A model generated the notes under the pieces. It was given only the letters and a program-made list of their open reading frames with translations, made no database searches and was not told the DNA's origin. Below are positions 1 to 64,000 of a stretch of 64,000 bases of DNA, piece after piece. Numbering within the stretch: the stretch's first letter is position 1; each line of letters opens with the position of its first letter. The translations under genes were made by a program, and so were the position numbers. Source of the DNA: Modestobacter excelsi. Lineage in GTDB: Bacteria; Actinomycetota; Actinomycetes; Mycobacteriales; Geodermatophilaceae. The stretch is taken from NCBI RefSeq assembly GCF_005930495.1, contig NZ_SJEX01000004.1:1-64000 (forward strand). Direction: 5' to 3'.

Positions 1-144
1 CGACCACCCCGCCGTCGACGGCACCGCCGGCCCCCGCGGCCACCACGCCGCCAGCGAGCCCGACGACGTAACGGCGGAGCGCCCCCGGCCAACCGTCAGG
101 GGCCCACGCCGAGCTCGCGAGGCGTGTGGGGACGGGTGGTCCTT
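1..144. other. window edge, identity unresolved
   Basis: No gene can be assigned. On the minus strand one frame stays open to the edge and would read as a short basic stretch followed by an Ala/Gly/Val-rich, membrane-helix-like segment. That could be the start of a gene downstream of the pabA homologue; in many actinobacteria a class E sortase or the pknB kinase lies here. On the plus strand another frame gives a Pro/Thr-rich tail ending in TAA at 68-70. Neither can be confirmed from this fragment. Confidence 0.2.
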
Positions 145-810
145 CTAGACGGTCGCAACGGTGAGGCGGTGGGCGGTTGCCTCGGCGGCGGCCACCCGGG
201 CAGGGTCGGGCGCCAGCCCGCAGCCGGTCAGCCAGTTGGCCAGCAGCTGGTGGCCGCCCTCGGTCAGCACCGACTCGGGGTGGAACTGGACGCCCTCGAT
301 CGGCAGCTCCCGGTGCCGCAGCGCCATGACGATGCCCGACGGGGTCCGGCCGGTGACCTCGAGCTCGGCGGGCACGCTGTCGGCCTCCACGGCCAGTGAG
401 TGGTAGCGGGTGGCGGTGAACGGTGACGCCAGCCCGGCGAGGACGCCGACGCCGTCGTGCACCACCTGGCTGGTCTTCCCGTGCAGCAACTCAGGCGCGC
501 GGCCGACGACGCCGCCGAACGCCTCGGCGATGGCCTGGTGGCCCAGGCACACCCCCAGGACGGGCAGCCCGGCCCCTGCGGCGGCGCGCACCATCGGCAC
601 GGTCACCCCGGCGTCGGTGGGCGTCCCGGGGCCCGGCGAGAGCAGCACACCGGCGACGTCGAGGTCGGCCAGCTCGGCGACCGTCACGGCGTCGTTGCGC
701 CGGACGACGCTGGGCACGCCCAGCTGGCCGAGGTACTGCACGAGGTTGTAGACGAAGCTGTCGAAGTTGTCGACGACGAGCACCGGCCGCGGGGCGTCGA
801 GGGTGGCCAC
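145..810 (-). CDS. pabA: glutamine amidotransferase, aminodeoxychorismate/anthranilate synthase component II
   Basis: Class I glutamine amidotransferase that would hydrolyse glutamine and pass ammonia to the chorismate-binding partner (PabB or TrpE) for folate or tryptophan synthesis. The 221-residue protein opens with the family start VDNFDSFVYNL. It has the oxyanion turn SPGPGTP (about residues 58-64), the nucleophile motif GVCLGHQ (about 86-92) and the terminal His/Glu pair in FHPES, so the whole triad is present. The start is GTG. It follows the DUF881 gene on the same strand. Actinobacterial annotations call this gene either trpG or pabA; no trp genes flank it, so the folate role is slightly favoured by inference only. 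Confidence 0.88.
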   Translation of the reverse strand: MATLDAPRPVLVVDNFDSFVYNLVQYLGQLGVPSVVRRNDAVTVAELADLDVAGVLLSPGPGTPTDAGVTVPMVRAAAGAGLPVLGVCLGHQAIAEAFGGVVGRAPELLHGKTSQVVHDGVGVLAGLASPFTATRYHSLAVEADSVPAELEVTGRTPSGIVMALRHRELPIEGVQFHPESVLTEGGHQLLANWLTGCGLAPDPARVAAAEATAHRLTVATV

Positions 811-866
811 GCATCAGGTGTACACGGCCCACCACGCCGCCGTCACCCGCCCCCCTGGCCGCTTCG

Positions 867-1622
867 TCAGTCGGTGGGGGCCGTGGTGGCGTACTGGAGC
901 TCCAGGGGTCCCTCGTAGGCGGGCAGGTTGACCTGGCGCTGGTCGGACACCTGGTAGGTCAGGCCGAACTGGTCCACGGCGGCCTCGAGCAGCTGCACCT
1001 CGTAGGAGGCCGCCAGCCGCTGGCGCATCTGCGCTGCGTCCCCGATGGCGGTGACGACGAACGGCGGGGAGTAGGTGCGGCCCTGCAGCAGCAGCGTGTT
1101 GCCGACGCAGATCACGGCGCTGGTCGCGATCAGCCGCTGCCCCATGATGGCCACGCCGTCCGCCCCGGCGGCCCACATCGCGTTGACCACGCCCTGCACG
1201 TCGGACTGGTGGATGACCAGGTTGTCCGGGCTGGTGTTGCCGGGCTGGGCGCCGTTGGGCTCCGGCGGCGCGTCGTCCAGGGTGACCGACAGGCCCGGAC
1301 CCTCCAGCGCGGTCAGGCCGGCGGAGGTCGTCCCCTGGGCGCCCTCGGCCTGCGCGGCCGCGACCTCGCTGTTGCGTGAGGCCGCCTGGTCGGTGAGGGC
1401 CTGCACCTGCTGCTGCAGCCGGGCGAGCTCCTCCTGCTGCCGGGCGACGTCGGCGTCCCGCTGCTGGATGAGCCCGGGGAGCTGCGAGCTCTCCCCCGCC
1501 CGCAGGTCGGTGCCGAGCGCCGTCCGGCTGGAGGTGGCGAAGAGGAGGCCGGCCACCAGGGCGACGACGGGGACCAGCGCCGTCCACAGCGAGAGCCGTC
1601 GCCACCGGGGTGACCGCGACAT
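867..1622 (-). CDS. DUF881 family membrane-anchored protein
   Basis: 251 residues: a basic cytoplasmic N-terminus, one membrane helix (about 11-30), a coiled-coil-like Gln/Glu/Arg-rich segment (about 45-95), then the DUF881 globular domain with its conserved NLVIHQSDVQ and GVAIMGQRL stretches. DUF881 proteins are common beside crgA and the division/envelope kinase cluster of actinobacteria; their function is unknown. The ATG at 1622 is chosen over a GTG six bases upstream because the GTG lies inside the Shine-Dalgarno AGGAGGTG, whereas this ATG sits five bases after AGGAGG. It is divergent from crgA across about 155 bases, which should hold both promoters. Confidence 0.85.
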   Translation of the reverse strand: MSRSPRWRRLSLWTALVPVVALVAGLLFATSSRTALGTDLRAGESSQLPGLIQQRDADVARQQEELARLQQQVQALTDQAASRNSEVAAAQAEGAQGTTSAGLTALEGPGLSVTLDDAPPEPNGAQPGNTSPDNLVIHQSDVQGVVNAMWAAGADGVAIMGQRLIATSAVICVGNTLLLQGRTYSPPFVVTAIGDAAQMRQRLAASYEVQLLEAAVDQFGLTYQVSDQRQVNLPAYEGPLELQYATTAPTD

Positions 1623-1777
1623 GCTCACCTCCTGGCCGGCGTCCGGCGGCGCCGGGCACCCGCCCCGCAGGATGACGCGCCCCGTGCACCGGACGGGTGT
1701 GCTCGCCAGGGCAGCTTAGGCTGGGATGAGTTCACGCCGGGGCGACAGGCCACCGGCCCAGCGAGGGAGTCCGTACG

Positions 1778-2050
1778 GTGCCCAAGTCGAAGGTGCGCAA
1801 GAAGTCGGTGTACACCCCGCCGGAGGGTGTGCTGCCCTCCCGCGCGGCCCGTGCCCGCGCCGTGGAGCCCAGCCCTCGCTGGTACGCGGTCCTCATGGTC
1901 ACCCTGATGCTCATCGGCCTGCTGTGGATCGTCGTCTACTACGTCGCCGGTGACCGGATCGGGTTCATGGTGTCCCTCGGCGCCTGGAACTTCGCCATCG
2001 GGTTCGGCGCCATGGTCGCCGGGCTGGTCATGTCGATGCGCTGGCGCTGA
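1778..2050 (+). CDS. crgA: cell division protein CrgA
   Basis: A 90-residue inner-membrane protein of the actinobacterial divisome, known in Mycobacterium and Streptomyces to bind FtsZ, FtsQ, FtsI and other septal proteins and to coordinate FtsZ-ring assembly. Visible here are the basic family start PKSKVRKK, a short cytoplasmic region with PSPRWY, and two membrane helices (about 37-57 and 66-87) ending MRWR. The length is typical. The GTG start follows GGGAG by eight bases. It is divergent from the DUF881 gene and is followed by a stem-loop terminator. It fits the usual crgA position beside the trpG/pabA gene. Confidence 0.94.
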   Translation: MPKSKVRKKSVYTPPEGVLPSRAARARAVEPSPRWYAVLMVTLMLIGLLWIVVYYVAGDRIGFMVSLGAWNFAIGFGAMVAGLVMSMRWR

Positions 2051-2067
2051 TCGACCGCTCCACCGCG

Positions 2068-2612
2068 CTGTCCACAGGCCCTCGTCCCGCTCCGGGACGG
2101 GGGCCTGTGCCGTCCCCCGGGTTGTCCACCGGCGCTGGGTCACCGGACGGACGCGCTGAGTGACCGCTCCGGGATGTCGACAAGCGGACAACGCGCAGGT
2201 CAGCGCCCTGTCAGGCGCCCCGGGCTGTGTACAGCGGGCGAGTCCGTCCACAGGTGGCCGGCTCGGCCGTCCCCATGGTTGTCCACGACATGTGGAGTGT
2301 GGACGACCCCCACGGGCACGCTGACCTGCGCAGATGCCGTCGATGTGACGGTTGGGACGGAAAGGGCACGGGGGTAACTACACCGCTGGAAGTCCGTCCC
2401 CAGTTGTGTACACACCTGTGGGTAAACGTGGACAACCAACTTCTTCAGAACCGTGTCCTGAGCTCTTACTACCCGTCGCCCAGGAACGCAAACGAGCAGC
2501 GTGACAGCCCGGTCCCGGGCGTGCAGCGGCGTGTTGTCGACAACCCGCCGACCGTGTCGCCCGGTCCGCCGGGCGCCCGGCCGGGGGACGACGGGGACGG
2601 TCCTGTGGACGG
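2068..2612. promoter_or_regulatory. gene-free stretch with a cluster of DnaA-box-like 9-mers
   Basis: The 597 bases between crgA and the PH-domain gene contain no convincing ORF. Sequences within one mismatch of TTGTCCACA, or of its relative TTATCCACA, occur at 2068-2076, 2122-2130, 2279-2287, and in reverse orientation at 2298-2306, 2417-2425, 2427-2435 and 2604-2612; a weaker one is at 2244-2252. Two perfect palindromes, TGTGTACACA (2405-2414) and GTTGTCGACAAC (2533-2544), lie inside. The segment 2375-2470 is clearly less GC-rich than its surroundings. The density is at least as high as in the dnaN-dnaA spacer. DnaA titration, a datA/DARS-like site, or a promoter region for the next gene are possible; none is proven. 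Confidence 0.5.
2075..2107 (+). terminator. stem-loop terminator after crgA
   Basis: Arms at 2075-2089 and 2093-2107 form a 15-bp stem with one G:T wobble and a three-base loop, 24 bases after the crgA stop. No U-tract follows, as is common for terminators in high-GC actinobacteria. The left arm overlaps the end of a DnaA-box-like sequence. Confidence 0.6.
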
Positions 2613-2647
2613 CGGCGGTGCGAGGCCGGTCCTGCCAAGCTGGGGAC

Positions 2648-3049
2648 GTGCAGTGGGGGCCACGGACCGGTGAGGTCGTCGCGACCGCGGTCGCCGGGCT
2701 GGGGCTGGCCTTCGCCGTCCTCGTGGTCGACCCGGTCGGCCAGGTGCTGGTCGGCGGGGCCGCACTGCTGCTGCTCGGCCTGGCCGCCCAGGACGCCCTC
2801 CTCAGGCCGCGGGTGCGGACCGGCCCGGACGGGGTGACGGTGCGGGCGCTCGCCGGGCCCACGACGATCGCGTGGCCGCACGTGCGGGCCCGGGTGCGGG
2901 TGCAGCGGCGGTGGGGGATGCGGGCCCGCACGCTCGAGCTGGAGGACCGCTCGGACGACGCCGTGCTGGTGGTGCTGGGACGGCGCGAGCTGGGCACCGA
3001 CCCGGAGACGGTGGCCGAGGTGCTGCAGGCCGGCGGAGCGGCCGGGTGA
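2648..3049 (+). CDS. PH-domain protein, CFP-6 (Rv0010c) family
   Basis: 133 residues with two adjacent hydrophobic helices (about 9-45) followed by a small bacterial PH-like domain containing RVRTGPDGVTVR and the ITWPHV-like segment IAWPHV. This is the layout of the mycobacterial low-molecular-weight antigen 6 family, which also sits beside ppiA. Biochemical function is unknown. The frame is open far upstream, but the GTG at 2648 is chosen because the conserved sequence begins just after it and the upstream part is arginine-rich shadow. The gene is convergent with the rhomboid gene, with seven bases between stop codons. Confidence 0.72.
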   Translation: MQWGPRTGEVVATAVAGLGLAFAVLVVDPVGQVLVGGAALLLLGLAAQDALLRPRVRTGPDGVTVRALAGPTTIAWPHVRARVRVQRRWGMRARTLELEDRSDDAVLVVLGRRELGTDPETVAEVLQAGGAAG

Positions 3050-3056
3050 GATCCGG

Positions 3057-3947
3057 TCAGCCCACGCCGGCGTAGACCAGCACCAGCAGGACGACGACGA
3101 GTGCGGCGATGCCGGCGATCGCCAGCGGCGGGCGACGGCGGGCGGCGACCAGCACCGCCGCGGCAGCGGCTCCCCCGACGAGACCGCCCAGGTGCCCGAT
3201 CAGCGAGACACCGGGCAGGAAGCTGATCACCAGGTTGATCCCCAGCAGGGTCAGGATGCCCCGGAGGTCCTGCTTCTGGTGCACCAGCACCACGCCCAAG
3301 GCGCCCATCAGGCCGTAGATGGCGGTGGAGGCACCCGCGACCTGACCGAAGGGGGCGCCCAGCAGCTGGATGGCCGCCGCCCCGCCGGCGATCGACACCA
3401 GGTAGACGGTCAGGTAGCGGCCCCGGCCGAGCAGGCGTTCCAGCTCGGAGCCGAACACCAGCAGGGACAGCATGTTCAGCCCCAGGTGCAGCACGCCGTA
3501 GTGCAGGAACGCCGCGGTGAACGGCCGCCACCAGTCGCCCATCTCCACGAACACCGGCACCTGGGCCAGGTCCTGGAAGAGCTCGGTGCGGTAGTTCTGC
3601 AGCGGGTCCTGCCCACCGGTGCCGGTGAGGACGGCGGTGAGCACGAACATCGCGACGTTGACGCCGATGAGGGTCAGCGTGACCGGGCCCCAGCGGCGTC
3701 CGGCGCGCTGCAGCCCACCGCCGCGGCGGGGCTGGCGCACCCCGGCGTTGCCCGCAGCTACGTCGTCCGGGCACTGGAACCCGACGGCGGCGGGGTTCAT
3801 GCACTCCGGGCAGATCGGCCGACCGCAGCGCACGCATCGCACGCCGGTCGGGCGGTCGGGGTGGCGGTAGCACGTCGCCGGAGGCGCCGGCGACGGGTTG
3901 CCCGCGCCGGCGCCTCCGGTGTCGTCCGTGCCGTCGGGAGCGCTCAG
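3057..3947 (-). CDS. rhomboid family intramembrane serine protease
   Basis: Integral membrane serine protease. The N-terminus carries a zinc-finger-like module ([11 protein letters not shown], then [12 protein letters not shown]), followed by six or so membrane helices with the catalytic serine in GASTAIYG and the catalytic histidine in SLIGHLGGL. The usual start codons give only a product beginning at GTG 3842, which would cut the zinc finger in half. The open frame continues upstream through the conserved TCYRHPDRP to a CTG at 3947-3945. That CTG overlaps the ppiA stop (CTGA) and is preceded by GAGGTG at suitable spacing. I therefore propose CTG initiation by translational coupling to ppiA (296 residues). 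Confidence 0.78.
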
Positions 3948-4480
3948 CTGCGCTGCACCTCGACGGAGTTGATGACCACGTCCTCGACCGGCCGGTCACC
4001 GCGGGCGGTGGGGGTGGTGGCGATGGCGTCGACGACCTGGCGGCTGGCGTCGTCGGCCACCTCGCCGAAGATCGTGTGCTTGCGGTTCAGGTGCGGCGTG
4101 GGGCCGACGGTGATGAAGAACTGCGAGCCGTTGGTGCCCGGGCCGGCGTTCGCCATGGCCAGCAGGTAGGGCCGGTTGAACGCCAGGTCGGGGTGGAACT
4201 CGTCGCCGAACTGGTAGCCGGGGCCACCGATGCCCTGGCCGAGCGGGTCGCCGCCCTGGATCATGAAGCCCTCGATGACCCGGTGGAAGACCGTGCCGTC
4301 GTAGAGCTTGTCGGTGGTCTTGGCGCGGGTCCTCGGGTGCGTCCACTCCTTGGCGCCCTCGGCCAGGTCGGCGAAGTTCGCGACCGTCTTCGGGGCGTGG
4401 TCGGGGAACAGGTCGACGGTGATGTCGCCCCGGTTGGTGTGCAGGACGGCGCGCCGTGCGGGAGCAGTCTGTTCAGTCAC
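3944..4480 (-). CDS. ppiA: peptidyl-prolyl cis-trans isomerase, cyclophilin type
   Basis: Cytoplasmic cyclophilin that isomerises X-Pro bonds. 178 residues with the family landmarks [44 protein letters not shown] and HTIFGEV, covering the full catalytic domain with the active-site Arg in FHRV. The start is GTG 4480, eight bases after GGAGAG; the frame runs further upstream but without conserved sequence. Same strand as the rhomboid gene, with which it shares a four-base stop/start overlap. A ppiA-rhomboid neighbourhood next to the CFP-6-like gene is typical of the actinobacterial origin region. Confidence 0.93.
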
Positions 4481-4659
4481 GGGCACCACTCTCCCACTGC
4501 TGCGCAGCGGCGTGCCGAGGGGTCGGCCGGAGGGGTGGAGACGAGGGCCAGCGGTGGGGGAGCAGTTCGCGTGAGAGGACGCAGCGTCCCTCCGAGGGGT
4601 GCACGCCGCTCCGTGACGCTGTGGGGGGTTGCGGCGAACGGCGGCGGGAGCTGGCGGCG

Positions 4660-5307
4660 TCAGATGCGGCCGGTCTCGTGGGCCCACATGGCGACCTCGA
4701 CGCGGTTTCGGGCGCCGAGTTTTCGCATGAGGCTGGCGAGGTGGGCTTTGACGGTGCTCGGGGTGATGTAGAGCTCGCTGGCGATCTCGTTGTTGGTGCG
4801 GCCCTGGGCTACAGGCACGAGGACTTCCTCCTCGCGGGCGGTGAGCGGTTCCATCGGCTGCCTCGGTGGTGAGGTCTGTGCGTGAGCGAACGCTGCGAGC
4901 AGTCGGACAGTCACGCTGGGTGCGATCAGTGCGTCTCCGTCGGCGGCGGCGTGGATGGCCTGGGTCAGCAGGGCGGGTCCGGCGTCCTTCAGCAGGAACC
5001 CGCGGGCGCCGGCTCTGAGCGCCCCGTGGACGTACTCGTCGAGGTCGAAGGTGGTGATGACCACGATCGGCAGGGGGTCGGTGACGTCGTGGCCGGCGAG
5101 GCGTCGGGTGGCTTCGATGCCGTCCATCAGCGGCATCCGGATGTCGAACAGGCCGACGTTGGGGCGCAGCTGGAGCGCCAGGCGGACTGCCTCGCGCCCG
5201 TCGGCGGCCGCGCCGACCACGTCGATGTCGGGTTGGGCGTCGAGCAGCATCGTCAGCCCGGTGCGCACGATGGGCTGGTCGTCGGCGATGAGGACCCTGA
5301 TGCTCAT
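4660..5307 (-). CDS. LuxR/NarL-type response regulator
   Basis: 215 residues. Receiver domain 1-120 with the acidic pair DD at 9-10, the phospho-acceptor Asp55 in LFDIRMP, Thr in VITTFD and Lys in FLLKDAG; then a LuxR-type helix-turn-helix (about 150-212) with [32 protein letters not shown]-binding partner of the adjacent kinase: its ATG overlaps the kinase stop codon (ATGA), so the two are translationally coupled. The target is unknown. The DUF6326 gene and the truncated ABC ATPase just beyond are plausible former targets, since NarL-type pairs often control a neighbouring ABC exporter. Confidence 0.9.
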
Positions 5308-6449
5308 CGTGGCGTGCCGGTTCGGGGCAGGACCGCCTCCACCCGCCAGCCCCGCTCGGCGGCGGGGCCTGCGTGGAAGGTGCCGCCGAGCAGTGAAGCG
5401 CGTTCCCGCATGCCCACCAGTCCGTAGCCCGCTGGGGCGCGGCCGCCAGCGGCGGAGCCGTCGTCGTCGATGGTGAGTCGTACCCGGTCGGCGTCGCCTG
5501 TGACGGCGACGGTGACCTGGGTCGCGTGGCGGGCGTGCCGTCGAGCGTTGGTGATGGACTCCTGGGCCAGGCGGTAGATCGCGGCCCCGACCGCCGGGCT
5601 GAGGTCGTCGAACTCGCCGGAGAGCGTCACCTCGACGCAGGGACGCGTCTGGCCATCGGTGGCGAGCTGCTCGACCTCGGCCACGCCGGGCTGCGGCGCG
5701 AACTCGGTGTCCTGTGTGGCGCGGAGCACGCCGACGATGGCGCGCAGCTCGGTGAGGGTGCGGGTCGCTGCGTCCTCGATGATGGCCAGGGCCTCGATGG
5801 CACGCTCGGGGTGGGAGGCCGCGATGGCACGTCCTGCTTGGGCCTGGATGGCGATGCCCGACACGTGGTGGGCGACGGTGTCGTGCAGCTCGCGCGCCAG
5901 CTGCTCGCGTTCGCGGGCCTTGGCCTGGTCGATGTCGCGGATGCGGAACTTCGTGCGATAGCGGATCGCGGCGCCGAGCGCGGCGGCGAACAGGAAGAAC
6001 CCGTAACCTCCGACCGTCTCCACCGAGCTCATGGGGTCGGCGACGCGGGTGATGGGCTGCCAGAGCAGGATGACGCCGAGGCCGATTGCGGCTTCCCGAC
6101 CGGAGCCCCACCGGAACAGGGCGTAGGCCAGGATCAGCGCCGCGGCGGTGCTGTTCAGCGGGGCGCCTTGCGACCCGGTGAGGATCCTGACGATGTCGAC
6201 GATCGTCAACGTGCCGAAGGAGATCGCAACCGCGACGAGCGGGTGCGTGCGTCGCCACAGCAGCGGCCCGATGACCGCGAGCGCATAGAGCAGCAGCACC
6301 GGGCGCGGCGCCAGGTCCTGGCGAAGCACCGCTTCCACCACGGACCAGCCGACCAGTGCTGCGACCAAGGCCCAGTCCCGCGGCCCCCGGCCCGGGGCAT
6401 TCGTGGGTCGAGGCTCGGCCCACAGCGCGTGGAGTGCGTTGGTGGCCAT
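5304..6449 (-). CDS. sensor histidine kinase, NarL/DesK-like (HisKA_3)
   Basis: 381 residues with five to six membrane helices in the first 170 residues and little extracytoplasmic sequence. A dimerisation segment follows with the phospho-acceptor His189 in [14 protein letters not shown], and an ATPase domain with NARRHA (N box), IDDDG and [11 protein letters not shown] (G box). The short-loop membrane sensor suggests it detects an envelope signal, as in bacitracin-type systems; the stimulus cannot be read from sequence. ATG start. The stop overlaps the start of the response-regulator gene by four bases. It is divergent from the DUF6326 gene across 161 bases. Confidence 0.9.
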
Positions 6450-6610
6450 CTGATCAGCCTAGGCAGCCCCCGTGATCGGGGTATCGGCCGAAAGTACAAG
6501 AGCTCGGCTGTGCCAACGGCCAGGTCGGATCAGGCTCCGGGGCTGATGTGCCCGCCGCCGCCATTCGTGAAGGTGGGAGCACCCACCCGATCAAGGCAAG
6601 GAGCACTGTG

Positions 6611-7108
6611 ATGAGAACGCCTCGATCCCACACCGCGCTGGAAGATCTGCGCATGCCCGTGCAGGCCGAACTCGCAGCAGCATGGACCAGCTGCATGTTC
6701 CTGTACATCTACGTCGACTACTTCCATCTGTACAAGCCCGGCGTCGTCGACGACATCCTGGCCGGCACCGTCTTCACGTTCGACATCAGCCCGACGATCC
6801 TGACCGTGATGCTCGCGTCCGTGGCGATCCCGGCCCTGATGGTGATGCTCTCCATGACGCTGCCCGCCCGGGTGAACCGCGCCACGAACCTCGTCGTTGC
6901 ATCGCTGTACATCCCCTACTCGATGTACAACGCGGCAGGGGAGTCCTGGGACTGGGCCTTCTTCTACGGCCTCTCCATCGGACTCGAGGTGCTGCTCCTG
7001 GCCTTCATCCTGCGCTCCGCCTGGACCTGGCCCCGCCGCACCGCATCACCGGCGACCCTGGCAGCCAGCCTCGACAGCGAGCCACTCCGCACGCCGCAGC
7101 AGGCCTGA
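6611..7108 (+). CDS. DUF6326 family four-helix membrane protein
   Basis: 165 residues, four predicted membrane helices, with the family pattern of tryptophan/tyrosine-rich first helix (LYIYVDYFHLY), an ILAGTVFTFDISP loop and a SWDWAFFYGLSIGLEVLLL last helix. Function unknown; the family is frequent in actinobacteria next to transcription regulators. ATG at 6611 is preceded by AGGAG at seven bases, which beats the upstream in-frame codons. It is divergent from the two-component system, so both may share regulatory DNA at 6450-6610. Confidence 0.75.
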   Translation: MRTPRSHTALEDLRMPVQAELAAAWTSCMFLYIYVDYFHLYKPGVVDDILAGTVFTFDISPTILTVMLASVAIPALMVMLSMTLPARVNRATNLVVASLYIPYSMYNAAGESWDWAFFYGLSIGLEVLLLAFILRSAWTWPRRTASPATLAASLDSEPLRTPQQA

Positions 7109-7227
7109 CCGTGCCCGCCCCGGGGCTCGACCGTCCTTCGCTCGCGCCACCCGCGGGCACGGTCACCTGCCTCGACGTCCGCTGCTGAGAACTCCGTCCC
7201 ACCCCATCCCCCAGAACGGTCCCGGTC

Positions 7228-7540
7228 GTGATCGAGGCACGCGAGCTCACCAGGCGCTACTGCGACACCACCGCCGTGCACTCCCTCAGCGTCACGATCG
7301 CGCCCGGGACCGTCACCGGGTTCCTCGGCCCGAACGGCGCTGGCAGGTCCACGACCATGCGCATGATCATGGGACTGGACCGGCCGACGTCGGGCACCGT
7401 CACCGTCGACGGCAAGCCCCACCGGCAGCACCGTGCCCCGCTACGGGAGGTCGGCGCCCTGCTGGAGGCACGTGCCGTGCACCCCGGCCGCAGCGCCCGC
7501 TCGCACGTGCGCTCCATGGCCGCCACCCACTACGACTTCG
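7228..7540 (+). pseudogene. ABC transporter ATP-binding protein, truncated (BcrA/CcmA-like)
   Basis: Only the first ~104 residues of an antibiotic-type ABC ATPase remain: MIEARELTRRY, a P-loop read as GPNGAGRST where the family has GPNGAGKST, then GLDRPTSGTVTVDGKP and LLEARAVHPGRSAR. Homology stops where the 94-bp direct repeat begins at 7538; the Q-loop, signature and Walker B are absent. The reading frame runs on into repeat DNA and ends near 7671 with unrelated residues. The Lys-to-Arg change at the ATP-binding lysine supports loss of function. It may once have worked with the divergent two-component system nearby. Truncation by element insertion or deletion is inferred. Confidence 0.78.
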
Positions 7541-7631
7541 GAGGGCCCGACCGAGCCCCCGACGGAGGTGGATCCGGAGGTCAGGCTGGTGGAGACGAGG
7601 GGAATCGAACCCCTAACCCCCGCCTTGCAAA
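7538..7631 (+). repeat. left copy of the element-flanking direct repeat (attL-like)
   Basis: Aligns without gaps to 22209-22302 at a constant offset of 14,671 bases. Positions 7589-7631 are identical to the tRNA-Ala 3' half (42 bases of tRNA plus one base). Positions 7538-7588 match the last ~50 coding bases of the integrase gene with a handful of mismatches. The peptide frame reads EPPTEVDPEVRLVETRGIEP, like the integrase tail. A simple attL would carry only the tRNA fragment, so the extra integrase tail marks a remnant of a second, related integration. Confidence 0.85.
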
Positions 7632-8423
7632 ACCGATCGAGGGGTGGTTTGGCGCAATGGGCTGTGACTGAAACCGGGACTTGACCAGCACTTCCGCCGA
7701 TGGCCGCTGTCGAGAGTCGTTGCCCAATTCTGGCCGTTCTGCGGACCATCTGCGGACTCTGTGCGGACTGCGGGTCGCCGCAGCAGCCGCCTCGCATGAA
7801 GCGCTCTGGGAAAGCACCCGCCCCACCCCCGCGAGCCTGCCCAACTGCGCCGGCCGCCGGAAGGGCGCTGCGCGTCCCTGCGGGATGGGCCTACGGCCCA
7901 CCCTTCCCCGGCGCTGCGCAGTCGGAGGAGAGCTGGTTATGGGAAAGCGGGCTGGACGCTCGGCTGACTGCCCGCGTCCTGCCTCGACGCGGTGGACCCG
8001 GCCTCACCGTCCAACTGTCGGCGGTGGCGAATTTTCGAACCAGAAACGGTACAGAGCTGGTCGATCCCCTCGGACTCGGCGAGCACGGTGCGCCACTGGG
8101 GGTTCTGCGCTTCGCTCCCATCTCCATGCACCACTGCACCACTGCACCCCGACTCGAGCGTCTGTCGCGGCGTAGCGAAGTCCGCTCGGGCGGACGGTGT
8201 AGAGGTGGAGACGCGGGAAGGTGGCGAGGGCGCGTGCGGCGTAACAGGTTCGAGGGGGCCGTTGCCGAGGCGTGGGACCTGCCGTCTCGAAGCCTCGTTG
8301 CTCCAGGTGGCTGAGAGATGGGGGTCTACGTCCGCCGCCGACAGGGGAAATGCGTTTGGGCTACGCACCGAGTTCCCTTGCCGGAAACGGCGCCCGGCGC
8401 GGCCGCCCGAGGAGTCGCGGCGG
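7632..8423. other. element left end, no recognisable gene
   Basis: About 790 bases between attL and the phosphoglucomutase gene. ORFs in this stretch have no recognisable product and no good ribosome site. The only structure I see is three direct copies of TGCGGAC near the left end and a short TGCACCAC repeat near 8132-8145. It may be attachment-site and control DNA or decayed sequence. Confidence 0.5.
7740..7768 (+). repeat. three TGCGGAC repeats, candidate integrase arm sites
   Basis: TGCGGAC occurs at 7740-7746, 7751-7757 and 7762-7768, an 11-base period. Two more copies lie at 22181-22187 and 22192-22198, also 11 bases apart, on the other side of the attachment core. In the excised circle these would flank the core on both sides, as integrase arm-type sites do. 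Binding is inferred. Confidence 0.5.
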
Positions 8424-10067
8424 CTATCCGCCGATCACCGACGACACGATGTCCTGCGCTTCCTTCTGGATCATCTTCAGGTGCTCTGGACCGAAAAAGC
8501 TTTCTGCGTAGATCTTGTAGACGTCTTCGGTGCCGGATGGCCGCGCGGCGAACCAGCCCGACTGGGTGGTCACCTTGAGCCCGCCGAGGGAGGCTCCATT
8601 TCCCGGCGCGCTGGTCATCCTTGCGGTGATCGGCTCCCCCGCGAGCTCGGTCGCGGTTACCTGCTCCGGTGACAACTTCCCGAGGACCGCTTTCTGCGCT
8701 CGGTCTGCCGGCGCGTCGATGCGTGCGTACGCCGGCTCGCCGAAACGGTCGGTGAGCCGGCGGTACAGCTCACCGGGCGAGCTGCCCGTAACTGCGGTGA
8801 TCTCGGCGGCCAGGAGGCACAGCAGCAGCCCGTCCTTGTCCGTTGTCCATGTCCTGCCGTCCCTGCGCAGGAACGACGCGCCCGCCGACTCCTCGCCGCC
8901 GAAGGCGACCGACCCGTCGAGGAGACCTGGCACGAACCACTTGAAGCCCACGGGGACCTCCAGCAGTGCGCGCGACAGCGCGGCGGCCACGCGATCGATC
9001 ATGGACGAGCTCACGAGCGTCTTGCCGACAGCAGCGGCTGGCGGCCAACCCTCCCGATGCCCGAACAGGTACTCGATCGCGACGCTGAGGTAGGCGTTGG
9101 GGGCGAGCAGTCCGGATTCGGGGGTCACGATGCCGTGCCGGTCCGCGTCGGCGTCGTTGCCGGTCGACACCTGGAACTCGGTCCGGCGCTCGATAAGCGA
9201 CGCCATGGCGTAGGGCGAACTGCAGTCCATGCGGATTTTGCCGTCCCAGTCCAGGGTCATGAAACGCCACGTCGGATCGACGAGCGGGTTGACCACCGTC
9301 AGGTCCAGGCGGTGCCGGTTCGCGATCTCCCCCCAGTAGTGCACGCTCGCGCCACCGAGCGGGTCAGCGCCGATACGCACGCCGGCCTGACGCACGGCGT
9401 CGAGGTCGAGGACCGAGGGCAGGTCGTCGACGTAGCCGGCGAGGAAGTCGTACGTGCCGGTCGTCTCAGCCGCACGCGCCCTGGTCAGTGGCACCCGGCG
9501 CACGCCCCGCAGACCTTCGCGGAGGTGCTGGTTGGCGGCGTCTTGAACGGCGGACGTGATGTCGCTCCCCGCCGGTCCGCCGTCCGGCGGGTTGTACTTG
9601 AACCCGCCGTCGGCCGGTGGATTGTGCGACGGCGTGATGACGATGCCGTCGGCCAGCCCGCCGGCCCGCTCCCGGTTGTAGGTGAGCACGGCGTGCGACA
9701 GCGCCGGGGTCGGCGTGTAGGCGTCGCGGCTGTCGACGAGGACGTAAACTCCGTTGCCGGCCAGCACCTCCAATGCGCTTGCCCATGCCGGTTCGGAGAG
9801 CGCATGGGTGTCCTTGGCGAGGAAGAGCGGGCCGTCCGTACCCGCTGCTCGCCGGAAGTCGCAGATCGCCTGGGTGGTCGCAGCGATGTGGTCGTCGTTG
9901 AAGGCTGCATGCAGGGACGAGCCGCGGTGCCCCGAGGTCCCAAAGCTCACCCGCTGCCCGGGGTCGCCTGGATCAGGATGCTCGGTGTAATACGCCGTCA
10001 CCAGTCGCGCGACGTCGACTAGATCATCCGGCCCGGCCTGAAGGCCCGCCCGCTCGGAGACTGCCAT
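8424..10067 (-). CDS. pgm: phosphoglucomutase, alpha-D-glucose phosphate-specific
   Basis: Interconverts glucose-6-phosphate and glucose-1-phosphate, the precursor step for ADP-glucose. 547 residues, the usual length of the E. coli Pgm-type enzyme. Landmarks: GTSGHRG near residue 50, the phosphoserine loop TPSHNPPADGG, the metal loop GNDADADRHG, the sugar-binding FGGEESAGAS and the phosphate-binding RPSGTED near the C-terminus; nothing is missing. ATG 10067 follows AGGAGG by six bases; the longer upstream frame is not conserved. Same strand as glgC with an 86-base gap, so probably co-transcribed. It has more A/T at third positions than the core genes nearby, as expected for island cargo. Confidence 0.94.
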   Translation of the reverse strand: MAVSERAGLQAGPDDLVDVARLVTAYYTEHPDPGDPGQRVSFGTSGHRGSSLHAAFNDDHIAATTQAICDFRRAAGTDGPLFLAKDTHALSEPAWASALEVLAGNGVYVLVDSRDAYTPTPALSHAVLTYNRERAGGLADGIVITPSHNPPADGGFKYNPPDGGPAGSDITSAVQDAANQHLREGLRGVRRVPLTRARAAETTGTYDFLAGYVDDLPSVLDLDAVRQAGVRIGADPLGGASVHYWGEIANRHRLDLTVVNPLVDPTWRFMTLDWDGKIRMDCSSPYAMASLIERRTEFQVSTGNDADADRHGIVTPESGLLAPNAYLSVAIEYLFGHREGWPPAAAVGKTLVSSSMIDRVAAALSRALLEVPVGFKWFVPGLLDGSVAFGGEESAGASFLRRDGRTWTTDKDGLLLCLLAAEITAVTGSSPGELYRRLTDRFGEPAYARIDAPADRAQKAVLGKLSPEQVTATELAGEPITARMTSAPGNGASLGGLKVTTQSGWFAARPSGTEDVYKIYAESFFGPEHLKMIQKEAQDIVSSVIGG

Positions 10068-10153
10068 TCCGGACCTCCTGGGATGCGATCGGTCACCGGT
10101 GTCGCGCGAGGTCTGCCGACGCTCGAGGGCTGGTGGCTCACGTCGGCGGAGGC

Positions 10154-11386
10154 TCAGGGCACGACCTGTTGGCCTTTGCCTATGACGACGATCCCGTTCT
10201 CCGACACCGTGTACAGCTCCCGGTCCCGGGCCAGGTCGACCCCGACCTTCGCGCCCTCGTGTATCACGACGTTCTTGTCCAGGATCGCGTTGCGCACGAT
10301 GGCGTTCCGCCCGACCTGAACACCGTGCATGAGCACCGAGGAGTCGACCTGGGCCCAGGAGTGCACGTGCGCTCCCGGGGACAGGACGGACCGGCTCACG
10401 GTGGAGCCCGACACGACGGAGCCAGGCGCCAGCAGGCACTCCATCGCACTGCCGACGCGGCCATGCGAGCCGTGCACAGTGCGTGCCGGAGGAAAGGTCT
10501 GGGGGTCGGTGAAGATCGGCCACTCCGGGTTGGCGAGGCTGAATTCGGGGTTGACGGAGATCAGGTCCATGTGGGCGTCGTAGTAGCTGTCCAGCGTCCC
10601 GACGTCGCGCCAGTACCCGCGCTCGCTTTCGCGCTGCCCGGGGACGTCGTTGTCGCGGAAGTCGTACACGGCCGCCTCGCCGCGCTCGACCAGCATGGGG
10701 ACGATGCTCCCGCCCATGTCGTGCTTGCTGTCGGGGTCCTGAGCATCCTGGGTTACCGCGTCCACGAGGACGCTGGTGGTGAACACGTAGTTGCCCATCG
10801 AGGCGAAGACCTCGTGCGGCGCGTCCGGCAGACCGTGTGCGTCGGCCGGCTTCTCCCGGAACGCCGAGATGCGGCGGCCGTCCGCGTCGACCTCGATGAC
10901 CCCGAACTGGTCGGCCATGGCCAGCGGCTGGCGGATGGCCGCCACCGTCACCCCCGCGCCGGACTCGATGTGCTGGTCCAGCATCTGCTGCGGGTCCATC
11001 CGGTAGATGTTGTCCGCCCCGAACACGACGACGTACTTAGGCTGCTCGTCGTTGATCAGGTTCATGCTCTGGTGGATGGCGTCGGCGGACCCGGCGAACC
11101 ACTGAGGGCCGAGCCGCTGTTGTGCGGGTACCGGCGCCACATAGCCGCCCAGCAGCGTCGACAGCCGCCACGTCTTGCTGATGTGCCGGTCCAGAGAGTG
11201 GCTCTTGTACTGGGTCAGTACCACCAGCTTGCGGTAGCCGCCGTTGACCAGGTTGGACAGGACGAAGTCGATCATTCGGTACATGCCGCCGAACGGCACC
11301 GCCGGCTTGGCCCGGTCGGCAGTCAACGGCATCAGCCGCTTGCCCTCGCCACCGGCCAGCACCATCGCGAGCACCTCAGTCGCCAC
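10154..11386 (-). CDS. glgC: glucose-1-phosphate adenylyltransferase (ADP-glucose pyrophosphorylase)
   Basis: Makes ADP-glucose from glucose-1-phosphate and ATP. 410 residues: nucleotidyltransferase domain with [11 protein letters not shown] (about 11-21), [27 protein letters not shown] and the glucose-1-phosphate-binding FREKPAD; then a left-handed beta-helix domain with hexapeptide-like repeats (about 290-400). GTG 11386 is chosen from the conserved N-terminus. The nearest AGGAGG is about 16 bases upstream, so initiation is not ideal. Divergent from the glgA-like gene across 72 bases, the same arrangement as Rv1212c/Rv1213 in Mycobacterium, which implies a shared control region. Confidence 0.95.
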
Positions 11387-11458
11387 ACGGCGGAACGTAG
11401 CCCTCCTACTATCGCCCGACCAGGGGCAATCAGGGCCGTGTGGCCCTAGGGTCGGCGC

Positions 11459-12697
11459 GTGACGCAGGACACACCGGCCGACGCCGGTTCCCAGACCACC
11501 GGTACCGGCCTGCGGGTCGACCTGCTGACCCGCGAGTACCCGCCGGAGGTGTACGGCGGTGCCGGGGTGCACGTGGAGTACCTAGCTCGTGAGCTCCGTC
11601 CACACGTAGACGTACGGGTGCACTGCTTCGGCGGTCCGCGGGGCGAGGCAGGGGTCACCTCGTACGCCGATCCACCCGGGCTCGACGGTGCCAACCCCGC
11701 ACTGCGCACCCTGGGCGTGGACCTCGAGATGGCGGCGGGCTGCGCGGGCACCGACGTGGTTCACAGCCATACCTGGTACGCGAACCTGGCCGGTCACGTG
11801 GCCAAGCTGCTGCACGGCGTCCCGCACGTCGTCTCCACGCACAGCCTCGAACCCCTACGACCCTGGAAGGCCGAGCAGCTCGGCGGTGGCTACGCACTGT
11901 CGTCCTGGGCGGAACGAACCGCACTGGAGGCCGCCGACGCCGTGATCGCGGTGTCGGCCGGGATGCGCCGCGACGTCCTGGCGGCCTACCCGGGAGTCGA
12001 CCCAGACCGCGTCACGGTGGTGCACAACGGCATCGACACGGCGGAGTACGCACCCGACCCGGACATCGACGTCCTGACCCGCCTGAGTATCGACCCCGAC
12101 CGACCCAGCGTGGTGTTCGTCGGCCGGATCACCCGCCAGAAGGGGCTCCCCTACCTGCTGCGGGCCGCAAGGGACCTGCCGGCGGACGCGCAGCTCGTCC
12201 TGCTCGCCGGCGCGCCCGACACCCCGGAGATCAGCGCCGAGGTGACGGCCTTGGTCGAGGAACTGCGCGGCATCCGGAACGGGGTGGTGTGGGTCGCCGA
12301 CATGCTGCCCAAGCCCGACGTCATCCAGGTCCTCAGCCACACGACCGTCTTCGTCTGCCCGTCGATCTACGAGCCAATGGGCATCGTCAACCTCGAGGCC
12401 ATGGCCTGCCGGGCCGCCGTCGTCGCCACGGCGACCGGTGGCATTCCCGAGGTCGTAGCCGACGGCGAGACGGGCCTGCTCGTGCCCATCGAGCAGGCGC
12501 CGGATGGCAGCGGCACACCCTCGGACCCGGACCGGTTCACCAGCGACCTCGCCGCGGCGATCACGCAGCTACTCGAGGACCCCTCCCGCGCGGCGGCGAT
12601 GGGAGAAGCCGGGCGACGCCGGGCGGTCGACCACTTCTCGTGGACGACGATCGCCGAGCGAACGGTCGAGCTGTACCGGTCCCTGCGGGCCGGCTGA
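11459..12697 (+). CDS. glgA: GT4-family glycogen/maltose-1-phosphate synthase
   Basis: 412-residue GT-B glycosyltransferase of the actinobacterial GlgA/GlgM group, using ADP-glucose for alpha-glucan or alpha-maltose-1-phosphate formation. Visible: the N-terminal [31 protein letters not shown], the donor-binding [10 protein letters not shown] and the C-terminal [13 protein letters not shown] with the EX7E glutamate. Its length and N-terminus match the actinobacterial type rather than E. coli GlgA. In Mycobacterium the homologue (Rv1212c) has been assigned as GlgM, so the exact acceptor is not decided here. GTG start. Divergent from glgC and convergent with the sugar kinase gene. Confidence 0.9.
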
Positions 12698-12731
12698 CCC
12701 ACCGACCAGCCGGAGGACAAAGGCGGCGCGG

Positions 12732-13697
12732 TCAGCCCGGACCGATGCCGGTCGACTGCCGTGCTGGCGGCCGAGCACCGCGCGCCGCCTCCACCTCCGC
12801 CCAGGTCGGCGGATCGGCCCCCGGACGCGAGCAGGTGATCGACGCGATGAGGCTGGCCTCATCCAGGATACTGATCAAGCTCGACTCGTCGATCCTCGCC
12901 AGCGCCTCCTTGCGAGCACCACCGATGAGATCCGCACGTCGCAGCCCGTCCAGGAGTCCAGCGCTGAAGGAATCACCCGCCCCCACGGTATCGACCAGGT
13001 CGATCCGGGTGGCCGGTCGGGTGAGCTCCAGGTGGGCCGTGACCGCGAAAACGCCCGCACCGCCCCGGGTGACGACGACCAAGGGCGCACCGAGCGCCAG
13101 CCAGTCCCTCGCCACGTCCTCGTCCGGGCGGTCGGGATACAGCCAGTGCAGGTCCTCGTCGCTGACCTTGACCACGTCCGACAGAGCCACGAGGTGCTCG
13201 ATCCCCGGCCTCGCCTCCTCCGGAGATCCCAGGAGGGCAGGGCGCACGTTGGGGTCGTAGGAGATCGTCACCCTCCCCCGCTCGCGCTCACGCTCCAGGA
13301 GATCCGTCACCTGGCCTGCGCCGGGCGCCAGTACGGTCGCCAAAGAGCCCGTGTGGACGCACCGGGTCTCGACCGGGAGCGGGGCCAGGTCACCGATGTC
13401 CCACTCGATGCGGAAGTCGTAGGCGGCGACCCCGGCGGCCAGGCTGGCCACGGCCAGGCTCGTCTTCGCGCCGTCGTCGCGCCCGCCGTCGACCCGGACA
13501 CCACTCGCCGTCAGGTGCGCGGCGACCATCTCCCCGAAGGCGTCCCGCCCGAGGCGCGTCATCAGGGCGACCTGATCCCCCAGGCGGGCGAGCCCCAGGG
13601 CGACGTTGGCTGGACTCCCGCCGGGGTGCGCAACCAGCGTTCGGCTGCCCCGTTGCCCGACTAGGTCGACGAGGGCTTCCCCGATCACCACGAACAT
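12732..13697 (-). CDS. PfkB-family sugar kinase (probable fructokinase)
   Basis: 321 residues of the ribokinase/PfkB fold. It opens MFVVIGEALVDLV, has the sugar-site glycines in HPGGSPANVALGLARLG, and the PfkB signature with catalytic Asp in DTVGAGDSFSAGLLDGL. Phosphorylates a free sugar with ATP; fructose is the likeliest substrate from overall similarity to bacterial fructokinases, but substrate prediction within the family is weak. It is followed by C-terminal low-complexity sequence. Downstream of the FucP-type permease on the same strand (67 bases), so uptake and phosphorylation are probably one unit. Confidence 0.85.
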   Translation of the reverse strand: MFVVIGEALVDLVGQRGSRTLVAHPGGSPANVALGLARLGDQVALMTRLGRDAFGEMVAAHLTASGVRVDGGRDDGAKTSLAVASLAAGVAAYDFRIEWDIGDLAPLPVETRCVHTGSLATVLAPGAGQVTDLLERERERGRVTISYDPNVRPALLGSPEEARPGIEHLVALSDVVKVSDEDLHWLYPDRPDEDVARDWLALGAPLVVVTRGGAGVFAVTAHLELTRPATRIDLVDTVGAGDSFSAGLLDGLRRADLIGGARKEALARIDESSLISILDEASLIASITCSRPGADPPTWAEVEAARGARPPARQSTGIGPG

Positions 13698-13764
13698 CCG
13701 CCTGCTCCTGTCGACGAGAACGTGTGCCTGACCGGAGGCCGGCGGGCGAGGGAGGCCAGCCCGG

Positions 13765-15105
13765 TCAGTGCGCGGCGCCCTCGGTCACGAGAGGGCCACC
13801 GTGCCGAGAGGACCGGAGGTCGAACAGCGCGTACGCCGCCACGACCGCGAGGCAGATGGCGGGGACCAGGAAACCGACGTTCGTGTCTGCATGATCCATG
13901 ACCAGGCCCATGACCGGGGTCACGAGCGCGCCTCCCAGGATGGCCATGACCAGACCCGCGGCACCAAACTTGGTGTCCGGGCCCAGTCCCTGCAGCGCCA
14001 CGCCGTAGATCGTCGGGAACATCAGCGACAGGCTCAGCGAGATGCCGACGACGGCGAGCAGGCCGAGCATGTTCGGCGAGAACACGGCCACCAGGCAGAG
14101 CACGACCCCGAGCCCCGCCATGGCGAGGAGCAGCCTCGTCGGCCGGATGATCCCCAGCAGGTACGTCATGACGAAGCGTGAGACGAGGAAGAGGATCAGG
14201 CTGGCTTGCAGGAACCACCCTGAGTTGTCGGTGGAGATGCCCGCGACGTCCTGGGCGTACTGGATGGTGAACGACCACGCGCAGACCTGGGCACCGACAT
14301 TGGCGAACTGTGCGACCACCCCGAAGCGGTAGTGGCGGTTGTGCCACAGGCGGCTCAACGCCCCGCCCGACGACTGCTCCAGCCCGAAGTGGGCGTGCTC
14401 GTCGGGCGTGGAGATCTTCCGGAAGGCGATGAGCAGCCAGATGAGCGCTAGCGCGCAGGCGATCCCGACGTAGGGCCCGAGCACCAGGGACAGGTCCTGT
14501 TCCTGGGCACGTTCGAGCTGTTGCGCCGTCATGGAGGCCTTCTCCGCCTCCGACGTGATGTTGGGCAAGATGAGCACGGCCCCCAGCAGGACGCCGATGT
14601 TCGCACCCACCGGGTTGAACGCCTGGGCGAGGTTCAGCCGCTGCGTCGCGCTGATCTCCGGGCCCATCGCGATCACGAACGGGTTGGCCGAGGTCTCCAG
14701 GATGGACAACCCCGCAGCGAGCACGAACAGCGCGACGAGGAAAAACCCGTAGGCGAGCAGCTTGCTCGCTGGGATGAAGAGCAACCCGCCGACCGTGGCC
14801 AGCCCCAGTCCGGTCAGCACACCGGTCTTGTAGCCGAACCGCCGGTTGATGAGGGCGGCGGGGATGGCCAGTGCGAAGTACGCGCCGTAGTAGGCGAACT
14901 GCACCAACGCGGACTGGAAGTTCGACATCGTGAAGATGTGCCGGAACACGCCCACGAGGACGTCCGTGAGGTTCGCCGCGGAACCCCAGGCAGCGAAGCA
15001 GGCAACAAGCAGGACGAACGGAACGGCGAAGCCCGGATAGACCAGCCCCGCCTTGGCCGGGCCTCCGACGTTCGGCTGCTGCTGGACTTCGGACGGTCGG
15101 GCCAT
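13765..15105 (-). CDS. sugar:proton symporter, FucP/GluP-type MFS permease
   Basis: 446 residues, 12 predicted membrane helices. Family markers: FAAWGSAANLTDVLV in helix 1, AYYGAYFALAIPAAL in helix 2, the RRFGYKTG loop between helices 2 and 3, and LETSANPFVIAMG plus AQAFNPVGANIG in helices 4-5, which form the sugar path in E. coli FucP. L-fucose, glucose or galactose are known family substrates; fructose would suit the adjacent kinase but is not proven. ATG 15105 lies eight bases after GAGGGG and is preferred to the GTG nine bases upstream. A perfect CRP-type operator lies about 40 bases upstream. Confidence 0.88.
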   Translation of the reverse strand: MARPSEVQQQPNVGGPAKAGLVYPGFAVPFVLLVACFAAWGSAANLTDVLVGVFRHIFTMSNFQSALVQFAYYGAYFALAIPAALINRRFGYKTGVLTGLGLATVGGLLFIPASKLLAYGFFLVALFVLAAGLSILETSANPFVIAMGPEISATQRLNLAQAFNPVGANIGVLLGAVLILPNITSEAEKASMTAQQLERAQEQDLSLVLGPYVGIACALALIWLLIAFRKISTPDEHAHFGLEQSSGGALSRLWHNRHYRFGVVAQFANVGAQVCAWSFTIQYAQDVAGISTDNSGWFLQASLILFLVSRFVMTYLLGIIRPTRLLLAMAGLGVVLCLVAVFSPNMLGLLAVVGISLSLSLMFPTIYGVALQGLGPDTKFGAAGLVMAILGGALVTPVMGLVMDHADTNVGFLVPAICLAVVAAYALFDLRSSRHGGPLVTEGAAH

Positions 15106-15142
15106 AGAGTCCACCCCTCACCGACGTGGGTCAAAGAGTCTT

Positions 15143-15158
15143 TGTGACCGGTGTCACA
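15143..15158. promoter_or_regulatory. CRP-family operator TGTGA-N6-TCACA
   Basis: TGTGACCGGTGTCACA matches the CRP/cAMP-receptor consensus exactly in both half-sites. It ends the spacer between the FucP-type permease (start 15105, minus strand) and the small monooxygenase-fold gene (stop 15235). A second imperfect inverted repeat, with AAAGA-G-TCTTT at its core, covers 15129-15149 next to it. Control of sugar uptake by a CRP-like protein is inferred. Confidence 0.6.
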
Positions 15159-15234
15159 GCCCGCGAAGGGAGACTAGCGGGCAGTCCCACCACATTCCAC
15201 CCGCCCCCAGCGCCCGTCTGCAGCCGCGGAGCCG

Positions 15235-15537
15235 CTACCTCTCGTCCATCAGGCGCAGGTCCGACGGTTCGCGGAGCAGGTCCTCGAGAATGCGGTTGCC
15301 CTCGGTGTTGTAGGGCTGGCGCATGTGCTCGTCCCAGGCGGCACGGGAACGGAACATCTCCAGCATCACCCAGTTGTCCGGGTCGTCCTGCGGCTGCACG
15401 AGGTGCATGAAAACGCAGCCGGGCTCCCTGAGGGTCTGCCGGCGCATGGACTGCAGTTGCTCCTCGGCCTCGGCACGCTTGTCCTCCCGGGGCTTGATGG
15501 TGACGACGAGGAACAGCGCGCGGTCCTGTTCAGTCAT
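15235..15537 (-). CDS. antibiotic biosynthesis monooxygenase (ABM)-fold protein
   Basis: 100 residues of the small dimeric ferredoxin-like ABM/YgiN fold: an N-terminal strand LFLVVTIKPRED, a helix with EAEEQLQSMRRQTLREPGC, then HLVQPQDDPDNWVMLEMFRSRAAWDEHM. Family members include quinol monooxygenases and heme-degrading enzymes, but many are uncharacterised and no cofactor or substrate can be read here. ATG 15537 follows AGGAA by seven bases. It precedes the permease-kinase pair on the same strand, with the CRP-type site between, so a link to oxidative or carbon stress is possible. Confidence 0.8.
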   Translation of the reverse strand: MTEQDRALFLVVTIKPREDKRAEAEEQLQSMRRQTLREPGCVFMHLVQPQDDPDNWVMLEMFRSRAAWDEHMRQPYNTEGNRILEDLLREPSDLRLMDER

Positions 15538-15728
15538 GGGCGCGTTCCTACACCCGGGCCGAGCCCTGTGGCAGGGTGCGAGGCGTGGTCGGGACCGGGG
15601 CGGCTCGAGGTCGTCCAGCCCGGGCTGCACCCGTTCTCCCGGCCCGCGATGAGCGGTACGGTTTCGCCGTTGGATCCCCTGGCGCCGACCCAGGCGCACC
15701 AGGTGGCCCGGTTCGTCCGGAGGAGACC

Positions 15729-16190
15729 ATGTCCCGCTACCTGGTCGTGGCGAACCAGTCGCTCGACAGCGACGAGCTCATGGAGCTCATCCGTGAGCGC
15801 GTGGCCGCAGGGCCCGCCGAGTTTTGGCTCGTGGTGCCGGCGACGCCGGTGAAGGACCTCGCGTCCAACGCCATGCCAATCCCGATGCCCGTCATGGGTG
15901 GCACCCCGACCTTGCCTGCTCCGCCGAGTGAGGCGCGGAGGATGGCCCAGGCCAAGCTGGACGCCGCCGTACAAAAGCTGACCGCCGCGGAGGTACGCGC
16001 GAGCGGCACGGTGGGTGACCCCGATCCCCTGCGGGCGGTCGAGGAGGCCACGGCCGCCGGCGAGTTCGACGAGATCATCGTGTCGACGCTCCCGGCCCGA
16101 TTGTCCCGCTGGCTGCACCAGGACCTGCCCGCTCGGCTGGAGCAGAAGTTCCACCTGCCGGTCACCCACGTGCCCGCCAGGGACATGTGA
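15729..16190 (+). CDS. universal-stress-like / uncharacterised alpha-beta protein
   Basis: 153 residues starting with a hydrophobic beta strand (RYLVVANQSL), then alternating helices and strands (EFWLVVPATPV; EFDEIIVSTLPARLSRWLHQDL), ending FHLPVTHVPA. The strand-helix order and the IIVSTLP segment recall UspA-type Rossmann-like domains, but the ATP-binding G-2x-G-9x-G(S/T) signature is absent, so this is a weak family call. ATG 15729 follows GGAGG closely. Island cargo, divergent from the ABM-fold gene. Confidence 0.6.
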   Translation: MSRYLVVANQSLDSDELMELIRERVAAGPAEFWLVVPATPVKDLASNAMPIPMPVMGGTPTLPAPPSEARRMAQAKLDAAVQKLTAAEVRASGTVGDPDPLRAVEEATAAGEFDEIIVSTLPARLSRWLHQDLPARLEQKFHLPVTHVPARDM

Positions 16191-16345
16191 GCCCTCGCGG
16201 ACCACCCGCCTGGTCACCACCGGCCGCATCTGCCTTCCACTCTCGGGCGTGCGCGACGTCACGCGGACGACTGGAACAGTGCACGGGCCTTCATAGCTAT
16301 CCGTGGTGTCACTGATGGAACACACGGAGAAGAGGTGCCAGCACC

Positions 16346-16507
16346 ATGTCTCGTTTGACCACCCACCTCGTCGAGGTCGCCCGCCGGAACCTCAATGCCT
16401 ACCTGCCGTCCAGTCCCCTCACCGGGCTCGGACAGGCCGGCGAACTGGCCGCGCAGCACCCGGCCTTCGCCACCGGCCTTGACGCCAAGGCGCGCATCAG
16501 CGCGTGA
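16346..16507 (+). CDS. 53-residue hypothetical protein
   Basis: A short ORF, ATG to TGA, preceded by GAGG about ten bases upstream. The product begins MSRLTTHLVEVARR and continues with a Leu/Ala/Gly-rich middle (LTGLGQAGELAAQHP). Third positions are strongly G/C, as in real genes here. No homologue recognised; no signal peptide or membrane helix. It lies just after the stress-like gene on the same strand and could be a small regulator or cargo accessory. Confidence 0.45.
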   Translation: MSRLTTHLVEVARRNLNAYLPSSPLTGLGQAGELAAQHPAFATGLDAKARISA

Positions 16508-17815
16508 CTCACCGGCCCGCCAGCCGGGCCGAGAATTCCCCTCGCAGCTCTCCTCGACGACGCCGTCGCGGAGAGCTGTTCCCGTTCCAGCGCACGCTCC
16601 CCCGGCTCCCTCTCCGTGATCCGCGTACCGCGCGCGTGGCTCATGACAGATGCAGTCGGATCCGGTGGGCTGTGCACCAAGTCGCCCCTTGGACACACCA
16701 TCGCCCCGGGCCTCTGCCACGGCCACGTCAAAGTCGGTAGTCGACTGGCTGACCTGCCGCTGCCTCGGTGATCATGCTGCGCGAGGGCGTTGCTAATTGC
16801 GGTCGGGTTCCAGGCGGCGTCTCGTTGAGCGGCGGCGATGTTGGTGTGCCTGGCCAGGCGGAAATGCCCGCAGAGACCGCCCGCCTACGTCAGCCCACCG
16901 GGCCACGCAACGGGCCGAACAAGATTCCGGTCCAACACAGGCCCGTGAACAAGTTGACCTGCACCGGCGCGTCAGCGCCCCGGGCACAAGCCCGGCATGT
17001 CCGCCCTGGTCAGGCACTCAGAAGCGCGGGGTGACAGCGGCAGCGCGCCCAAGCCGATGCCGCCCGGTGACCACGGGCGCACTCGTACCCGCCGCCGGCC
17101 CAAAACGGAGCCGGCGCTTCGCGGGTGCGGCGTCTGAAGTCATCTCCTCCCCCGATATGACCGATGGGCGTCCGGAGGCCGTCTACCAGGACACAGACCC
17201 ACGCGCTCACAGCCGCAATCAAGGGCACCCGAGAACCCCGCGCCATACACCTCAACCGGCTCACCTGCACTTATTCGAAACGGCGTTGCCGGACGACCAC
17301 AGCATTCTCATCCCCGAGGCCAGCGATCCAAGGTCGCGAGCCGATACACCTCATGCGCCCCGGGCAAGCGGGGTGGTCTCTTGGCATGGTGAGTGCCACC
17401 GGGACTGCACAATCGGCCTGACCAGCAGCCGGCATTGTTTCCGCGGGACTGACAATCAGAGCGACGGCCGATGACCGACCTCCGCAGCGTCGGGCTCGCG
17501 AGTCCCCCCGTAAGCGCCTGCGTCAGGTCCGACACCTCCTCCAGGCTCTACCAGGGCTTTCAAGATCACGAGACATCGCACCTCCCGCATGCCGGACAAG
17601 TCGATCCGTAACAGTCGACAAGTTTCAAGACTCGGTGAACACGGCTTCTGTGATCCGCAACGACCGTCCCTTGTTGACTGCCGGCAAACCCTTCACTCCA
17701 GACGGCACGCATGCTACCAATGTAGGTAGTTCGGGCCCCGCTTTGCGGGGCCCGTTGCGATTGCAGGGGTGACGTGTTGGTCATTGTCGGGCGGTGTTGG
17801 TAATTGCATGGCGGA
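16508..17815. other. 1.3-kb stretch without recognisable gene inside the island
   Basis: Composition is less GC-biased than the surrounding coding DNA and in-frame stops are frequent. ORFs on both strands here lack codon bias, ribosome sites and familiar motifs. It separates the carbohydrate cargo from the mobility module. Its right end holds two inverted repeats just before the relaxase gene. Confidence 0.5.
17714..17754. promoter_or_regulatory. paired inverted repeats before the relaxase: oriT or terminator candidate
   Basis: First repeat CTACC-N6-GGTAG at 17714-17729; second a perfect 10-bp stem with a TTT loop, arms 17732-17741 and 17745-17754. It lies 62 bases upstream of the MobF relaxase start. 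Paired hairpins near a relaxase gene are usual for oriT, but the GC-rich second hairpin could equally be a terminator. Confidence 0.4.
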
Positions 17816-20604
17816 ATGAAGGTGTACGCCGGTGCGGCGGCCGTTGCCCGCCGATATGTGGAGGCTGGTCGCGGCCGGGCCGATGACTACTACTTGGCCG
17901 AGGACACTGGTATCGCGCGCCGCTTCGCGGCCGCCGCTGGTCGGGTGGAGGAACTGCCTCCGCTGTCCGGTGATGGCTACGAGGCGTGGGTAGCCGGCCT
18001 GGACCCCGAGACCGCGGTGTCGCGGGGGCGACTGCGGGACGACGAGCGGGCCGTGCGGTTCGTCGAGGTTGTGGTCAACGGCCCGAAGTCCTGGTCGCTG
18101 GCTGCGGCGCTCCACCCAGAGATTGCCGAGGCCTACGACGCCGCGCAGGACCGTGCCGCCGGTCAGGTCATCGGCTGGCTGTCCGGGCATGCGACGACCC
18201 GGGTGGGCCCCCGGGGCGGCCAGGTGCAGGTGCTGGTCGAAACACTGGAGGCGGTGACGGTGCGGCACTACACCTCCCGGGGCGGCGATCCGCACCGGCA
18301 TCTGCACTTACAGATCAATGCCCGGGTGCTGGCCGCCGAGAAGTGGCGCGGTCTGCACACCGTCGGTGTCCGGGACTCCCTTGCCGCGGTCAACGGGATC
18401 GGTCATGCCGCGGTCGTCACCGACCCAGACTTTCGGGCTGCTCTGGCCGCCCACGGCTACACCGTGGACGCGACTGGAGAGATACCGGAGCTGGCCGGCT
18501 ACGTCGGTCCCTTCAGCGCCCGGGCGGCGCAAATCGGGCGCCATCGGGACCGCTACGAACGGGAGTGGACGCAGGCGCACCCGGGTCAGCACCCGGGACC
18601 GGCACTGCGGCGGGCCTGGGACGCGCGAGCTTGGGCCGACGGCCGCCCGGACAAGGTCACCCCGCAACCGGGCGAGGACATCACGGCCGGGTGGCTGGCC
18701 GAACTCGCCGCCCTCGGCCACCGCGACCCCGACGGCCCGGTCGAGCTGCGGGCCGCCCCGGTCGGGGCGCTCGACCGCGACGCCGTGCCGAGCGCATCCT
18801 CATCCGGCTGGCCGCGGTCCGCTCCGCCTGGAACGCAGCCGACCTCCGCGGCGAGGCCGAGCGGCTGATCGCCGCCGACGGCATCGTGGCCGAGGCCGCA
18901 GTCCGCACGGAGTTGGCCGAAGACCTCACCGCCCGCGCCCTGGCGCGCTGCGTCCCGCTGCTGCAGGGCGACGGGGTGCCCGAGCACATCCGGTTCTGGA
19001 CCTCGCGGGCGGTGTTGGGCGTCGAGGCGGACCTGATCAGCCGGTTCGCCGCCCGCTGCGGCCAGCCGCGCCACGAGGCCGCGCAGCTGGAGCCGCTGCC
19101 CAGGGGCGTGCTCCGGGGGCTGGATTCCCGTCAGGCCTCGATGGTCGCGGTCCTGGCCGGCGACCGGCGGCTGGTGGTGGTCCAGGGCGCGGCCGGCGCG
19201 GGCAAGACGGTCACGCTGGCCGCCACCCGCCACCTGCTCGAGCGGCAGGGGCGGCGACTGGTGGTGGTCACCCCGACGCTGAAGGCGGCCAAGGTCGCGC
19301 GTGCGGAGGTCGGTGCGGCAGCCGGGTCGGCGGCGTCTCTGGCCTTCGCCTACGGCTGGCGCTGGGATGAGCACAGCCACTGGACCCGACTCGCCGTCGG
19401 CGACCAGGATTTGATCAGCGGCCGGGCCTACACCGGGCCGGATGAGAGGAACCGGCTGCGGCCCGGGGATCTGCTGGTGATCGACGAGGCCGGCATGCTC
19501 GATCAGGACACCGCGCGCGCGCTGCTCACCGTCGCCGACGAGTGCCAGGCGCGCCTGGCCCTTCTCGGCGACAGCCACCAACTCGCCGCCGTCGGCCGCG
19601 GCGGCGTCCTCGACCTCGCCGCCGGCGCTGCCGACCCGGGCGCCTGCCTGACCCTGGAGTCGGTGCACCGCTTCACCCGCACGGACTCCACCGCCCGGAC
19701 CGTTCCGGACCGGGAGTACGCCGCGCTGACCCTGGCGATGCGGCGGGGTGACAACCCGGGCGCGGTCTTCGATGCCCTGCACGCCGGCGGCCGGATCCGC
19801 CTGCACCCCGACCCCGGGGCGCTGCAGGACGCGCTGGCCGCGACCGTCGCCGACGCCGGCCGGGTAGCCGACATCGCCGTGGTGGCGGACACTCGCGAGC
19901 AGGTCGGCGAGCTCAACGCAGCGATCCGGAGCCGGCTGGTCGCCGACGGCCGGGTCGACGACACGACCGTCGTGATCACGCGGGCGGGGCAGCGGATCGG
20001 CGCCGGCGATCGGATTACCACCCGCCGCAACGATCGCGGCCTGGACGTGGCCAACCGGGACACCTGGACCGTCACCGCGGTGGGCCGGCGCGGTAGCGTG
20101 CTGGTCACCCCCACATCGCCGCCCGTTGGCATGCCGGGCGGCGATGTCACCCCCACCGGTGCGGACGTCCGCGTGCTGCCCGCCGGCTACGTCGCCGAGC
20201 AGGTGGAGCTGGCCTACGCCAGCACCGTGTACGGGGTGCAGGGAGAGACCGTCAGCGCGGCCCACGTGGTGATCGGGGATCGGACCGGTGCCGCCGCGGC
20301 CTACGTCGGCATGACCCGCGGCAGGGCGGGCAACACCGCTCACCTCATCGCAGCCGAGTTGGCCGAGGCCCGGGAGCAGTGGATCACCGTCTTCGGCCGC
20401 AACCGGGCCGACCTCGGCCCCGGCCACGCTGCCGAGCTCGCCGCTCGAGAAGCCGCCCGCTACGCCCGTTCGCAACCGCTCGACCGCCCCGCACCGACGC
20501 CTGGGTGGCCGGCTGCCCCGGCATCGGGCGTTCCCCGGCCCGAGGCGGAGCGTCGGAGACCGTCCAGCACCCGCGGTGGCACCACCCCGGGCATTCGGCG
20601 ATGA
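17816..20604 (+). pseudogene. MobF-family relaxase-helicase (TraA/TrwC-like), frameshifted
   Basis: Conjugative relaxase that would nick oriT through tyrosine and unwind the strand. First part (17816 to about 18787): relaxase domain with the tyrosine pair in DDYYLAED (residues 25-26), NGPKSWSLAAA and the three-histidine metal motif PHRHLHLQINA. Second part, in the next frame to 20604: TrwC/RecD-like helicase with Walker A GAAGAGKT, Walker B LLVIDEAGML, and the C-terminal YASTVYGVQGET and TRGRAGN motifs. The first frame runs out at 18868. Adding one G in GCCGTGCCGAG near 18787 restores a continuous protein of about 930 residues (DAVAERILIRL). Genuine mutation, sequencing error or programmed shift cannot be separated here. 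Confidence 0.85.
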
Positions 20605-20756
20605 TCGCGGGCCGGCGCCCGTGACGGCGGACGACGGACGCGGGGAACGACTGGAGGTTCCCTGCAGCGTGCGGTGGTCGGCTGTCAGCGTCAGCTCCGG
20701 ATCGGCGCCTGCTCCCGTGACGGAGCACAGCTCACCCGACCAGACCGGAGTCCTCC

Positions 20757-20981
20757 ATGTCCGACCATCCCGCCAGCCACGAACCCGAACTGCTCACCCT
20801 TACCGAGGCCGCCGAGCTCCTCCGCGCCCCGGTCGCCACCCTCCGATACTGGCGCCACCTGGGCACCGGCCCGCGCAGCTTCCGCCTCGGCCGCCGCGTC
20901 CTCTACCGCTCCAACGACCTGCGCAGCTGGATCGACGCCCAGCACGACGGAGCGGCCGCCGGTGCGGACCGCCGGCCGTGA
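20757..20981 (+). CDS. xis: excisionase-like helix-turn-helix protein
   Basis: 74 residues: a winged MerR-like helix-turn-helix of the excisionase type with LTLTEAAELLRAPVATLRYW, the basic wing LGRRVLYRSNDLRSWI and an Ala/Arg tail. Such small proteins bind the attachment arms and direct the integrase toward excision. ATG 20757 follows GGAG by six bases. It stands directly before the integrase gene on the same strand, the standard xis-int order of actinobacterial integrated elements. Confidence 0.85.
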   Translation: MSDHPASHEPELLTLTEAAELLRAPVATLRYWRHLGTGPRSFRLGRRVLYRSNDLRSWIDAQHDGAAAGADRRP

Positions 20982-21104
20982 GCGGGCCCGCGTTCACATC
21001 CGTCCACAGATGCGTCGGGATCCGCTGACAGAACCGCATATGGGCGGCACGGTGGCATACGGGGCGCTGCCGTCGCCGGCCCGGCAATGACGAGGAGGTG
21101 GTCG

Positions 21105-22322
21105 GTGGTGGCGTCGATCGCGCGCAGACCTGACGGTACGTACCGGCCGCGGTACCGGGACGAGCAGGGCAAGGAGCACGCTCGCCACTTCAAGCGGAAA
21201 GTCGATGCCCAGCGGTGGCTCGACGAGGTGACCGCGGCCGTGCAGACCGGCACCTACGTCGACCCGAAGCGGGCCCGGCTGACCGTGGGCGAGTTGGCCC
21301 CCATCTGGCTGGCGGGGAAGATCAACCTCAAGCCCACCTCTCGCGCCCGCTACGCCGACGTCTTAAGGACGCACGTCATGCCGCGCTGGGGGGAGGTGCC
21401 GCTGATCCGGGTGACCTTCGGCGACGTCCAGGCCTGGCTGTCCGAGCTTTCCGCCGCGGGTCTGGCCGGCGCCTCGGTCCGTAAGGCGCAGGGCGTCCTG
21501 TCCGGCATCCTGGGGCTCGCCGTCCGGGACCGGCGGCTGGCGGTCAACCCCGCGCTGGGGGTGGCTCTGCCCCCGCTGGGGCAGCAGCGCCGGCGGTATC
21601 TCACCGCGGAGCAGCTCGAGGCCCTCGCCGACGCCGCCGGTCCCGGCCGGGTCGCGGTCTTGGTGCTCGGCTACTGCGGACTGCGCTGGTCGGAGCTGGC
21701 CGCGCTGCGGGTGCGGAACTTCGACCTGCTGCGCCGACGGGTCCTGATTGAGGAGGCGGTCACCGAGGTCGACGGCAGGACGCTCGCTTGGGGTACCCCG
21801 AAGACCCATGCGCGCCGCTCGGTTCCCCTGCCGCGGTTCCTCGTCGAGGAGCTCGCCCGCACGGTGGTGATCCGGTCCTCGGGCGAGTTGGCTTTCCCGT
21901 CACCACAGGGGGCGGTGCTGCGAAACCGCAACGCCCGTTCGGCGTGGTTCGACGCGGCCGCCGAGGCCATCGGGGAGCGCGGTCTCACCCCGCACGAGCT
22001 GCGGCACACCGCCGCCTCCTTGGCGATCAAGGCCGGCGCCAACGTCAAGGCGGTGCAGCGGATGCTCGGGCACGCCTCGGCGGCCATGACCCTGGACCGC
22101 TATGCCGACCTGTTCGACGACGACCTGGACGACGTGGCCGACCGGCTGGACGCCCTGCGGGCCGCATCCCGCGGACGAGTTGCGGACTTTTTGCGGACTG
22201 AGACCCCGTCGGAGGGCTCGCCCGAGCCCCCGACGGAGGTGAATCCGGAGGTCAGAGGAGTGGAGACGAGGGGAATCGAACCCCTAACCCCCGCCTTGCA
22301 AAGGCGGTGCTCTGCCAATTGA
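21105..22322 (+). CDS. int: tyrosine recombinase / integrase
   Basis: Site-specific recombinase of the island. About 405 residues: an N-terminal AP2-like arm-binding segment (DGTYRPRYRDEQGKEH), a SAM-like core-binding domain (LTVGELAPIWL, VRKAQGVLSGIL) and a catalytic domain with Arg in YCGLRWSELAAL, His-x-x-Arg in HELRHTAAS, His in LGHASAAMT and the nucleophile Tyr in LDRYADLF. GTG 21105 sits six bases after AGGAGG; an ATG at 21087 precedes that Shine-Dalgarno and is less likely. The last ~20 codons overlap the tRNA-Ala 3' end, so the tail is an att-site read-through rather than a conserved domain. Confidence 0.93.
   Translation: MVASIARRPDGTYRPRYRDEQGKEHARHFKRKVDAQRWLDEVTAAVQTGTYVDPKRARLTVGELAPIWLAGKINLKPTSRARYADVLRTHVMPRWGEVPLIRVTFGDVQAWLSELSAAGLAGASVRKAQGVLSGILGLAVRDRRLAVNPALGVALPPLGQQRRRYLTAEQLEALADAAGPGRVAVLVLGYCGLRWSELAALRVRNFDLLRRRVLIEEAVTEVDGRTLAWGTPKTHARRSVPLPRFLVEELARTVVIRSSGELAFPSPQGAVLRNRNARSAWFDAAAEAIGERGLTPHELRHTAASLAIKAGANVKAVQRMLGHASAAMTLDRYADLFDDDLDDVADRLDALRAASRGRVADFLRTETPSEGSPEPPTEVNPEVRGVETRGIEPLTPALQRRCSAN
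22181..22198 (+). repeat. two TGCGGAC repeats, candidate integrase arm sites (right)
   Basis: Copies at 22181-22187 and 22192-22198, inside the 3' part of the integrase gene and 60-80 bases from the attachment core. They match the three copies near the left end and share their 11-base spacing. Confidence 0.5.
22209..22302 (+). repeat. right copy of the element-flanking direct repeat (attR-like)
   Basis: Partner of 7538-7631. Contains the end of the integrase gene and, from 22261, the 3' half of tRNA-Ala up to the anticodon loop. Strand exchange probably occurs in the anticodon-loop to T-arm part that is shared exactly (22260-22302). Confidence 0.85.
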
Positions 22323-22333
22323 GCTACGTCCCC
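22261..22333 (-). tRNA. tRNA-Ala (anticodon TGC)
   Basis: 73 bases, 5' end at 22333. Acceptor GGGGACG pairs with CGTCTCC including the G3:U70 wobble that identifies alanine tRNA. D arm GCTC/GAGC; anticodon stem CCGCC/GGCGG around loop TTTGCAA; T loop TTCGATT. CCA is not encoded. It is the integration target of the island: the integrase stop lies within it and a copy of its 3' half is at 7590-7631. Confidence 0.95.
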
Positions 22334-22375
22334 GGGGAGCGCGGCGAGCCGCGCCGCCGGTTCAGGCGGTGCTGG

Positions 22376-22519
22376 TCAGGACATACGGGGGGTGCTGACC
22401 GCGTCGGGCCCGCTGGTGGCCTCGGCCCACAGGTCGGCCTCGCCCTTGCCGGCGCTGCGCTTGCGGACGGCGACCACGGCACTGGCAGCCAACGCTGCCA
22501 TCGCCAGCTTCTTCAGCAC
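22376..22519 (-). CDS. DLW-39 family small protein
   Basis: A 47-residue protein: MLKKLAMAALAASAVVAVRK (short hydrophobic segment after two lysines), then KGEADLWAEAT with the DLW signature that names the family, and a TP-rich end. The family is a tiny conserved actinobacterial protein found beside tRNA-Ala/tRNA-Ile and DUF3566/gyrA; function unknown. GTG 22519 follows AGGAGG by six bases, a strong signal. It lies between two tRNA genes on the same strand. Confidence 0.88.
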   Translation of the reverse strand: MLKKLAMAALAASAVVAVRKRSAGKGEADLWAEATSGPDAVSTPRMS

Positions 22520-22635
22520 GCGGGACCTCCTCGATCGGTGGTGACCGTCGCGGCTCCGGTGACCGCTGCGGGCGTCCGGGGGCGGGAGACCGGCCCCCGG
22601 AGAAGGGTGCCGACCGCCCGCCGTCGGTGCACGGG

Positions 22636-22709
22636 TGGGCCTGGGAGGACTTGAACCTCCGGCCTCATCCTTATCAGGGATGCGCTCTAACCGCCTGAGC
22701 TACAGGCCC
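22636..22709 (-). tRNA. tRNA-Ile (anticodon GAT)
   Basis: 74 bases, 5' end at 22709. Acceptor GGGCCTG pairs with CAGGCCC; D arm GCTC/GAGC; anticodon stem around loop CTGATAA gives GAT; T arm GGAGG/CCTCC with loop TTCAAGT. CCA not encoded. The tRNA-Ile, tRNA-Ala pair downstream of gyrA is a usual actinobacterial arrangement. Confidence 0.95.
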
Positions 22710-22767
22710 GTGGACCGTGGAGGAGCTTACCTGGCGGTCGGCAGCTCCCCGACACGGGGTCCTGCTG

Positions 22768-23724
22768 CTAGTCCCGCTCGGCGAGGGTGACCTCGAGGCC
22801 ACCGACGAGGTCCGAGCAGAGGTTGTAGACGAACGCCGCCACCGTGCACAGCGCGGTCAGCAGCACGATGTTCACCGCACCGATCACCGCCGCGCCGCCG
22901 AGGACGACCGTGCCCGAGATGACGTCGCCGCCGCTGCCGGCCGCCTCGCCCGAGGAGCTGCTGAGCTGCCCGATGAGGTCGTTGAGGGTGTCGAAGACGC
23001 CCAGACCGCCGAGGACGCCGTAGAGGACGGCGACGGCGATCATCCAGACGAAGAACAGCGCGATCGAGACGACCAGCGAGATCTTCAGCGCCGACCAGGT
23101 GTCGATGTGGCGCAGCTGGAGCCGGGCCCGGCGTGGACCGCGGCCCGCGCCGCGCACCTTGCCGGTCCGGGCGGTCGCCTCCGCGGAGGACCGGTCGCCG
23201 TCCGGGGTGCGGGTCGCCGGGCGCGAGGAGGTGTCCGGGGGCCGGGCGGCGACGGGGCTGACGGTGACCGCCTGGGTCGCGTCCACCGGCAGCGGGCCCT
23301 GGCCGCGGACGGCGCGGTTGGTCCCGGTGACCGGCGGCACCGGCGGCGCGGGGGTCGCCGTGGGACCCAGCGGCGTGACCGGGTGCGCCGCCGGCGGCGC
23401 CGGGGCGTCCGCACCCTTGGCCGGGGCCTTCGTCGTCGAGACCGGGTTCTTGGTGGTCGAGACCGGGGCCTGGGTGGGCGCGGCGTCGGGGATCCGTGCC
23501 CGCACGGTGGCGTCCGGCTTCTCCGTCGACTCGGCCGGAGCCGGGGAGGACGCCGCACGGGTGCCGGCCGGCGGCGAGCCGACGACGGTCGCGCCGGCCG
23601 GGGACGGGGCGGCCTCCCGGTCGCGGGGGGCGTCGACGGGGGCAGCGACCTCCGGCACCCCGTCGGACGTGCCGGAACCGCTCCGGGTCCCGGTACGCAC
23701 CGAACTGCGCCCTCGGTCGCTCAT
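22768..23724 (-). CDS. DUF3566 membrane protein with long low-complexity N-terminus
   Basis: 318 residues. The first ~200 are Pro/Ala/Thr/Ser-rich and probably disordered. The C-terminal DUF3566 domain has [19 protein letters not shown], a membrane helix (about 222-245), a Ser/Gly-rich loop and a second helix (about 275-300) ending [14 protein letters not shown]. Function unknown; in actinobacteria it directly follows gyrA, as here, and is often suspected to take part in envelope or division processes. ATG 23724 follows AGGAG by six bases. Confidence 0.88.
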
Positions 23725-23880
23725 CTGAGTCTCCTGTCCCCCAGCGGCCTCGGCCGCGTCGCTGCACCCACCGGTCCACCGCCTGACGGGCGGGCGGTGG
23801 ACCGGTCACTGCCGTGGTCGTTGCACAGCCTGGAGCTGGGACGGCGACGTCCCTGACCCGGGTCTGGCATCCGCCCCACC

Positions 23881-26349
<2,469 letters not shown>

Positions 26350-26470
26350 GTCTGGTTCTCCACAAGTCGATACACAGCAGGGGACAAGTGCCCTGGTGAG
26401 GTGCTGGAACGGCCCCGCTGCAGGGGCCCACCGCGAGCCTGCGAGTGGTGGGGGGCCGCGGGGTCCTTCA

Positions 26471-28507
<2,037 letters not shown>

Positions 28508-28787
28508 GTGGGGCCCTTCTCTTGCGCAACCGATCAGCCGTGGCGACCACGTCGACGCAGACGTCGACCGGCGCAGGACGGCTCTCAGGGGGCTGCTGGG
28601 GGTGTGTCCCCTCCAGAGTACCGGGTCAGCGCGGCCAGGACCCGCCGTCCACGCCCTCAGGTCCCGCGAGAGCCCCTCCCGGCACATCAGGTACCACCTG
28701 TGTCGGCCTCCGGGCCGACACGCCGTCCACGGCCCCGTCCAGGGCACCGCCCCGAGCCTGCGAAGGGTGGGAGGACGGGGTCCTTCC

Positions 28788-30191
28788 TCAGTTGACCGGA
28801 CCGCCCTTGGTGAACCGGTCCGGGTCCAGCGGCGGCGCCGCCCGCCCGGTGCGCCGCTGCACGAGCACGGTCACCACCCAGAGCAGGACGCCGATGCCGA
28901 GCAGGATCCCGGCGATCCGGTACTGCTCCGTGGGGCGGCCGGCCCACGGCGTGGCCAGGAACCCGCAGGCCAGCGCACCGATCACCGGGAGCACGGTGGG
29001 CGTGCGGAAGTGGTCGCCGTCCACCTCGTCCGTGCGGAGCACCAGCACCGCGACGTTGACCACGGTGAAGACGCCGAGCAGCAGCAGCGCCGTCGTGCCG
29101 CCCAGCGCGGGCACCGCGCCGACGAAGGTGATCAGCCCGAACGCCAGGGCGGTGGTGAACAGGATCGCGGTGGTGGGGGTGCGGCGGGTGGCGTGCACCC
29201 TGCCCAGCAGCGGCGGGAGCACGCCCTGGTTGCTCATCCCGTAGACGAGCCTGCTGGCCATCAGCATGTTGATCAGTGCCGAGTTGGCGACGGCGAACAT
29301 CGTGATGACCCCGAACAGGCCGAGCGGGAAGCCCGGCGCCCCGGCCTCGACCACCTGCAGCAGCGGGGTGTCGCCCTCGCTGAGCGCGTCGGCCGGCACC
29401 AGCGCGATCGCCGAGACCGACACCAGCACGTAGATCAGGCCGGTGGCGAGCAGGCCGGCGAGCAGCACCTTGGGGAAGATCCGCCGCGGCTGGTGGCACT
29501 CCTCGGCCATGTTGACCGAGTCCTCGAACCCGACCATCGCGAAGAACGCCAGCCCGGTCGCGGCGATGACCCCGCCGATCAGCGACCGGTCGCCGGTGTC
29601 GATCTCGGTGACCCGGGAGAAGTTGCCCTCGCCCACGCCGAGCGCCCACAGGCCCACGCCGATCACGATCAGCAGGCCGGTCAGCTCCACGCAGGTGAGC
29701 ACCACGTTGGCCTTCACGCTCTCGCCGACGCCGCGGTGGTTGACCAACGCGACCAGGCCCATGAACGCCAGCCCGATCAGGGTGATCCCGATGCCGTCGG
29801 TGATGCCGAGGCCGAACACCTCGGCGGCGTTGGCGCTGAACGCCCGGGCCGCGGTCGAGGCGGAGGTGATGCCCGAGCTCATCACGGTGAAGGCGACCAG
29901 GAACGTGACGAAGTGGATGCCGAACGCCTTGTGCGTGTACAGCGCCGCGCCCGCCGCCTGCGGGTACTTGGTGACCAGCTCCAGGTAGCTGAAGGCGGTG
30001 ACCAGTGCGACGAGGAAGGCGACCAGGAACGGCAGCCACACCACACCGCCCACCTGGGCGGCGACCTGGCCGGTCAGCGCGTAGATCCCGGTGCCCAGGA
30101 TGTCGCCGACGATGAACAGCAGCAGGAGCCCCGGCCCCATCACCCGCTTGAGGCTCGGCTGACCGGTCTCGGTGCGCACGGTGTCCGCCAT
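28788..30191 (-). CDS. APC-superfamily amino acid permease
   Basis: 467 residues with 12 predicted membrane helices. The first helix has the unwound [13 protein letters not shown] site typical of APC transporters, followed by the [25 protein letters not shown] and [21 protein letters not shown]-like segments. Imports an amino acid or amine with a cation; the substrate cannot be told. ATG 30191 follows GAGGAGG by eight bases. Not part of the conserved origin set; probably a lineage-specific insertion between gyrB and the recF group. Confidence 0.85.
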
Positions 30192-30263
30192 CGGTGCCGC
30201 CTCCTCGGTGGGTGGTGGCTGTGATGGTGCTGTGCGCGCACCGTGCTGTCGACCGGAGCGCAC

Positions 30264-30277
30264 GTTCCACGTGGAAC
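30264..30277. promoter_or_regulatory. parS centromere site
   Basis: GTTCCACGTGGAAC, a perfect 14-bp palindrome identical to the two copies before parA and the one in pcnA. It lies between the permease start and the exporter stop, about 13 kb from parAB. ParB binding is inferred from identity and placement. Confidence 0.85.
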
Positions 30278-30279
30278 CG

Positions 30280-32070
30280 CTACACGAGCAGCTGCGCGGT
30301 GGCGAGCTCGCGGTAGAGCGGGCTGCTGTCCACCAGTTCCAGGTGGGTGCCCACCGCGACCACCCGGCCGCCGTCCAGGACGACGATCTGGTCGCTGTCG
30401 ACCACGGTGGACAGCCGGTGCGCCACCACCAGCAGCGCCCGGTCGGCGGCCGCGGCGGCGAGCGTGTCCCGCAGCAGGCCCTCGTTGCGGGCGTCCAGGC
30501 TGGCCGTCGGCTCGTCGAGCAGCAGCAGCGCCGGGCGGGACAGCAGCGACCGGGCGATCGCCAGCCGCTGCCGCTCCCCGCCGGAGAGCAGCACCCCGTC
30601 GTCGCCGACGGCGACGTCCAGCCCGCGGGGCGAGCGGCGCACCACCCCGGTCAGCCCGACGTCGGCCAGCGCCTGCCACAACCGGTCGTCACCGGCGTCG
30701 GGGGCGGCCAGGAGCAGGTTCTCCCGCACGGTGCCGGCGAGCACCGGCGCCTCCTGCTCGACGTAGCCCATCCGGGCGCGCAACGCCGCCCGGGGCAGCT
30801 CGCGCACGTCGGTGCCCGCCCAGCGGACCGACCCGGCCGAGAGCGGGTAGAAGCCCTCGACCAGCGCCAGCACGGTCGACTTGCCCGCTCCGGACGGGCC
30901 GACCAGGGCGGTGCGGCTGCCGGCCGGCACGGCGAAGGACACCCCGTGCAGCACCGGCGTCCCGTCCGGGTAGCCGAACCCCACGCCGTCCAGCTCGAGC
31001 AGCGGGACCGGGTCGCCGGCCCGGGGGGTGCGCAGCACCGCCACCGCCCCGCCGGCGGCGGGCCGCTCGGGCAGGTCGTCGTGCTCCGGCTCGAGGGCGA
31101 GCACCTCCTGCACCCGGGCCAGCGCGCCCAGGCCGGTCTGCAGCTGGGTGTACGAGCCGATCAGCTGGCCCAGCGGCATGACCAGCAGGAACAGGTACAG
31201 GATGAAGGACACCAGGTCGGCGACGGCGATGGAGCCGGTCGCGACCCGGTAGCCGCCGAGGCCGAGGACGGCCAGGAAGGCGCCCTGGACGGCGATCGAG
31301 CCGGCCGGGGACACCAGGGCCTGCAGCCGGGCCACCTGGACGCCGGCGGTGAACGCGCGCTCGGCGCTCACCCCGACGGTGGCCACCTCCCGCTCGGTCG
31401 CCCCGCTGGCCCGGATGGTGCGGACGGCGGACAGCGCCCGTTCCACCGCGGCGCTCATCGCCCCGACCTGCTCCTGCGCCTGTCGGGACAGCGTGCGCAC
31501 CCGGCGGGAGGCGAGCACCGCGGTCGTCACCCCGACGCCGACCGCGAGCACGGTGACCAGCAGCAACCAGGCGTCGACCAGCGCCATCGCCACCAGGGCA
31601 CCGACGCCGACGACCACCGAACCGGCCAGCTCGACGACGCCGCTGGTGACGGTGGCGCGCAGCAGCGTGGTGTCCGAGCCGACCCGCGACATCAGGTCAC
31701 CGGTGCGCCGGCGGTCGTACTCCGCGACGGGCAGGCGCAGCAACCGGTCGACCAGCTGCCGGCGGGTGCTCAGCACCACGCCCTCCGCCGTGCGCTGCAG
31801 CAGGTACCGCTGACCGGCGCCGAGCACCGACGCCGCGACCAGCACGACGACCAGCGCGAGGACCCCGGGCAGCACCGCCCTCCCGGAGCCGACCGCGCCG
31901 ATCACCCGGCCGACCAGCGCCGGCTGGGCGAGCGCGGCCCCCGCGGAGACCAGCGACAGCCCCGCCGCACCGAGCAGGGCGGCGCGGTGCGGGCGCAGCA
32001 GCGGCAGCAGCTCGTGCAGCCCGGCGGAGGCCGGCCGGTCCTCCGCGCTCGCGCCGGCGTCGCTGCTCAG
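30280..32070 (-). CDS. ABC exporter, fused membrane and ATPase domains
   Basis: About 595 residues. Six-helix type IV exporter membrane domain (about 25-310), then an ATPase domain with Walker A GPSGAGKST, signature LLSGGERQRLAIARS, Walker B LLLLDEPTAS and the switch histidine in VVAHRLSTV. Likely a homodimeric drug or lipid exporter; substrate unknown. The start is uncertain. The conserved N-terminus begins just after a CTG (32070) that overlaps the upstream gene's stop as CTGA. The nearest in-frame GTG lies near 32184, inside the upstream gene, and would add about 38 unconserved residues. The CTG has only a weak GGCGG upstream. Confidence 0.8.
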   Translation of the reverse strand: MSSDAGASAEDRPASAGLHELLPLLRPHRAALLGAAGLSLVSAGAALAQPALVGRVIGAVGSGRAVLPGVLALVVVLVAASVLGAGQRYLLQRTAEGVVLSTRRQLVDRLLRLPVAEYDRRRTGDLMSRVGSDTTLLRATVTSGVVELAGSVVVGVGALVAMALVDAWLLLVTVLAVGVGVTTAVLASRRVRTLSRQAQEQVGAMSAAVERALSAVRTIRASGATEREVATVGVSAERAFTAGVQVARLQALVSPAGSIAVQGAFLAVLGLGGYRVATGSIAVADLVSFILYLFLLVMPLGQLIGSYTQLQTGLGALARVQEVLALEPEHDDLPERPAAGGAVAVLRTPRAGDPVPLLELDGVGFGYPDGTPVLHGVSFAVPAGSRTALVGPSGAGKSTVLALVEGFYPLSAGSVRWAGTDVRELPRAALRARMGYVEQEAPVLAGTVRENLLLAAPDAGDDRLWQALADVGLTGVVRRSPRGLDVAVGDDGVLLSGGERQRLAIARSLLSRPALLLLDEPTASLDARNEGLLRDTLAAAAADRALLVVAHRLSTVVDSDQIVVLDGGRVVAVGTHLELVDSSPLYRELATAQLLV

Positions 32071-32909
32071 GTCGCGGCCGCCAGCGCGCCGACGACCGCG
32101 GCGAGCAGCCGGGCGTGGTGCTCGATCAGCTGCGGCCGGTTGCCGTCGGGCCGGACGGCGGCCACGAAGCCCACCGCGGACCACAGCTCGTCGCCGTCGT
32201 CGCTGCCGAGCAGCAGCTGACGGACCACCGGGTCCTCGACGAGCCGGCGCACCTGGGGGCCGTCCTCGGCCGCGAGCAGCACCCAGCGACGGTCGAACTC
32301 GGGGTCGGGGCTGGGCACCTGCACGAGCCCGCCGACCCCGTGCCGCCACATCCGCGCCGGTGAGAGCCGGAACGCCGGGACCTCGCCGAGCACCGGGGCG
32401 GCGGTGACCGCGTGGGTGACCACCCCCTGGCGCCCGACCGGCGACACGATGTCGAAGGCGACCAGGTCCAGCCCGTTCCCGCGGCCCCGGAGTACGTGGC
32501 CGGCCCGGTCCTCCCGGCCCGGGCGCACCGGGGCGGTGGAGGCCAGCGCGGTCAGCGCGGCGTCCTCGGGGGCGGTGCCGTCGGACAGCACCCAGCCCAC
32601 GCTCATCGCCCAGGCCTGCGTGCCCCACGGATCGGCGGGCGGGACCATGATCGGTTGCCCGGTGGTGAGGTCGGGTGCGTCGGACGTGCGCTGGTCGGCC
32701 GCCGGCGGCTGCCACGGCTGCTGCCGGGCGGCCGGCTGCTCGGTGCTCGGGCGATCGGGCTCGGCGGCGGGGAGGTCCCAGCCCGCGGGCCGCCAGCTGT
32801 CCGGGGTGTCCTTCCCGCCGCCGAGGTGCGCCGGCTCCTGCCAGCCCGCAGGGCCGTCGGCCCGGCCGTCGTCGAACGCGTCTCCGTCGCGGTCGCGCGG
32901 GGTGCTCAT
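32067..32909 (-). CDS. uncharacterised protein
   Basis: 280 residues, not recognised. The first ~85 are Pro/Asp/Gln-rich and probably disordered. The rest looks globular, with conserved-looking DPWGTQAWAMSVGWVLSDG, VAFDIVSPVGRQGVVTHAVTAAPV and a VPSPDPEFDRRWVLLAAEDGP segment. No signal peptide or membrane helix. Same strand as dciA upstream (30-base gap) and the exporter downstream (four-base overlap), so it is read in one unit with them. It may serve the exporter or be a lineage-specific member of the recF-dciA operon. Confidence 0.6.
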   Translation of the reverse strand: MSTPRDRDGDAFDDGRADGPAGWQEPAHLGGGKDTPDSWRPAGWDLPAAEPDRPSTEQPAARQQPWQPPAADQRTSDAPDLTTGQPIMVPPADPWGTQAWAMSVGWVLSDGTAPEDAALTALASTAPVRPGREDRAGHVLRGRGNGLDLVAFDIVSPVGRQGVVTHAVTAAPVLGEVPAFRLSPARMWRHGVGGLVQVPSPDPEFDRRWVLLAAEDGPQVRRLVEDPVVRQLLLGSDDGDELWSAVGFVAAVRPDGNRPQLIEHHARLLAAVVGALAAAT

Positions 32910-32939
32910 CGCCGGGTGCTCCTTCTCGTCGTGCGCTGG

Positions 32940-33440
32940 TCAGCCGTAGGTGTCCCGGGGTCCGCGGCCGCGGACCGTGCGCGGGCCCTTCTTCCAGCTG
33001 GGTGCCGTCGGACCCACAACGCGCAGCGTGGTCACGACGTCCCCGCCGACGCCGGCCCGCAGCCGACCCAGGATCGAGGGGGCGAGCAGCCGGAGCTGGG
33101 TGGCCCAGGCCGTGGACTCGGCCACCACCAGCAGCTCGCCCTCGTTCAGCGACTCCGGCCGGCAGTGCGCGGCGATGTCCGGGCCGACCAGGGCGTCCCA
33201 GCGGCCGAAGACGGCGCCGACCTTGGTCTGCGCCGTCCAGTCCTGCTGGGCGACGAGGGCGTCGACCAGCGAGGCGAGCGGCTGCGGGTCGTCCGCCCCC
33301 GGTCCCGGTCCGGTCCAGCGGCGGCGCGGGCCGGCGACCCGCCGGCGGGTGGGCTGCGGCCGGGCGGCCGAGGCCGCGCGTGCGGCCTCCAGCGCCGCCC
33401 GGGCGATGTCCGAGGGCCGGGCCGGTCGTTCCTCAGCCAC
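32940..33440 (-). CDS. dciA: DciA-family (DUF721) replicative helicase-associated protein
   Basis: 166 residues. A basic disordered N-terminus (about 1-50) precedes the DUF721/DciA domain with [45 protein letters not shown] and [18 protein letters not shown]. DciA proteins load or assist DnaB helicase in bacteria lacking DnaC; the mycobacterial homologue is essential for replication. GTG 33440 overlaps the recF stop by eight bases, with AGGAGG inside recF, so translation is coupled to recF. Confidence 0.9.
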
Positions 33441-34629
33441 CGTGCACCTCCTGGTCCTGCCGCACCCCGTCGTCCCGCCGGCCGTCGGCCAGCACCTGCA
33501 GCGTGCCAGCAGCGACCTGCACGCGGGTGCCGCGCAACGCCGCCGGCACGTCCTCGGCGACGGCGGCGGTGATCAGCGTCTGCTCCGCACTCCCGGCCAC
33601 CTCGGCCAGGGCCGACCGGCGGCCGGCGTCCAGCTCGGCGAACACGTCGTCGAGCAGCAGGATCGGGTCGTCGCCCTCGGCCCGCAGCAGGGCGAAGCAG
33701 GCCAGCTTCACCGCCAGCGCGAACGACCAGGACTCCCCGTGGCTGGCGTACCCCTTGGCCGGTGCCGGACCGAGGTGCAGCACCAGGTCGTCGCGGTGCG
33801 GGCCGACGAGGGTGATGCCCCGGTCGACCTCGTCCTTGCGCCGCTCGGCGATCCGGTCGCGCAGCGCCGCGGACAGCTCCTCGGCTCCGGGCAGGGCCCG
33901 CGCCGGGTCCACGGGCGCACCGTCGCCGGCCAGCGGGACGGTGCTGCTGTAGCCCAGCGCCGCCCGGTCTGCGCCCGGGCCGGCGACCCCGGCGTAGGAG
34001 TCGGCGACGTAGGGGGCCAGGTCGGCGACCAGCTGCAGCCGTGCGGCCAGCAGCTGCCCGCCGAGGTCGGTCAGGTGCCCGTCCCAGACGTCGAGGGTGG
34101 CCAGGGCGTTGCCGCGGGCCAGCTTCGCCGTCTTCAGCAGGGCGTTGCGCTGCTTGAGCACCCGGTCGTAGTCGCTGCGCACCCCGGCGAGCCGCGGCGT
34201 GCGGCTGACCAGCAGGTCGTCGAGGAACCGGCGGCGCTCGGCCGGGTCGCCGCGGACCAGCGCGAGGTCCTCGGGCGCGAAGAGCACGGTCCTGACCAGC
34301 CCGAGGAGGTCCCGCGGCCGGGTCAGCGGGGCCCGGTTGACCCGGACCCGGTTGGCCCGGCCGGGGTTGATCTCCACCTCGACCAGCAGCTCCCGCTCGT
34401 CCTTGCGCAGTGCCGCCCGCACCACCGCCTGGGTCGCGCCGTGCCGCACGAGGGGAGCGTCGGCGGAGACCCGGTGGCTGCCCAGCGTGGCCAGGTAGCC
34501 GACGGCCTCGACCAGGTTGGTCTTGCCCTGCCCGTTGCGGCCGACCAGCACGGTGGGGCCGGGCGTCAACGCCAGGTCGGCCAGTTCCCAGCTGCGGAAC
34601 TGACCGACCTGCAGGTGCCGGAGGTACAC
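33433..34629 (-). CDS. recF: DNA replication and repair protein RecF
   Basis: SMC-like ATPase that helps RecOR load RecA at gaps. About 398 residues: N-terminal [13 protein letters not shown], Walker [21 protein letters not shown], and Walker [14 protein letters not shown] with the signature region upstream. The frame opens at GTG 34668, but the conserved protein starts at GTG 34629 (VYLRHL), which I use; its ribosome site is weak and translation may depend on gnd, whose stop is 52 bases upstream. Confidence 0.94.
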
Positions 34630-34680
34630 CTCAGCTGGGTGACGTGAGGGAGCGGCCCCCGTGGGCACGGGGGTCCGTCA

Positions 34681-35625
34681 TCAGGCCGGCTTCTCGGCCA
34701 CCGGGTTGTTGCCCCGGGTGTCGACGCTGTGCACGGCGTGCCCGCCGAACTGGTTGCGCAGCGCGGCGACGGCCTTCATGGTCGGCGAGTCGTCCTGCCG
34801 GGAGGCGAACCGGGCGAACAGCGACGCGGAGATCGCCGGCATCGGGACGGCGTGCTCGATGGCCTGCTCCACGGTCCACCGGCCCTCGCCGGAGTCCTCC
34901 GCGTAACCGGTGATCTTGTCCAGGCCCGGGTCCTCCTGCAGCGCCTTGACCAGCAGGTCCAGCAGCCAGGAGCGGATGACGGTGCCCTGGGTCCAGGAGG
35001 CGATGACACCGGGGACGTCCTCGACCAGGTCGACGGCCGCCAGCAGCTCGTAGCCCTCGCCGTAGGCCTGCATCATCGCGTACTCGATGCCGTTGTGGAC
35101 CATCTTGGAGAAGTGCCCGGCGCCGACCGGACCGGCGTGCACGAAACCGACGCCGGGCATCTCGTTGCCCTGCTCGTCGTGCGGCGCCGGCGGCTTGAGC
35201 GCGTCGAACACCGGCTGGACCTTCGCGACGTCCTCCGCGGAGCCGCCGACCATCAGCGCGTAGCCGTTCTGCAGGCCCCACACGCCACCGGAGACCCCGG
35301 CGTCGACGTAGCCGATGCCCTTCTCGGCCAGCTCCTCGGCGTGCACCTTGTCCTCGGTGAACTTGGAGTTGCCGCCGTCGACGACCACGTCGCCGGGGCT
35401 CAGCAGCTCACCGAGCTGGCGCACCGTCGCCCGGGTCGGGTCCCCGGCCGGGACCATCACCCAGACCACCCGGGGCGCCTCGAGGGCGTCGACCAGACCC
35501 TGCAGGCTGTCGACGTCCCGCCCGCCCGGTGCCCGGTCGTACCCGATCACCTCGTGACCGGCGCGCCGCACGCGCTCGGCCATGTTGCTGCCCATCTTGC
35601 CCAGCCCGACCAGCCCCAGCTGCAC
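34681..35625 (-). CDS. gnd: 6-phosphogluconate dehydrogenase, decarboxylating (short form)
   Basis: Oxidises 6-phosphogluconate to ribulose-5-phosphate and CO2. 314 residues, the short NAD-type form usual in actinobacterial origin regions. Rossmann motif GLVGLGKMGSNMAERV at the N-terminus; substrate sites VDGGNSKFTED, DAGVSGGVWGLQNG; catalytic Lys and Asn in HFSKMVHNGIEYAMMQ; Glu in a GYELL context. GTG 35625 follows GAGGAG by six bases. Standard position between dnaN and recF. Confidence 0.94.
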   Translation of the reverse strand: MQLGLVGLGKMGSNMAERVRRAGHEVIGYDRAPGGRDVDSLQGLVDALEAPRVVWVMVPAGDPTRATVRQLGELLSPGDVVVDGGNSKFTEDKVHAEELAEKGIGYVDAGVSGGVWGLQNGYALMVGGSAEDVAKVQPVFDALKPPAPHDEQGNEMPGVGFVHAGPVGAGHFSKMVHNGIEYAMMQAYGEGYELLAAVDLVEDVPGVIASWTQGTVIRSWLLDLLVKALQEDPGLDKITGYAEDSGEGRWTVEQAIEHAVPMPAISASLFARFASRQDDSPTMKAVAALRNQFGGHAVHSVDTRGNNPVAEKPA

Positions 35626-35767
35626 GTCCCGCTCCTCAGATCGATGTCTCGCTCGTGTGCCGCGGTCGTCCGCAGCAGGTCTCGGTGGGCGCGCGCTGCA
35701 CTGCGGGGCCCGGCAACCTCATCGTGCTCGTCCCGTCCGCGCCCCGCACACCCGGCCTCGGCGAGCG

Positions 35768-36928
35768 TCAGCCGGGGAGGCGCACCGGCATGATCAGGTA
35801 GCGGTAGCTGCCGCCCCGCTCCGCCGGCTTGCCGCTGTCGCCGGCGTCGGAGGTGGGCTCGGCCACCCCGGAGAGGACGGCGGGCTTCAGCGCGGTGGTG
35901 AAGTCCATCCGGGCCCGGTCGGTGTGCACCGCAGCCAGCCCGTCGAGCAGGAACGTCGGGTTGAAGCCGATGGTCAGCGGGTCCCCGTCGAACTCGACGT
36001 CGCACCGCTCCTCGGCCTGGCCCTCGTCGTCGGTGCCACCCGCGCGCAGCGTGACCTGGCCGGGGGTGAACTCGCAGCGCAGCGGGGTGCCGCGCTCGGC
36101 CACCAGGGCGACGCGCTTGGCGGCGTCGGTGAACAGCCCGACCGGCAGCGTCGCGAACGACGCGGACTCGCTGGGCATGATCGCCCGGTACTTGACGAAC
36201 TCGGCGTCCAGCAGCCGGGTGGTGGTCTGCCGGTCCTTGCCCGACAGGCCGAGAATGCCCCCGCCGGAGCCACCGGAGGACAGCGACAGCGTGACCTCCG
36301 GGCCGCTGGTCAGCGTCTTGGCCGCGTCGGCGAGCGTGCGGGCCGGCACCAGGACGGCCGCGGAGAGCCCGGACGACTCCGGCCGCCAGGCGAACTCGCG
36401 CACCGCCAGCCGGTAGCGGTCGGTGGCGGCGAGGGTGACCAGGTCGTCCTCGATCTCCAGCCGGACCCCGGTGAGCATCGGCAGGGTGTCGTCGCGGCCG
36501 GCGGCCACGGCCACCTGGCTCACCGCCTCGGCGAAGGCGTCGCTGTCGACCGTCCCCGCGGTGGAGGGCAGCGAGGGCAGCGACGGGTAGTCCTCGACCG
36601 GCAGCGTCGGCAGGCTGAACTTGGCGTTGCCGCAGGAGATGGCGAGCCGGGCGCCCTCCGCGACGACGTCGACCGGGTGCGGCGGCAGGGCGCGGGTGAT
36701 CTCGGCGAGGAGGCGGCCCGGGACCAGCGTGCGGCCGCCCTCGCTGGACTGCACGTCGACCTCCGAGCGGGCCGAGACCTCGTAGTCGAAGCCGGAGACC
36801 GACAGCTGGCTGCCCTCGACCTCCAGCAGGATCCCGGCGAGCACCGGCACCGACGGACGCGGCGGCAGGCTGCGCGCCGTCCACGCCACGGCCTCGGCGA
36901 GCACCTCTCGTGCCACCCGGAACTTCAT
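35768..36928 (-). CDS. dnaN: DNA polymerase III sliding clamp (beta)
   Basis: 386 residues, three beta-clamp domains. It opens MKFRVAREVLAEAVAW and has VLAGILLEVEGSQLSVSGFDYE, PMLTGVRLEIEDDLVTLAATDRYRLAVREF and the C-terminal YRYLIMPVRLPG that forms the partner-binding pocket. A glycine/serine loop (SSGGSGGG, about 213-220) is typical of actinobacteria. ATG start. Follows the origin spacer, same strand as dnaA. Confidence 0.97.
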   Translation of the reverse strand: MKFRVAREVLAEAVAWTARSLPPRPSVPVLAGILLEVEGSQLSVSGFDYEVSARSEVDVQSSEGGRTLVPGRLLAEITRALPPHPVDVVAEGARLAISCGNAKFSLPTLPVEDYPSLPSLPSTAGTVDSDAFAEAVSQVAVAAGRDDTLPMLTGVRLEIEDDLVTLAATDRYRLAVREFAWRPESSGLSAAVLVPARTLADAAKTLTSGPEVTLSLSSGGSGGGILGLSGKDRQTTTRLLDAEFVKYRAIMPSESASFATLPVGLFTDAAKRVALVAERGTPLRCEFTPGQVTLRAGGTDDEGQAEERCDVEFDGDPLTIGFNPTFLLDGLAAVHTDRARMDFTTALKPAVLSGVAEPTSDAGDSGKPAERGGSYRYLIMPVRLPG

Positions 36929-37536
36929 CTCAGACCCACCCCTTGCCGACGTGCGCTGCTCGTCCGCCCGGCTCCTCCGGTGCGGCTGCGGCGCTCATCC
37001 TCTCCCGAGCGACCCCCTGCGTGGCCAGCCCCTCTCCTGAGAGCAGTGCTCTGGAGCCGCGTCCCCACCCAGAATGTGGTTCAAGGACATCCTGGGAGAA
37101 GTACTTCATCTTCTTCATCACGGCTGTGGACCCTGGGGATCGGGCCCCTTTCCGCTGGTCAGCCCGGAAACGGCCCTGTTGGCCCGCTGTGGGCAGATGA
37201 CCGTGTCCCTGTGTCGACACGTGGACAACTCGACAGCTGTGCACCGTCACCGGTCGGTCTCCACCGCCGATCCCCTGGTCACACCCAGGTCCGTCCCCAC
37301 CCGGTGGGCACGTCGGCGGGCGTCCACCGGTCCACGGGTCGACATGTGGACACGGCGGGGACGACGAGTCGGCCGGCGCGCGCGACCGACGGACGGTGAC
37401 AGGGCGTCACGGGTCGGCACCCCGCCCGGGACCTGCGGACGGACCCCCGGACCCGGTGATCCCCAACCTGTGCACAGAACTGGGGACAAGGCGACAAGTC
37501 ACGCCAACGGGTGACCCACCCGCGGTGGACAGACGG
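36929..37536. other. oriC: chromosomal replication origin (oriC), dnaA-dnaN spacer
   Basis: 608 bases without a gene between dnaA and dnaN, the usual actinobacterial oriC position. DnaA-box-like 9-mers: TGTGGACCC (37125-37133), CGTGGACAA (37220-37228), TGTGGACAC (37345-37353), with further weaker GTCCAC/GTGGAC words. A stretch of lower GC content at about 37075-37120, with CTTCATCTTCTTCATC, is a candidate unwinding element. Boxes deviate from TTGTCCACA more than in Streptomyces. Confidence 0.85.
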
Positions 37537-39396
37537 TCACTGCCGGGCGCGGCTCTTGATCCGTGCGGTGAGCTCGGTGACCTGCGTGTAGGTGGCCCGT
37601 CGCTCGCTCATCAGGCCGGTGATCTTCTTGACCGCGTGCATGACCGTGGTGTGGTCCTTGCCGCCGAACGAGGCACCGATGCGTGGCAGGGACAGCTCGG
37701 TCAGCTCCCGGCACAGGTACATCGCGATCTGCCGGGCGTTGACCAGCGTGCGGCTGCGGTTGGAGCCCTGCAGCTCCTCCATCGTCACGGAGAAGTACTC
37801 CGCGGTGGCCGCCATGATGATCGCCGCGGTGATCTGCGGGCCCTGCTCGTCGCTGATCAGGTCCTTGAGCACCAGCTCGGCGAGCGCCAGGTCGACCGGC
37901 TGCTTGTTCAGGCTGGCGAAGGCGGTGACCCGGATCAGCGCGCCCTCGAGCTCGCGGATGTTGGTCTGCACCTTGCTGGCGATGAACTCCAGGACGGCGT
38001 CCGGCGCCTGCAGCCGCTCGCCCCACGCCTTCTTCCGCAGGATGGCGATCCGGGTCTCCAGGTCCGGCGCCTGGACGTCGGTGATCAGCCCCCACTCGAA
38101 GCGGGTCCGCAGCCGGTCCTCCAGCGTCGTCAGCTTCTTCGGCGCCCGGTCGGAGGTGATGACGATCTGCTTGCTGGCGTTGTGCAGCGTGTTGAAGGTG
38201 TGGAAGAACTCCTCCTGGGTGCGCTCGGCGCGCTCCAGGAACTGGATGTCGTCGATCAGCAGGAAGTCGATGTCCCGGTAGCGACGGCGGAAGTCCTCGG
38301 CCCGGCCGGAGTGCACCAGGTTGATGAACTCGTTGGTGAACTCCTCGGTGCTGACGTACCGCACCCGCACGTTGGGGAACATCCGGGCGGCGTAGTGACC
38401 GATCGCGTGCAGCAGGTGGGTCTTGCCCAGCCCGGAGTCGCCGTAGATGAACAGCGGGTTGTAGGCCCGCGCCGGCGCCTCGGCGACGGCGACCGCCGCC
38501 GCGTGGGCGAACCGGTTGCTGTTGCCGATGACGAAGCTGTCGAAGACGTACTTGGCGTTCAGGCCCGGGTCCAGCCCGGCCGGCCGGCGGTCGGCGAACA
38601 GCGGGACGGCGCCCTGCCCCCGTCCGCCGCGCTCGGCAGGTCGACGGTCGGTGTCCTGGCTGCGGCCGCCGTCGTCGTCGGCCTCCCGGTCCCAGGGCGC
38701 CAGCCGGGCCTGCACCCCGACCCCGGGGCCGCTGTCGCCGGACTGCCACTCCCCCGGGCCCTCCTCGGCGACCGGGCGCGCGGACCCGCGGGACCAGTCG
38801 CGGCCGTCCCCGGACTCCGGCAGCCACGCCTCGGCCCGGGCGGCGTCGGCGCGCACCCCGAAGGCGCTGCGCCCGTCGTCGACCCGGTCGCGGTCGGCAC
38901 GGTCCTCCGCGGCGCGGTCGGAGGCGGCCCGCTCGCGGGCGGCGAGCTCGGCCGAGGCGCGGTCGTGGGCGAGGCGGTCCTGGGCGAGCTGGTCCTGGGC
39001 CAGCCGGTCGTCGGCCGACCAGTCCGGGGTCGGGCTCACCGGGGTGAGCCGCTCCCGGTCGGCGAGGGCCCAGCGGCGGTCGTCGGGCGCCTCGGCCCGG
39101 CGGACCGGCGAGGGCGCCGCGGCCGGCGTGGGTCCGGGCACGTCCTCGAGCTGGACGGCCACCCGGATGGCCCGGCCGAACTCCGCCGACAGCGCCTCGG
39201 CCAGCTGCATGCGCATCCGTGACTCGAGCACGGTCTGGGTGAACTCGTTGGGAGCGGCGAGCACCGCGGTGTCCTCGACCAGCCCGAGCGGGCGGGTGAG
39301 GTTGAGCATCGCGTTCTGCTGCGGGGACAGGCTGGTGGAGAGCCGCTCGCGGATCTGGTCCCAGACCGTCGCCAGGTCGACCGTGGAGTCGGCCAT
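37537..39396 (-). CDS. dnaA: chromosomal replication initiator DnaA
   Basis: 619 residues. Domain I (1-90) with [13 protein letters not shown]; a very long domain II (about 95-270) made of acidic/Gln/Arg repeats such as [17 protein letters not shown] and no fold; domain III AAA+ with Walker [16 protein letters not shown], Walker [12 protein letters not shown], sensor ITSDRAPK; domain IV with the DNA-binding signature [18 protein letters not shown] 39396 follows AAGGGA by eight bases. Four DnaA-box-like words lie within 150 bases upstream, so autoregulation is expected. Confidence 0.97.
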
Positions 39397-40072
39397 CGAC
39401 TGTGTCCCTTCCCGTGCCTTCTGTCGTCGCCCGGCGCCGTCGTCCACAGGTGGGACGGGTGTGCCGACGTCCTGCTGGATCCCCCGTCCGGTCCCCAGCT
39501 GTGGACGTCCGGAGGCGCGCTGTCCACACGAGTGTCCACAGTCTGTGCACGCCCGGCGACACCTGGTCCCCGGACCCGGGGTCCAGGACCGGGGGTCCGG
39601 CGTCGTCGCTGGTCGGCGCCCTGTTCGGACGTCGGGGGAAGGGGCGCGGGACCGGCGGGGCGACGGGGTCGGCGTACGAACCGGCCACCGTTCGTCCAAC
39701 GCGGAGCGACCGGGACGCTAACAGCTCCATCCACAGCCCGGCAACGACGTCGGTGCGGCGACCTCCGGGAGCCCGGCGTGTCCGGTACCGCTGCGGACCG
39801 GAGCTGGTCCACCATGAGCGGTCCGGCCAGCGCCGCAGCCCGCCGCAGCCCGCCGCGGTCCGCGGTGCGTCTCGGCTATGCTGGTCGGAGTCTGTGCACT
39901 GGACCCGGTGCTGGTCCCCGTTCCGGGGGCCGTCCCGAGTCTGCGCACGGCAGACCAGCCCCGGGCACGGGGCCGGTCGGACGGCCTCCCGGCCGACGAC
40001 CACCCGTGCCCGCGCGTGCGGGGCCCACCCGGGTCCGCGCCGCCCCGACGTCGTCAGCAGTAGGAGTCCCTC
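39397..40072. promoter_or_regulatory. dnaA-rpmH divergent spacer with DnaA-box cluster
   Basis: 676 bases between the divergent dnaA and rpmH starts, no gene. DnaA-box-like 9-mers at 39440-39448, 39500-39508 (reverse), 39520-39528 and 39532-39540 crowd the dnaA side. A -10-like TATGCT at 39877-39882 may belong to the rpmH promoter. The other bases are very GC-rich with no further structure seen. Confidence 0.6.
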
Positions 40073-40210
40073 GTGAGCAAGCGCACGTTCCAGCCGAACA
40101 ACCGTCGCCGGTCCAAGACCCACGGCTTCCGGCTGCGGATGCGGACCCGGGCCGGCCGCGCCATCCTCGCCGGTCGCCGGTCCAAGGGTCGCGCCAAGCT
40201 CTCCGCCTGA
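40073..40210 (+). CDS. rpmH: 50S ribosomal protein L34
   Basis: 45 residues, the complete L34: [19 protein letters not shown], then [24 protein letters not shown] 40073 follows AGGAG by six bases. First gene of the rightward rpmH-rnpA-yidD-yidC-jag-rsmG-parA-parB unit, with rnpA starting one base after its stop. Confidence 0.97.
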
Positions 40211-40211
40211 G

Positions 40212-40628
40212 GTGCTGCCTGCGCAGGCACGCCTGCGCCGGCGGCCGGAGTTCACCGCGGTGGTGCGGTCCGGCCGACGTGCCGGGCGTCCCACCCTGGT
40301 GCTGCACTACCTCCCTGAACGACCAGCCGACACGACCCGGCCCGTCGTCCGGTCCGGGGGTCCGCTGGACCCCCCGGCCGGGCCGCGGGCCGGTTTCGTG
40401 GTCGGCAGGTCCGTCGGCAACTCGGTCTGCCGGCACCGGGTGACCCGCCAGCTGCGGCACCTGCTCGGCGCCCGGCTGCACCGGTTGCCGGCCACGGCCG
40501 ACCTGGTGGTGCGGGCCCGCCCGGAGGCGGCCGACGCCGGTTCCGCGGTGCTCGGGCGCGACCTGGACGCCGGCCTGGACCGGTTGCTCGGCGACCGCCC
40601 GGGCGCCCCGCGGGCGCGCCGGCCATGA
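40212..40628 (+). CDS. rnpA: ribonuclease P protein component
   Basis: Protein subunit of RNase P, which trims tRNA 5' leaders. 138 residues with [19 protein letters not shown] at the start and the signature [27 protein letters not shown] (the RNR-like basic helix, here carrying Cys-Arg-His). A Pro-rich insertion (about 38-57) lengthens it beyond E. coli RnpA, as often in actinobacteria. GTG start one base after the rpmH stop; its stop overlaps yidD (ATGA). Confidence 0.93.
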
Positions 40629-41002
40629 CCGCCGCCCCTGCCCGCGCGCTGCTGGCGGCGGTCCGCTTCTACCAGCGGGCGATCAGCCCGGCGTTCCCGC
40701 CGCGGTGCCGTTTCGAACCCAGCTGCAGCACCTACGCCGCCGAGGCGATCGAGGTCCACGGCGCCGGACGCGGCACCTGGCTGGCCGTGCGCCGGCTCGC
40801 CAAGTGCGCGCCGTGGCACCCCGGCGGGGTCGACCTGGTCCCGCCGCGCGCTGGAACTGCTGAGCCCACCCACTCGTCGTGCACAGCGGCGTCGGACCCG
40901 ACCACTCCACCGGTGCCGCCGGCCGACGACCCCGATCGTCGCCACGGTGCCACCCCGCCGGCCCCTGGCCGGTCAGCGCAGCAGGAGGCTGGCGTTGCTT
41001 GA
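40625..41002 (+). CDS. yidD: membrane protein insertion efficiency factor YidD
   Basis: 125 residues. The conserved YidD core spans residues 8-72: [38 protein letters not shown], and [14 protein letters not shown], with the three conserved cysteines. The Pro/Thr/Ser-rich tail is not conserved. It aids YidC/Sec insertion at the inner membrane. ATG overlaps the rnpA stop; the stop (41000-41002) lies inside the yidC start region. Confidence 0.92.
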
Positions 41003-42125
41003 CTGGCTGTACACCGCGATCTCGTGGGTGATGAAGACCTGGCACTCGCTGTTCTCGAACTTCCTCGACCCCGCCGGCGGTCTGAGCTGGGCCCTGTCGA
41101 TCGTCTTCCTGGTCATCACCATCCGGGTGCTGCTGTTCCGGTTGTTCGTCAAGCAGGTCAAGAGCCAGCGGGCGATGCAGGAGATCCAGCCGGAGATCCA
41201 GAAGCTGCGCAAGCAGTACGGCAGTGACAAGCAGGGCTTCAGCACCGCGATGATGGCGCTGCAGAAGGAGCGCGGGGTCAACCCGCTGGCCGGCTGCCTG
41301 CCGCTGCTCCCGCAGATCCCGGTCTTCATCGCGCTCTTCCACGTCCTCCGCCGGCTGACGCCGACCTCCGAGGGTCTGTACAGCTGGTCCACCGATCTCA
41401 CCCGCCAGGCAGCGGTCGCCAAGCTGTTCGGGGCGCCGATCTCGAGCTCCTTCAACATGCAGGAGCCGAAGCAGAGCCAGATCCTCGACATCCCGGCGAG
41501 CTACACCAACATCCGGATCGTCTGCGTCGTCCTGATCGTCATCATGTGCTTCACGACGTTCTTCACGCAGAAGCAGATCCAGAAGCGTTCCGGTCCGGTC
41601 GAGGGCCAGGCCGCGATGGTGCAGAAGCTGCTGCTCTACGGCATGCCGATCAGCCTCTTCGTCTCCGGCTTCTTCTTCCCGGTCGGCGTGCTCCTCTACT
41701 GGTTCACCAACAACCTGTGGACCCTGGGCCAGCAGTTCTACATCCTGAAGAAGCTGCCCCCGCCCGGGTCGCCGGACGCGCTGGCCAAGGCCGCCGCCGA
41801 GAAGCCGCAGATCGACCCGAAGGCGCTCGCACCCAAGCCCGGCGTCAAGCCGGTCCGGCCCAAGCCCGGCCGTCCGGCCACCGCAGCCCCCACCTCGACC
41901 GTGGGCACCGACGGCGACCCGGTGGACGTCCCGCCGACCGGCGTGGCGCCCGGGGACGCCGGGCTGGACGACCCCCTCGACGGCTCGGTCGACGGCCCCC
42001 GGGAGAGCGCGACGGGCAGCACGGCCAACGGTCGTCCGGCCGGCGGTGGCAACCGACCGCGCTCCGGCTCGACCGGTAGCCGCTCGGCCGGGCCGGCCAA
42101 CCGCGGCAAGCGCAAACGCCGCTGA
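40995..42125 (+). CDS. yidC: membrane protein insertase YidC
   Basis: 376 residues, five or so membrane helices. Insertase domain with the helix-1 segment and hydrophilic-groove arginine in [54 protein letters not shown], and [22 protein letters not shown]. The C-terminal ~120 residues are Pro/Gly-rich and end in a basic RGKRKRR tail. TTG 40995 is chosen because AGGAGG stands six bases before it and the residues that follow (LDWLYTAIS) begin the family; it overlaps yidD by eight bases. Confidence 0.94.
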
Positions 42126-42193
42126 CCGGCGCGGCCCGCCGCCCCTCGACCACCGGGTTCGCCCGGCCGCCTGCACGACCTTGGAGGACCCCC

Positions 42194-42865
42194 GTGAGTG
42201 CACCCGACAACCACACCGGAACCGACACCGTGACGACGGCCGAGGCGACCTCGGACGCGGTGCTCCCCCAGACCGGCGGTGCCGGTGACCCGGCCCTGCC
42301 CGACGCCGACGCCGCCTCTGCCGACGCCGTCGTCGAGCCGATCGACCTCGACCTCGAGGACGAGGACGAGGACGACGAGGACCAGGACGACGCCGAGCAG
42401 GGCGAGAGCCTGCTGGTCCGCGAGGGCGACGTGGCCGGCGACTATCTCGAGCGACTGCTGGACATCCTGGACGTCGACGGGGACATCGACCTCGACGTCG
42501 AGGGCGACCGGGCCTCGGTCGCGGTCGTCGGCGGTCAGCTCAAGACCCTGATCGGGCCGGACGGCGCGACGCTGGAGGCGCTGCAGGAGCTCACCCGGCT
42601 CGCCGTGGCCCAGTCCACCGGGGTCCGCAGCCGGTTGATGCTCGACATCGGCGGGTTCCGCGCCAAGCGCCGCGCCGACCTGACCAGCCTCGCCGCCGCC
42701 GCGGCCGAGCGGGTGGCCCAGAGCGGCCAGCCCGAGCGGCTCGCGGCGATGAACCCGTTCGAGCGCAAGGTCGTGCACGACGTCATCGCCGCCGCGGCCG
42801 GGGTGCACAGCGAGTCGGAGGGCGAGGAGCCGAACCGGCGCGTCGTGGTCCTGCCGGACCAGTGA
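42194..42865 (+). CDS. jag: Jag/KhpB-like RNA-binding protein (KH-II and R3H)
   Basis: 223 residues. A strongly acidic disordered N-terminus (about 45-70, runs of Asp/Glu) is followed by the jag KH-like domain (LERLLDILDVDGDIDLDVEG, GQLKTLIGPDGATLEALQ) and an R3H domain (FERKVVHDVIAAAAGVHSESEGEEPNRRVVV). It binds RNA and is placed with yidC in most Gram-positive origin regions. GTG with GGAGGA upstream. The stop overlaps the rsmG start (GTGA). Confidence 0.92.
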   Translation: MSAPDNHTGTDTVTTAEATSDAVLPQTGGAGDPALPDADAASADAVVEPIDLDLEDEDEDDEDQDDAEQGESLLVREGDVAGDYLERLLDILDVDGDIDLDVEGDRASVAVVGGQLKTLIGPDGATLEALQELTRLAVAQSTGVRSRLMLDIGGFRAKRRADLTSLAAAAAERVAQSGQPERLAAMNPFERKVVHDVIAAAAGVHSESEGEEPNRRVVVLPDQ

Positions 42866-43554
42866 GCGACCCCTCCGGCGACATCCAGAACCAGCCGGTT
42901 CCGGAACCTCCGGCGGCTGCTGCCGGCGTCTTCGGGGACGCCGTCGGTGCCGCCGAGCGGTACGTGGCCATGCTCGCCGGGGACGGGGTCGTCCGCGGGT
43001 TGATCGGCCCGCGGGAGGTGTCGCGGCTGTGGGACCGGCACGTGCTCAACAGCGCCGCGCTGGCCGAGGCGGTGCCGGCCGGGGCACGGGTGGTCGACGT
43101 CGGAAGCGGCGCCGGGCTGCCCGGCATCCCGCTGGGGCTGGCCCGTCCGGACCTCACCCTCACCCTGGTGGAGCCGATGGCCCGGCGGGTGGAGTTCCTG
43201 CAGGACGTCGTCACCGCGCTGGGCACGCCCTGGCGGATCGTCCGCGGGCGGGCCGAGGAGCGCTCGGTGGTCCGCGCCGTCGGCCCGGTGGACGTGGTCA
43301 CCGCCCGGGCGGTCGCGCCACTGCCCCGGCTGGTCGGCTGGTGCCGCGGGCTGCTGGCCCCGGGCACCCAGTTGATCGCCCTCGTGGGGGCCCGCGCGGC
43401 AGCCGAGGTCCCCGACCTGGTGCCCGAGCTGGAGGCGGCCGGGATGCAGGACGTGCGGACACGGGCCGTCGGTGTCGACCTGGGTGCCGCAGCCACTACC
43501 GTGGTGGTGATGACGCGCGGTGGAGCGCCGCGACGGCCGCGCCCGACCGGCTGA
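42862..43554 (+). CDS. rsmG: 16S rRNA (guanine(527)-N7)-methyltransferase RsmG
   Basis: 230 residues. SAM-dependent methyltransferase with GPREVSRLWDRHVLNSAAL, the SAM loop VDVGSGAGLPGIPLGLARPDL and VEPMARRVEFLQ, then VTARAVAPLPRLVGW. It modifies G527 of 16S rRNA; loss gives low-level streptomycin resistance in relatives. GTG overlaps the jag stop by four bases. Followed directly by two parS sites and parA. Confidence 0.93.
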   Translation: MSDPSGDIQNQPVPEPPAAAAGVFGDAVGAAERYVAMLAGDGVVRGLIGPREVSRLWDRHVLNSAALAEAVPAGARVVDVGSGAGLPGIPLGLARPDLTLTLVEPMARRVEFLQDVVTALGTPWRIVRGRAEERSVVRAVGPVDVVTARAVAPLPRLVGWCRGLLAPGTQLIALVGARAAAEVPDLVPELEAAGMQDVRTRAVGVDLGAAATTVVVMTRGGAPRRPRPTG

Positions 43555-43562
43555 GCGGTCGA

Positions 43563-43576
43563 GTTCCACGTGGAAC
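43563..43576. promoter_or_regulatory. parS centromere site (parA-proximal 1)
   Basis: GTTCCACGTGGAAC immediately after the rsmG stop, 25 bases from a second identical copy. The pair lies in the rsmG-parA spacer, the standard parS position. Confidence 0.92.
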
Positions 43577-43587
43577 ACGCAGACGCC

Positions 43588-43601
43588 GTTCCACGTGGAA
43601 C
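43588..43601. promoter_or_regulatory. parS centromere site (parA-proximal 2)
   Basis: Second copy of GTTCCACGTGGAAC, ending 23 bases before the parA start. ParB bound here could also affect parA expression. Confidence 0.92.
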
Positions 43602-43624
43602 ACGGCGGTGAGGAGGATGCACCG

Positions 43625-44686
43625 ATGACGGACCCCGGCGAGCGACTGCGCACCAGTCTCGCCGCTGACGTGGCGGTCACGCCCGAGTTCGACAGCCCCA
43701 TCGCCATGGAGGCGATGCGGGCCACCCGGGTGCTCCACGCCGCCGACCAGGACCCCTTCCCCGCCCCCGGACGGATCCGGGTGGTCACGATCGCCAACCA
43801 GAAGGGCGGCGTCGGCAAGACCACCTCGACGGTCAACCTGGGCGTGGCCCTGGCCATGTACGGGCTGCGCACCCTGGTCATCGACCTGGACCCGCAGGGG
43901 AACGCCAGCACCGCCCTCGGGGTGGAGCACACGGTCGGGACGCTGTCGATCTACGACGCCCTGATCGGGGACAACACCCTGGCCGAGGTCGTCCACCCGA
44001 CCACCGCCAGCCCGAACCTGCTCTGCGTGCCGGCGACGATCGACCTGGCCGGTGCCGAGATCGAGCTGGTCTCCGTCGTCGCCCGGGAACACCGGCTGCG
44101 CCGCTCGATCGAGACGTACCTGCACGAGCTCCCCGCCGAGGAGCGCCCGCACTACGTCCTCATCGACTGCCCGCCGTCGCTGGGGCTGCTGACCCTCAAC
44201 GCGCTCGTCGCGGGGGACGAGGTGCTCATCCCCATCCAGTGCGAGTACTACGCGCTCGAGGGCCTCGGTCAGCTCCTCGCCAACATCGACCTGGTCCGGG
44301 CGCACCTGAACCCCGGCATCTCGGTGGGCACCATCCTGCTCACCATGTACGACGGGCGGACCAAGCTCGCCGACCAGGTGGCCGACGAGGTGCGCAACCA
44401 CTTCGGCGACCTGGTGCTCGGCACGGTCATCCCGCGCAACGTCCGGGTCAGCGAGGCGCCGGGCTACGGCCAGTCGGTGCTCACCTACGACCCGGGGTCC
44501 CGGGGGGCCACCAGCTACGTCGAGGCCGCGCGCGAGTTCGCCCAGCGGGGCGTCGCCCTGCCGCCGGCCCCGGCGCCGCCGAAGGCCGCCCCGCCGCCCC
44601 CGGTGGCCGGTCCCCCGTCGGTGGCCGCGCTGGTGCTCGGCGAGCCGGTGGCCACCTCTGCTCCCCGCGGACGGCACGCCACGTGA
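43625..44686 (+). CDS. parA: chromosome partitioning ATPase ParA
   Basis: 353 residues. Deviant Walker [15 protein letters not shown] after IANQ, Walker A' region [15 protein letters not shown], Walker [19 protein letters not shown], then [18 protein letters not shown]. The ParA gradient moves ParB-parS complexes. The N-terminal ~45 residues and a Pro/Ala-rich tail (about 305-350) are extra. ATG 43625 follows GAGGAGG by eight bases; the longer upstream frame is not conserved. Confidence 0.96.
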
Positions 44687-44753
44687 CGACCGTGGGCACC
44701 CAGCTCACCGCCCGGCCGCTGCTGCGGACCCCGGGCACCTGCGAGGAGGACCT

Positions 44754-45803
44754 GTGACGAAGCGCGGCGGTCTCGGCCGGGGCCTGGCGGCTCTCATCCC
44801 CACCAGCGCGCCCGCACCGACGGCGACGCCGGCGGCCCGGGCAGCCGAGGCGGCCGAGGCTGCTGAGGCGGCGGGGGCCGCTGCGGTCGAGCAGACCGGC
44901 GCCACGCCCCCGGACGGCGACGAGGGGCGCACCGCGTCGGTCCACGAGCTGCCGGCCCGGGTCCTCGAGGACGTGGCGGGCGTCCCCGGTGCCTTCCTGC
45001 GCGAGCTCCCGGTCGACGAGGTGGTCCCCAACCCCAAGCAGCCGCGCCAGGTCTTCGACGACGAGGCGCTGGAGGAGCTCACCCACTCGGTGCGCGAGTT
45101 CGGCCTGCTCCAGCCGATCGTCGTCCGCGAGGCCGGTGAGGGCCGCTACGAGCTCATCATGGGCGAGCGCCGGCTGCGCGCCTCCCGGGCCGCCGGCCTG
45201 GAGACGGTGCCGGCCATCGTCCGGGACACCACCGACGACGCGATGCTCCGGGACGCCCTGCTGGAGAACATCCACCGGGTGCAGCTCAACCCGCTGGAGG
45301 AGGCCGCCGCCTACCAGCAGCTGCTGGAGGAGTTCGGCGCCACGCACGAGGAGCTGGCCAGCAAGATCGGCCGCAGCCGCTCCCAGGTCACCAACACCAT
45401 CCGGCTGCTGAAGCTGCCGGTGAAGGTGCAGACCCGGGTCGCGGCCGGGGTGATCTCCGCCGGGCACGCCCGGGCGCTGCTGGGGCTGCCGGAGGCCGGG
45501 GCGCAGGACGCGCTCGCCACCCGGATCGTCGCCGAGGGCATGTCGGTGCGCGCGACCGAGGAGGCGGTCGCCATGGCCGTCGCCGAGAGCCCGACGGCCG
45601 CCCGCCGGACGGCCCGCAAGCTCTCCGCCCCCGGGGTCGAGGACCTCGCCGGGCGGCTCTCCGACGTCTTCGAGACCAAGGTGAAGGTCCAGATCGGCCG
45701 GGCCAAGGGCCGGATCGTGGTCGAGTTCGGCTCGGTGGACGACCTGCAGCGGATCGTCGGCATGATGGCACCGGACCTCACCGGGCGGGCGGCGCAGCCC
45801 TGA
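44754..45803 (+). CDS. parB: chromosome partitioning protein ParB
   Basis: 349 residues. N-terminal [15 protein letters not shown] (ParA-stimulating peptide), an Ala-rich linker, the CTPase domain with [32 protein letters not shown] and [17 protein letters not shown], then the parS-binding helix-turn-helix ([20 protein letters not shown]) and a C-terminal dimer domain. GTG with GAGGAGGA upstream. Last gene of the unit; a long stem-loop follows. Confidence 0.96.
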
Positions 45804-45813
45804 CCTGGCCTTT

Positions 45814-45844
45814 CCGGCCGTTCCGTCACTGACGGAACGGCCGG
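45814..45844. terminator. bidirectional terminator between parB and ddl
   Basis: A perfect 15-bp inverted repeat (45814-45828 with 45830-45844, one-base centre) between two convergent genes. It can fold from either strand. Confidence 0.8.
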
Positions 45845-45854
45845 GACCGGAGCT

Positions 45855-46835
45855 CTACTCGGCCGCGCGGGCGAGGAGCCGGCCGAGGACGTCACCGAGC
45901 TGGTACCCGGCCGCCTCGACCGCCATCGGGAACATCGACGTCTCGGTCAGCCCCGGTGAGACGTTCACCTCGAGGAAGTGCACCTCGCCGTCCGGGGTGA
46001 CGATGGCGTCGGTGCGGGACAGCCCGGCGAGGCCGAGGACCTCGTGCACCCGCAGCGCGACCTCGGCCGCGCGTGCCGCGACGGCCCCGGAGACCCGGGC
46101 CGGGGAGTGGTACTCCGTCATCCCGGGGGTGTAGCGCGAGGTGTAGTCGAAGACGCCGGACTCGGGGGCGATCTCGACCGCCGGCAGTGCCTCGGGCCCC
46201 TCCCCCAGGTCGATGACGGACAGCGCCAGCTCGACCCCGTCGACGAAGCGCTCGACCATCACCGTGTCGCCGTAGGCGAAGCAGCTCACCATCGCCGCCG
46301 GCAGGTCCTCGACCCGGCTGACCTTCTGCACGCCGAGGGCGGAGCCGCCCGAGGCCGGCTTGACCATCAGCGGCAGCCCGAGCCGGGCCACGATGAGGTC
46401 CAGCACCGCGCCGGCGCCCAGCTCGCGGAACGTGCTGTGCGGGAGCGCGACCCAGTCCGGCGTCGAGACGCCGGCCGACCCCACCACCGACTTGGCGGCC
46501 GGCTTGTCCCAGGCCAGCCGGCAGGCGGCGGCCGGTGAGCCGACGTAGGGCACGCCGGCCAGGTCCAGCACCGCGCGCAGCGCGCCGTCCTCGCCGGTGG
46601 CGCCGTGCAGGGCGATGAACACCGCGTCCACCGGCGCCCCCGACAGCCCGGGGAGCAGCTCGGCGTCCGCGTCGTGCAGTTCGGCCTCGACCCCGGCGCG
46701 GCTGAGCGCCTCGACGACCTGGCCGCCGGAGTTGATGCTGACCTCCCGCTCGAAGGTCAGCCCGCCGGCGAGCACGAGAGCGCGCAGCGGGTCCTTGCGG
46801 GGTGCCTCCACCGGTGCGGCGGCCGGCTCGCTCAT
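45855..46835 (-). CDS. ddl: D-alanine--D-alanine ligase family protein
   Basis: ATP-grasp enzyme that joins two D-alanines for peptidoglycan. 326 residues with VLAGGLTFEREVSINSGG, ALHGATGEDGALR, VKPASGGSALGVQKV, VEIAPESGVFDYTSRYTPG and the metal-binding FLEVNVSPGLTETS near the C-terminus. ATG 46835 overlaps the aminotransferase stop (ATGA). The parB-adjacent copy in actinobacteria is usually an extra Ddl-like protein besides the main ddlA, so its substrate may differ. Confidence 0.85.
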   Translation of the reverse strand: MSEPAAAPVEAPRKDPLRALVLAGGLTFEREVSINSGGQVVEALSRAGVEAELHDADAELLPGLSGAPVDAVFIALHGATGEDGALRAVLDLAGVPYVGSPAAACRLAWDKPAAKSVVGSAGVSTPDWVALPHSTFRELGAGAVLDLIVARLGLPLMVKPASGGSALGVQKVSRVEDLPAAMVSCFAYGDTVMVERFVDGVELALSVIDLGEGPEALPAVEIAPESGVFDYTSRYTPGMTEYHSPARVSGAVAARAAEVALRVHEVLGLAGLSRTDAIVTPDGEVHFLEVNVSPGLTETSMFPMAVEAAGYQLGDVLGRLLARAAE

Positions 46836-48214
46836 GGGTGACGGTCCTCGTCTGCGTGGGGGGTGGACACGGCGCGGAACGTGCCGGTGTCCACCGCGTC
46901 GAAGGTGGAGTGCAGGTCCAGCTCGGCCTCGATGACCCGGGCCAGCCGGCGCACGCCCTCCCGGATCCGGTCCGGCTCGGGGTAGCAGTAGGACAGCCGC
47001 ATGTACTCCCGGCCCTGGCCGTCGGCGTAGAAGCCGATGCCCGGCACGTAGGCGACGTGCGCGGCCACTGCCCGGGGCTGCATGAGCTTGGCGTCCAGCC
47101 CGTGCGGCAGCTTCAGCCACACGTAGAAGCCGCCGTCCGGCCGGGTCCAGGTGGTGCCGGGGGGCATGAGGGCGGTCAGCGACTCCAGGGTGGCGTCGCG
47201 GCGCTCCCGGTAGAGCTCGGTGAAGACCTTGATCTGCTCGCGCCACGGCTGGGTGTCCAGGTACCGGGCGACGGCGTACTGGGTCAGCGACGGCGGGCAG
47301 AGCACCTGCGCCTCGGTGGCCAGCACGAGCTTCTCGCGGACGGCGAGCGGGGCCAGCACCCAGCCGACCCGCAGGCCCGGGGAGAAGGTCTTGGAGAACG
47401 AGCCGAGGTAGATGACCCGTTCCTCGTTGCGGGCCCGCAGCGCGCGCATCGGCTCGTGGTCGAAGCCCAGCAGCCCGTAGGGGTTGTCCTCGATGACCAG
47501 CAGGTCGTACTGCTCGGCGATCGCGATGACCCGCTCGCGGCGGGGCTCGGAGAGGGTGATGCCGGCCGGGTTGTGGAAGTTCGGCACGGTGTAGAGGAAC
47601 TTGACCCGCTCGCCGCGGGCCCGGCACTCCAGCAGCGCCTGCTCCAGCGCCTCGGGGACCAGTCCGTCGTCGTCCATGGCGACGTGCCGGACCCGCGCCT
47701 GCGCGGCCTGGAAGACGCCCAGCGCACCGACGTAGGACGGCGCCTCGGCCAGGATGACGTCACCGGGGTCGACGAACACCCGGGTGACCAGGTCCAGCCC
47801 CTGCTGGGAGCCGACGGTGACGACGACCTCGCTGGGCCGGGCGTCGGTGATGCCCTCCAGGGCCATCACGTCGCAGATCCGCTCGCGCAGCCGCGGGTCG
47901 CCCTGGCCGGAGCCGTACTGCAGGGTCTGGGCGCCCATCCCGGAGACGAGCTCGCCGATCATCGAGCCGACCGCGTCGAGCGGCAGGGCGGTGACGGCCG
48001 GCATGCCGCCGGCCAGCGAGACGACCTCGGGGCGGCTGACCACGGAGAACAGCGCCCGGATCTCCGAGCTCTTCATGCCGTGGGTGCGTGCTGCGTACCG
48101 GTCTGCCAGGGGGTCCAGCCGCGGGTGCCGCGGGGAGACGTGCGGGGACGCACCGCTGGAGTACGCCCCGGCCTGACCGGTTCCGACCGCAGGGTCGGGC
48201 ACAGGAGGGGTCAC
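46832..48214 (-). CDS. PLP-dependent aminotransferase (class I/II, 2-aminoadipate/MocR-like)
   Basis: 460 residues. Fold-type I aminotransferase with SLAGGMPAV, YGSGQGDPRLRERI, VGSQQGLDLVTRVFV, TVPNFHNPAGITLS, the EDNPYGLLGFD segment and the PLP lysine in GSFSKTFSPGLRVGW. It resembles the AAT domain of MocR regulators and 2-aminoadipate transaminases but has no DNA-binding domain. GTG start, weak ribosome site. Overlaps the following ddl gene, so amino-group supply to a D-amino-acid product is a possibility. Confidence 0.87.
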   Translation of the reverse strand: MTPPVPDPAVGTGQAGAYSSGASPHVSPRHPRLDPLADRYAARTHGMKSSEIRALFSVVSRPEVVSLAGGMPAVTALPLDAVGSMIGELVSGMGAQTLQYGSGQGDPRLRERICDVMALEGITDARPSEVVVTVGSQQGLDLVTRVFVDPGDVILAEAPSYVGALGVFQAAQARVRHVAMDDDGLVPEALEQALLECRARGERVKFLYTVPNFHNPAGITLSEPRRERVIAIAEQYDLLVIEDNPYGLLGFDHEPMRALRARNEERVIYLGSFSKTFSPGLRVGWVLAPLAVREKLVLATEAQVLCPPSLTQYAVARYLDTQPWREQIKVFTELYRERRDATLESLTALMPPGTTWTRPDGGFYVWLKLPHGLDAKLMQPRAVAAHVAYVPGIGFYADGQGREYMRLSYCYPEPDRIREGVRRLARVIEAELDLHSTFDAVDTGTFRAVSTPHADEDRHP

Positions 48215-48266
48215 CCGTCGGAGTGTAGGCGGGACCGGTCCGTCCCCGACGCGGCGCGCCGCGACC

Positions 48267-49397
48267 CTAGGCCGTCGGCGAGCTCATCCGGGGCGGCAGC
48301 AGGAACGTGCCGGTCGCCGGGTCGGCGTCGGCGGGCAGGAACAGCCGCTGGACGGCGGCGACGACGGCCTGGGCCACCGTGCTGCGGGTGCGGGCGTCGA
48401 GCAGGAGCAGCCGGTCGACCGGGTGGGACAGGTAGCCGCAGTCGATCCGGACGGCGGGCATCCGGGTCATCCGCAGGATGTCCCAGGTCTTCGGGTGCGA
48501 GCCGCAGTCCAGCATCCCGGTGCGGGCGATGACCTCGCGCCGGACCAGGTTGGCGAACTCCTCGCCCACCGTGGAGCTGGCTCCGGACCCGGTGCCGTAG
48601 TAGTAGCTGGCCACGCCCCGGGCGTGCGCCGAGCCGTGCGCCTCCATGTGCAGGGAGAGGAACAGGTCGGCACGGGTCTCGTTGGCGAACGCGGTGCGGT
48701 CCCCGACGACGGGGTCACCGGCCCGACCGCGGGTCAGGTAGACGGTGGCGCCCGCGGCGGCCAGCCGGCCCTCGATCCGGGAGGCGAGGTCGAAGACCAG
48801 ATCGGCCTCGGTGGTCTCCCCTGCGGTGTAGCCGGTGTCCTCGCCGCCGTGACCGGGGTCGATGACGATGACCCGGCCGATGAGGTGCGAGCCGGACTCG
48901 ACCATCGAGGCGCTCTGCCGCAGCAGCTGCGGTCGGCCACCGGTGACCCGGCGGCCGAGCTGCTTGAGCGCGCGCAGCGTGGCCGGGCCGCAGGTGCCGT
49001 CGGCGGTCAGGCCGTAGTCGCGCTGGAACGTGCGCAGCCCGGACTCGGTCTCCGCGCCCAGGATGCCGTCGGCGCGGCCGGCGTCGTAGCCGAGCTCGAG
49101 CAGCAGCTCCTGCAGCCGGCGGACGTCGTCGCCGCGGGCCGGGTGCTCGGGGTCGTAGCGCAGCAGCCGGTCGCCCAGCGACCAACGGGCCTCGTTCAGC
49201 GCCCGGTAGGTCTCATCGCCCACCCGGCCGTCGACGGACAGCCCGCGGACCTGCTGGAAGTGCCGGACGGCGAGCTCGGTCGCCTGGTCGTACTCGGGTG
49301 CCTGGGTGGGCTGGCCGTCGAGCAGCTCGAGGGACCGGAGGACTGCCTGCACCTCGGCCACGACGGGACCGGTGCTGCCGGGTCGCAGGACGTCCAT
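48267..49397 (-). CDS. cwlM: CwlM-like peptidoglycan-binding amidase-fold protein
   Basis: 376 residues: two PG_binding_1 repeats (about 5-65 and 82-150), then an Amidase_3 fold (about 172-350) with VIDPGHGGEDTG, TTEADLVFDLASRIEG and LSLHMEAHGSAHARG, which keep the His/Glu/His metal ligands. The catalytic-Glu position reads PAVRIDCGYLSH, with Asp. No signal peptide is seen. In Mycobacterium, CwlM beside trxB/trxC is a cytoplasmic regulator of MurA phosphorylated by PknB, not an active amidase; layout and neighbours match. The C-terminus has a Thr-rich TGTF segment that could be phosphorylated (inference). Confidence 0.88.
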   Translation of the reverse strand: MDVLRPGSTGPVVAEVQAVLRSLELLDGQPTQAPEYDQATELAVRHFQQVRGLSVDGRVGDETYRALNEARWSLGDRLLRYDPEHPARGDDVRRLQELLLELGYDAGRADGILGAETESGLRTFQRDYGLTADGTCGPATLRALKQLGRRVTGGRPQLLRQSASMVESGSHLIGRVIVIDPGHGGEDTGYTAGETTEADLVFDLASRIEGRLAAAGATVYLTRGRAGDPVVGDRTAFANETRADLFLSLHMEAHGSAHARGVASYYYGTGSGASSTVGEEFANLVRREVIARTGMLDCGSHPKTWDILRMTRMPAVRIDCGYLSHPVDRLLLLDARTRSTVAQAVVAAVQRLFLPADADPATGTFLLPPRMSSPTA

Positions 49398-49476
49398 GCG
49401 GCGGTCGTCGCTCCTGTCCTCTGGGATCGGGCGGGGTGGTGCTCCCCGACGATTGTGGCATCCCCGCACGGACCGC

Positions 49477-49544
49477 CGAGGCCCGCCGGTCCGGGAGGAC
49501 GGGCGGGCCTCGGTGGATCGGGTCGGCCCGCCGGCTGGCGGGCC
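49477..49544 (-). terminator. tandem hairpins downstream of trxA
   Basis: Hairpin 1: 12-bp stem, arms 49477-49488 and 49502-49513. Hairpin 2: 8-bp stem, arms 49525-49532 and 49537-49544. They start just past the trxA stop and would end the leftward trxB-trxA transcript before cwlM. Confidence 0.65.
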
Positions 49545-49549
49545 CTCCC

Positions 49550-49879
49550 TCAGAGGTAGTCGGACAGGTCCGACAGGATGGCGCCCTTGGGCTTCGCGCC
49601 GATGATGCTCTTGACCGGCTTGCCGCCCTGGAAGACGGTCATCGTCGGGATCGACATCACCTGGTAGTCCCGGGCGATCTGCGGGTTCTCGTCGATGTTG
49701 AGCTTGGCGATCGTCAGCTTGTCGGCGTGCTCGGCCGCGATCTCCTCGAGCACCGGGGCGACCATCTTGCACGGCCCGCACCACTCGGCCCAGAAGTCGA
49801 CGAGGACGGGCTTGTCGCTGCCCAGGACGTCGCTGGCGAAGCTGGCGTCGGTGACGGTCACGGTGTTCTTGCCGGCCAT
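49550..49879 (-). CDS. trxA: thioredoxin
   Basis: 109 residues, complete thioredoxin fold with the redox motif WAEWCGPCKM, cis-proline in SIPTMTVFQGG and the ANLNID-like AKLNIDENP. Cytoplasmic disulfide reductant, recycled by the neighbouring TrxB. ATG 49879 follows AAGGAG by seven bases. Corresponds to mycobacterial trxC beside cwlM. Confidence 0.96.
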   Translation of the reverse strand: MAGKNTVTVTDASFASDVLGSDKPVLVDFWAEWCGPCKMVAPVLEEIAAEHADKLTIAKLNIDENPQIARDYQVMSIPTMTVFQGGKPVKSIIGAKPKGAILSDLSDYL

Positions 49880-49913
49880 GGAGGTGCTCCTTGTTGTGAG
49901 GGGATGGAGGAGT

Positions 49914-50921
49914 TCAGCGCTCGTCGAAGGTCTCGGCGAGCCAGCGCTCGGCATCGATCGCGGCGGCGGCACCGGTGCCGGCCGAGGTGATCGCCTGCCG
50001 GTAGATGTGGTCCACGACGTCGCCGCAGGCGAAGACGCCGTCGATGTTGGTCCGGGTCGTCGGGTGGTCGACGACGACGTACCCCTCGTCGTCCAGCTTC
50101 AGCTGACCGACGAACAGCTCGGTGCGCGGGTCGTGGCCGATCGCGACGAACAGGCCGGACACCGGCAGCTGCTCGGTCGCGCCGGTGGCGACGTCGGTCA
50201 GCTCGACCGCCTCGACGGTGGTGTCGCCGTGCACGTCGGTGACCTGCTTGCCCAGCGCCCAGCGGATCTTCTCGTTGTCCTGGGCGCGCTTCTGCATGAT
50301 CTTCGAGGCGCGCAGCTCGGGACGACGGTGCACCAGGGTGACCGACTTGGCGAACCGGGTGAGGAAGGTCGCCTCCTCCATCGCGGAGTCACCGCCGCCG
50401 ACCACGACGATGTCCTGGTCGCGGAAGAAGAACCCGTCACAGGTGGCACAGGCCGAGACGCCGCGGCCGAGCAGCCGCTGCTCGTTGTCCAGGCCCAGGT
50501 ACCGGTACTTCGACCCGGTGGCCACGATGACCGCGTGGGCCAGGTGCACCTCGTCGCCGACCTTGACGACCTTCGGGTCGGCCGTGAGGTCGACCTCGGA
50601 GACGTCCCGCGCCACGAGCTCGGCGCCGAAGCGCTCGGCCTGGGTGCGCATGTCGTCCATCAGCTGCGGGCCCTGGATGCCCTCGGGGAAGCCCGGGAAG
50701 TTCTCGACCTCGGTGGTGGTCATCAGCGCGCCACCGAACTGGGAGCCCTCGAACACCAGCGGGTGCAGGTTCGCCCGGGCGGCGTAGGTCGCCGCGGTGT
50801 ACCCCGCCGGACCGGACCCGATGATGATCAGGTCGCGGATCCCGTCGTGCTCGGCCGGGGGGATGGCCGGCGCGGCGCTGGTCGGGACCGTCAGGCCGGG
50901 GGAGGTGTCGTTGCTCGTCAC
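49914..50921 (-). CDS. trxB: thioredoxin-disulfide reductase
   Basis: 335 residues. FAD site [18 protein letters not shown], redox cysteines in [16 protein letters not shown] site [19 protein letters not shown] and the C-terminal FAD motif [15 protein letters not shown]-dependent reductant of TrxA, its downstream neighbour (34 bases). GTG 50921 adds ~25 unconserved residues before the FAD site; the start could be a little later. Confidence 0.95.
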
Positions 50922-50965
50922 GGGCGGCACAACGGACAGGGTGGGTGCGGCATTCCCCGCCCGCG

Positions 50966-52582
50966 TCAGCCCGCGGCGGTGACGGCGACCTCGGCCAGGT
51001 CGGCCTGGAAGCCGTCCGGGACGCCGGTCAGGCCGGTGACCCACACCAGCACGTAGCGGGCCGTCACGGGGGCGCTGAAGGCGATGTCGTCGGTGCCGGC
51101 CAGCGTGGCCGTGCCCGCGACCGGGAAGGCCTCCAGGTCGCCGTCGGGGCTGCTGCCGGTGCGCACCTGGACGGTGGAGCCGGGCAGCGTGGTGGTGAGC
51201 CTGACGCCGGCCAGCGCCTGGTCGCTGCCCAGGTCGTACACGACGCCGACGCCGGGCTTGAGGTTGCCGAAGGCCGCCCTGCGGTAGGTCACGGTCGACC
51301 ACGCGGTCGCGGGGTCGCCGTCGACGCTGAGCTGCACGTCGTCGTCGTTGTCCGGGTCGCCGTCGCCGAAGGGGTCGTAGATCGTCGCGGTAGTCACCGG
51401 GACGGCGGCGCCGGCCACCGGGGCGGCCGCGCTGCTCGGCGCGGAGGCGGACGTCGTGCCGGTACCGGCGCCGGCGGAGGCGCTCGGGGTGGACCCCTCC
51501 TGGTCGACGCTGCCGGCCACGGACAGCACGTTGTTGCCGAACCACAGCGCGAAGGCGATCACCAGGGCGAGCGCGAGCAGCGGCAGCCCGACGACGGCCA
51601 GCCTCCGGCGCGCGCTCGTCGCGGCGCGGCGCCCGTCGACGGGTGCGTCCTCGTCGGTGGCGAAGGTCTCGCCCCAGTCGAGGTCGTCCTCCTCGGCGGC
51701 GGGTGCGGCGGGCCGGGACGGGAACGGCCGGCCGGGCACCGCACCGGGCACCGGGGGCAGGGCGCCCCGCTCCAGGCGCACCGGCCCGTCGTCCGGGGCG
51801 TCCTCCCGGCGCTCGCGGAGCCGGCGCATCCAGCCGCTGTCGGTGTACCCGTCGGGCCGGACGGCCTCCTGCGGGCCGGTGCCCGGCCGGGGCGGCACGG
51901 CGAGCAGCGCCACCATGGTGCTGACGTTGGACAGCCCGGTGGCCGGGTCGTCGGACCGCGCCCGGCGGACCAGGGCGGCCAGGTCGGGTGAGGCGATGCC
52001 GGCGCGGCCGGCGTCCTGGGGCCGGGAGCCGGTGAGGCAGAGCTCCAGCAGCGCGCCCAGGGCGGCGATGTCGCCCTTCTCGGTGCCGCTGGCCGCGGGG
52101 ACCGACAGCAGCCCGACCAGCCCGCCGGGCCGGAGCACCACGTGCTCGGGGGTCAGCCCGCCGACCGCCAGGCCGACCCGGTGCGCCTCGGCGACGCCCT
52201 CGGCGAGGCGGCGCACCAGCGACCGGGCCTCGCGCTCGGGCAGTGGGCCGTCGGTGGCCAGCCGGTCGGAGAGCCGGGTGCCCTCGATCCACTCGTTGAC
52301 CACGTAGGCGGCGCCGCCGGGCTCGGTGCCCCCGGTGCCCTCGGCGGCGTCGTAGACCATCGCCAGGGCCGGGGTGGCCAGCCCGCCGGCGGTCAGCGCG
52401 CGGGTGATCCACTCCCGGGCGGCCGGGCCGCCGGGGGTGTGCACCCGCAGCGCCACGTCGCGGTTGAGCACCCGGTCACGGGCGCGCCAGGAACGGATGA
52501 CCCCGGTGGGGGTCTCCTCGTCGGGGGCCACCTGGTCGAGCGGGCGGTAGCGGTCGGGCAGGCCCGTTGTCGTCGACGTCAC
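50966..52582 (-). CDS. membrane pseudokinase with extracytoplasmic discoidin-like domain
   Basis: 538 residues. Kinase-like fold (about 10-240) with strand [12 protein letters not shown] and helix [15 protein letters not shown], but the catalytic loop reads [10 protein letters not shown] (no HRD Asp) and no DFG is present. Then an acidic/Pro linker, one membrane helix (about 322-343), a Ser/Thr/Ala stalk, and a C-terminal domain with [31 protein letters not shown]-type discoidin/NPCBM features. This is the C-terminal half of mycobacterial MviN (Rv3910), where it is phosphorylated and binds FhaA; here it is a separate gene right after murJ. GTG start, weak ribosome site. Confidence 0.87.
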
Positions 52583-52652
52583 GGACGCTGCCGACCCCCT
52601 GCTCGCTCGTTGCCGGGGACGGCGTCCCCGGGTCGGGCGCCGGACACCCGCG

Positions 52653-54623
52653 TCACCGTGAGCGCCCGAGCCGCGCCCGGACGCCGGCCACCGCGTCCCG
52701 CAGCTCCGGGACGCCGACCAGCACGGCACCCGCGACCACCGCGCTGCCGATGACAACGGTACCCAGGACCACGGCCCCGAGCGACCCCGGCACCGACTCG
52801 CCGAGCGACCGGCCGGCCAGCGACACCGCAGCCCAGCCCAGCACCCCGGCGACCACCGAGACCATCGCCATCCGGGCCACCGTGCGGGCGGCGTCCGGAC
52901 CGCTGCGCACCCCGAGCGTGCGGCGCAGCGCGATGCTGCCGGCCAGCCAGCCCATCAGGTAGGTGGTGCTGGTGGCGATCATCAGGCCGGCGACGACGTG
53001 CTCGGGCTCCACCACGGCCGGCACGAGCAGCAGCAGCGGCACCCGGACGGCGACCATCGCCAGCTGGATGAAGGTGGGCGTGCGGGCGTCCTTCATGGCG
53101 TAGAAGACGCGCAGCTGCAGCAGGGTGACCGCCATCGGCAGCAACCCGAAGGCGCCCCAGGCCAGGGCGACGCCGATGGCGTGCGCCTGGTCGACGCTGG
53201 TGTTGCCGTAGGCGAAGGCCACCGTCGCCACCGCCGGGCCGAGCACCACCAGCACCGCGGTGACCGGCAGCAGACCGGTCGCCGAGAGCCGGGTGCCCAG
53301 GGTCAGGTCGGCGACCACCCCGTCGAGGTCGTGCCGGGCCGCGGCCCGGCTCATCCGGGGCAGCAGCGCGGTGAGCAGCGCGACGCCGATGATCCCGTAG
53401 GGCATCTGGAACAGCAGGCTGGCGATGGCGAACGCGCTGGAGCCCAGCCCGCCGTCCCGCTGGGCGGCGTTGGCGATCCGCATGGCCACGATGACGCCGA
53501 CCTGGCTGATGGCGGCGTAGCCGACCACCCACAGCCCCAGCGAGCCGGCCTCCTTCAGGCCGGTCCCGCGCAGCCCCCAGCGGGGGCGCAGCGGCACGCC
53601 CGCCTTCCTCAGCAGCGGGAGCAGCACCAGCGACTGCACGGCGATGCCGGCGGTCGTGCCGATGCCGAGCAGCCACACCTGGTAGTCGCTGATCGTGGCC
53701 GGGCCGAGGTCACCGGGGCCGCTGGCGGCGATGAACAGGAACCCGGTGGCGATCACCACGACGTTGTTGAGCACCGGCGCCCACGCGGGGGGACCGAAGA
53801 CACCGCGCGAGTTGAGGATCGCCGTGGCCAGCGCACCCAGCCCGTAGAAGACGATCTCCACGAGCAGCAGCCGGGCCAGCCAGTTGGCGAGGTCCACCTG
53901 GTCGTCGTCGCCGGCGATCCCCGACAGCCGGGTGAGCAGCGGCGCGGCCAGCACCGCCAGGCCGGTCATCACCACCAACCCGGCGGTCGCGATGGTCAGC
54001 AGCCGCTGGGCGTAGCCCACCCCGCCGTCGTCGTCCTTCTCCTGGGCGAAGACCAGCAGCGGCACGACGACGGAGGACAGGACGCCCCCCAGCAGCAGCT
54101 CGTAGACCAGGTTGGGCAGCGTGTTCGCGGTGTTGTACGCGTCGTTGACGGCGAGGACGCCGAGGGCAGCGGCGATGACGACGGTGCGCAGCAGGCCGGT
54201 GAGCCGGCTGACCAGCGTGGCCACCGCCATGGTCCCGGCGGCCCGGAGGATCCCGCCGCTCGCGCCGGGACGGCCCTCCCGCAGCTCGGTCGCCGCGGCG
54301 TCCTCCTCGTCCGGGACCTGACGGACCGGCGGGAAGGCGGGGATGAGCTGGGTGTCGTCGGGCCCGGGCACGAACCGGCGCACCCGGGTCGGCGGCGGTA
54401 CCGGGGGCAGGCCGGTGCGCCGGCGGGGTGCGTCGGCGACGGGCGGTGCCTGCCGTGCGGCAGGAGGCGGCACGGGCGGCAGCGGTCGCGGCCGGGCGGC
54501 CGGCGGCCCCGGTTCCGGCGCCGGTGCCGGCACCGGGGTGGTGTTCTTGTACGGCGGCGGGGGCAGCGGGGCCGCCGGCCGCGGCCGCTCGCCCGCCGGC
54601 ACGTCGGTCCTCGGCTCGCTCAC
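52653..54623 (-). CDS. murJ: lipid II flippase MurJ (MviN)
   Basis: 656 residues. A Pro-rich cytoplasmic N-terminus (about 1-120) leads into 14 predicted membrane helices of the MOP superfamily, with TLVSRLTGLLRTVVIAAALG, NTLPNLVYELLLGG, YGLGALATAILNSRG, FQMPYGIIGVALLTALLPRMS and RVFYAMKDARTPTF. It flips lipid II for peptidoglycan. GTG 54623 overlaps the DUF6049 stop (GTGA). It ends before a separate pseudokinase gene that Mycobacterium has fused to MurJ. Confidence 0.94.
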   Translation of the reverse strand: MSEPRTDVPAGERPRPAAPLPPPPYKNTTPVPAPAPEPGPPAARPRPLPPVPPPAARQAPPVADAPRRRTGLPPVPPPTRVRRFVPGPDDTQLIPAFPPVRQVPDEEDAAATELREGRPGASGGILRAAGTMAVATLVSRLTGLLRTVVIAAALGVLAVNDAYNTANTLPNLVYELLLGGVLSSVVVPLLVFAQEKDDDGGVGYAQRLLTIATAGLVVMTGLAVLAAPLLTRLSGIAGDDDQVDLANWLARLLLVEIVFYGLGALATAILNSRGVFGPPAWAPVLNNVVVIATGFLFIAASGPGDLGPATISDYQVWLLGIGTTAGIAVQSLVLLPLLRKAGVPLRPRWGLRGTGLKEAGSLGLWVVGYAAISQVGVIVAMRIANAAQRDGGLGSSAFAIASLLFQMPYGIIGVALLTALLPRMSRAAARHDLDGVVADLTLGTRLSATGLLPVTAVLVVLGPAVATVAFAYGNTSVDQAHAIGVALAWGAFGLLPMAVTLLQLRVFYAMKDARTPTFIQLAMVAVRVPLLLLVPAVVEPEHVVAGLMIATSTTYLMGWLAGSIALRRTLGVRSGPDAARTVARMAMVSVVAGVLGWAAVSLAGRSLGESVPGSLGAVVLGTVVIGSAVVAGAVLVGVPELRDAVAGVRARLGRSR

Positions 54624-56914
54624 ACCGGGCTCCGGGTGGGCGGCACGGCGGCGTCCAGCGGGGACTGGTCCTCCGGCTCGCCGCGGCGGCGCTTGAGCAC
54701 GAAGCGCACCGCCCGGCGCAGGAACAGCAGCGCCAGCAGGGCCGCCGCGCCGAAGGTGATGCCGAGGGTGATCCAGCCGTAGGCCGTGCTCTTCACCTGC
54801 ATCGTCACGGCCTCGCCGAGCGGGCCGCCGCCGGGCGTGGTCAGTCGCGCGCTGACCGCGAAGCCGCCGGACTGCCGCACGTGCGCGGGGACCTGCAGCG
54901 GCGTGCGCGAGGAGGGCTGCAGCGTGGTGACCCCGATGTCGTCGGTCGTCAGGCCCACGTTGCCGCGGGTGCGCAGCTCCAGCCGCACCTCGACGGCGAA
55001 CGGCAGGTCGTTCTGCACGGTGAGCACCAGCGGGGCGTCGCTGGAGGCCAGGCTGTAGGTGCCGTCGACCGGCGACAGCAGGGTCACCTGGGCGCGCAGG
55101 TGGGCGACGGTGTCCCGCAGGTCCGCCGCGGCGGCGGCGAACCCCTCGTCGTCCCCGCGCCACTCGGCGGAGCCGGTCCGGGCGATCGCCGCGTCGTAGC
55201 CGGCGAGCACGGTGTCCGGGTCGCCGACGACGGCGGCCGCGAAGTCGTCGCGGACCCGGGAGGTCTCGGCGATCTCGGTCATCCCCTCGGCCGGGAGGAC
55301 GGCGGTGCTGGCCACCAGGTCGCCGGTGGCCACCTCCGGCCCGGTGGTCAGCGCGTCCACCGGGACGGCCGCCAGCCACGGCTGGCTGACGGTGTCGGCC
55401 ATCATCGCCGTGACGACGGCCGGGTCCGGGTCCACCGCGCGGGGCGGGGCGACGAGCACGGTCTGCTGCGTGCCGGCCTCCCGCGCGGCCAGCTGGCGGC
55501 TCAGCGCCCCCAGCTCGGCCAGGTAGCGCTGCTCGGTGAGCCGGCCCACGCCGGAGTCGGGGGTGGCCTCGGCGACGATCCCGGTGAGCCGGCTGTCGGC
55601 GACCAGCGTCGTCACGTCGCCGGAGGCGGCGTGCTGGCTGCTGCGGGCGGCGGCGGGCGCACCGCCGGCGCCGACGGCCTGCTCGCCGTCGGACAGGCCC
55701 TCGTCGGACAGCACGACGATGTCCACCCCGCCGGCCTGCAGCGTGTCCAGGGTGGGGCCGGACAGCGCGCCGCCGGCCGCCCACGCCAGGTCGGTCCGCG
55801 GCGCGACGCCGAGCACCTCGCGGACGATCGCCGCTCCCGCGCCGGTCCCCGCCGCGCCGTCGGTGCTGCCGGCGGTCGGGTCGGCCGGGGTCAGCGCACC
55901 CCCGTCGTCGGCGGGCTGCTGAGCGGTGCCCTCGGCCGTGCCGGGCAGGCTGCGGGTGACGACCGCCGACTGGCCGGTGGCCACCAGCGCGTCGGCGTCG
56001 ACGTCGGCGTAGGGCAGCGCGACGACCGGGTGCTCCCCGGCGACGGCGCGCAGCCGGTCGAGCAGCTCCCCGGCGTCCGCGGTGCCGGTGCCGTCGTCGT
56101 CCCCGACGGTGTAGGGACCGGCCGCCATCAGCGACAGCTCCTCGAGCAGTGCGGGGTCCACGGCCAGGGTCACCGGGACCGCCGGGTCGGTCTCGGCCGG
56201 ATCGGCGCCGGGGACCGTCGGCAGCTGCTCGACCACCCGGACGACGCGGTCCAGCCGGCCGCCGTCGGCCACCTCGCCGGCCAGGTCATCGTCGGCGAAC
56301 CGGCCGGTCGCGTCGCGGTGCGGGCGGTCGGTGATCGGCCAGAGCCAGGCCACCGAGGTGCGGGCGGTGGGCAGCGGCGGGCCGACCACGACGTGGGTGG
56401 AGAGCTGACCGACCCGCTCCGGGCCGCCGTCCTCGCGGGTGCCGTTGAGGTTGACCAGCACCGGGTAGACGCCGTCGGCGGTGAGCTGCAGGACGTCCGC
56501 GGTGGTCGTGTAGTCGAAGGACAGCGAGCGGCCCGGCTCGAGGTCGCCGGGGACCTCGAGGAAGGGCGCCGTCACGGTGGTCGCCTCGCTGGGGTCGGCC
56601 AGCTCGCCGACCAGCGCGTCCCGGGTGGTCAGGACGTCGCCGCGCTGCACCCGGACCGACAGGTCCGACCAGGTCTCGGTGCTGTCGTTGACCAGGGTGC
56701 CGCTGACCTCGATCGGGGAACCGGGGACGACGGTGCGGGGCTCGAGCCGGTCCACCGTGATCTGCACCGGGCGGCCGTCGGGTGCACCGTCCGGCGCCGG
56801 GGCAGCCGCGGCCGGCGCCGCCGGCAGCCCGGCCAGCAGCGCGGCGCCGGCGACCAGCAGCAGGGCGGGGGTCGAGGGGCGGCCGTCGGCGCGGCCGGCG
56901 GCCCGCCGTCTCAC
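54620..56914 (-). CDS. DUF6049 secreted/membrane-anchored protein
   Basis: 764 residues: signal peptide (basic start, hydrophobic 17-37, AAAAPAP cleavage region), a large extracytoplasmic region with Ig-like or CARDB-like beta segments ([18 protein letters not shown]) and an internal alpha/beta part, and a C-terminal membrane helix (about 708-730) with a basic cytoplasmic tail [14 protein letters not shown]. Family of unknown function next to murJ in actinobacteria; a cell-wall role is inferred from that linkage. GTG 56914 overlaps the NUDIX stop. Confidence 0.85.
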
Positions 56915-57387
56915 GCGCTGTCGGCCAGCAGGCCCGGCGCGCGCTCCACCAGCGCGCGCTCGTCGGCATAGGCCAGCCGCCCACCCAGTTCGGTCAGCGG
57001 CACCCAGGCGACCTCGGTGACCTCCACGTCGGCGTCGGAGAGCGCGCCCCCGACAGCCCGCAGCAGGAAGTGGTGCACCGTCTTGTGCACCCGCCGGCCG
57101 TCGGCGACGAACCAGAAGTCGATGATCCCGAGCGGGGCGACCACCTCGCCGAGGATCCCGGTCTCCTCGGCCACCTCGCGGACGGCGGTGTCCTCGGGCG
57201 TCTCGCCCTCCTCGATGTGCCCCTTGGGGAGGGACCAGAGCAGGCGGCCACGGCGGTCGGTGCGGCCGATCAAGGCCGCGCGCGGGCCGGTGCCGTCGTC
57301 ATCGGCGACCACCAGACCTCCGGCCGAGGTCTCGTCGACCCGGCGCAGCCGGCGGCCGGGGCGCTGCCGCCCGCCCGTCCCAGCCAT
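56911..57387 (-). CDS. NUDIX hydrolase
   Basis: 158 residues. Nudix box complete as [23 protein letters not shown] preceded by WSLPK; all catalytic glutamates are present. N-terminal [10 protein letters not shown] strand is typical of MutT-like proteins. Substrate (oxidised nucleotide, dinucleoside polyphosphate or other) cannot be told. ATG 57387 has no clear Shine-Dalgarno and may be nearly leaderless. Overlaps DUF6049; divergent from pcnA with a short spacer. This murJ-DUF6049-NUDIX-pcnA layout is conserved in actinobacteria. Confidence 0.9.
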
Positions 57388-57445
57388 GCCAGGAGGGTAG
57401 CGCGCGCGACGGCCCGTACCCGGCTGGCCACTACCCTCGACCGTC

Positions 57446-58948
57446 GTGTCCGCAGAGCCGCCCCGCCGTCCCGAGCCCCTGCCCGTCCCGCCGGCGGTGC
57501 AGCAGACGGTGCGCGACCTGGTCGAGGTCTCCCCCGTGCTGGTCGAGCTCGGCCGGCGCTTCACCGCCGCCGGTCACCAGGTCCACCTCGTCGGTGGCTC
57601 GGTGCGGGACGCCCTGCTCGCCGCCGGGTCGACCGGCGCGCCCGTGGCCCCCGGTGACCTCGACCTGACCACCGACGCGCGACCGGAGCAGACCCTCCAG
57701 GTGCTGCGCGGGTTCGCCAGTTCCACGTGGAACACCGGGATCGCGTTCGGCACCGTCGGGGCCGAGGTGCGCGGCGAGCGGGTGGAGATCACCACCTTCC
57801 GGGCCGACCGGTACGACCGCGAGTCCCGCAACCCGGAGGTCGCCTGGGGCACCTCCCTGGTCGACGACCTCGCCCGCCGCGACTTCACCGTCAACGCGAT
57901 GGCCGTCTCGCTGGGCCCCGACCGCACCGTCACCGACCCCTTCGGCGGTCTCGGCGACCTGCTGGCCCGGCGGCTGCGCACCCCCGGGACGGCGGTGGAG
58001 TCCTTCGCCGACGACCCGCTGCGGATGCTGCGGGCGGTCCGCTTCGTCGCCCAGCTCGGGCTCACGCCGGACGACGAGGTGGTGGCCGCGATGACGTCGC
58101 TGGCTCCCGAACTCGGCCGGATCACCGCCGAGCGGGTGCAGCACGAGTTCTCCCGCACGCTGCTGAACCCGCAGCCGCGGGCGGCGCTCGAGCTGTTCGT
58201 CGGCACCGGGCTGGCCGACGTCGTCCTGCCCGAGCTGTCCGCGCTGCGGATGGAGATCGACGAGCACCACCAGCACAAGGACGTCTACACGCACTCGCTG
58301 ACCGTGCTGGACCAGGCGATCGCGCTGGAGGTGGCGGGAGCGCGAGCGGGCACCGACACGGAGGGGTCGCCGGACCTGGTGCTGCGGCTGGCGGCGCTGC
58401 TGCACGACATCGGCAAGCCCGCCACCCGCCGGCACGAGGCCCGCGGCCGGGTCTCCTTCCACCACCACGAGGTGGTCGGCGCCAAGCTGGTGCGCAAGCG
58501 GTTGACCGCGCTGAAGTACCCCAAGGACGTCGTCGAGGCGGTCTCCCGGCTGACCTTCCTGCACCTGCGCTTCCACGGCTACGCCGACGGCCAGTGGACC
58601 GACTCCGCCGTCCGGCGCTACGTCACCGACGCCGGCGACCTCCTCCCCCGGCTGCACAAGCTGGTCCGCTCGGACTCCACCACCCGCAACAGGAAGCGGG
58701 CGGCGGCGCTGTCGGCGACCTACGACTCGCTGGTCGAGCGGATCGCCGAGCTGGCGGCGGCCGAGGACCTCGGCCGGATCCGGCCCGACCTCGACGGCAA
58801 CCGGATCATGGAGCTGCTCGGCATCTCCCCCGGCCCGGAGGTCGGCCAGGCCTGGCGCTTCCTCAAGGAGCTGCGGCTCGAGCGCGGGCCCCTCGAGCCC
58901 GAGGAGGCCGAGGCCGAGCTGCTCAGCTGGTGGCGTTCGCGCGGGTGA
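57446..58948 (+). CDS. pcnA: CCA tRNA nucleotidyltransferase / poly(A) polymerase family
   Basis: 500 residues. Nucleotidyltransferase head with [11 protein letters not shown] and the metal motif DLDLTTDA, then [10 protein letters not shown], an arm/body region and an HD domain with [12 protein letters not shown] and [10 protein letters not shown]. Adds or repairs the tRNA 3' CCA, needed here since both tRNA genes in the window lack encoded CCA. A parS palindrome lies inside codons ~92-96. GTG start. Its last 26 bases overlap the convergent MFS gene. Confidence 0.94.
57720..57733. promoter_or_regulatory. parS centromere site inside pcnA
   Basis: GTTCCACGTGGAAC, identical to the three other parS copies, embedded in the pcnA coding sequence where it encodes Ser-Ser-Thr-Trp-Asn-Thr. 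About 14 kb from the parA-proximal pair. Confidence 0.85.
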
Positions 58949-60260
58949 GCGCGAGCGGGGGGTGCTCGGCGCGCTGCGCCTGGCCGCGGGCCCACCGGGC
59001 GAACACGACCGCGGTGAGCAGGTACCCGGCGCCGATCACGACCAGCAGCGGCCAGCTGATCCCCGACGCCGGCAGCAGGAAGGCCCCGGCCAGCAGGGCG
59101 ACCACGAAGAAGACGTTGAAGAGCGTGTCGTAGACGGAGAAGACCCGGCCGCGGAAGTCGTCCTCCACGGCCTCCTGCAGGGTGGTGTCCACGCAGATCT
59201 TGATGCCCTGGGCCACGAAGCCCAGCGTCAGGACGGCGGCCACGACGGCGGGCGGCTCGAACAGCCCACCGAGCACCAGCTGGCCGGCCGCGGCCAGCAC
59301 GAGCATGCCGACCACCCAGGCCGCCTTGCCCCACCGGCGCACCGCCGCGGGGGTGACCGCGGCGGCCAGCAGCGTGCCCGTCGCCCCGGCCGCGAGCACC
59401 TCGGCCAGGCCGGCCAGGCCGCCGGGGAAGAGGCTGGAGCCGTCGGTGAAGGTGTTCCGGTACAGCAGCAGGGTCATCAGCGTCAGCAGCCCGTAGAAGA
59501 CCCGGTGCACGGCCATGACCGAGAGCACCGCCGTCGCCGGCGGGTGCGCGGCCACGTGCCGGGCGCCGGCGAGCATGCCGTGCAGCACGTCCCGGGCGCT
59601 CACCGTGGCGGCCAGCGTCAGGTGGTCCGGGCCGAGGTGGGGACGCCGGAAGCCGGAGACGATCGCCGAGGCCCCCAGGTACGGCACGGCGGAGGCCACG
59701 GCGAGCGTGGCGTAGCCCCCGGGACCTCGGCCGATGAGCTCGGTCGCCCCGATCGCCGCACCGCCGCCGAGCACGGACGCGATCGCCCCGGCCGTCGTCG
59801 ACAGGGCGTTCGCCGAGACCAGCGAGGGCTCGTCGGTGGTGTGCGGCAGCGCGGCCGACAGCGCGGAGAGCACGAACCGGTTGACGGAGAAGACCAGCAG
59901 CCCGGCGACGTAGAACCCGACCCCCTGCACCGCGGCCAGGACCAGCGCAGCGACCGCCAGCACCAGGACGGCGCGGACCACGTTGGCGACCAGCAGCACC
60001 TGCCGGCGGCTCCACCGGTCCAGCCACACCCCGGCGAACGGACCGACGAGCGAGTAGGGCAGCAGCAGCACGGCGAAGCCGGCCGCGACGTCGATCGGGT
60101 CGGCGGCCGACTGCGGGTTGAACAGGACCGTGCCGGCCAGCGCCGCCTGGAAGACGCCGTCGCCGAACTGGGAGGACAACCGGGTCAGCAACAGCCTGCG
60201 GAAGTCCCCGCGGCGGAGCAGGTGGCGCACGGTGGTGGGCGCATGCTGCACCCGCGCCAC
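58923..60260 (-). CDS. MFS transporter
   Basis: 445 residues, 12 predicted membrane helices, with LLLPYSLVGPFAGVWLDRWSRRQVLL in helices 2-3 (the MFS A-motif region) and DDFRGRVFSVYDTLFNVFFVV later. Resembles macrolide/multidrug-efflux MefA-type carriers; substrate unknown. GTG 60260 follows GGGAGG by nine bases, with a second GTG nine bases downstream as alternative. Its 3' end overlaps pcnA by 26 bases, tail to tail; divergent from the YqgE gene. Confidence 0.85.
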   Translation of the reverse strand: MARVQHAPTTVRHLLRRGDFRRLLLTRLSSQFGDGVFQAALAGTVLFNPQSAADPIDVAAGFAVLLLPYSLVGPFAGVWLDRWSRRQVLLVANVVRAVLVLAVAALVLAAVQGVGFYVAGLLVFSVNRFVLSALSAALPHTTDEPSLVSANALSTTAGAIASVLGGGAAIGATELIGRGPGGYATLAVASAVPYLGASAIVSGFRRPHLGPDHLTLAATVSARDVLHGMLAGARHVAAHPPATAVLSVMAVHRVFYGLLTLMTLLLYRNTFTDGSSLFPGGLAGLAEVLAAGATGTLLAAAVTPAAVRRWGKAAWVVGMLVLAAAGQLVLGGLFEPPAVVAAVLTLGFVAQGIKICVDTTLQEAVEDDFRGRVFSVYDTLFNVFFVVALLAGAFLLPASGISWPLLVVIGAGYLLTAVVFARWARGQAQRAEHPPLALTRANATS

Positions 60261-60349
60261 ATTACGTCGCCTCCCCGTGACCGCCAGCCGAGCAGGAGGC
60301 GGGCGCTGCACCGCCCCTCCGGCCCGTCGCTGATGCACACTGGGAGGCG

Positions 60350-61018
60350 ATGAACCCGGTGCCCTCGTCACCCGACCCCGAACGTCGTCCGGCCGGACAG
60401 GCTGCCGGACGACGCCGGCGCGACGCCGTCCCCGTCCTCTCCGTGGGCTCCCTGGACGACGTCCGGCCCGGGTCCCTGCTGATCGCGATGCCCGCGCTCA
60501 CCGACCCGACGTTCGCCGGTGGCGTGGTCTACGTGCTGGACCACTCCGACACCGGCACGATCGGCGTCGTGCTCGGCCAGCCCAGCGAGGTCGGCATCGG
60601 CGACGTCCTGCCCGGTTGGTCGGAGCTGGCCGTGGAGCCGGGGGTCTTCCACGTCGGCGGGCCCTGCGAGACCGACACGGCACTGTGCCTGGCCACCCGC
60701 AGCGGCGAGGGCCCGCTGGACCCCGACAGCGGCCTGCGCCAGGTGGCCGGCCGGGTGCACCTGGTCGACCTCGACGGCGACCCCGACGAGCTGGACGGCG
60801 AGATCGAGGGCCTGCGGGTGTTCGCCGGGTACGCCGGGTGGTCCGCCGGGCAGCTGGCGGTCGAGCTCGCCGAGGGCGCCTGGGCCTGCGTGGAGGGGGA
60901 CCCGGCCGACGTGCTCGCCACGGTCCCCGGCCCGGAGCTGTGGCACGCGGTGCTGCGCCGCCAGTCCGGCCGGCTGGCCGTGCTGTCCACCGCACCGGCG
61001 GACCCCTCCGCGAACTGA
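60350..61018 (+). CDS. YqgE/AlgH family protein (UPF0301)
   Basis: 222 residues. After a basic, poorly conserved start (1-27) comes the YqgE fold: GSLLIAMPALTDPTFAGGVVYVLDHSDTGTIGVVL, VFHVGGPCE and VFAGYAGWSAGQLAVEL, WHAVLRR. Function unsettled. ATG with GGGAGG nearby upstream. Convergent with the lipoprotein gene, a strong stem-loop between them. Confidence 0.9.
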   Translation: MNPVPSSPDPERRPAGQAAGRRRRDAVPVLSVGSLDDVRPGSLLIAMPALTDPTFAGGVVYVLDHSDTGTIGVVLGQPSEVGIGDVLPGWSELAVEPGVFHVGGPCETDTALCLATRSGEGPLDPDSGLRQVAGRVHLVDLDGDPDELDGEIEGLRVFAGYAGWSAGQLAVELAEGAWACVEGDPADVLATVPGPELWHAVLRRQSGRLAVLSTAPADPSAN

Positions 61019-61084
61019 GCCGACGGTCTGCGGCGGGCGGGTGCCACTGGTCGGGAGCGGGTGGACCTGGTAGGAAAGAGGCCG

Positions 61085-61123
61085 CAGGAGGGGGCGGCCT
61101 GGGGAAGAGGCCGCCCCCTCCTG
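61085..61123. terminator. bidirectional terminator between YqgE and lipoprotein genes
   Basis: Perfect 15-bp stem, arms 61085-61099 and 61109-61123, nine-base loop, in the 132-base spacer of two convergent genes. Confidence 0.85.
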
Positions 61124-61150
61124 TCTCGTCTGCAGCCGCCCCGGCTCTGC

Positions 61151-61930
61151 TCAGATGCCCAGCGCGGTGGCGATCTCCGGGTGCTGCGTGGTGTCCACCG
61201 TGTCGGTGTCGGCCGGCAGCGTGATGTCCCGCGGCCCGTGGTCGGCGAGGGTGATCGTCACCTCGAAGTCCTGCAGCTCGGTCACGTACTGGACCAGCAG
61301 GCCGCTGTCCGCGGCCACCGAGACCTCCGCCCCGGTCCCGCTCCGGAAGACCGAGGCGAGCTCCCCGTTCACCGACTGCGAGCCGGCCCAGGTGTAGGCG
61401 TCGAAGGACCGCGGGTCGTCGGCCGCGCGCGCCGACAGCCGGGTGACCATCTGCACCAGCACGTCCAGCAGCGAGGCGGTGCCGGTCGAGCCGCCGGTGA
61501 CGATCGGTCGCCGGGCGTACGTGGCGGCGGGCAGCCCGGCGGCGGTCAGCGCGTCGGCCAGCCCGGGGACGTCGCCCTGCCACAGGTCGGTCTCGCTGAA
61601 GAACAGCGTCCGGGTCTCCTCGGGCTGCCCGCTGGCGTGGCTGGTCACCGCCTGCGCCCGGCCGGTGTCCCGGCTGAAGTCGACCTCGCCGGTCAGGGTG
61701 AGCACGGCGCCCTCCGCGTAGGGCGCACTGACCTCGAAGTCCGCGCCGCCGGCCTGGCGGTCGGCGTAGAGGACCTGGGACAGGACGTCGGCCTCCGCGG
61801 AGGTCACCGGGTCGCCGGGTGCGCGGTCGGGCGCCTCGTCCTCGCTGCAACCGGTCAGCACCGCGACGAGCGCCGCGACGGCCGCCAGCACGACCAGCCG
61901 GACCGGACCGGGACGACGGGGGGAGCGCAT
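61151..61930 (-). CDS. LppX_LprAFG-type lipoprotein
   Basis: 259 residues. Signal peptide with lipobox VLTGC (Cys28), then the beta-rich LppX/LprAFG fold: VLSQVLYADRQAGGADFEV, VLTLTGEVDFSRDTGRAQ, LFFSETDLWQGD, and the sheet-closing DFEVTITLADHG. In mycobacteria such lipoproteins bind and carry lipids or glycolipids across the envelope; the ligand here is unknown. ATG 61930. A long hairpin separates it from ino1. Confidence 0.8.
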   Translation of the reverse strand: MRSPRRPGPVRLVVLAAVAALVAVLTGCSEDEAPDRAPGDPVTSAEADVLSQVLYADRQAGGADFEVSAPYAEGAVLTLTGEVDFSRDTGRAQAVTSHASGQPEETRTLFFSETDLWQGDVPGLADALTAAGLPAATYARRPIVTGGSTGTASLLDVLVQMVTRLSARAADDPRSFDAYTWAGSQSVNGELASVFRSGTGAEVSVAADSGLLVQYVTELQDFEVTITLADHGPRDITLPADTDTVDTTQHPEIATALGI

Positions 61931-61946
61931 GGCGGCCAGCGTAGGA

Positions 61947-61990
61947 CGGACGGCCCGCCTCCCTGCTGGAGCAGGGAGGCGGGCCGTCCG
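61947..61990 (-). terminator. long stem-loop terminator after ino1
   Basis: Arms 61947-61967 and 61970-61990 form a perfect 21-bp stem with a two-base centre, 18 bases past the ino1 stop on the minus strand. It also insulates the lipoprotein start. Confidence 0.85.
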
Positions 61991-62007
61991 GACGTGCTGG
62001 TCGGTGA

Positions 62008-63087
62008 TCAGCGCTCGATGTCGCCCCGGATGAAGGCCTCGACGGCGTCGCGGGCCTCGCTGTCGTCGTACTGCACCGGCGGGCTCTTCATGAAGTACGA
62101 GGACGCCGACAGGATCGGGCCGCCGATGCCGCGGTCCTTGGCGATCTTGGCCGCCCGGACGGCGTCGATGATGATGCCGGCCGAGTTCGGGGAGTCCCAG
62201 ACCTCGAGCTTGTACTCCAGGCTCAGCGGGACGTCGCCGAACGCGCGGCCCTCCAGGCGGACGTAGGCCCACTTGCGGTCCGACAGCCACGGCACGTGGT
62301 CCGACGGGCCGATGTGCACGTTGTCCTTGCCCATGTCCCGGTCGACCTGGCTGGTGACCGACTGGGTCTTGGAGATCTTCTTGGACTCCAGGCGCTCGCG
62401 CTCGAGCATGTTCTTGAAGTCCATGTTCCCGCCCACGTTGAGCTGCATGGTCCGGTCCAGCTGCACGCCGCGGTCCTCGAACAGCTTCGCGAGCACCCGG
62501 TGGGTGATCGTGGCGCCGACCTGGCTCTTGATGTCGTCGCCGACGATCGGCACGCCGGCAGCGGTGAACTTGTCCGCCCACTCCTGGGTGCCGGCGATGA
62601 AGACCGGGAGGGCGTTGACGAAGGCGACCTGCGCGTCGATCGCGGCCTGGGCGTAGAACTCCGCCGCCTGCTGCGAGCCGACCGGGAGGTAGCAGACCAG
62701 CACGTCGGCACCGGACTCGCGGAGCGCGGTGACCATGTCGACCGGGGACTCGTCGGACTCCTCGACGATCTCGCGGTAGTACTTGCCGAGCCCGTCCAGG
62801 GTGGTGCCGCGCTGGACGGTGACGCCGAGCGGCGGGACGTCGGAGATCTTGATGGTGTTGTTCTCGCTGGCGAAGATCGCCTCGGACAGGTCGCGGCCGA
62901 CCTTCTTGGCGTCGACGTCGAACGCGGCGACGAACTCGACGTCGGAGACGTGGTAGTCGCCGAAGCGGACGTGCATGAGGCCGGGGACCGACGCGGACTC
63001 GTCCGCGTCGCGGTAGTACTCGACCCCCTGGACGAGCGAGGCGGCGCAGTTGCCGACGCCGACGATGGCGACCTTGACCGATGCCAT
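62008..63087 (-). CDS. ino1: myo-inositol-1-phosphate synthase
   Basis: Converts glucose-6-phosphate to inositol-1-phosphate with NAD, the first step to phosphatidylinositol and mycothiol. 359 residues of the actinobacterial type: [20 protein letters not shown] (NAD site), [61 protein letters not shown] and [16 protein letters not shown] with the catalytic lysines. ATG 63087 after GGGAG. Just downstream of the PadR gene on the same strand (50 bases), as in other actinobacteria. Confidence 0.95.
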
Positions 63088-63137
63088 GGACTGTCTCCCT
63101 CCGACGGGCCCTCCCGGGCCCGGACTGTGTGTGCCGA

Positions 63138-63734
63138 TCACGTGCTGGGTGGTGCGGTCTGTTCGCCCGCGGCCTGGGCCCGGGCGTCGTCCTTCTCGCT
63201 GTCGATCAGCTCGGTGAGCCAGCGGACCTCGCGGTCGACGGAGTCCAGGCCGTGCCGCTGCAGCTCGAGGGTGTAGCGGTCGAGCTTCTCCTGGGTGCGC
63301 CGCAGCGAGTCCATGAGCCGGTCGCGCTGCCGCTCGACGGTGCGCCGCCTGCCCTCGAGGATGCGCAGCCGGACGTCGGCCGCCGTGTGCCGGAAGAACG
63401 CGAGGTGGACGCCGAAGCGGCCCTCGTCGTCGTAGGCCTCCGGGCCGGTGGAGCTGAGCAGCTCGGCGAAGCGCTCCTTGCCCTCCGCGGTGATCGCGTA
63501 GACGACCTTCCCGCGGCGTCCGGTCAGCGCTGGGGCGTCGGCCGGCAGCAGGGAGCGCGGGGTGGGGTCGTCGCTGGCGATCAGCCCGGCGGCCTGCATC
63601 CGCTTGAGCGCCGGGTAGAGCGACCCGTAGGAGATCGACCGGAGGCCACCGAGGACGGCGGCGAGCTCCTTGCGCAGCTCGTAGCCGTGCATGGGGGCCT
63701 GCTGCAACAGCCCCAGGATGGCGAACTCGAGCAC
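63138..63734 (-). CDS. PadR family transcriptional regulator
   Basis: 198 residues. Winged helix with [42 protein letters not shown] and the wing [14 protein letters not shown]; then the long Vir_act_alpha_C coiled coil (about 110-180). GTG 63734 after AGGAGG. A palindromic operator lies 37 bases upstream, so autorepression is likely. It is directly before ino1 and may set inositol supply; this pairing is conserved in actinobacteria. Confidence 0.92.
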
Positions 63735-63770
63735 GGCGCCACCTCCTGGTCCCCCGGTGTCGCCGGATCG

Positions 63771-63789
63771 ATGTATCGGTACGATACAT
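63771..63789. promoter_or_regulatory. PadR-type operator
   Basis: ATGTATCGGTACGATACAT: 8-bp arms around a three-base centre, with the ATGT...ACAT ends typical of PadR sites. It lies between the PadR gene and the divergent DUF5318 gene. Confidence 0.75.
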
Positions 63790-63902
63790 CTGGGCGCAGC
63801 AGTCCACGCAACGGGGGCGAGCAGCTCACGCCCGCCCCACGAGCCCCGTGTCGACGTCTGGAGAGGGGTCCCGAGCGAGGCTCTGTTGCGTACATTGGCG
63901 CC

Positions 63903-64000
63903 GTGCCCGGACGACGGTCGGTGGTGGACTACGCGCTGCAGAGGCGCGCGCTGCTGGCCGAGGTCCGCGCCGGGCGGACCGGACTGTTCGAGGTCTGCGA
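63903..64000 (+). CDS. DUF5318 family protein (5' part, cut by window edge)
   Basis: The 32 complete codons present read as PGRRSVVDYALQRRALLAEV, then RAGRTGLFEVC, matching the start of DUF5318 proteins, which stand beside padR-ino1 in actinobacteria. Function unknown. A -10-like TACATT at 63892-63897 lies a few bases before the GTG, so the message may be leaderless. Confidence 0.75.
   Translation, partial: MPGRRSVVDYALQRRALLAEVRAGRTGLFEVC

Follow-up and report, generated by a model that had tools for sequence, protein, structure and literature searches.

A mosaic sugar-uptake and glycogen-precursor operon, probably relocated onto an integrated tRNA-Ala(TGC) element

Genes for glycogen precursors and for sugar import normally lie at fixed chromosomal places. 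Glycogen genes are also carried by plasmids: 495 plasmid records hold a GlgC relative (348 from Klebsiella; 361 typed conjugative), and 12 actinobacterial ones hold a GlgM relative, all typed non-mobilizable and one, from Tsukamurella, with an adjoining glgC. They resemble the locus described here in these genes, but the listed enterobacterial GlgC proteins are about 42% identical to ours, and the carrier is a plasmid or megareplicon instead of an integrated element. In Micromonospora, pgm, glgC and glgA form a cluster with the same three-gene layout as in our locus; we found this layout in 10 of 11 Micromonosporaceae loci (L024-L034) and in the nearest named relatives, and the identities to those ten loci are 76-79% for Pgm, 66-73% for GlgC and 78-83% for GlgA. 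Unlike our locus, these clusters gave no FucP, PfkB, ABM or Usp match in the viewed flanks (38% identity, 70 residues).

The insertion of IMEs at tRNA genes and their tandem accretion beside decayed elements are treated in a review (PMC5704250). Like IMEs, the element analysed here has a tyrosine integrase, an excisionase-like protein, a relaxase gene, att text at a tRNA 3' end and an adjoining relic of an earlier element. It differs from them in its broken relaxase frame, in a gyrA/tRNA-Ala hotspot that belongs to one bacterial family and in the carbon-storage cargo found here. A literature search, in which subscription journals were thinly covered, listed no paper on this element family or on a glg cargo of an actinobacterial integrated element. 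The window, by which we mean the whole stretch of 64,000 nucleotides analysed, has a GC content of 73%; this value, together with a family of 12 genera, would fit Geodermatophilaceae.

The element at tRNA-Ala(TGC) and its older neighbour

A sequence-only reading of this DNA had placed the block between attachment sites, and this is borne out by a 94-nt direct repeat (7538-7631 and 22209-22302, 93% identical), the right copy of which overlaps the tRNA-Ala at 22260-22333. The integrated element measures 14.67 kb (7589-22259), targets tRNA-Ala(TGC) and has, as IMEs do, an integrase together with attL and attR at the target gene. Its ends and mobility genes and the adjoining relic are:

4535..7588, no strand: relic (about 3 kb) left by an older member of this element family, adjoining the glg element
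7589..7631, no strand: attL of the glg element, where tRNA-Ala 3' text leads into the left end
7632..8229, no strand: conserved left end of the element, 73-83% DNA identity to the corresponding end in 10 of 10 sister elements
17804..20604, plus strand: MobF (TrwC-type) relaxase-helicase, frame broken near 18.8 kb (TrwC PF08751, 167 bits; AAA_30, 135 bits)
20757..20981, plus strand: excisionase-like HTH_17 protein (PF12728, 42 bits)
21087..22322, plus strand: tyrosine integrase (PF00589, 84 bits; no internal stop)
22260..22333, minus strand: tRNA-Ala(TGC), the target gene, which stays whole, with attR in its 3' half

The outermost left boundary lies at about 4535-4547, where a 96.9% match to the empty site of a relative (G085) ends; the joined flanks are identical to that site in 576 of 604 columns, and the insert amounts to 17,725 bp. 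We had considered the left repeat (7538-7631) as the outer edge of the inserted DNA and rejected it, since native sequence stops at about 4547. The repeat instead marks an internal junction with the relic of the older element. This relic holds the outer att text (4535-4547), a response regulator, a histidine kinase, a DUF6326 protein and a truncated ABC ATPase, and its right end (about 7538-7588) is a stretch resembling an integrase 3' end. Positions 6653-7533 are 87.5% identical to DNA within the element of G048 (L174), and the response regulator, histidine kinase and DUF6326 genes recur in the element of G027 (L163) at 52-73% protein identity.

We fetched 19 other integrase loci, nine of which were not seen whole. 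All ten sister elements with attL, relaxase, excisionase and integrase in view have the same ends and mobility genes but lack its cargo, so that the earlier assignment of the block to mobile-element cargo stands. The sister cargo includes Gabija, DNA methylases and cadmium transport, and the same site in relatives is either empty or occupied by such elements. The conserved left end, which was compared among the ten sisters with attL and relaxase in view, contains just a decayed piece of their small left-end gene, and for four of them (L161, L169, L170, L175) the similarity ends at position 7950 or 8081. Close integrases at E 1e-110 are present in 14 of 397 genomes of the order, all belonging to family f1; the tRNA-Ala(TGC) site beside gyrA is a hotspot of this integrase type, with close integrases found only in one bacterial family. 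At this hotspot the same mobility module is combined with cargo for phage defence, metal handling or carbon storage. The glg cargo on this element was seen only in this genome among 112 family genomes.

The element had also been called a mobilisable island. It does contain integrase, excisionase-like and relaxase genes, and the best plasmid relatives of the last are annotated as MobF relaxases. However, the reading frame of the relaxase is disrupted in the window, whereas it is open in 13 of 13 relatives (two seen only in part), which makes mobilisability, and self-mobilisation in particular, doubtful. Excision could be carried out by the integrase, which reads intact; for transfer the element would have to rely on a relaxase supplied in trans, its own reading as broken. 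An assembly error may account for the disrupted relaxase frame. Among the ORFs of 7589-22259 we noticed no mating apparatus, which IMEs lack.

Cargo genes and proposed chemistry

The five genes named from the sequence alone, encoding phosphoglucomutase, GlgC, a transferase, a PfkB kinase and a FucP-type permease, are all present with family scores well above the cut-offs, and the list has to be extended by an ABM-domain gene and a USP-like gene:

8424..10067, minus strand: pgm, phosphoglucomutase, second copy (TIGR01132, 906 bits; cut-off 778)
10154..11365, minus strand: glgC, glucose-1-phosphate adenylyltransferase, second copy (NF002023, 650 bits; cut-off 458)
11459..12697, plus strand: glgM/glgA-type GT4 transferase, second copy (TIGR02149, 587 bits; cut-off 302)
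12732..13697, minus strand: PfkB fructokinase-like kinase (PF00294, 131 bits; cut-off 25.8)
13765..15114, minus strand: FucP-type MFS sugar-proton symporter (PF07690, 57 bits, cut-off 33.4; 3o7q, 310 bits)
15235..15537, minus strand: ABM-domain (dimeric alpha/beta barrel) protein (PF03992, 66 bits)
15729..16190, plus strand: USP-like protein of 153 aa, named by eye and conserved beside the operon in relatives

We place the pgm start near 10067 and not at 10523, with the TIGR01132 match beginning at residue 153 of the long ORF. An extra N-terminal domain of about 150 residues was considered and rejected, as the stretch in question runs over glgC in a different frame and matches no family. The transferase is a GT4-type homologue of mycobacterial GlgM, which aligns over residues 16-410 with alpha-maltose-1-phosphate synthase (6tvp) at 477 bits, the next solved structure reaching 97 bits. 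Of the proposed set for turning glucose-6-phosphate into alpha-glucan, pgm, GlgC and the transferase are in place, but the expected product of a GlgM-like transferase is maltose-1-phosphate and not glucan directly.

The best solved relative of the kinase is the PfkB fructokinase 7fca (219 bits), and the curated fructokinase cut-off is missed (NF006957, 136 bits versus 450). Because its nearest solved relatives are PfkB fructokinases, the kinase may work as a fructokinase, with fructose as the predicted substrate. The permease has FucP (3o7q) as its best solved relative, with homology over most of the length (alignment of residues 28-433); counted by hand in this alignment, it has D and E at the places matching FucP Asp46 and Glu135, which we take to be functionally important. 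A class-level search for the permease found 8 of 394 genomes, our own included. Among the seven others, G322 has an adjoining ABM gene, while the other six have mostly short flanks in view. This would fit a role of the ABM-fold protein in handling the sugar, and our guess would be a mutarotase. The USP-like protein has no Pfam match up to 0.01, and no family match was obtained for the 72-aa and 122-aa proteins either. For six cargo genes dN/dS is 0.10-0.31, which is best read as purifying selection on the cargo operon.

We propose that a hexose, probably fructose as judged from sequence, would enter by FucP-type proton symport and be converted by PfkB into the hexose-6-phosphate. Host Pgi, which is presumed, and island Pgm would then give glucose-1-phosphate, from which GlgC would form ADP-glucose. 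GlgM would join ADP-glucose to glucose-1-phosphate, and the resulting maltose-1-phosphate would be polymerised to alpha-glucan by host GlgE. PMC7137382 gives the precedent for GlgM in mycobacteria. The glgE gene belonging to the GlgM pathway is found in the host genome as one PF11896 locus, and the imported sugar is expected to feed ADP-glucose and maltose-1-phosphate for this enzyme.

Second copies, descent and rival explanations

A search of the genome for second copies showed that native glgM, glgC and pgm are present beside the island copies, with the glgM/glgC pair at C131 and pgm at C113 (94-96 kb). In the gene trees island and native copies fall into different clades. Island Pgm is 66% identical to the host copy and nearest to Micromonospora, at up to 79%; by their sequences, island glgM, glgC and pgm are second copies of Micromonosporaceae-like descent. 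PfkB at E 1e-60 and FucP at E 1e-90 each have a single match in the genome.

In the relatives G092, G087 and G042 a chromosomal operon has Usp-ABM-FucP-PfkB-glgC genes in the same order as on the island. It differs in having no glgM or pgm match and in its chromosomal locus off the element; in G087 it lies at 2.44 Mb, with the tRNA site at about 17-36 kb of the same contig. Island glgC and permease group with the same-genus G092 and G087 (SH-aLRT 98 and 97), mostly at 89-94% DNA identity, against a core yardstick of 93-95%. Since this is near core level, the host genus must have supplied at least these parts. Island glgC is 94% identical to that of G092. For island GlgM the identity to G049 and G054, members of another genus, is 92% (dS 0.33), whereas in core DNA the identity to G054 is just 76-80%. 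The trees of PfkB and Usp give no placement for the island copies, and by identity island PfkB is nearer to G054 than to same-genus copies.

The genome's own locus C97 has flanking blocks on both sides that are 91-94% DNA-identical to G092 and G087, and it retains only about 200 nt of glgC, a 3' fragment. This fragment is 85% identical to the glgC of G049/G054, 82% to the island copy and 81-82% to G092/G087. As it is slightly nearer to G049/G054, its site may not have been the direct donor, and we doubt that the operon was captured straight from there, given that the island copy is not the closest match of the relic. The suggestion of an added capacity has to be qualified: glgM, glgC and pgm are second copies of native genes, and the uptake-kinase-glgC part is no addition, since it belongs to a family operon that same-genus relatives retain on the chromosome and that is reduced to a relic in this genome. 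The counter-case of host-lineage copies at the same location does not apply as worded: island glgC and permease cluster with copies of the host genus, but these lie at another location.

We consider it probable that a mosaic accessory operon was relocated onto the integrated tRNA-Ala(TGC) MobF/tyrosine-integrase element, the chromosomal copy having decayed to a glgC fragment. The operon would combine the sugar-uptake/kinase/glgC core of a same-genus locus with a Micromonosporaceae-like glgM-glgC-pgm block. Plain xenologous acquisition, by which the whole operon arrived on the element from a G049/G054-like donor of another genus and the chromosomal operon was lost independently, before or after, strikes us as rather improbable. 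The closeness of island GlgM to G049/G054 beyond that of core DNA, the same gene order in both genomes and the affinity of the C97 relic speak for it; the grouping of island glgC and permease with G092/G087 at near core identity speaks against it. It is very hard to believe that the block is normal chromosomal DNA of this lineage, lying by chance beside an integrase, even if part of the island genes cluster with the host genus: the block sits within conserved element ends, G092 and G087 hold the operon at another place, the site is empty in G085, and a cyclophilin match lies at most 320 nt from the tRNA or overlaps it in 9 of the 11 same-genus sites fetched.

For the relocation itself we tentatively suggest that the resident operon recombined with an incoming glgM-bearing one, onto the element, and that the chromosomal copy decayed; the host would then depend on the element and so stabilise it although its relaxase is dying. 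With either origin, the function might be an osmolyte or trehalose role in place of storage, with maltose-1-phosphate or glucan feeding trehalose for desiccation tolerance, a role that we regard as rather unlikely. In its favour, another variant has a HAD-GH65 fusion gene and a trehalose-phosphatase gene downstream of the same Usp-ABM-FucP-PfkB module (in G033 by Pfam; in G095 and G053 by sequence likeness). The island version, by contrast, has glgM as well as glgC, and we recognised no gene for trehalose on it.

The relocation reading would offer a traceable case of a metabolic operon passing from chromosomal resident to mobile cargo, for which the old locus, the empty integration site, sister elements and donor-like relatives are all available. 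With it, one could test at what point an accessory metabolic operon comes to be carried by an element and whether this makes the host dependent on that element. At the tRNA site, an integrase remnant is clear in G092 only.

An integrated element and its sisters at tRNA-Ala(TGC)

The window belongs to contig C113 (143,458 bases) of a 5.26 Mb draft genome. The sequence-only reading had placed a phosphoglucomutase, GlgC, a GlgA/GlgM-type transferase, a PfkB kinase and a FucP-type permease here as mobile cargo; these five genes are positioned correctly and their identities are confident, and two more cargo genes of the block encode a protein with an ABM domain and one that is USP-like. The glg element is indeed a real and well-bounded example of carbon-storage genes carried as mobile-element cargo, as the terminal repeat, the sister elements in relatives and an empty site establish. 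A 94-nt repeat (93% identity) lies on both sides. Its right copy takes in half of tRNA-Ala(TGC), on the 3' side, together with the terminal part of the integrase gene; leftward from this copy come the integrase itself, a protein resembling excisionases and a relaxase-helicase gene of the MobF type. When the joined window flanks are compared with the empty site of the same-genus relative G085, 576 of 604 columns match, and the insert of 17,725 bp consists of two parts:

4535-7588: relic, terminating in a stretch like the integrase 3' end
7589-22259: glg element

The relic is similar to parts of elements in the relatives G048 and G027, and its position beside the glg element is accretion, as PMC5704250 describes it for IMEs. 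At the integration site of eleven same-genus loci, a cyclophilin match overlaps tRNA-Ala or lies at most 320 nt from it in nine. G092 and G087 have 2-3 kb of DNA there (L180, L182), including in G092 a 102-nt match (86%) to the integrase 3' end; a close relative thus probably carries a degraded element here.

A near full-length integrase of at least 79% identity occurs in 18 of 112 family genomes, and a close integrase (E 1e-110) in 14 of 397 sampled genomes of the order, all 14 from this family; both counts include our own genome. We examined 19 integrase loci in other genomes, namely 17 of the 79% set and two fragmentary ones. The integrase abuts tRNA-Ala(TGC) in 18, and the contig ends at the 19th. 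Ten loci show attL, relaxase, excisionase and integrase together, each with 39-41 nt from the tRNA 3' end and, next to it, a left end that has homology to all or the first part of window 7588-8229; an eleventh (G104) has the att copy and lacks the relaxase match. The island Pgm, GlgC, GlgM, PfkB and FucP matched nothing in the 19 loci (30% identity, E 1e-5); of these, the ten and G104 alone are visible in full. From a selection of sister proteins, tested as two sets of ten, six in each set gave functional matches and four in each gave none.

Cargo of sister elements
G009 (L175:6450-9904): Gabija-like GajA/GajB pair
G016: Eco57I-type methylase
G088: another type II methylase
G059: cytosine methylase carrying a Vsr domain; helicase resembling defence-system helicases
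G026: cadmium transporter
G051: MFS transporter
G054: rhodanese

Because the sisters carry differing genes at tRNA-Ala, this site is a hotspot whose cargo can be exchanged; that of the window is a metabolic variant.

Two small genes, of 72 aa and of at least about 122 aa, are conserved near attL of the sisters, at L162:6921-7715 and, by like sequence, in L165-L168 and L174, with the 72-aa gene also in L169. The L162 proteins gave no Pfam match, and of the larger gene the window keeps just a decayed remnant, around 7937-8368.

The window integrase frame is open; the same frame test found stops in five of the 19 others, and a stop is flagged in one more (G009). The relaxase halves share a single open frame in all 13 relatives showing both (start lost at the contig end in two) and lie in different frames in the window, a break that may come from assembly error.

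Second copies and probable displacement of the host operon

The proposed search for second copies was successful: contig C131 holds a divergent glgM-glgC pair native to the genome, and a pgm that is likewise native lies at C113:94254-95888. Of 57 family genomes, 51 have native-type GlgM (E 1e-150), and five of 112 have island-type GlgM (at least 85%); two other genera supply five more matches, at 61-65%. The GlgM tree (69 rows of 119 usable matches) unites the five island-type rows in a single clade (support 100) within a Micromonosporaceae set (92), apart from the native clade (100). The GlgC tree (48 rows) is concordant (100; Micromonosporaceae joined at 88), bearing out the separate clades. 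Window Pgm groups with Micromonospora (99) on a long branch, in a tree of 20 rows whose sole family row is our native copy.

Comparative evidence argues for displacement of the host's own operon. Contig C97 of our genome aligns with G092 and G087 at 91-94% DNA identity in blocks flanking their operon on both sides; of the operon it retains roughly 200 nt from the end of glgC and no more, and the place is now occupied by two genes, one histone-deacetylase-like and one for an enoyl-CoA hydratase. The G092/G087 copies are sisters of island glgC (98) and FucP (97), with DNA identity mostly 89-94%, 81-86% in end windows, which is near the core yardstick of 93-95%. These data are best read as relocation of the operon onto the element. 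Against a simple course of events speaks the C97 relic, which is nearest to G049/G054 of another genus (85%) rather than to the island copy (82%). Island glgM is also closer to G049/G054 than to G094/G095, and the relative identity to these two pairs switches near 11.3 kb (window 10154-12697), probably a recombination point between glgC and glgM. The island copies get no clear place in the PfkB and Usp trees.

Mobile glgC is not new in itself, since 495 plasmid records contain a GlgC relative, 12 actinobacterial plasmid records a GlgM relative, and PMC13060141 reports that a Klebsiella lineage has acquired a glgBXCAP operon. As far as the literature searched shows, this element family and its hotspot are new, and so is the evidence for displacement of a host operon.

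Predicted function and the uptake module

The cargo is under purifying selection, given dN/dS values of 0.10-0.31 between the island GlgM, GlgC, PfkB, FucP, ABM and Usp genes and their counterparts (15 comparisons, with Pgm outside them). The FucP alignment conserves the essential acidic residues. Among solved structures, alpha-maltose-1-phosphate synthase 6tvp is by far the best match to the transferase, and our genome has one glgE locus; the GT4 enzyme is present in Gram-positives with glgE, according to PMC7137382. Together, these points make a pathway from hexose to maltose-1-phosphate likely. The sugar imported and the benefit to the host we infer.

Of 112 family genomes, 15 have a PfkB match (E 1e-60): in 13 the identity is at least 78%, in two it is 44%. 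We inspected ten loci, our own included, eight with wider flanks; genes of relatives were called with a purpose-written, simple codon-usage script. The order Usp-ABM-FucP-PfkB-glgC is found in G092, G087 and G042, and PfkB-glgC in G021, where a permease relative (75%) lies about 4 kb away. The island order, glgM included, recurs in G049 and G054, where intact pgm is absent. In G095 (contig C298), G033 and G053, a long HAD-like gene comes after Usp-ABM-FucP-PfkB, together with a gene resembling those for trehalose-phosphatase; for G033 (L248:9302-13329) Pfam gives a HAD-GH65 fusion (1077 aa) and a trehalose-phosphatase, to which the other two are alike by eye, and the G033 module is a trehalose variant of the operon. 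PfkB of G058 adjoins another transporter and kinase, with a HAD-like gene of that kind further along. On contig C5, G095 carries a glgC-glgM cluster of another kind, accompanied by a different sugar transporter and two ROK kinases, and a resembling cluster is in part visible in G094.

The ABM-fold gene adjoins the FucP-type permease in the window (15235-15537) and also in G322 of another bacterial family (L229:6547-6882), and this neighbourhood in two families suggests a sugar-related role, for example in mutarotation.
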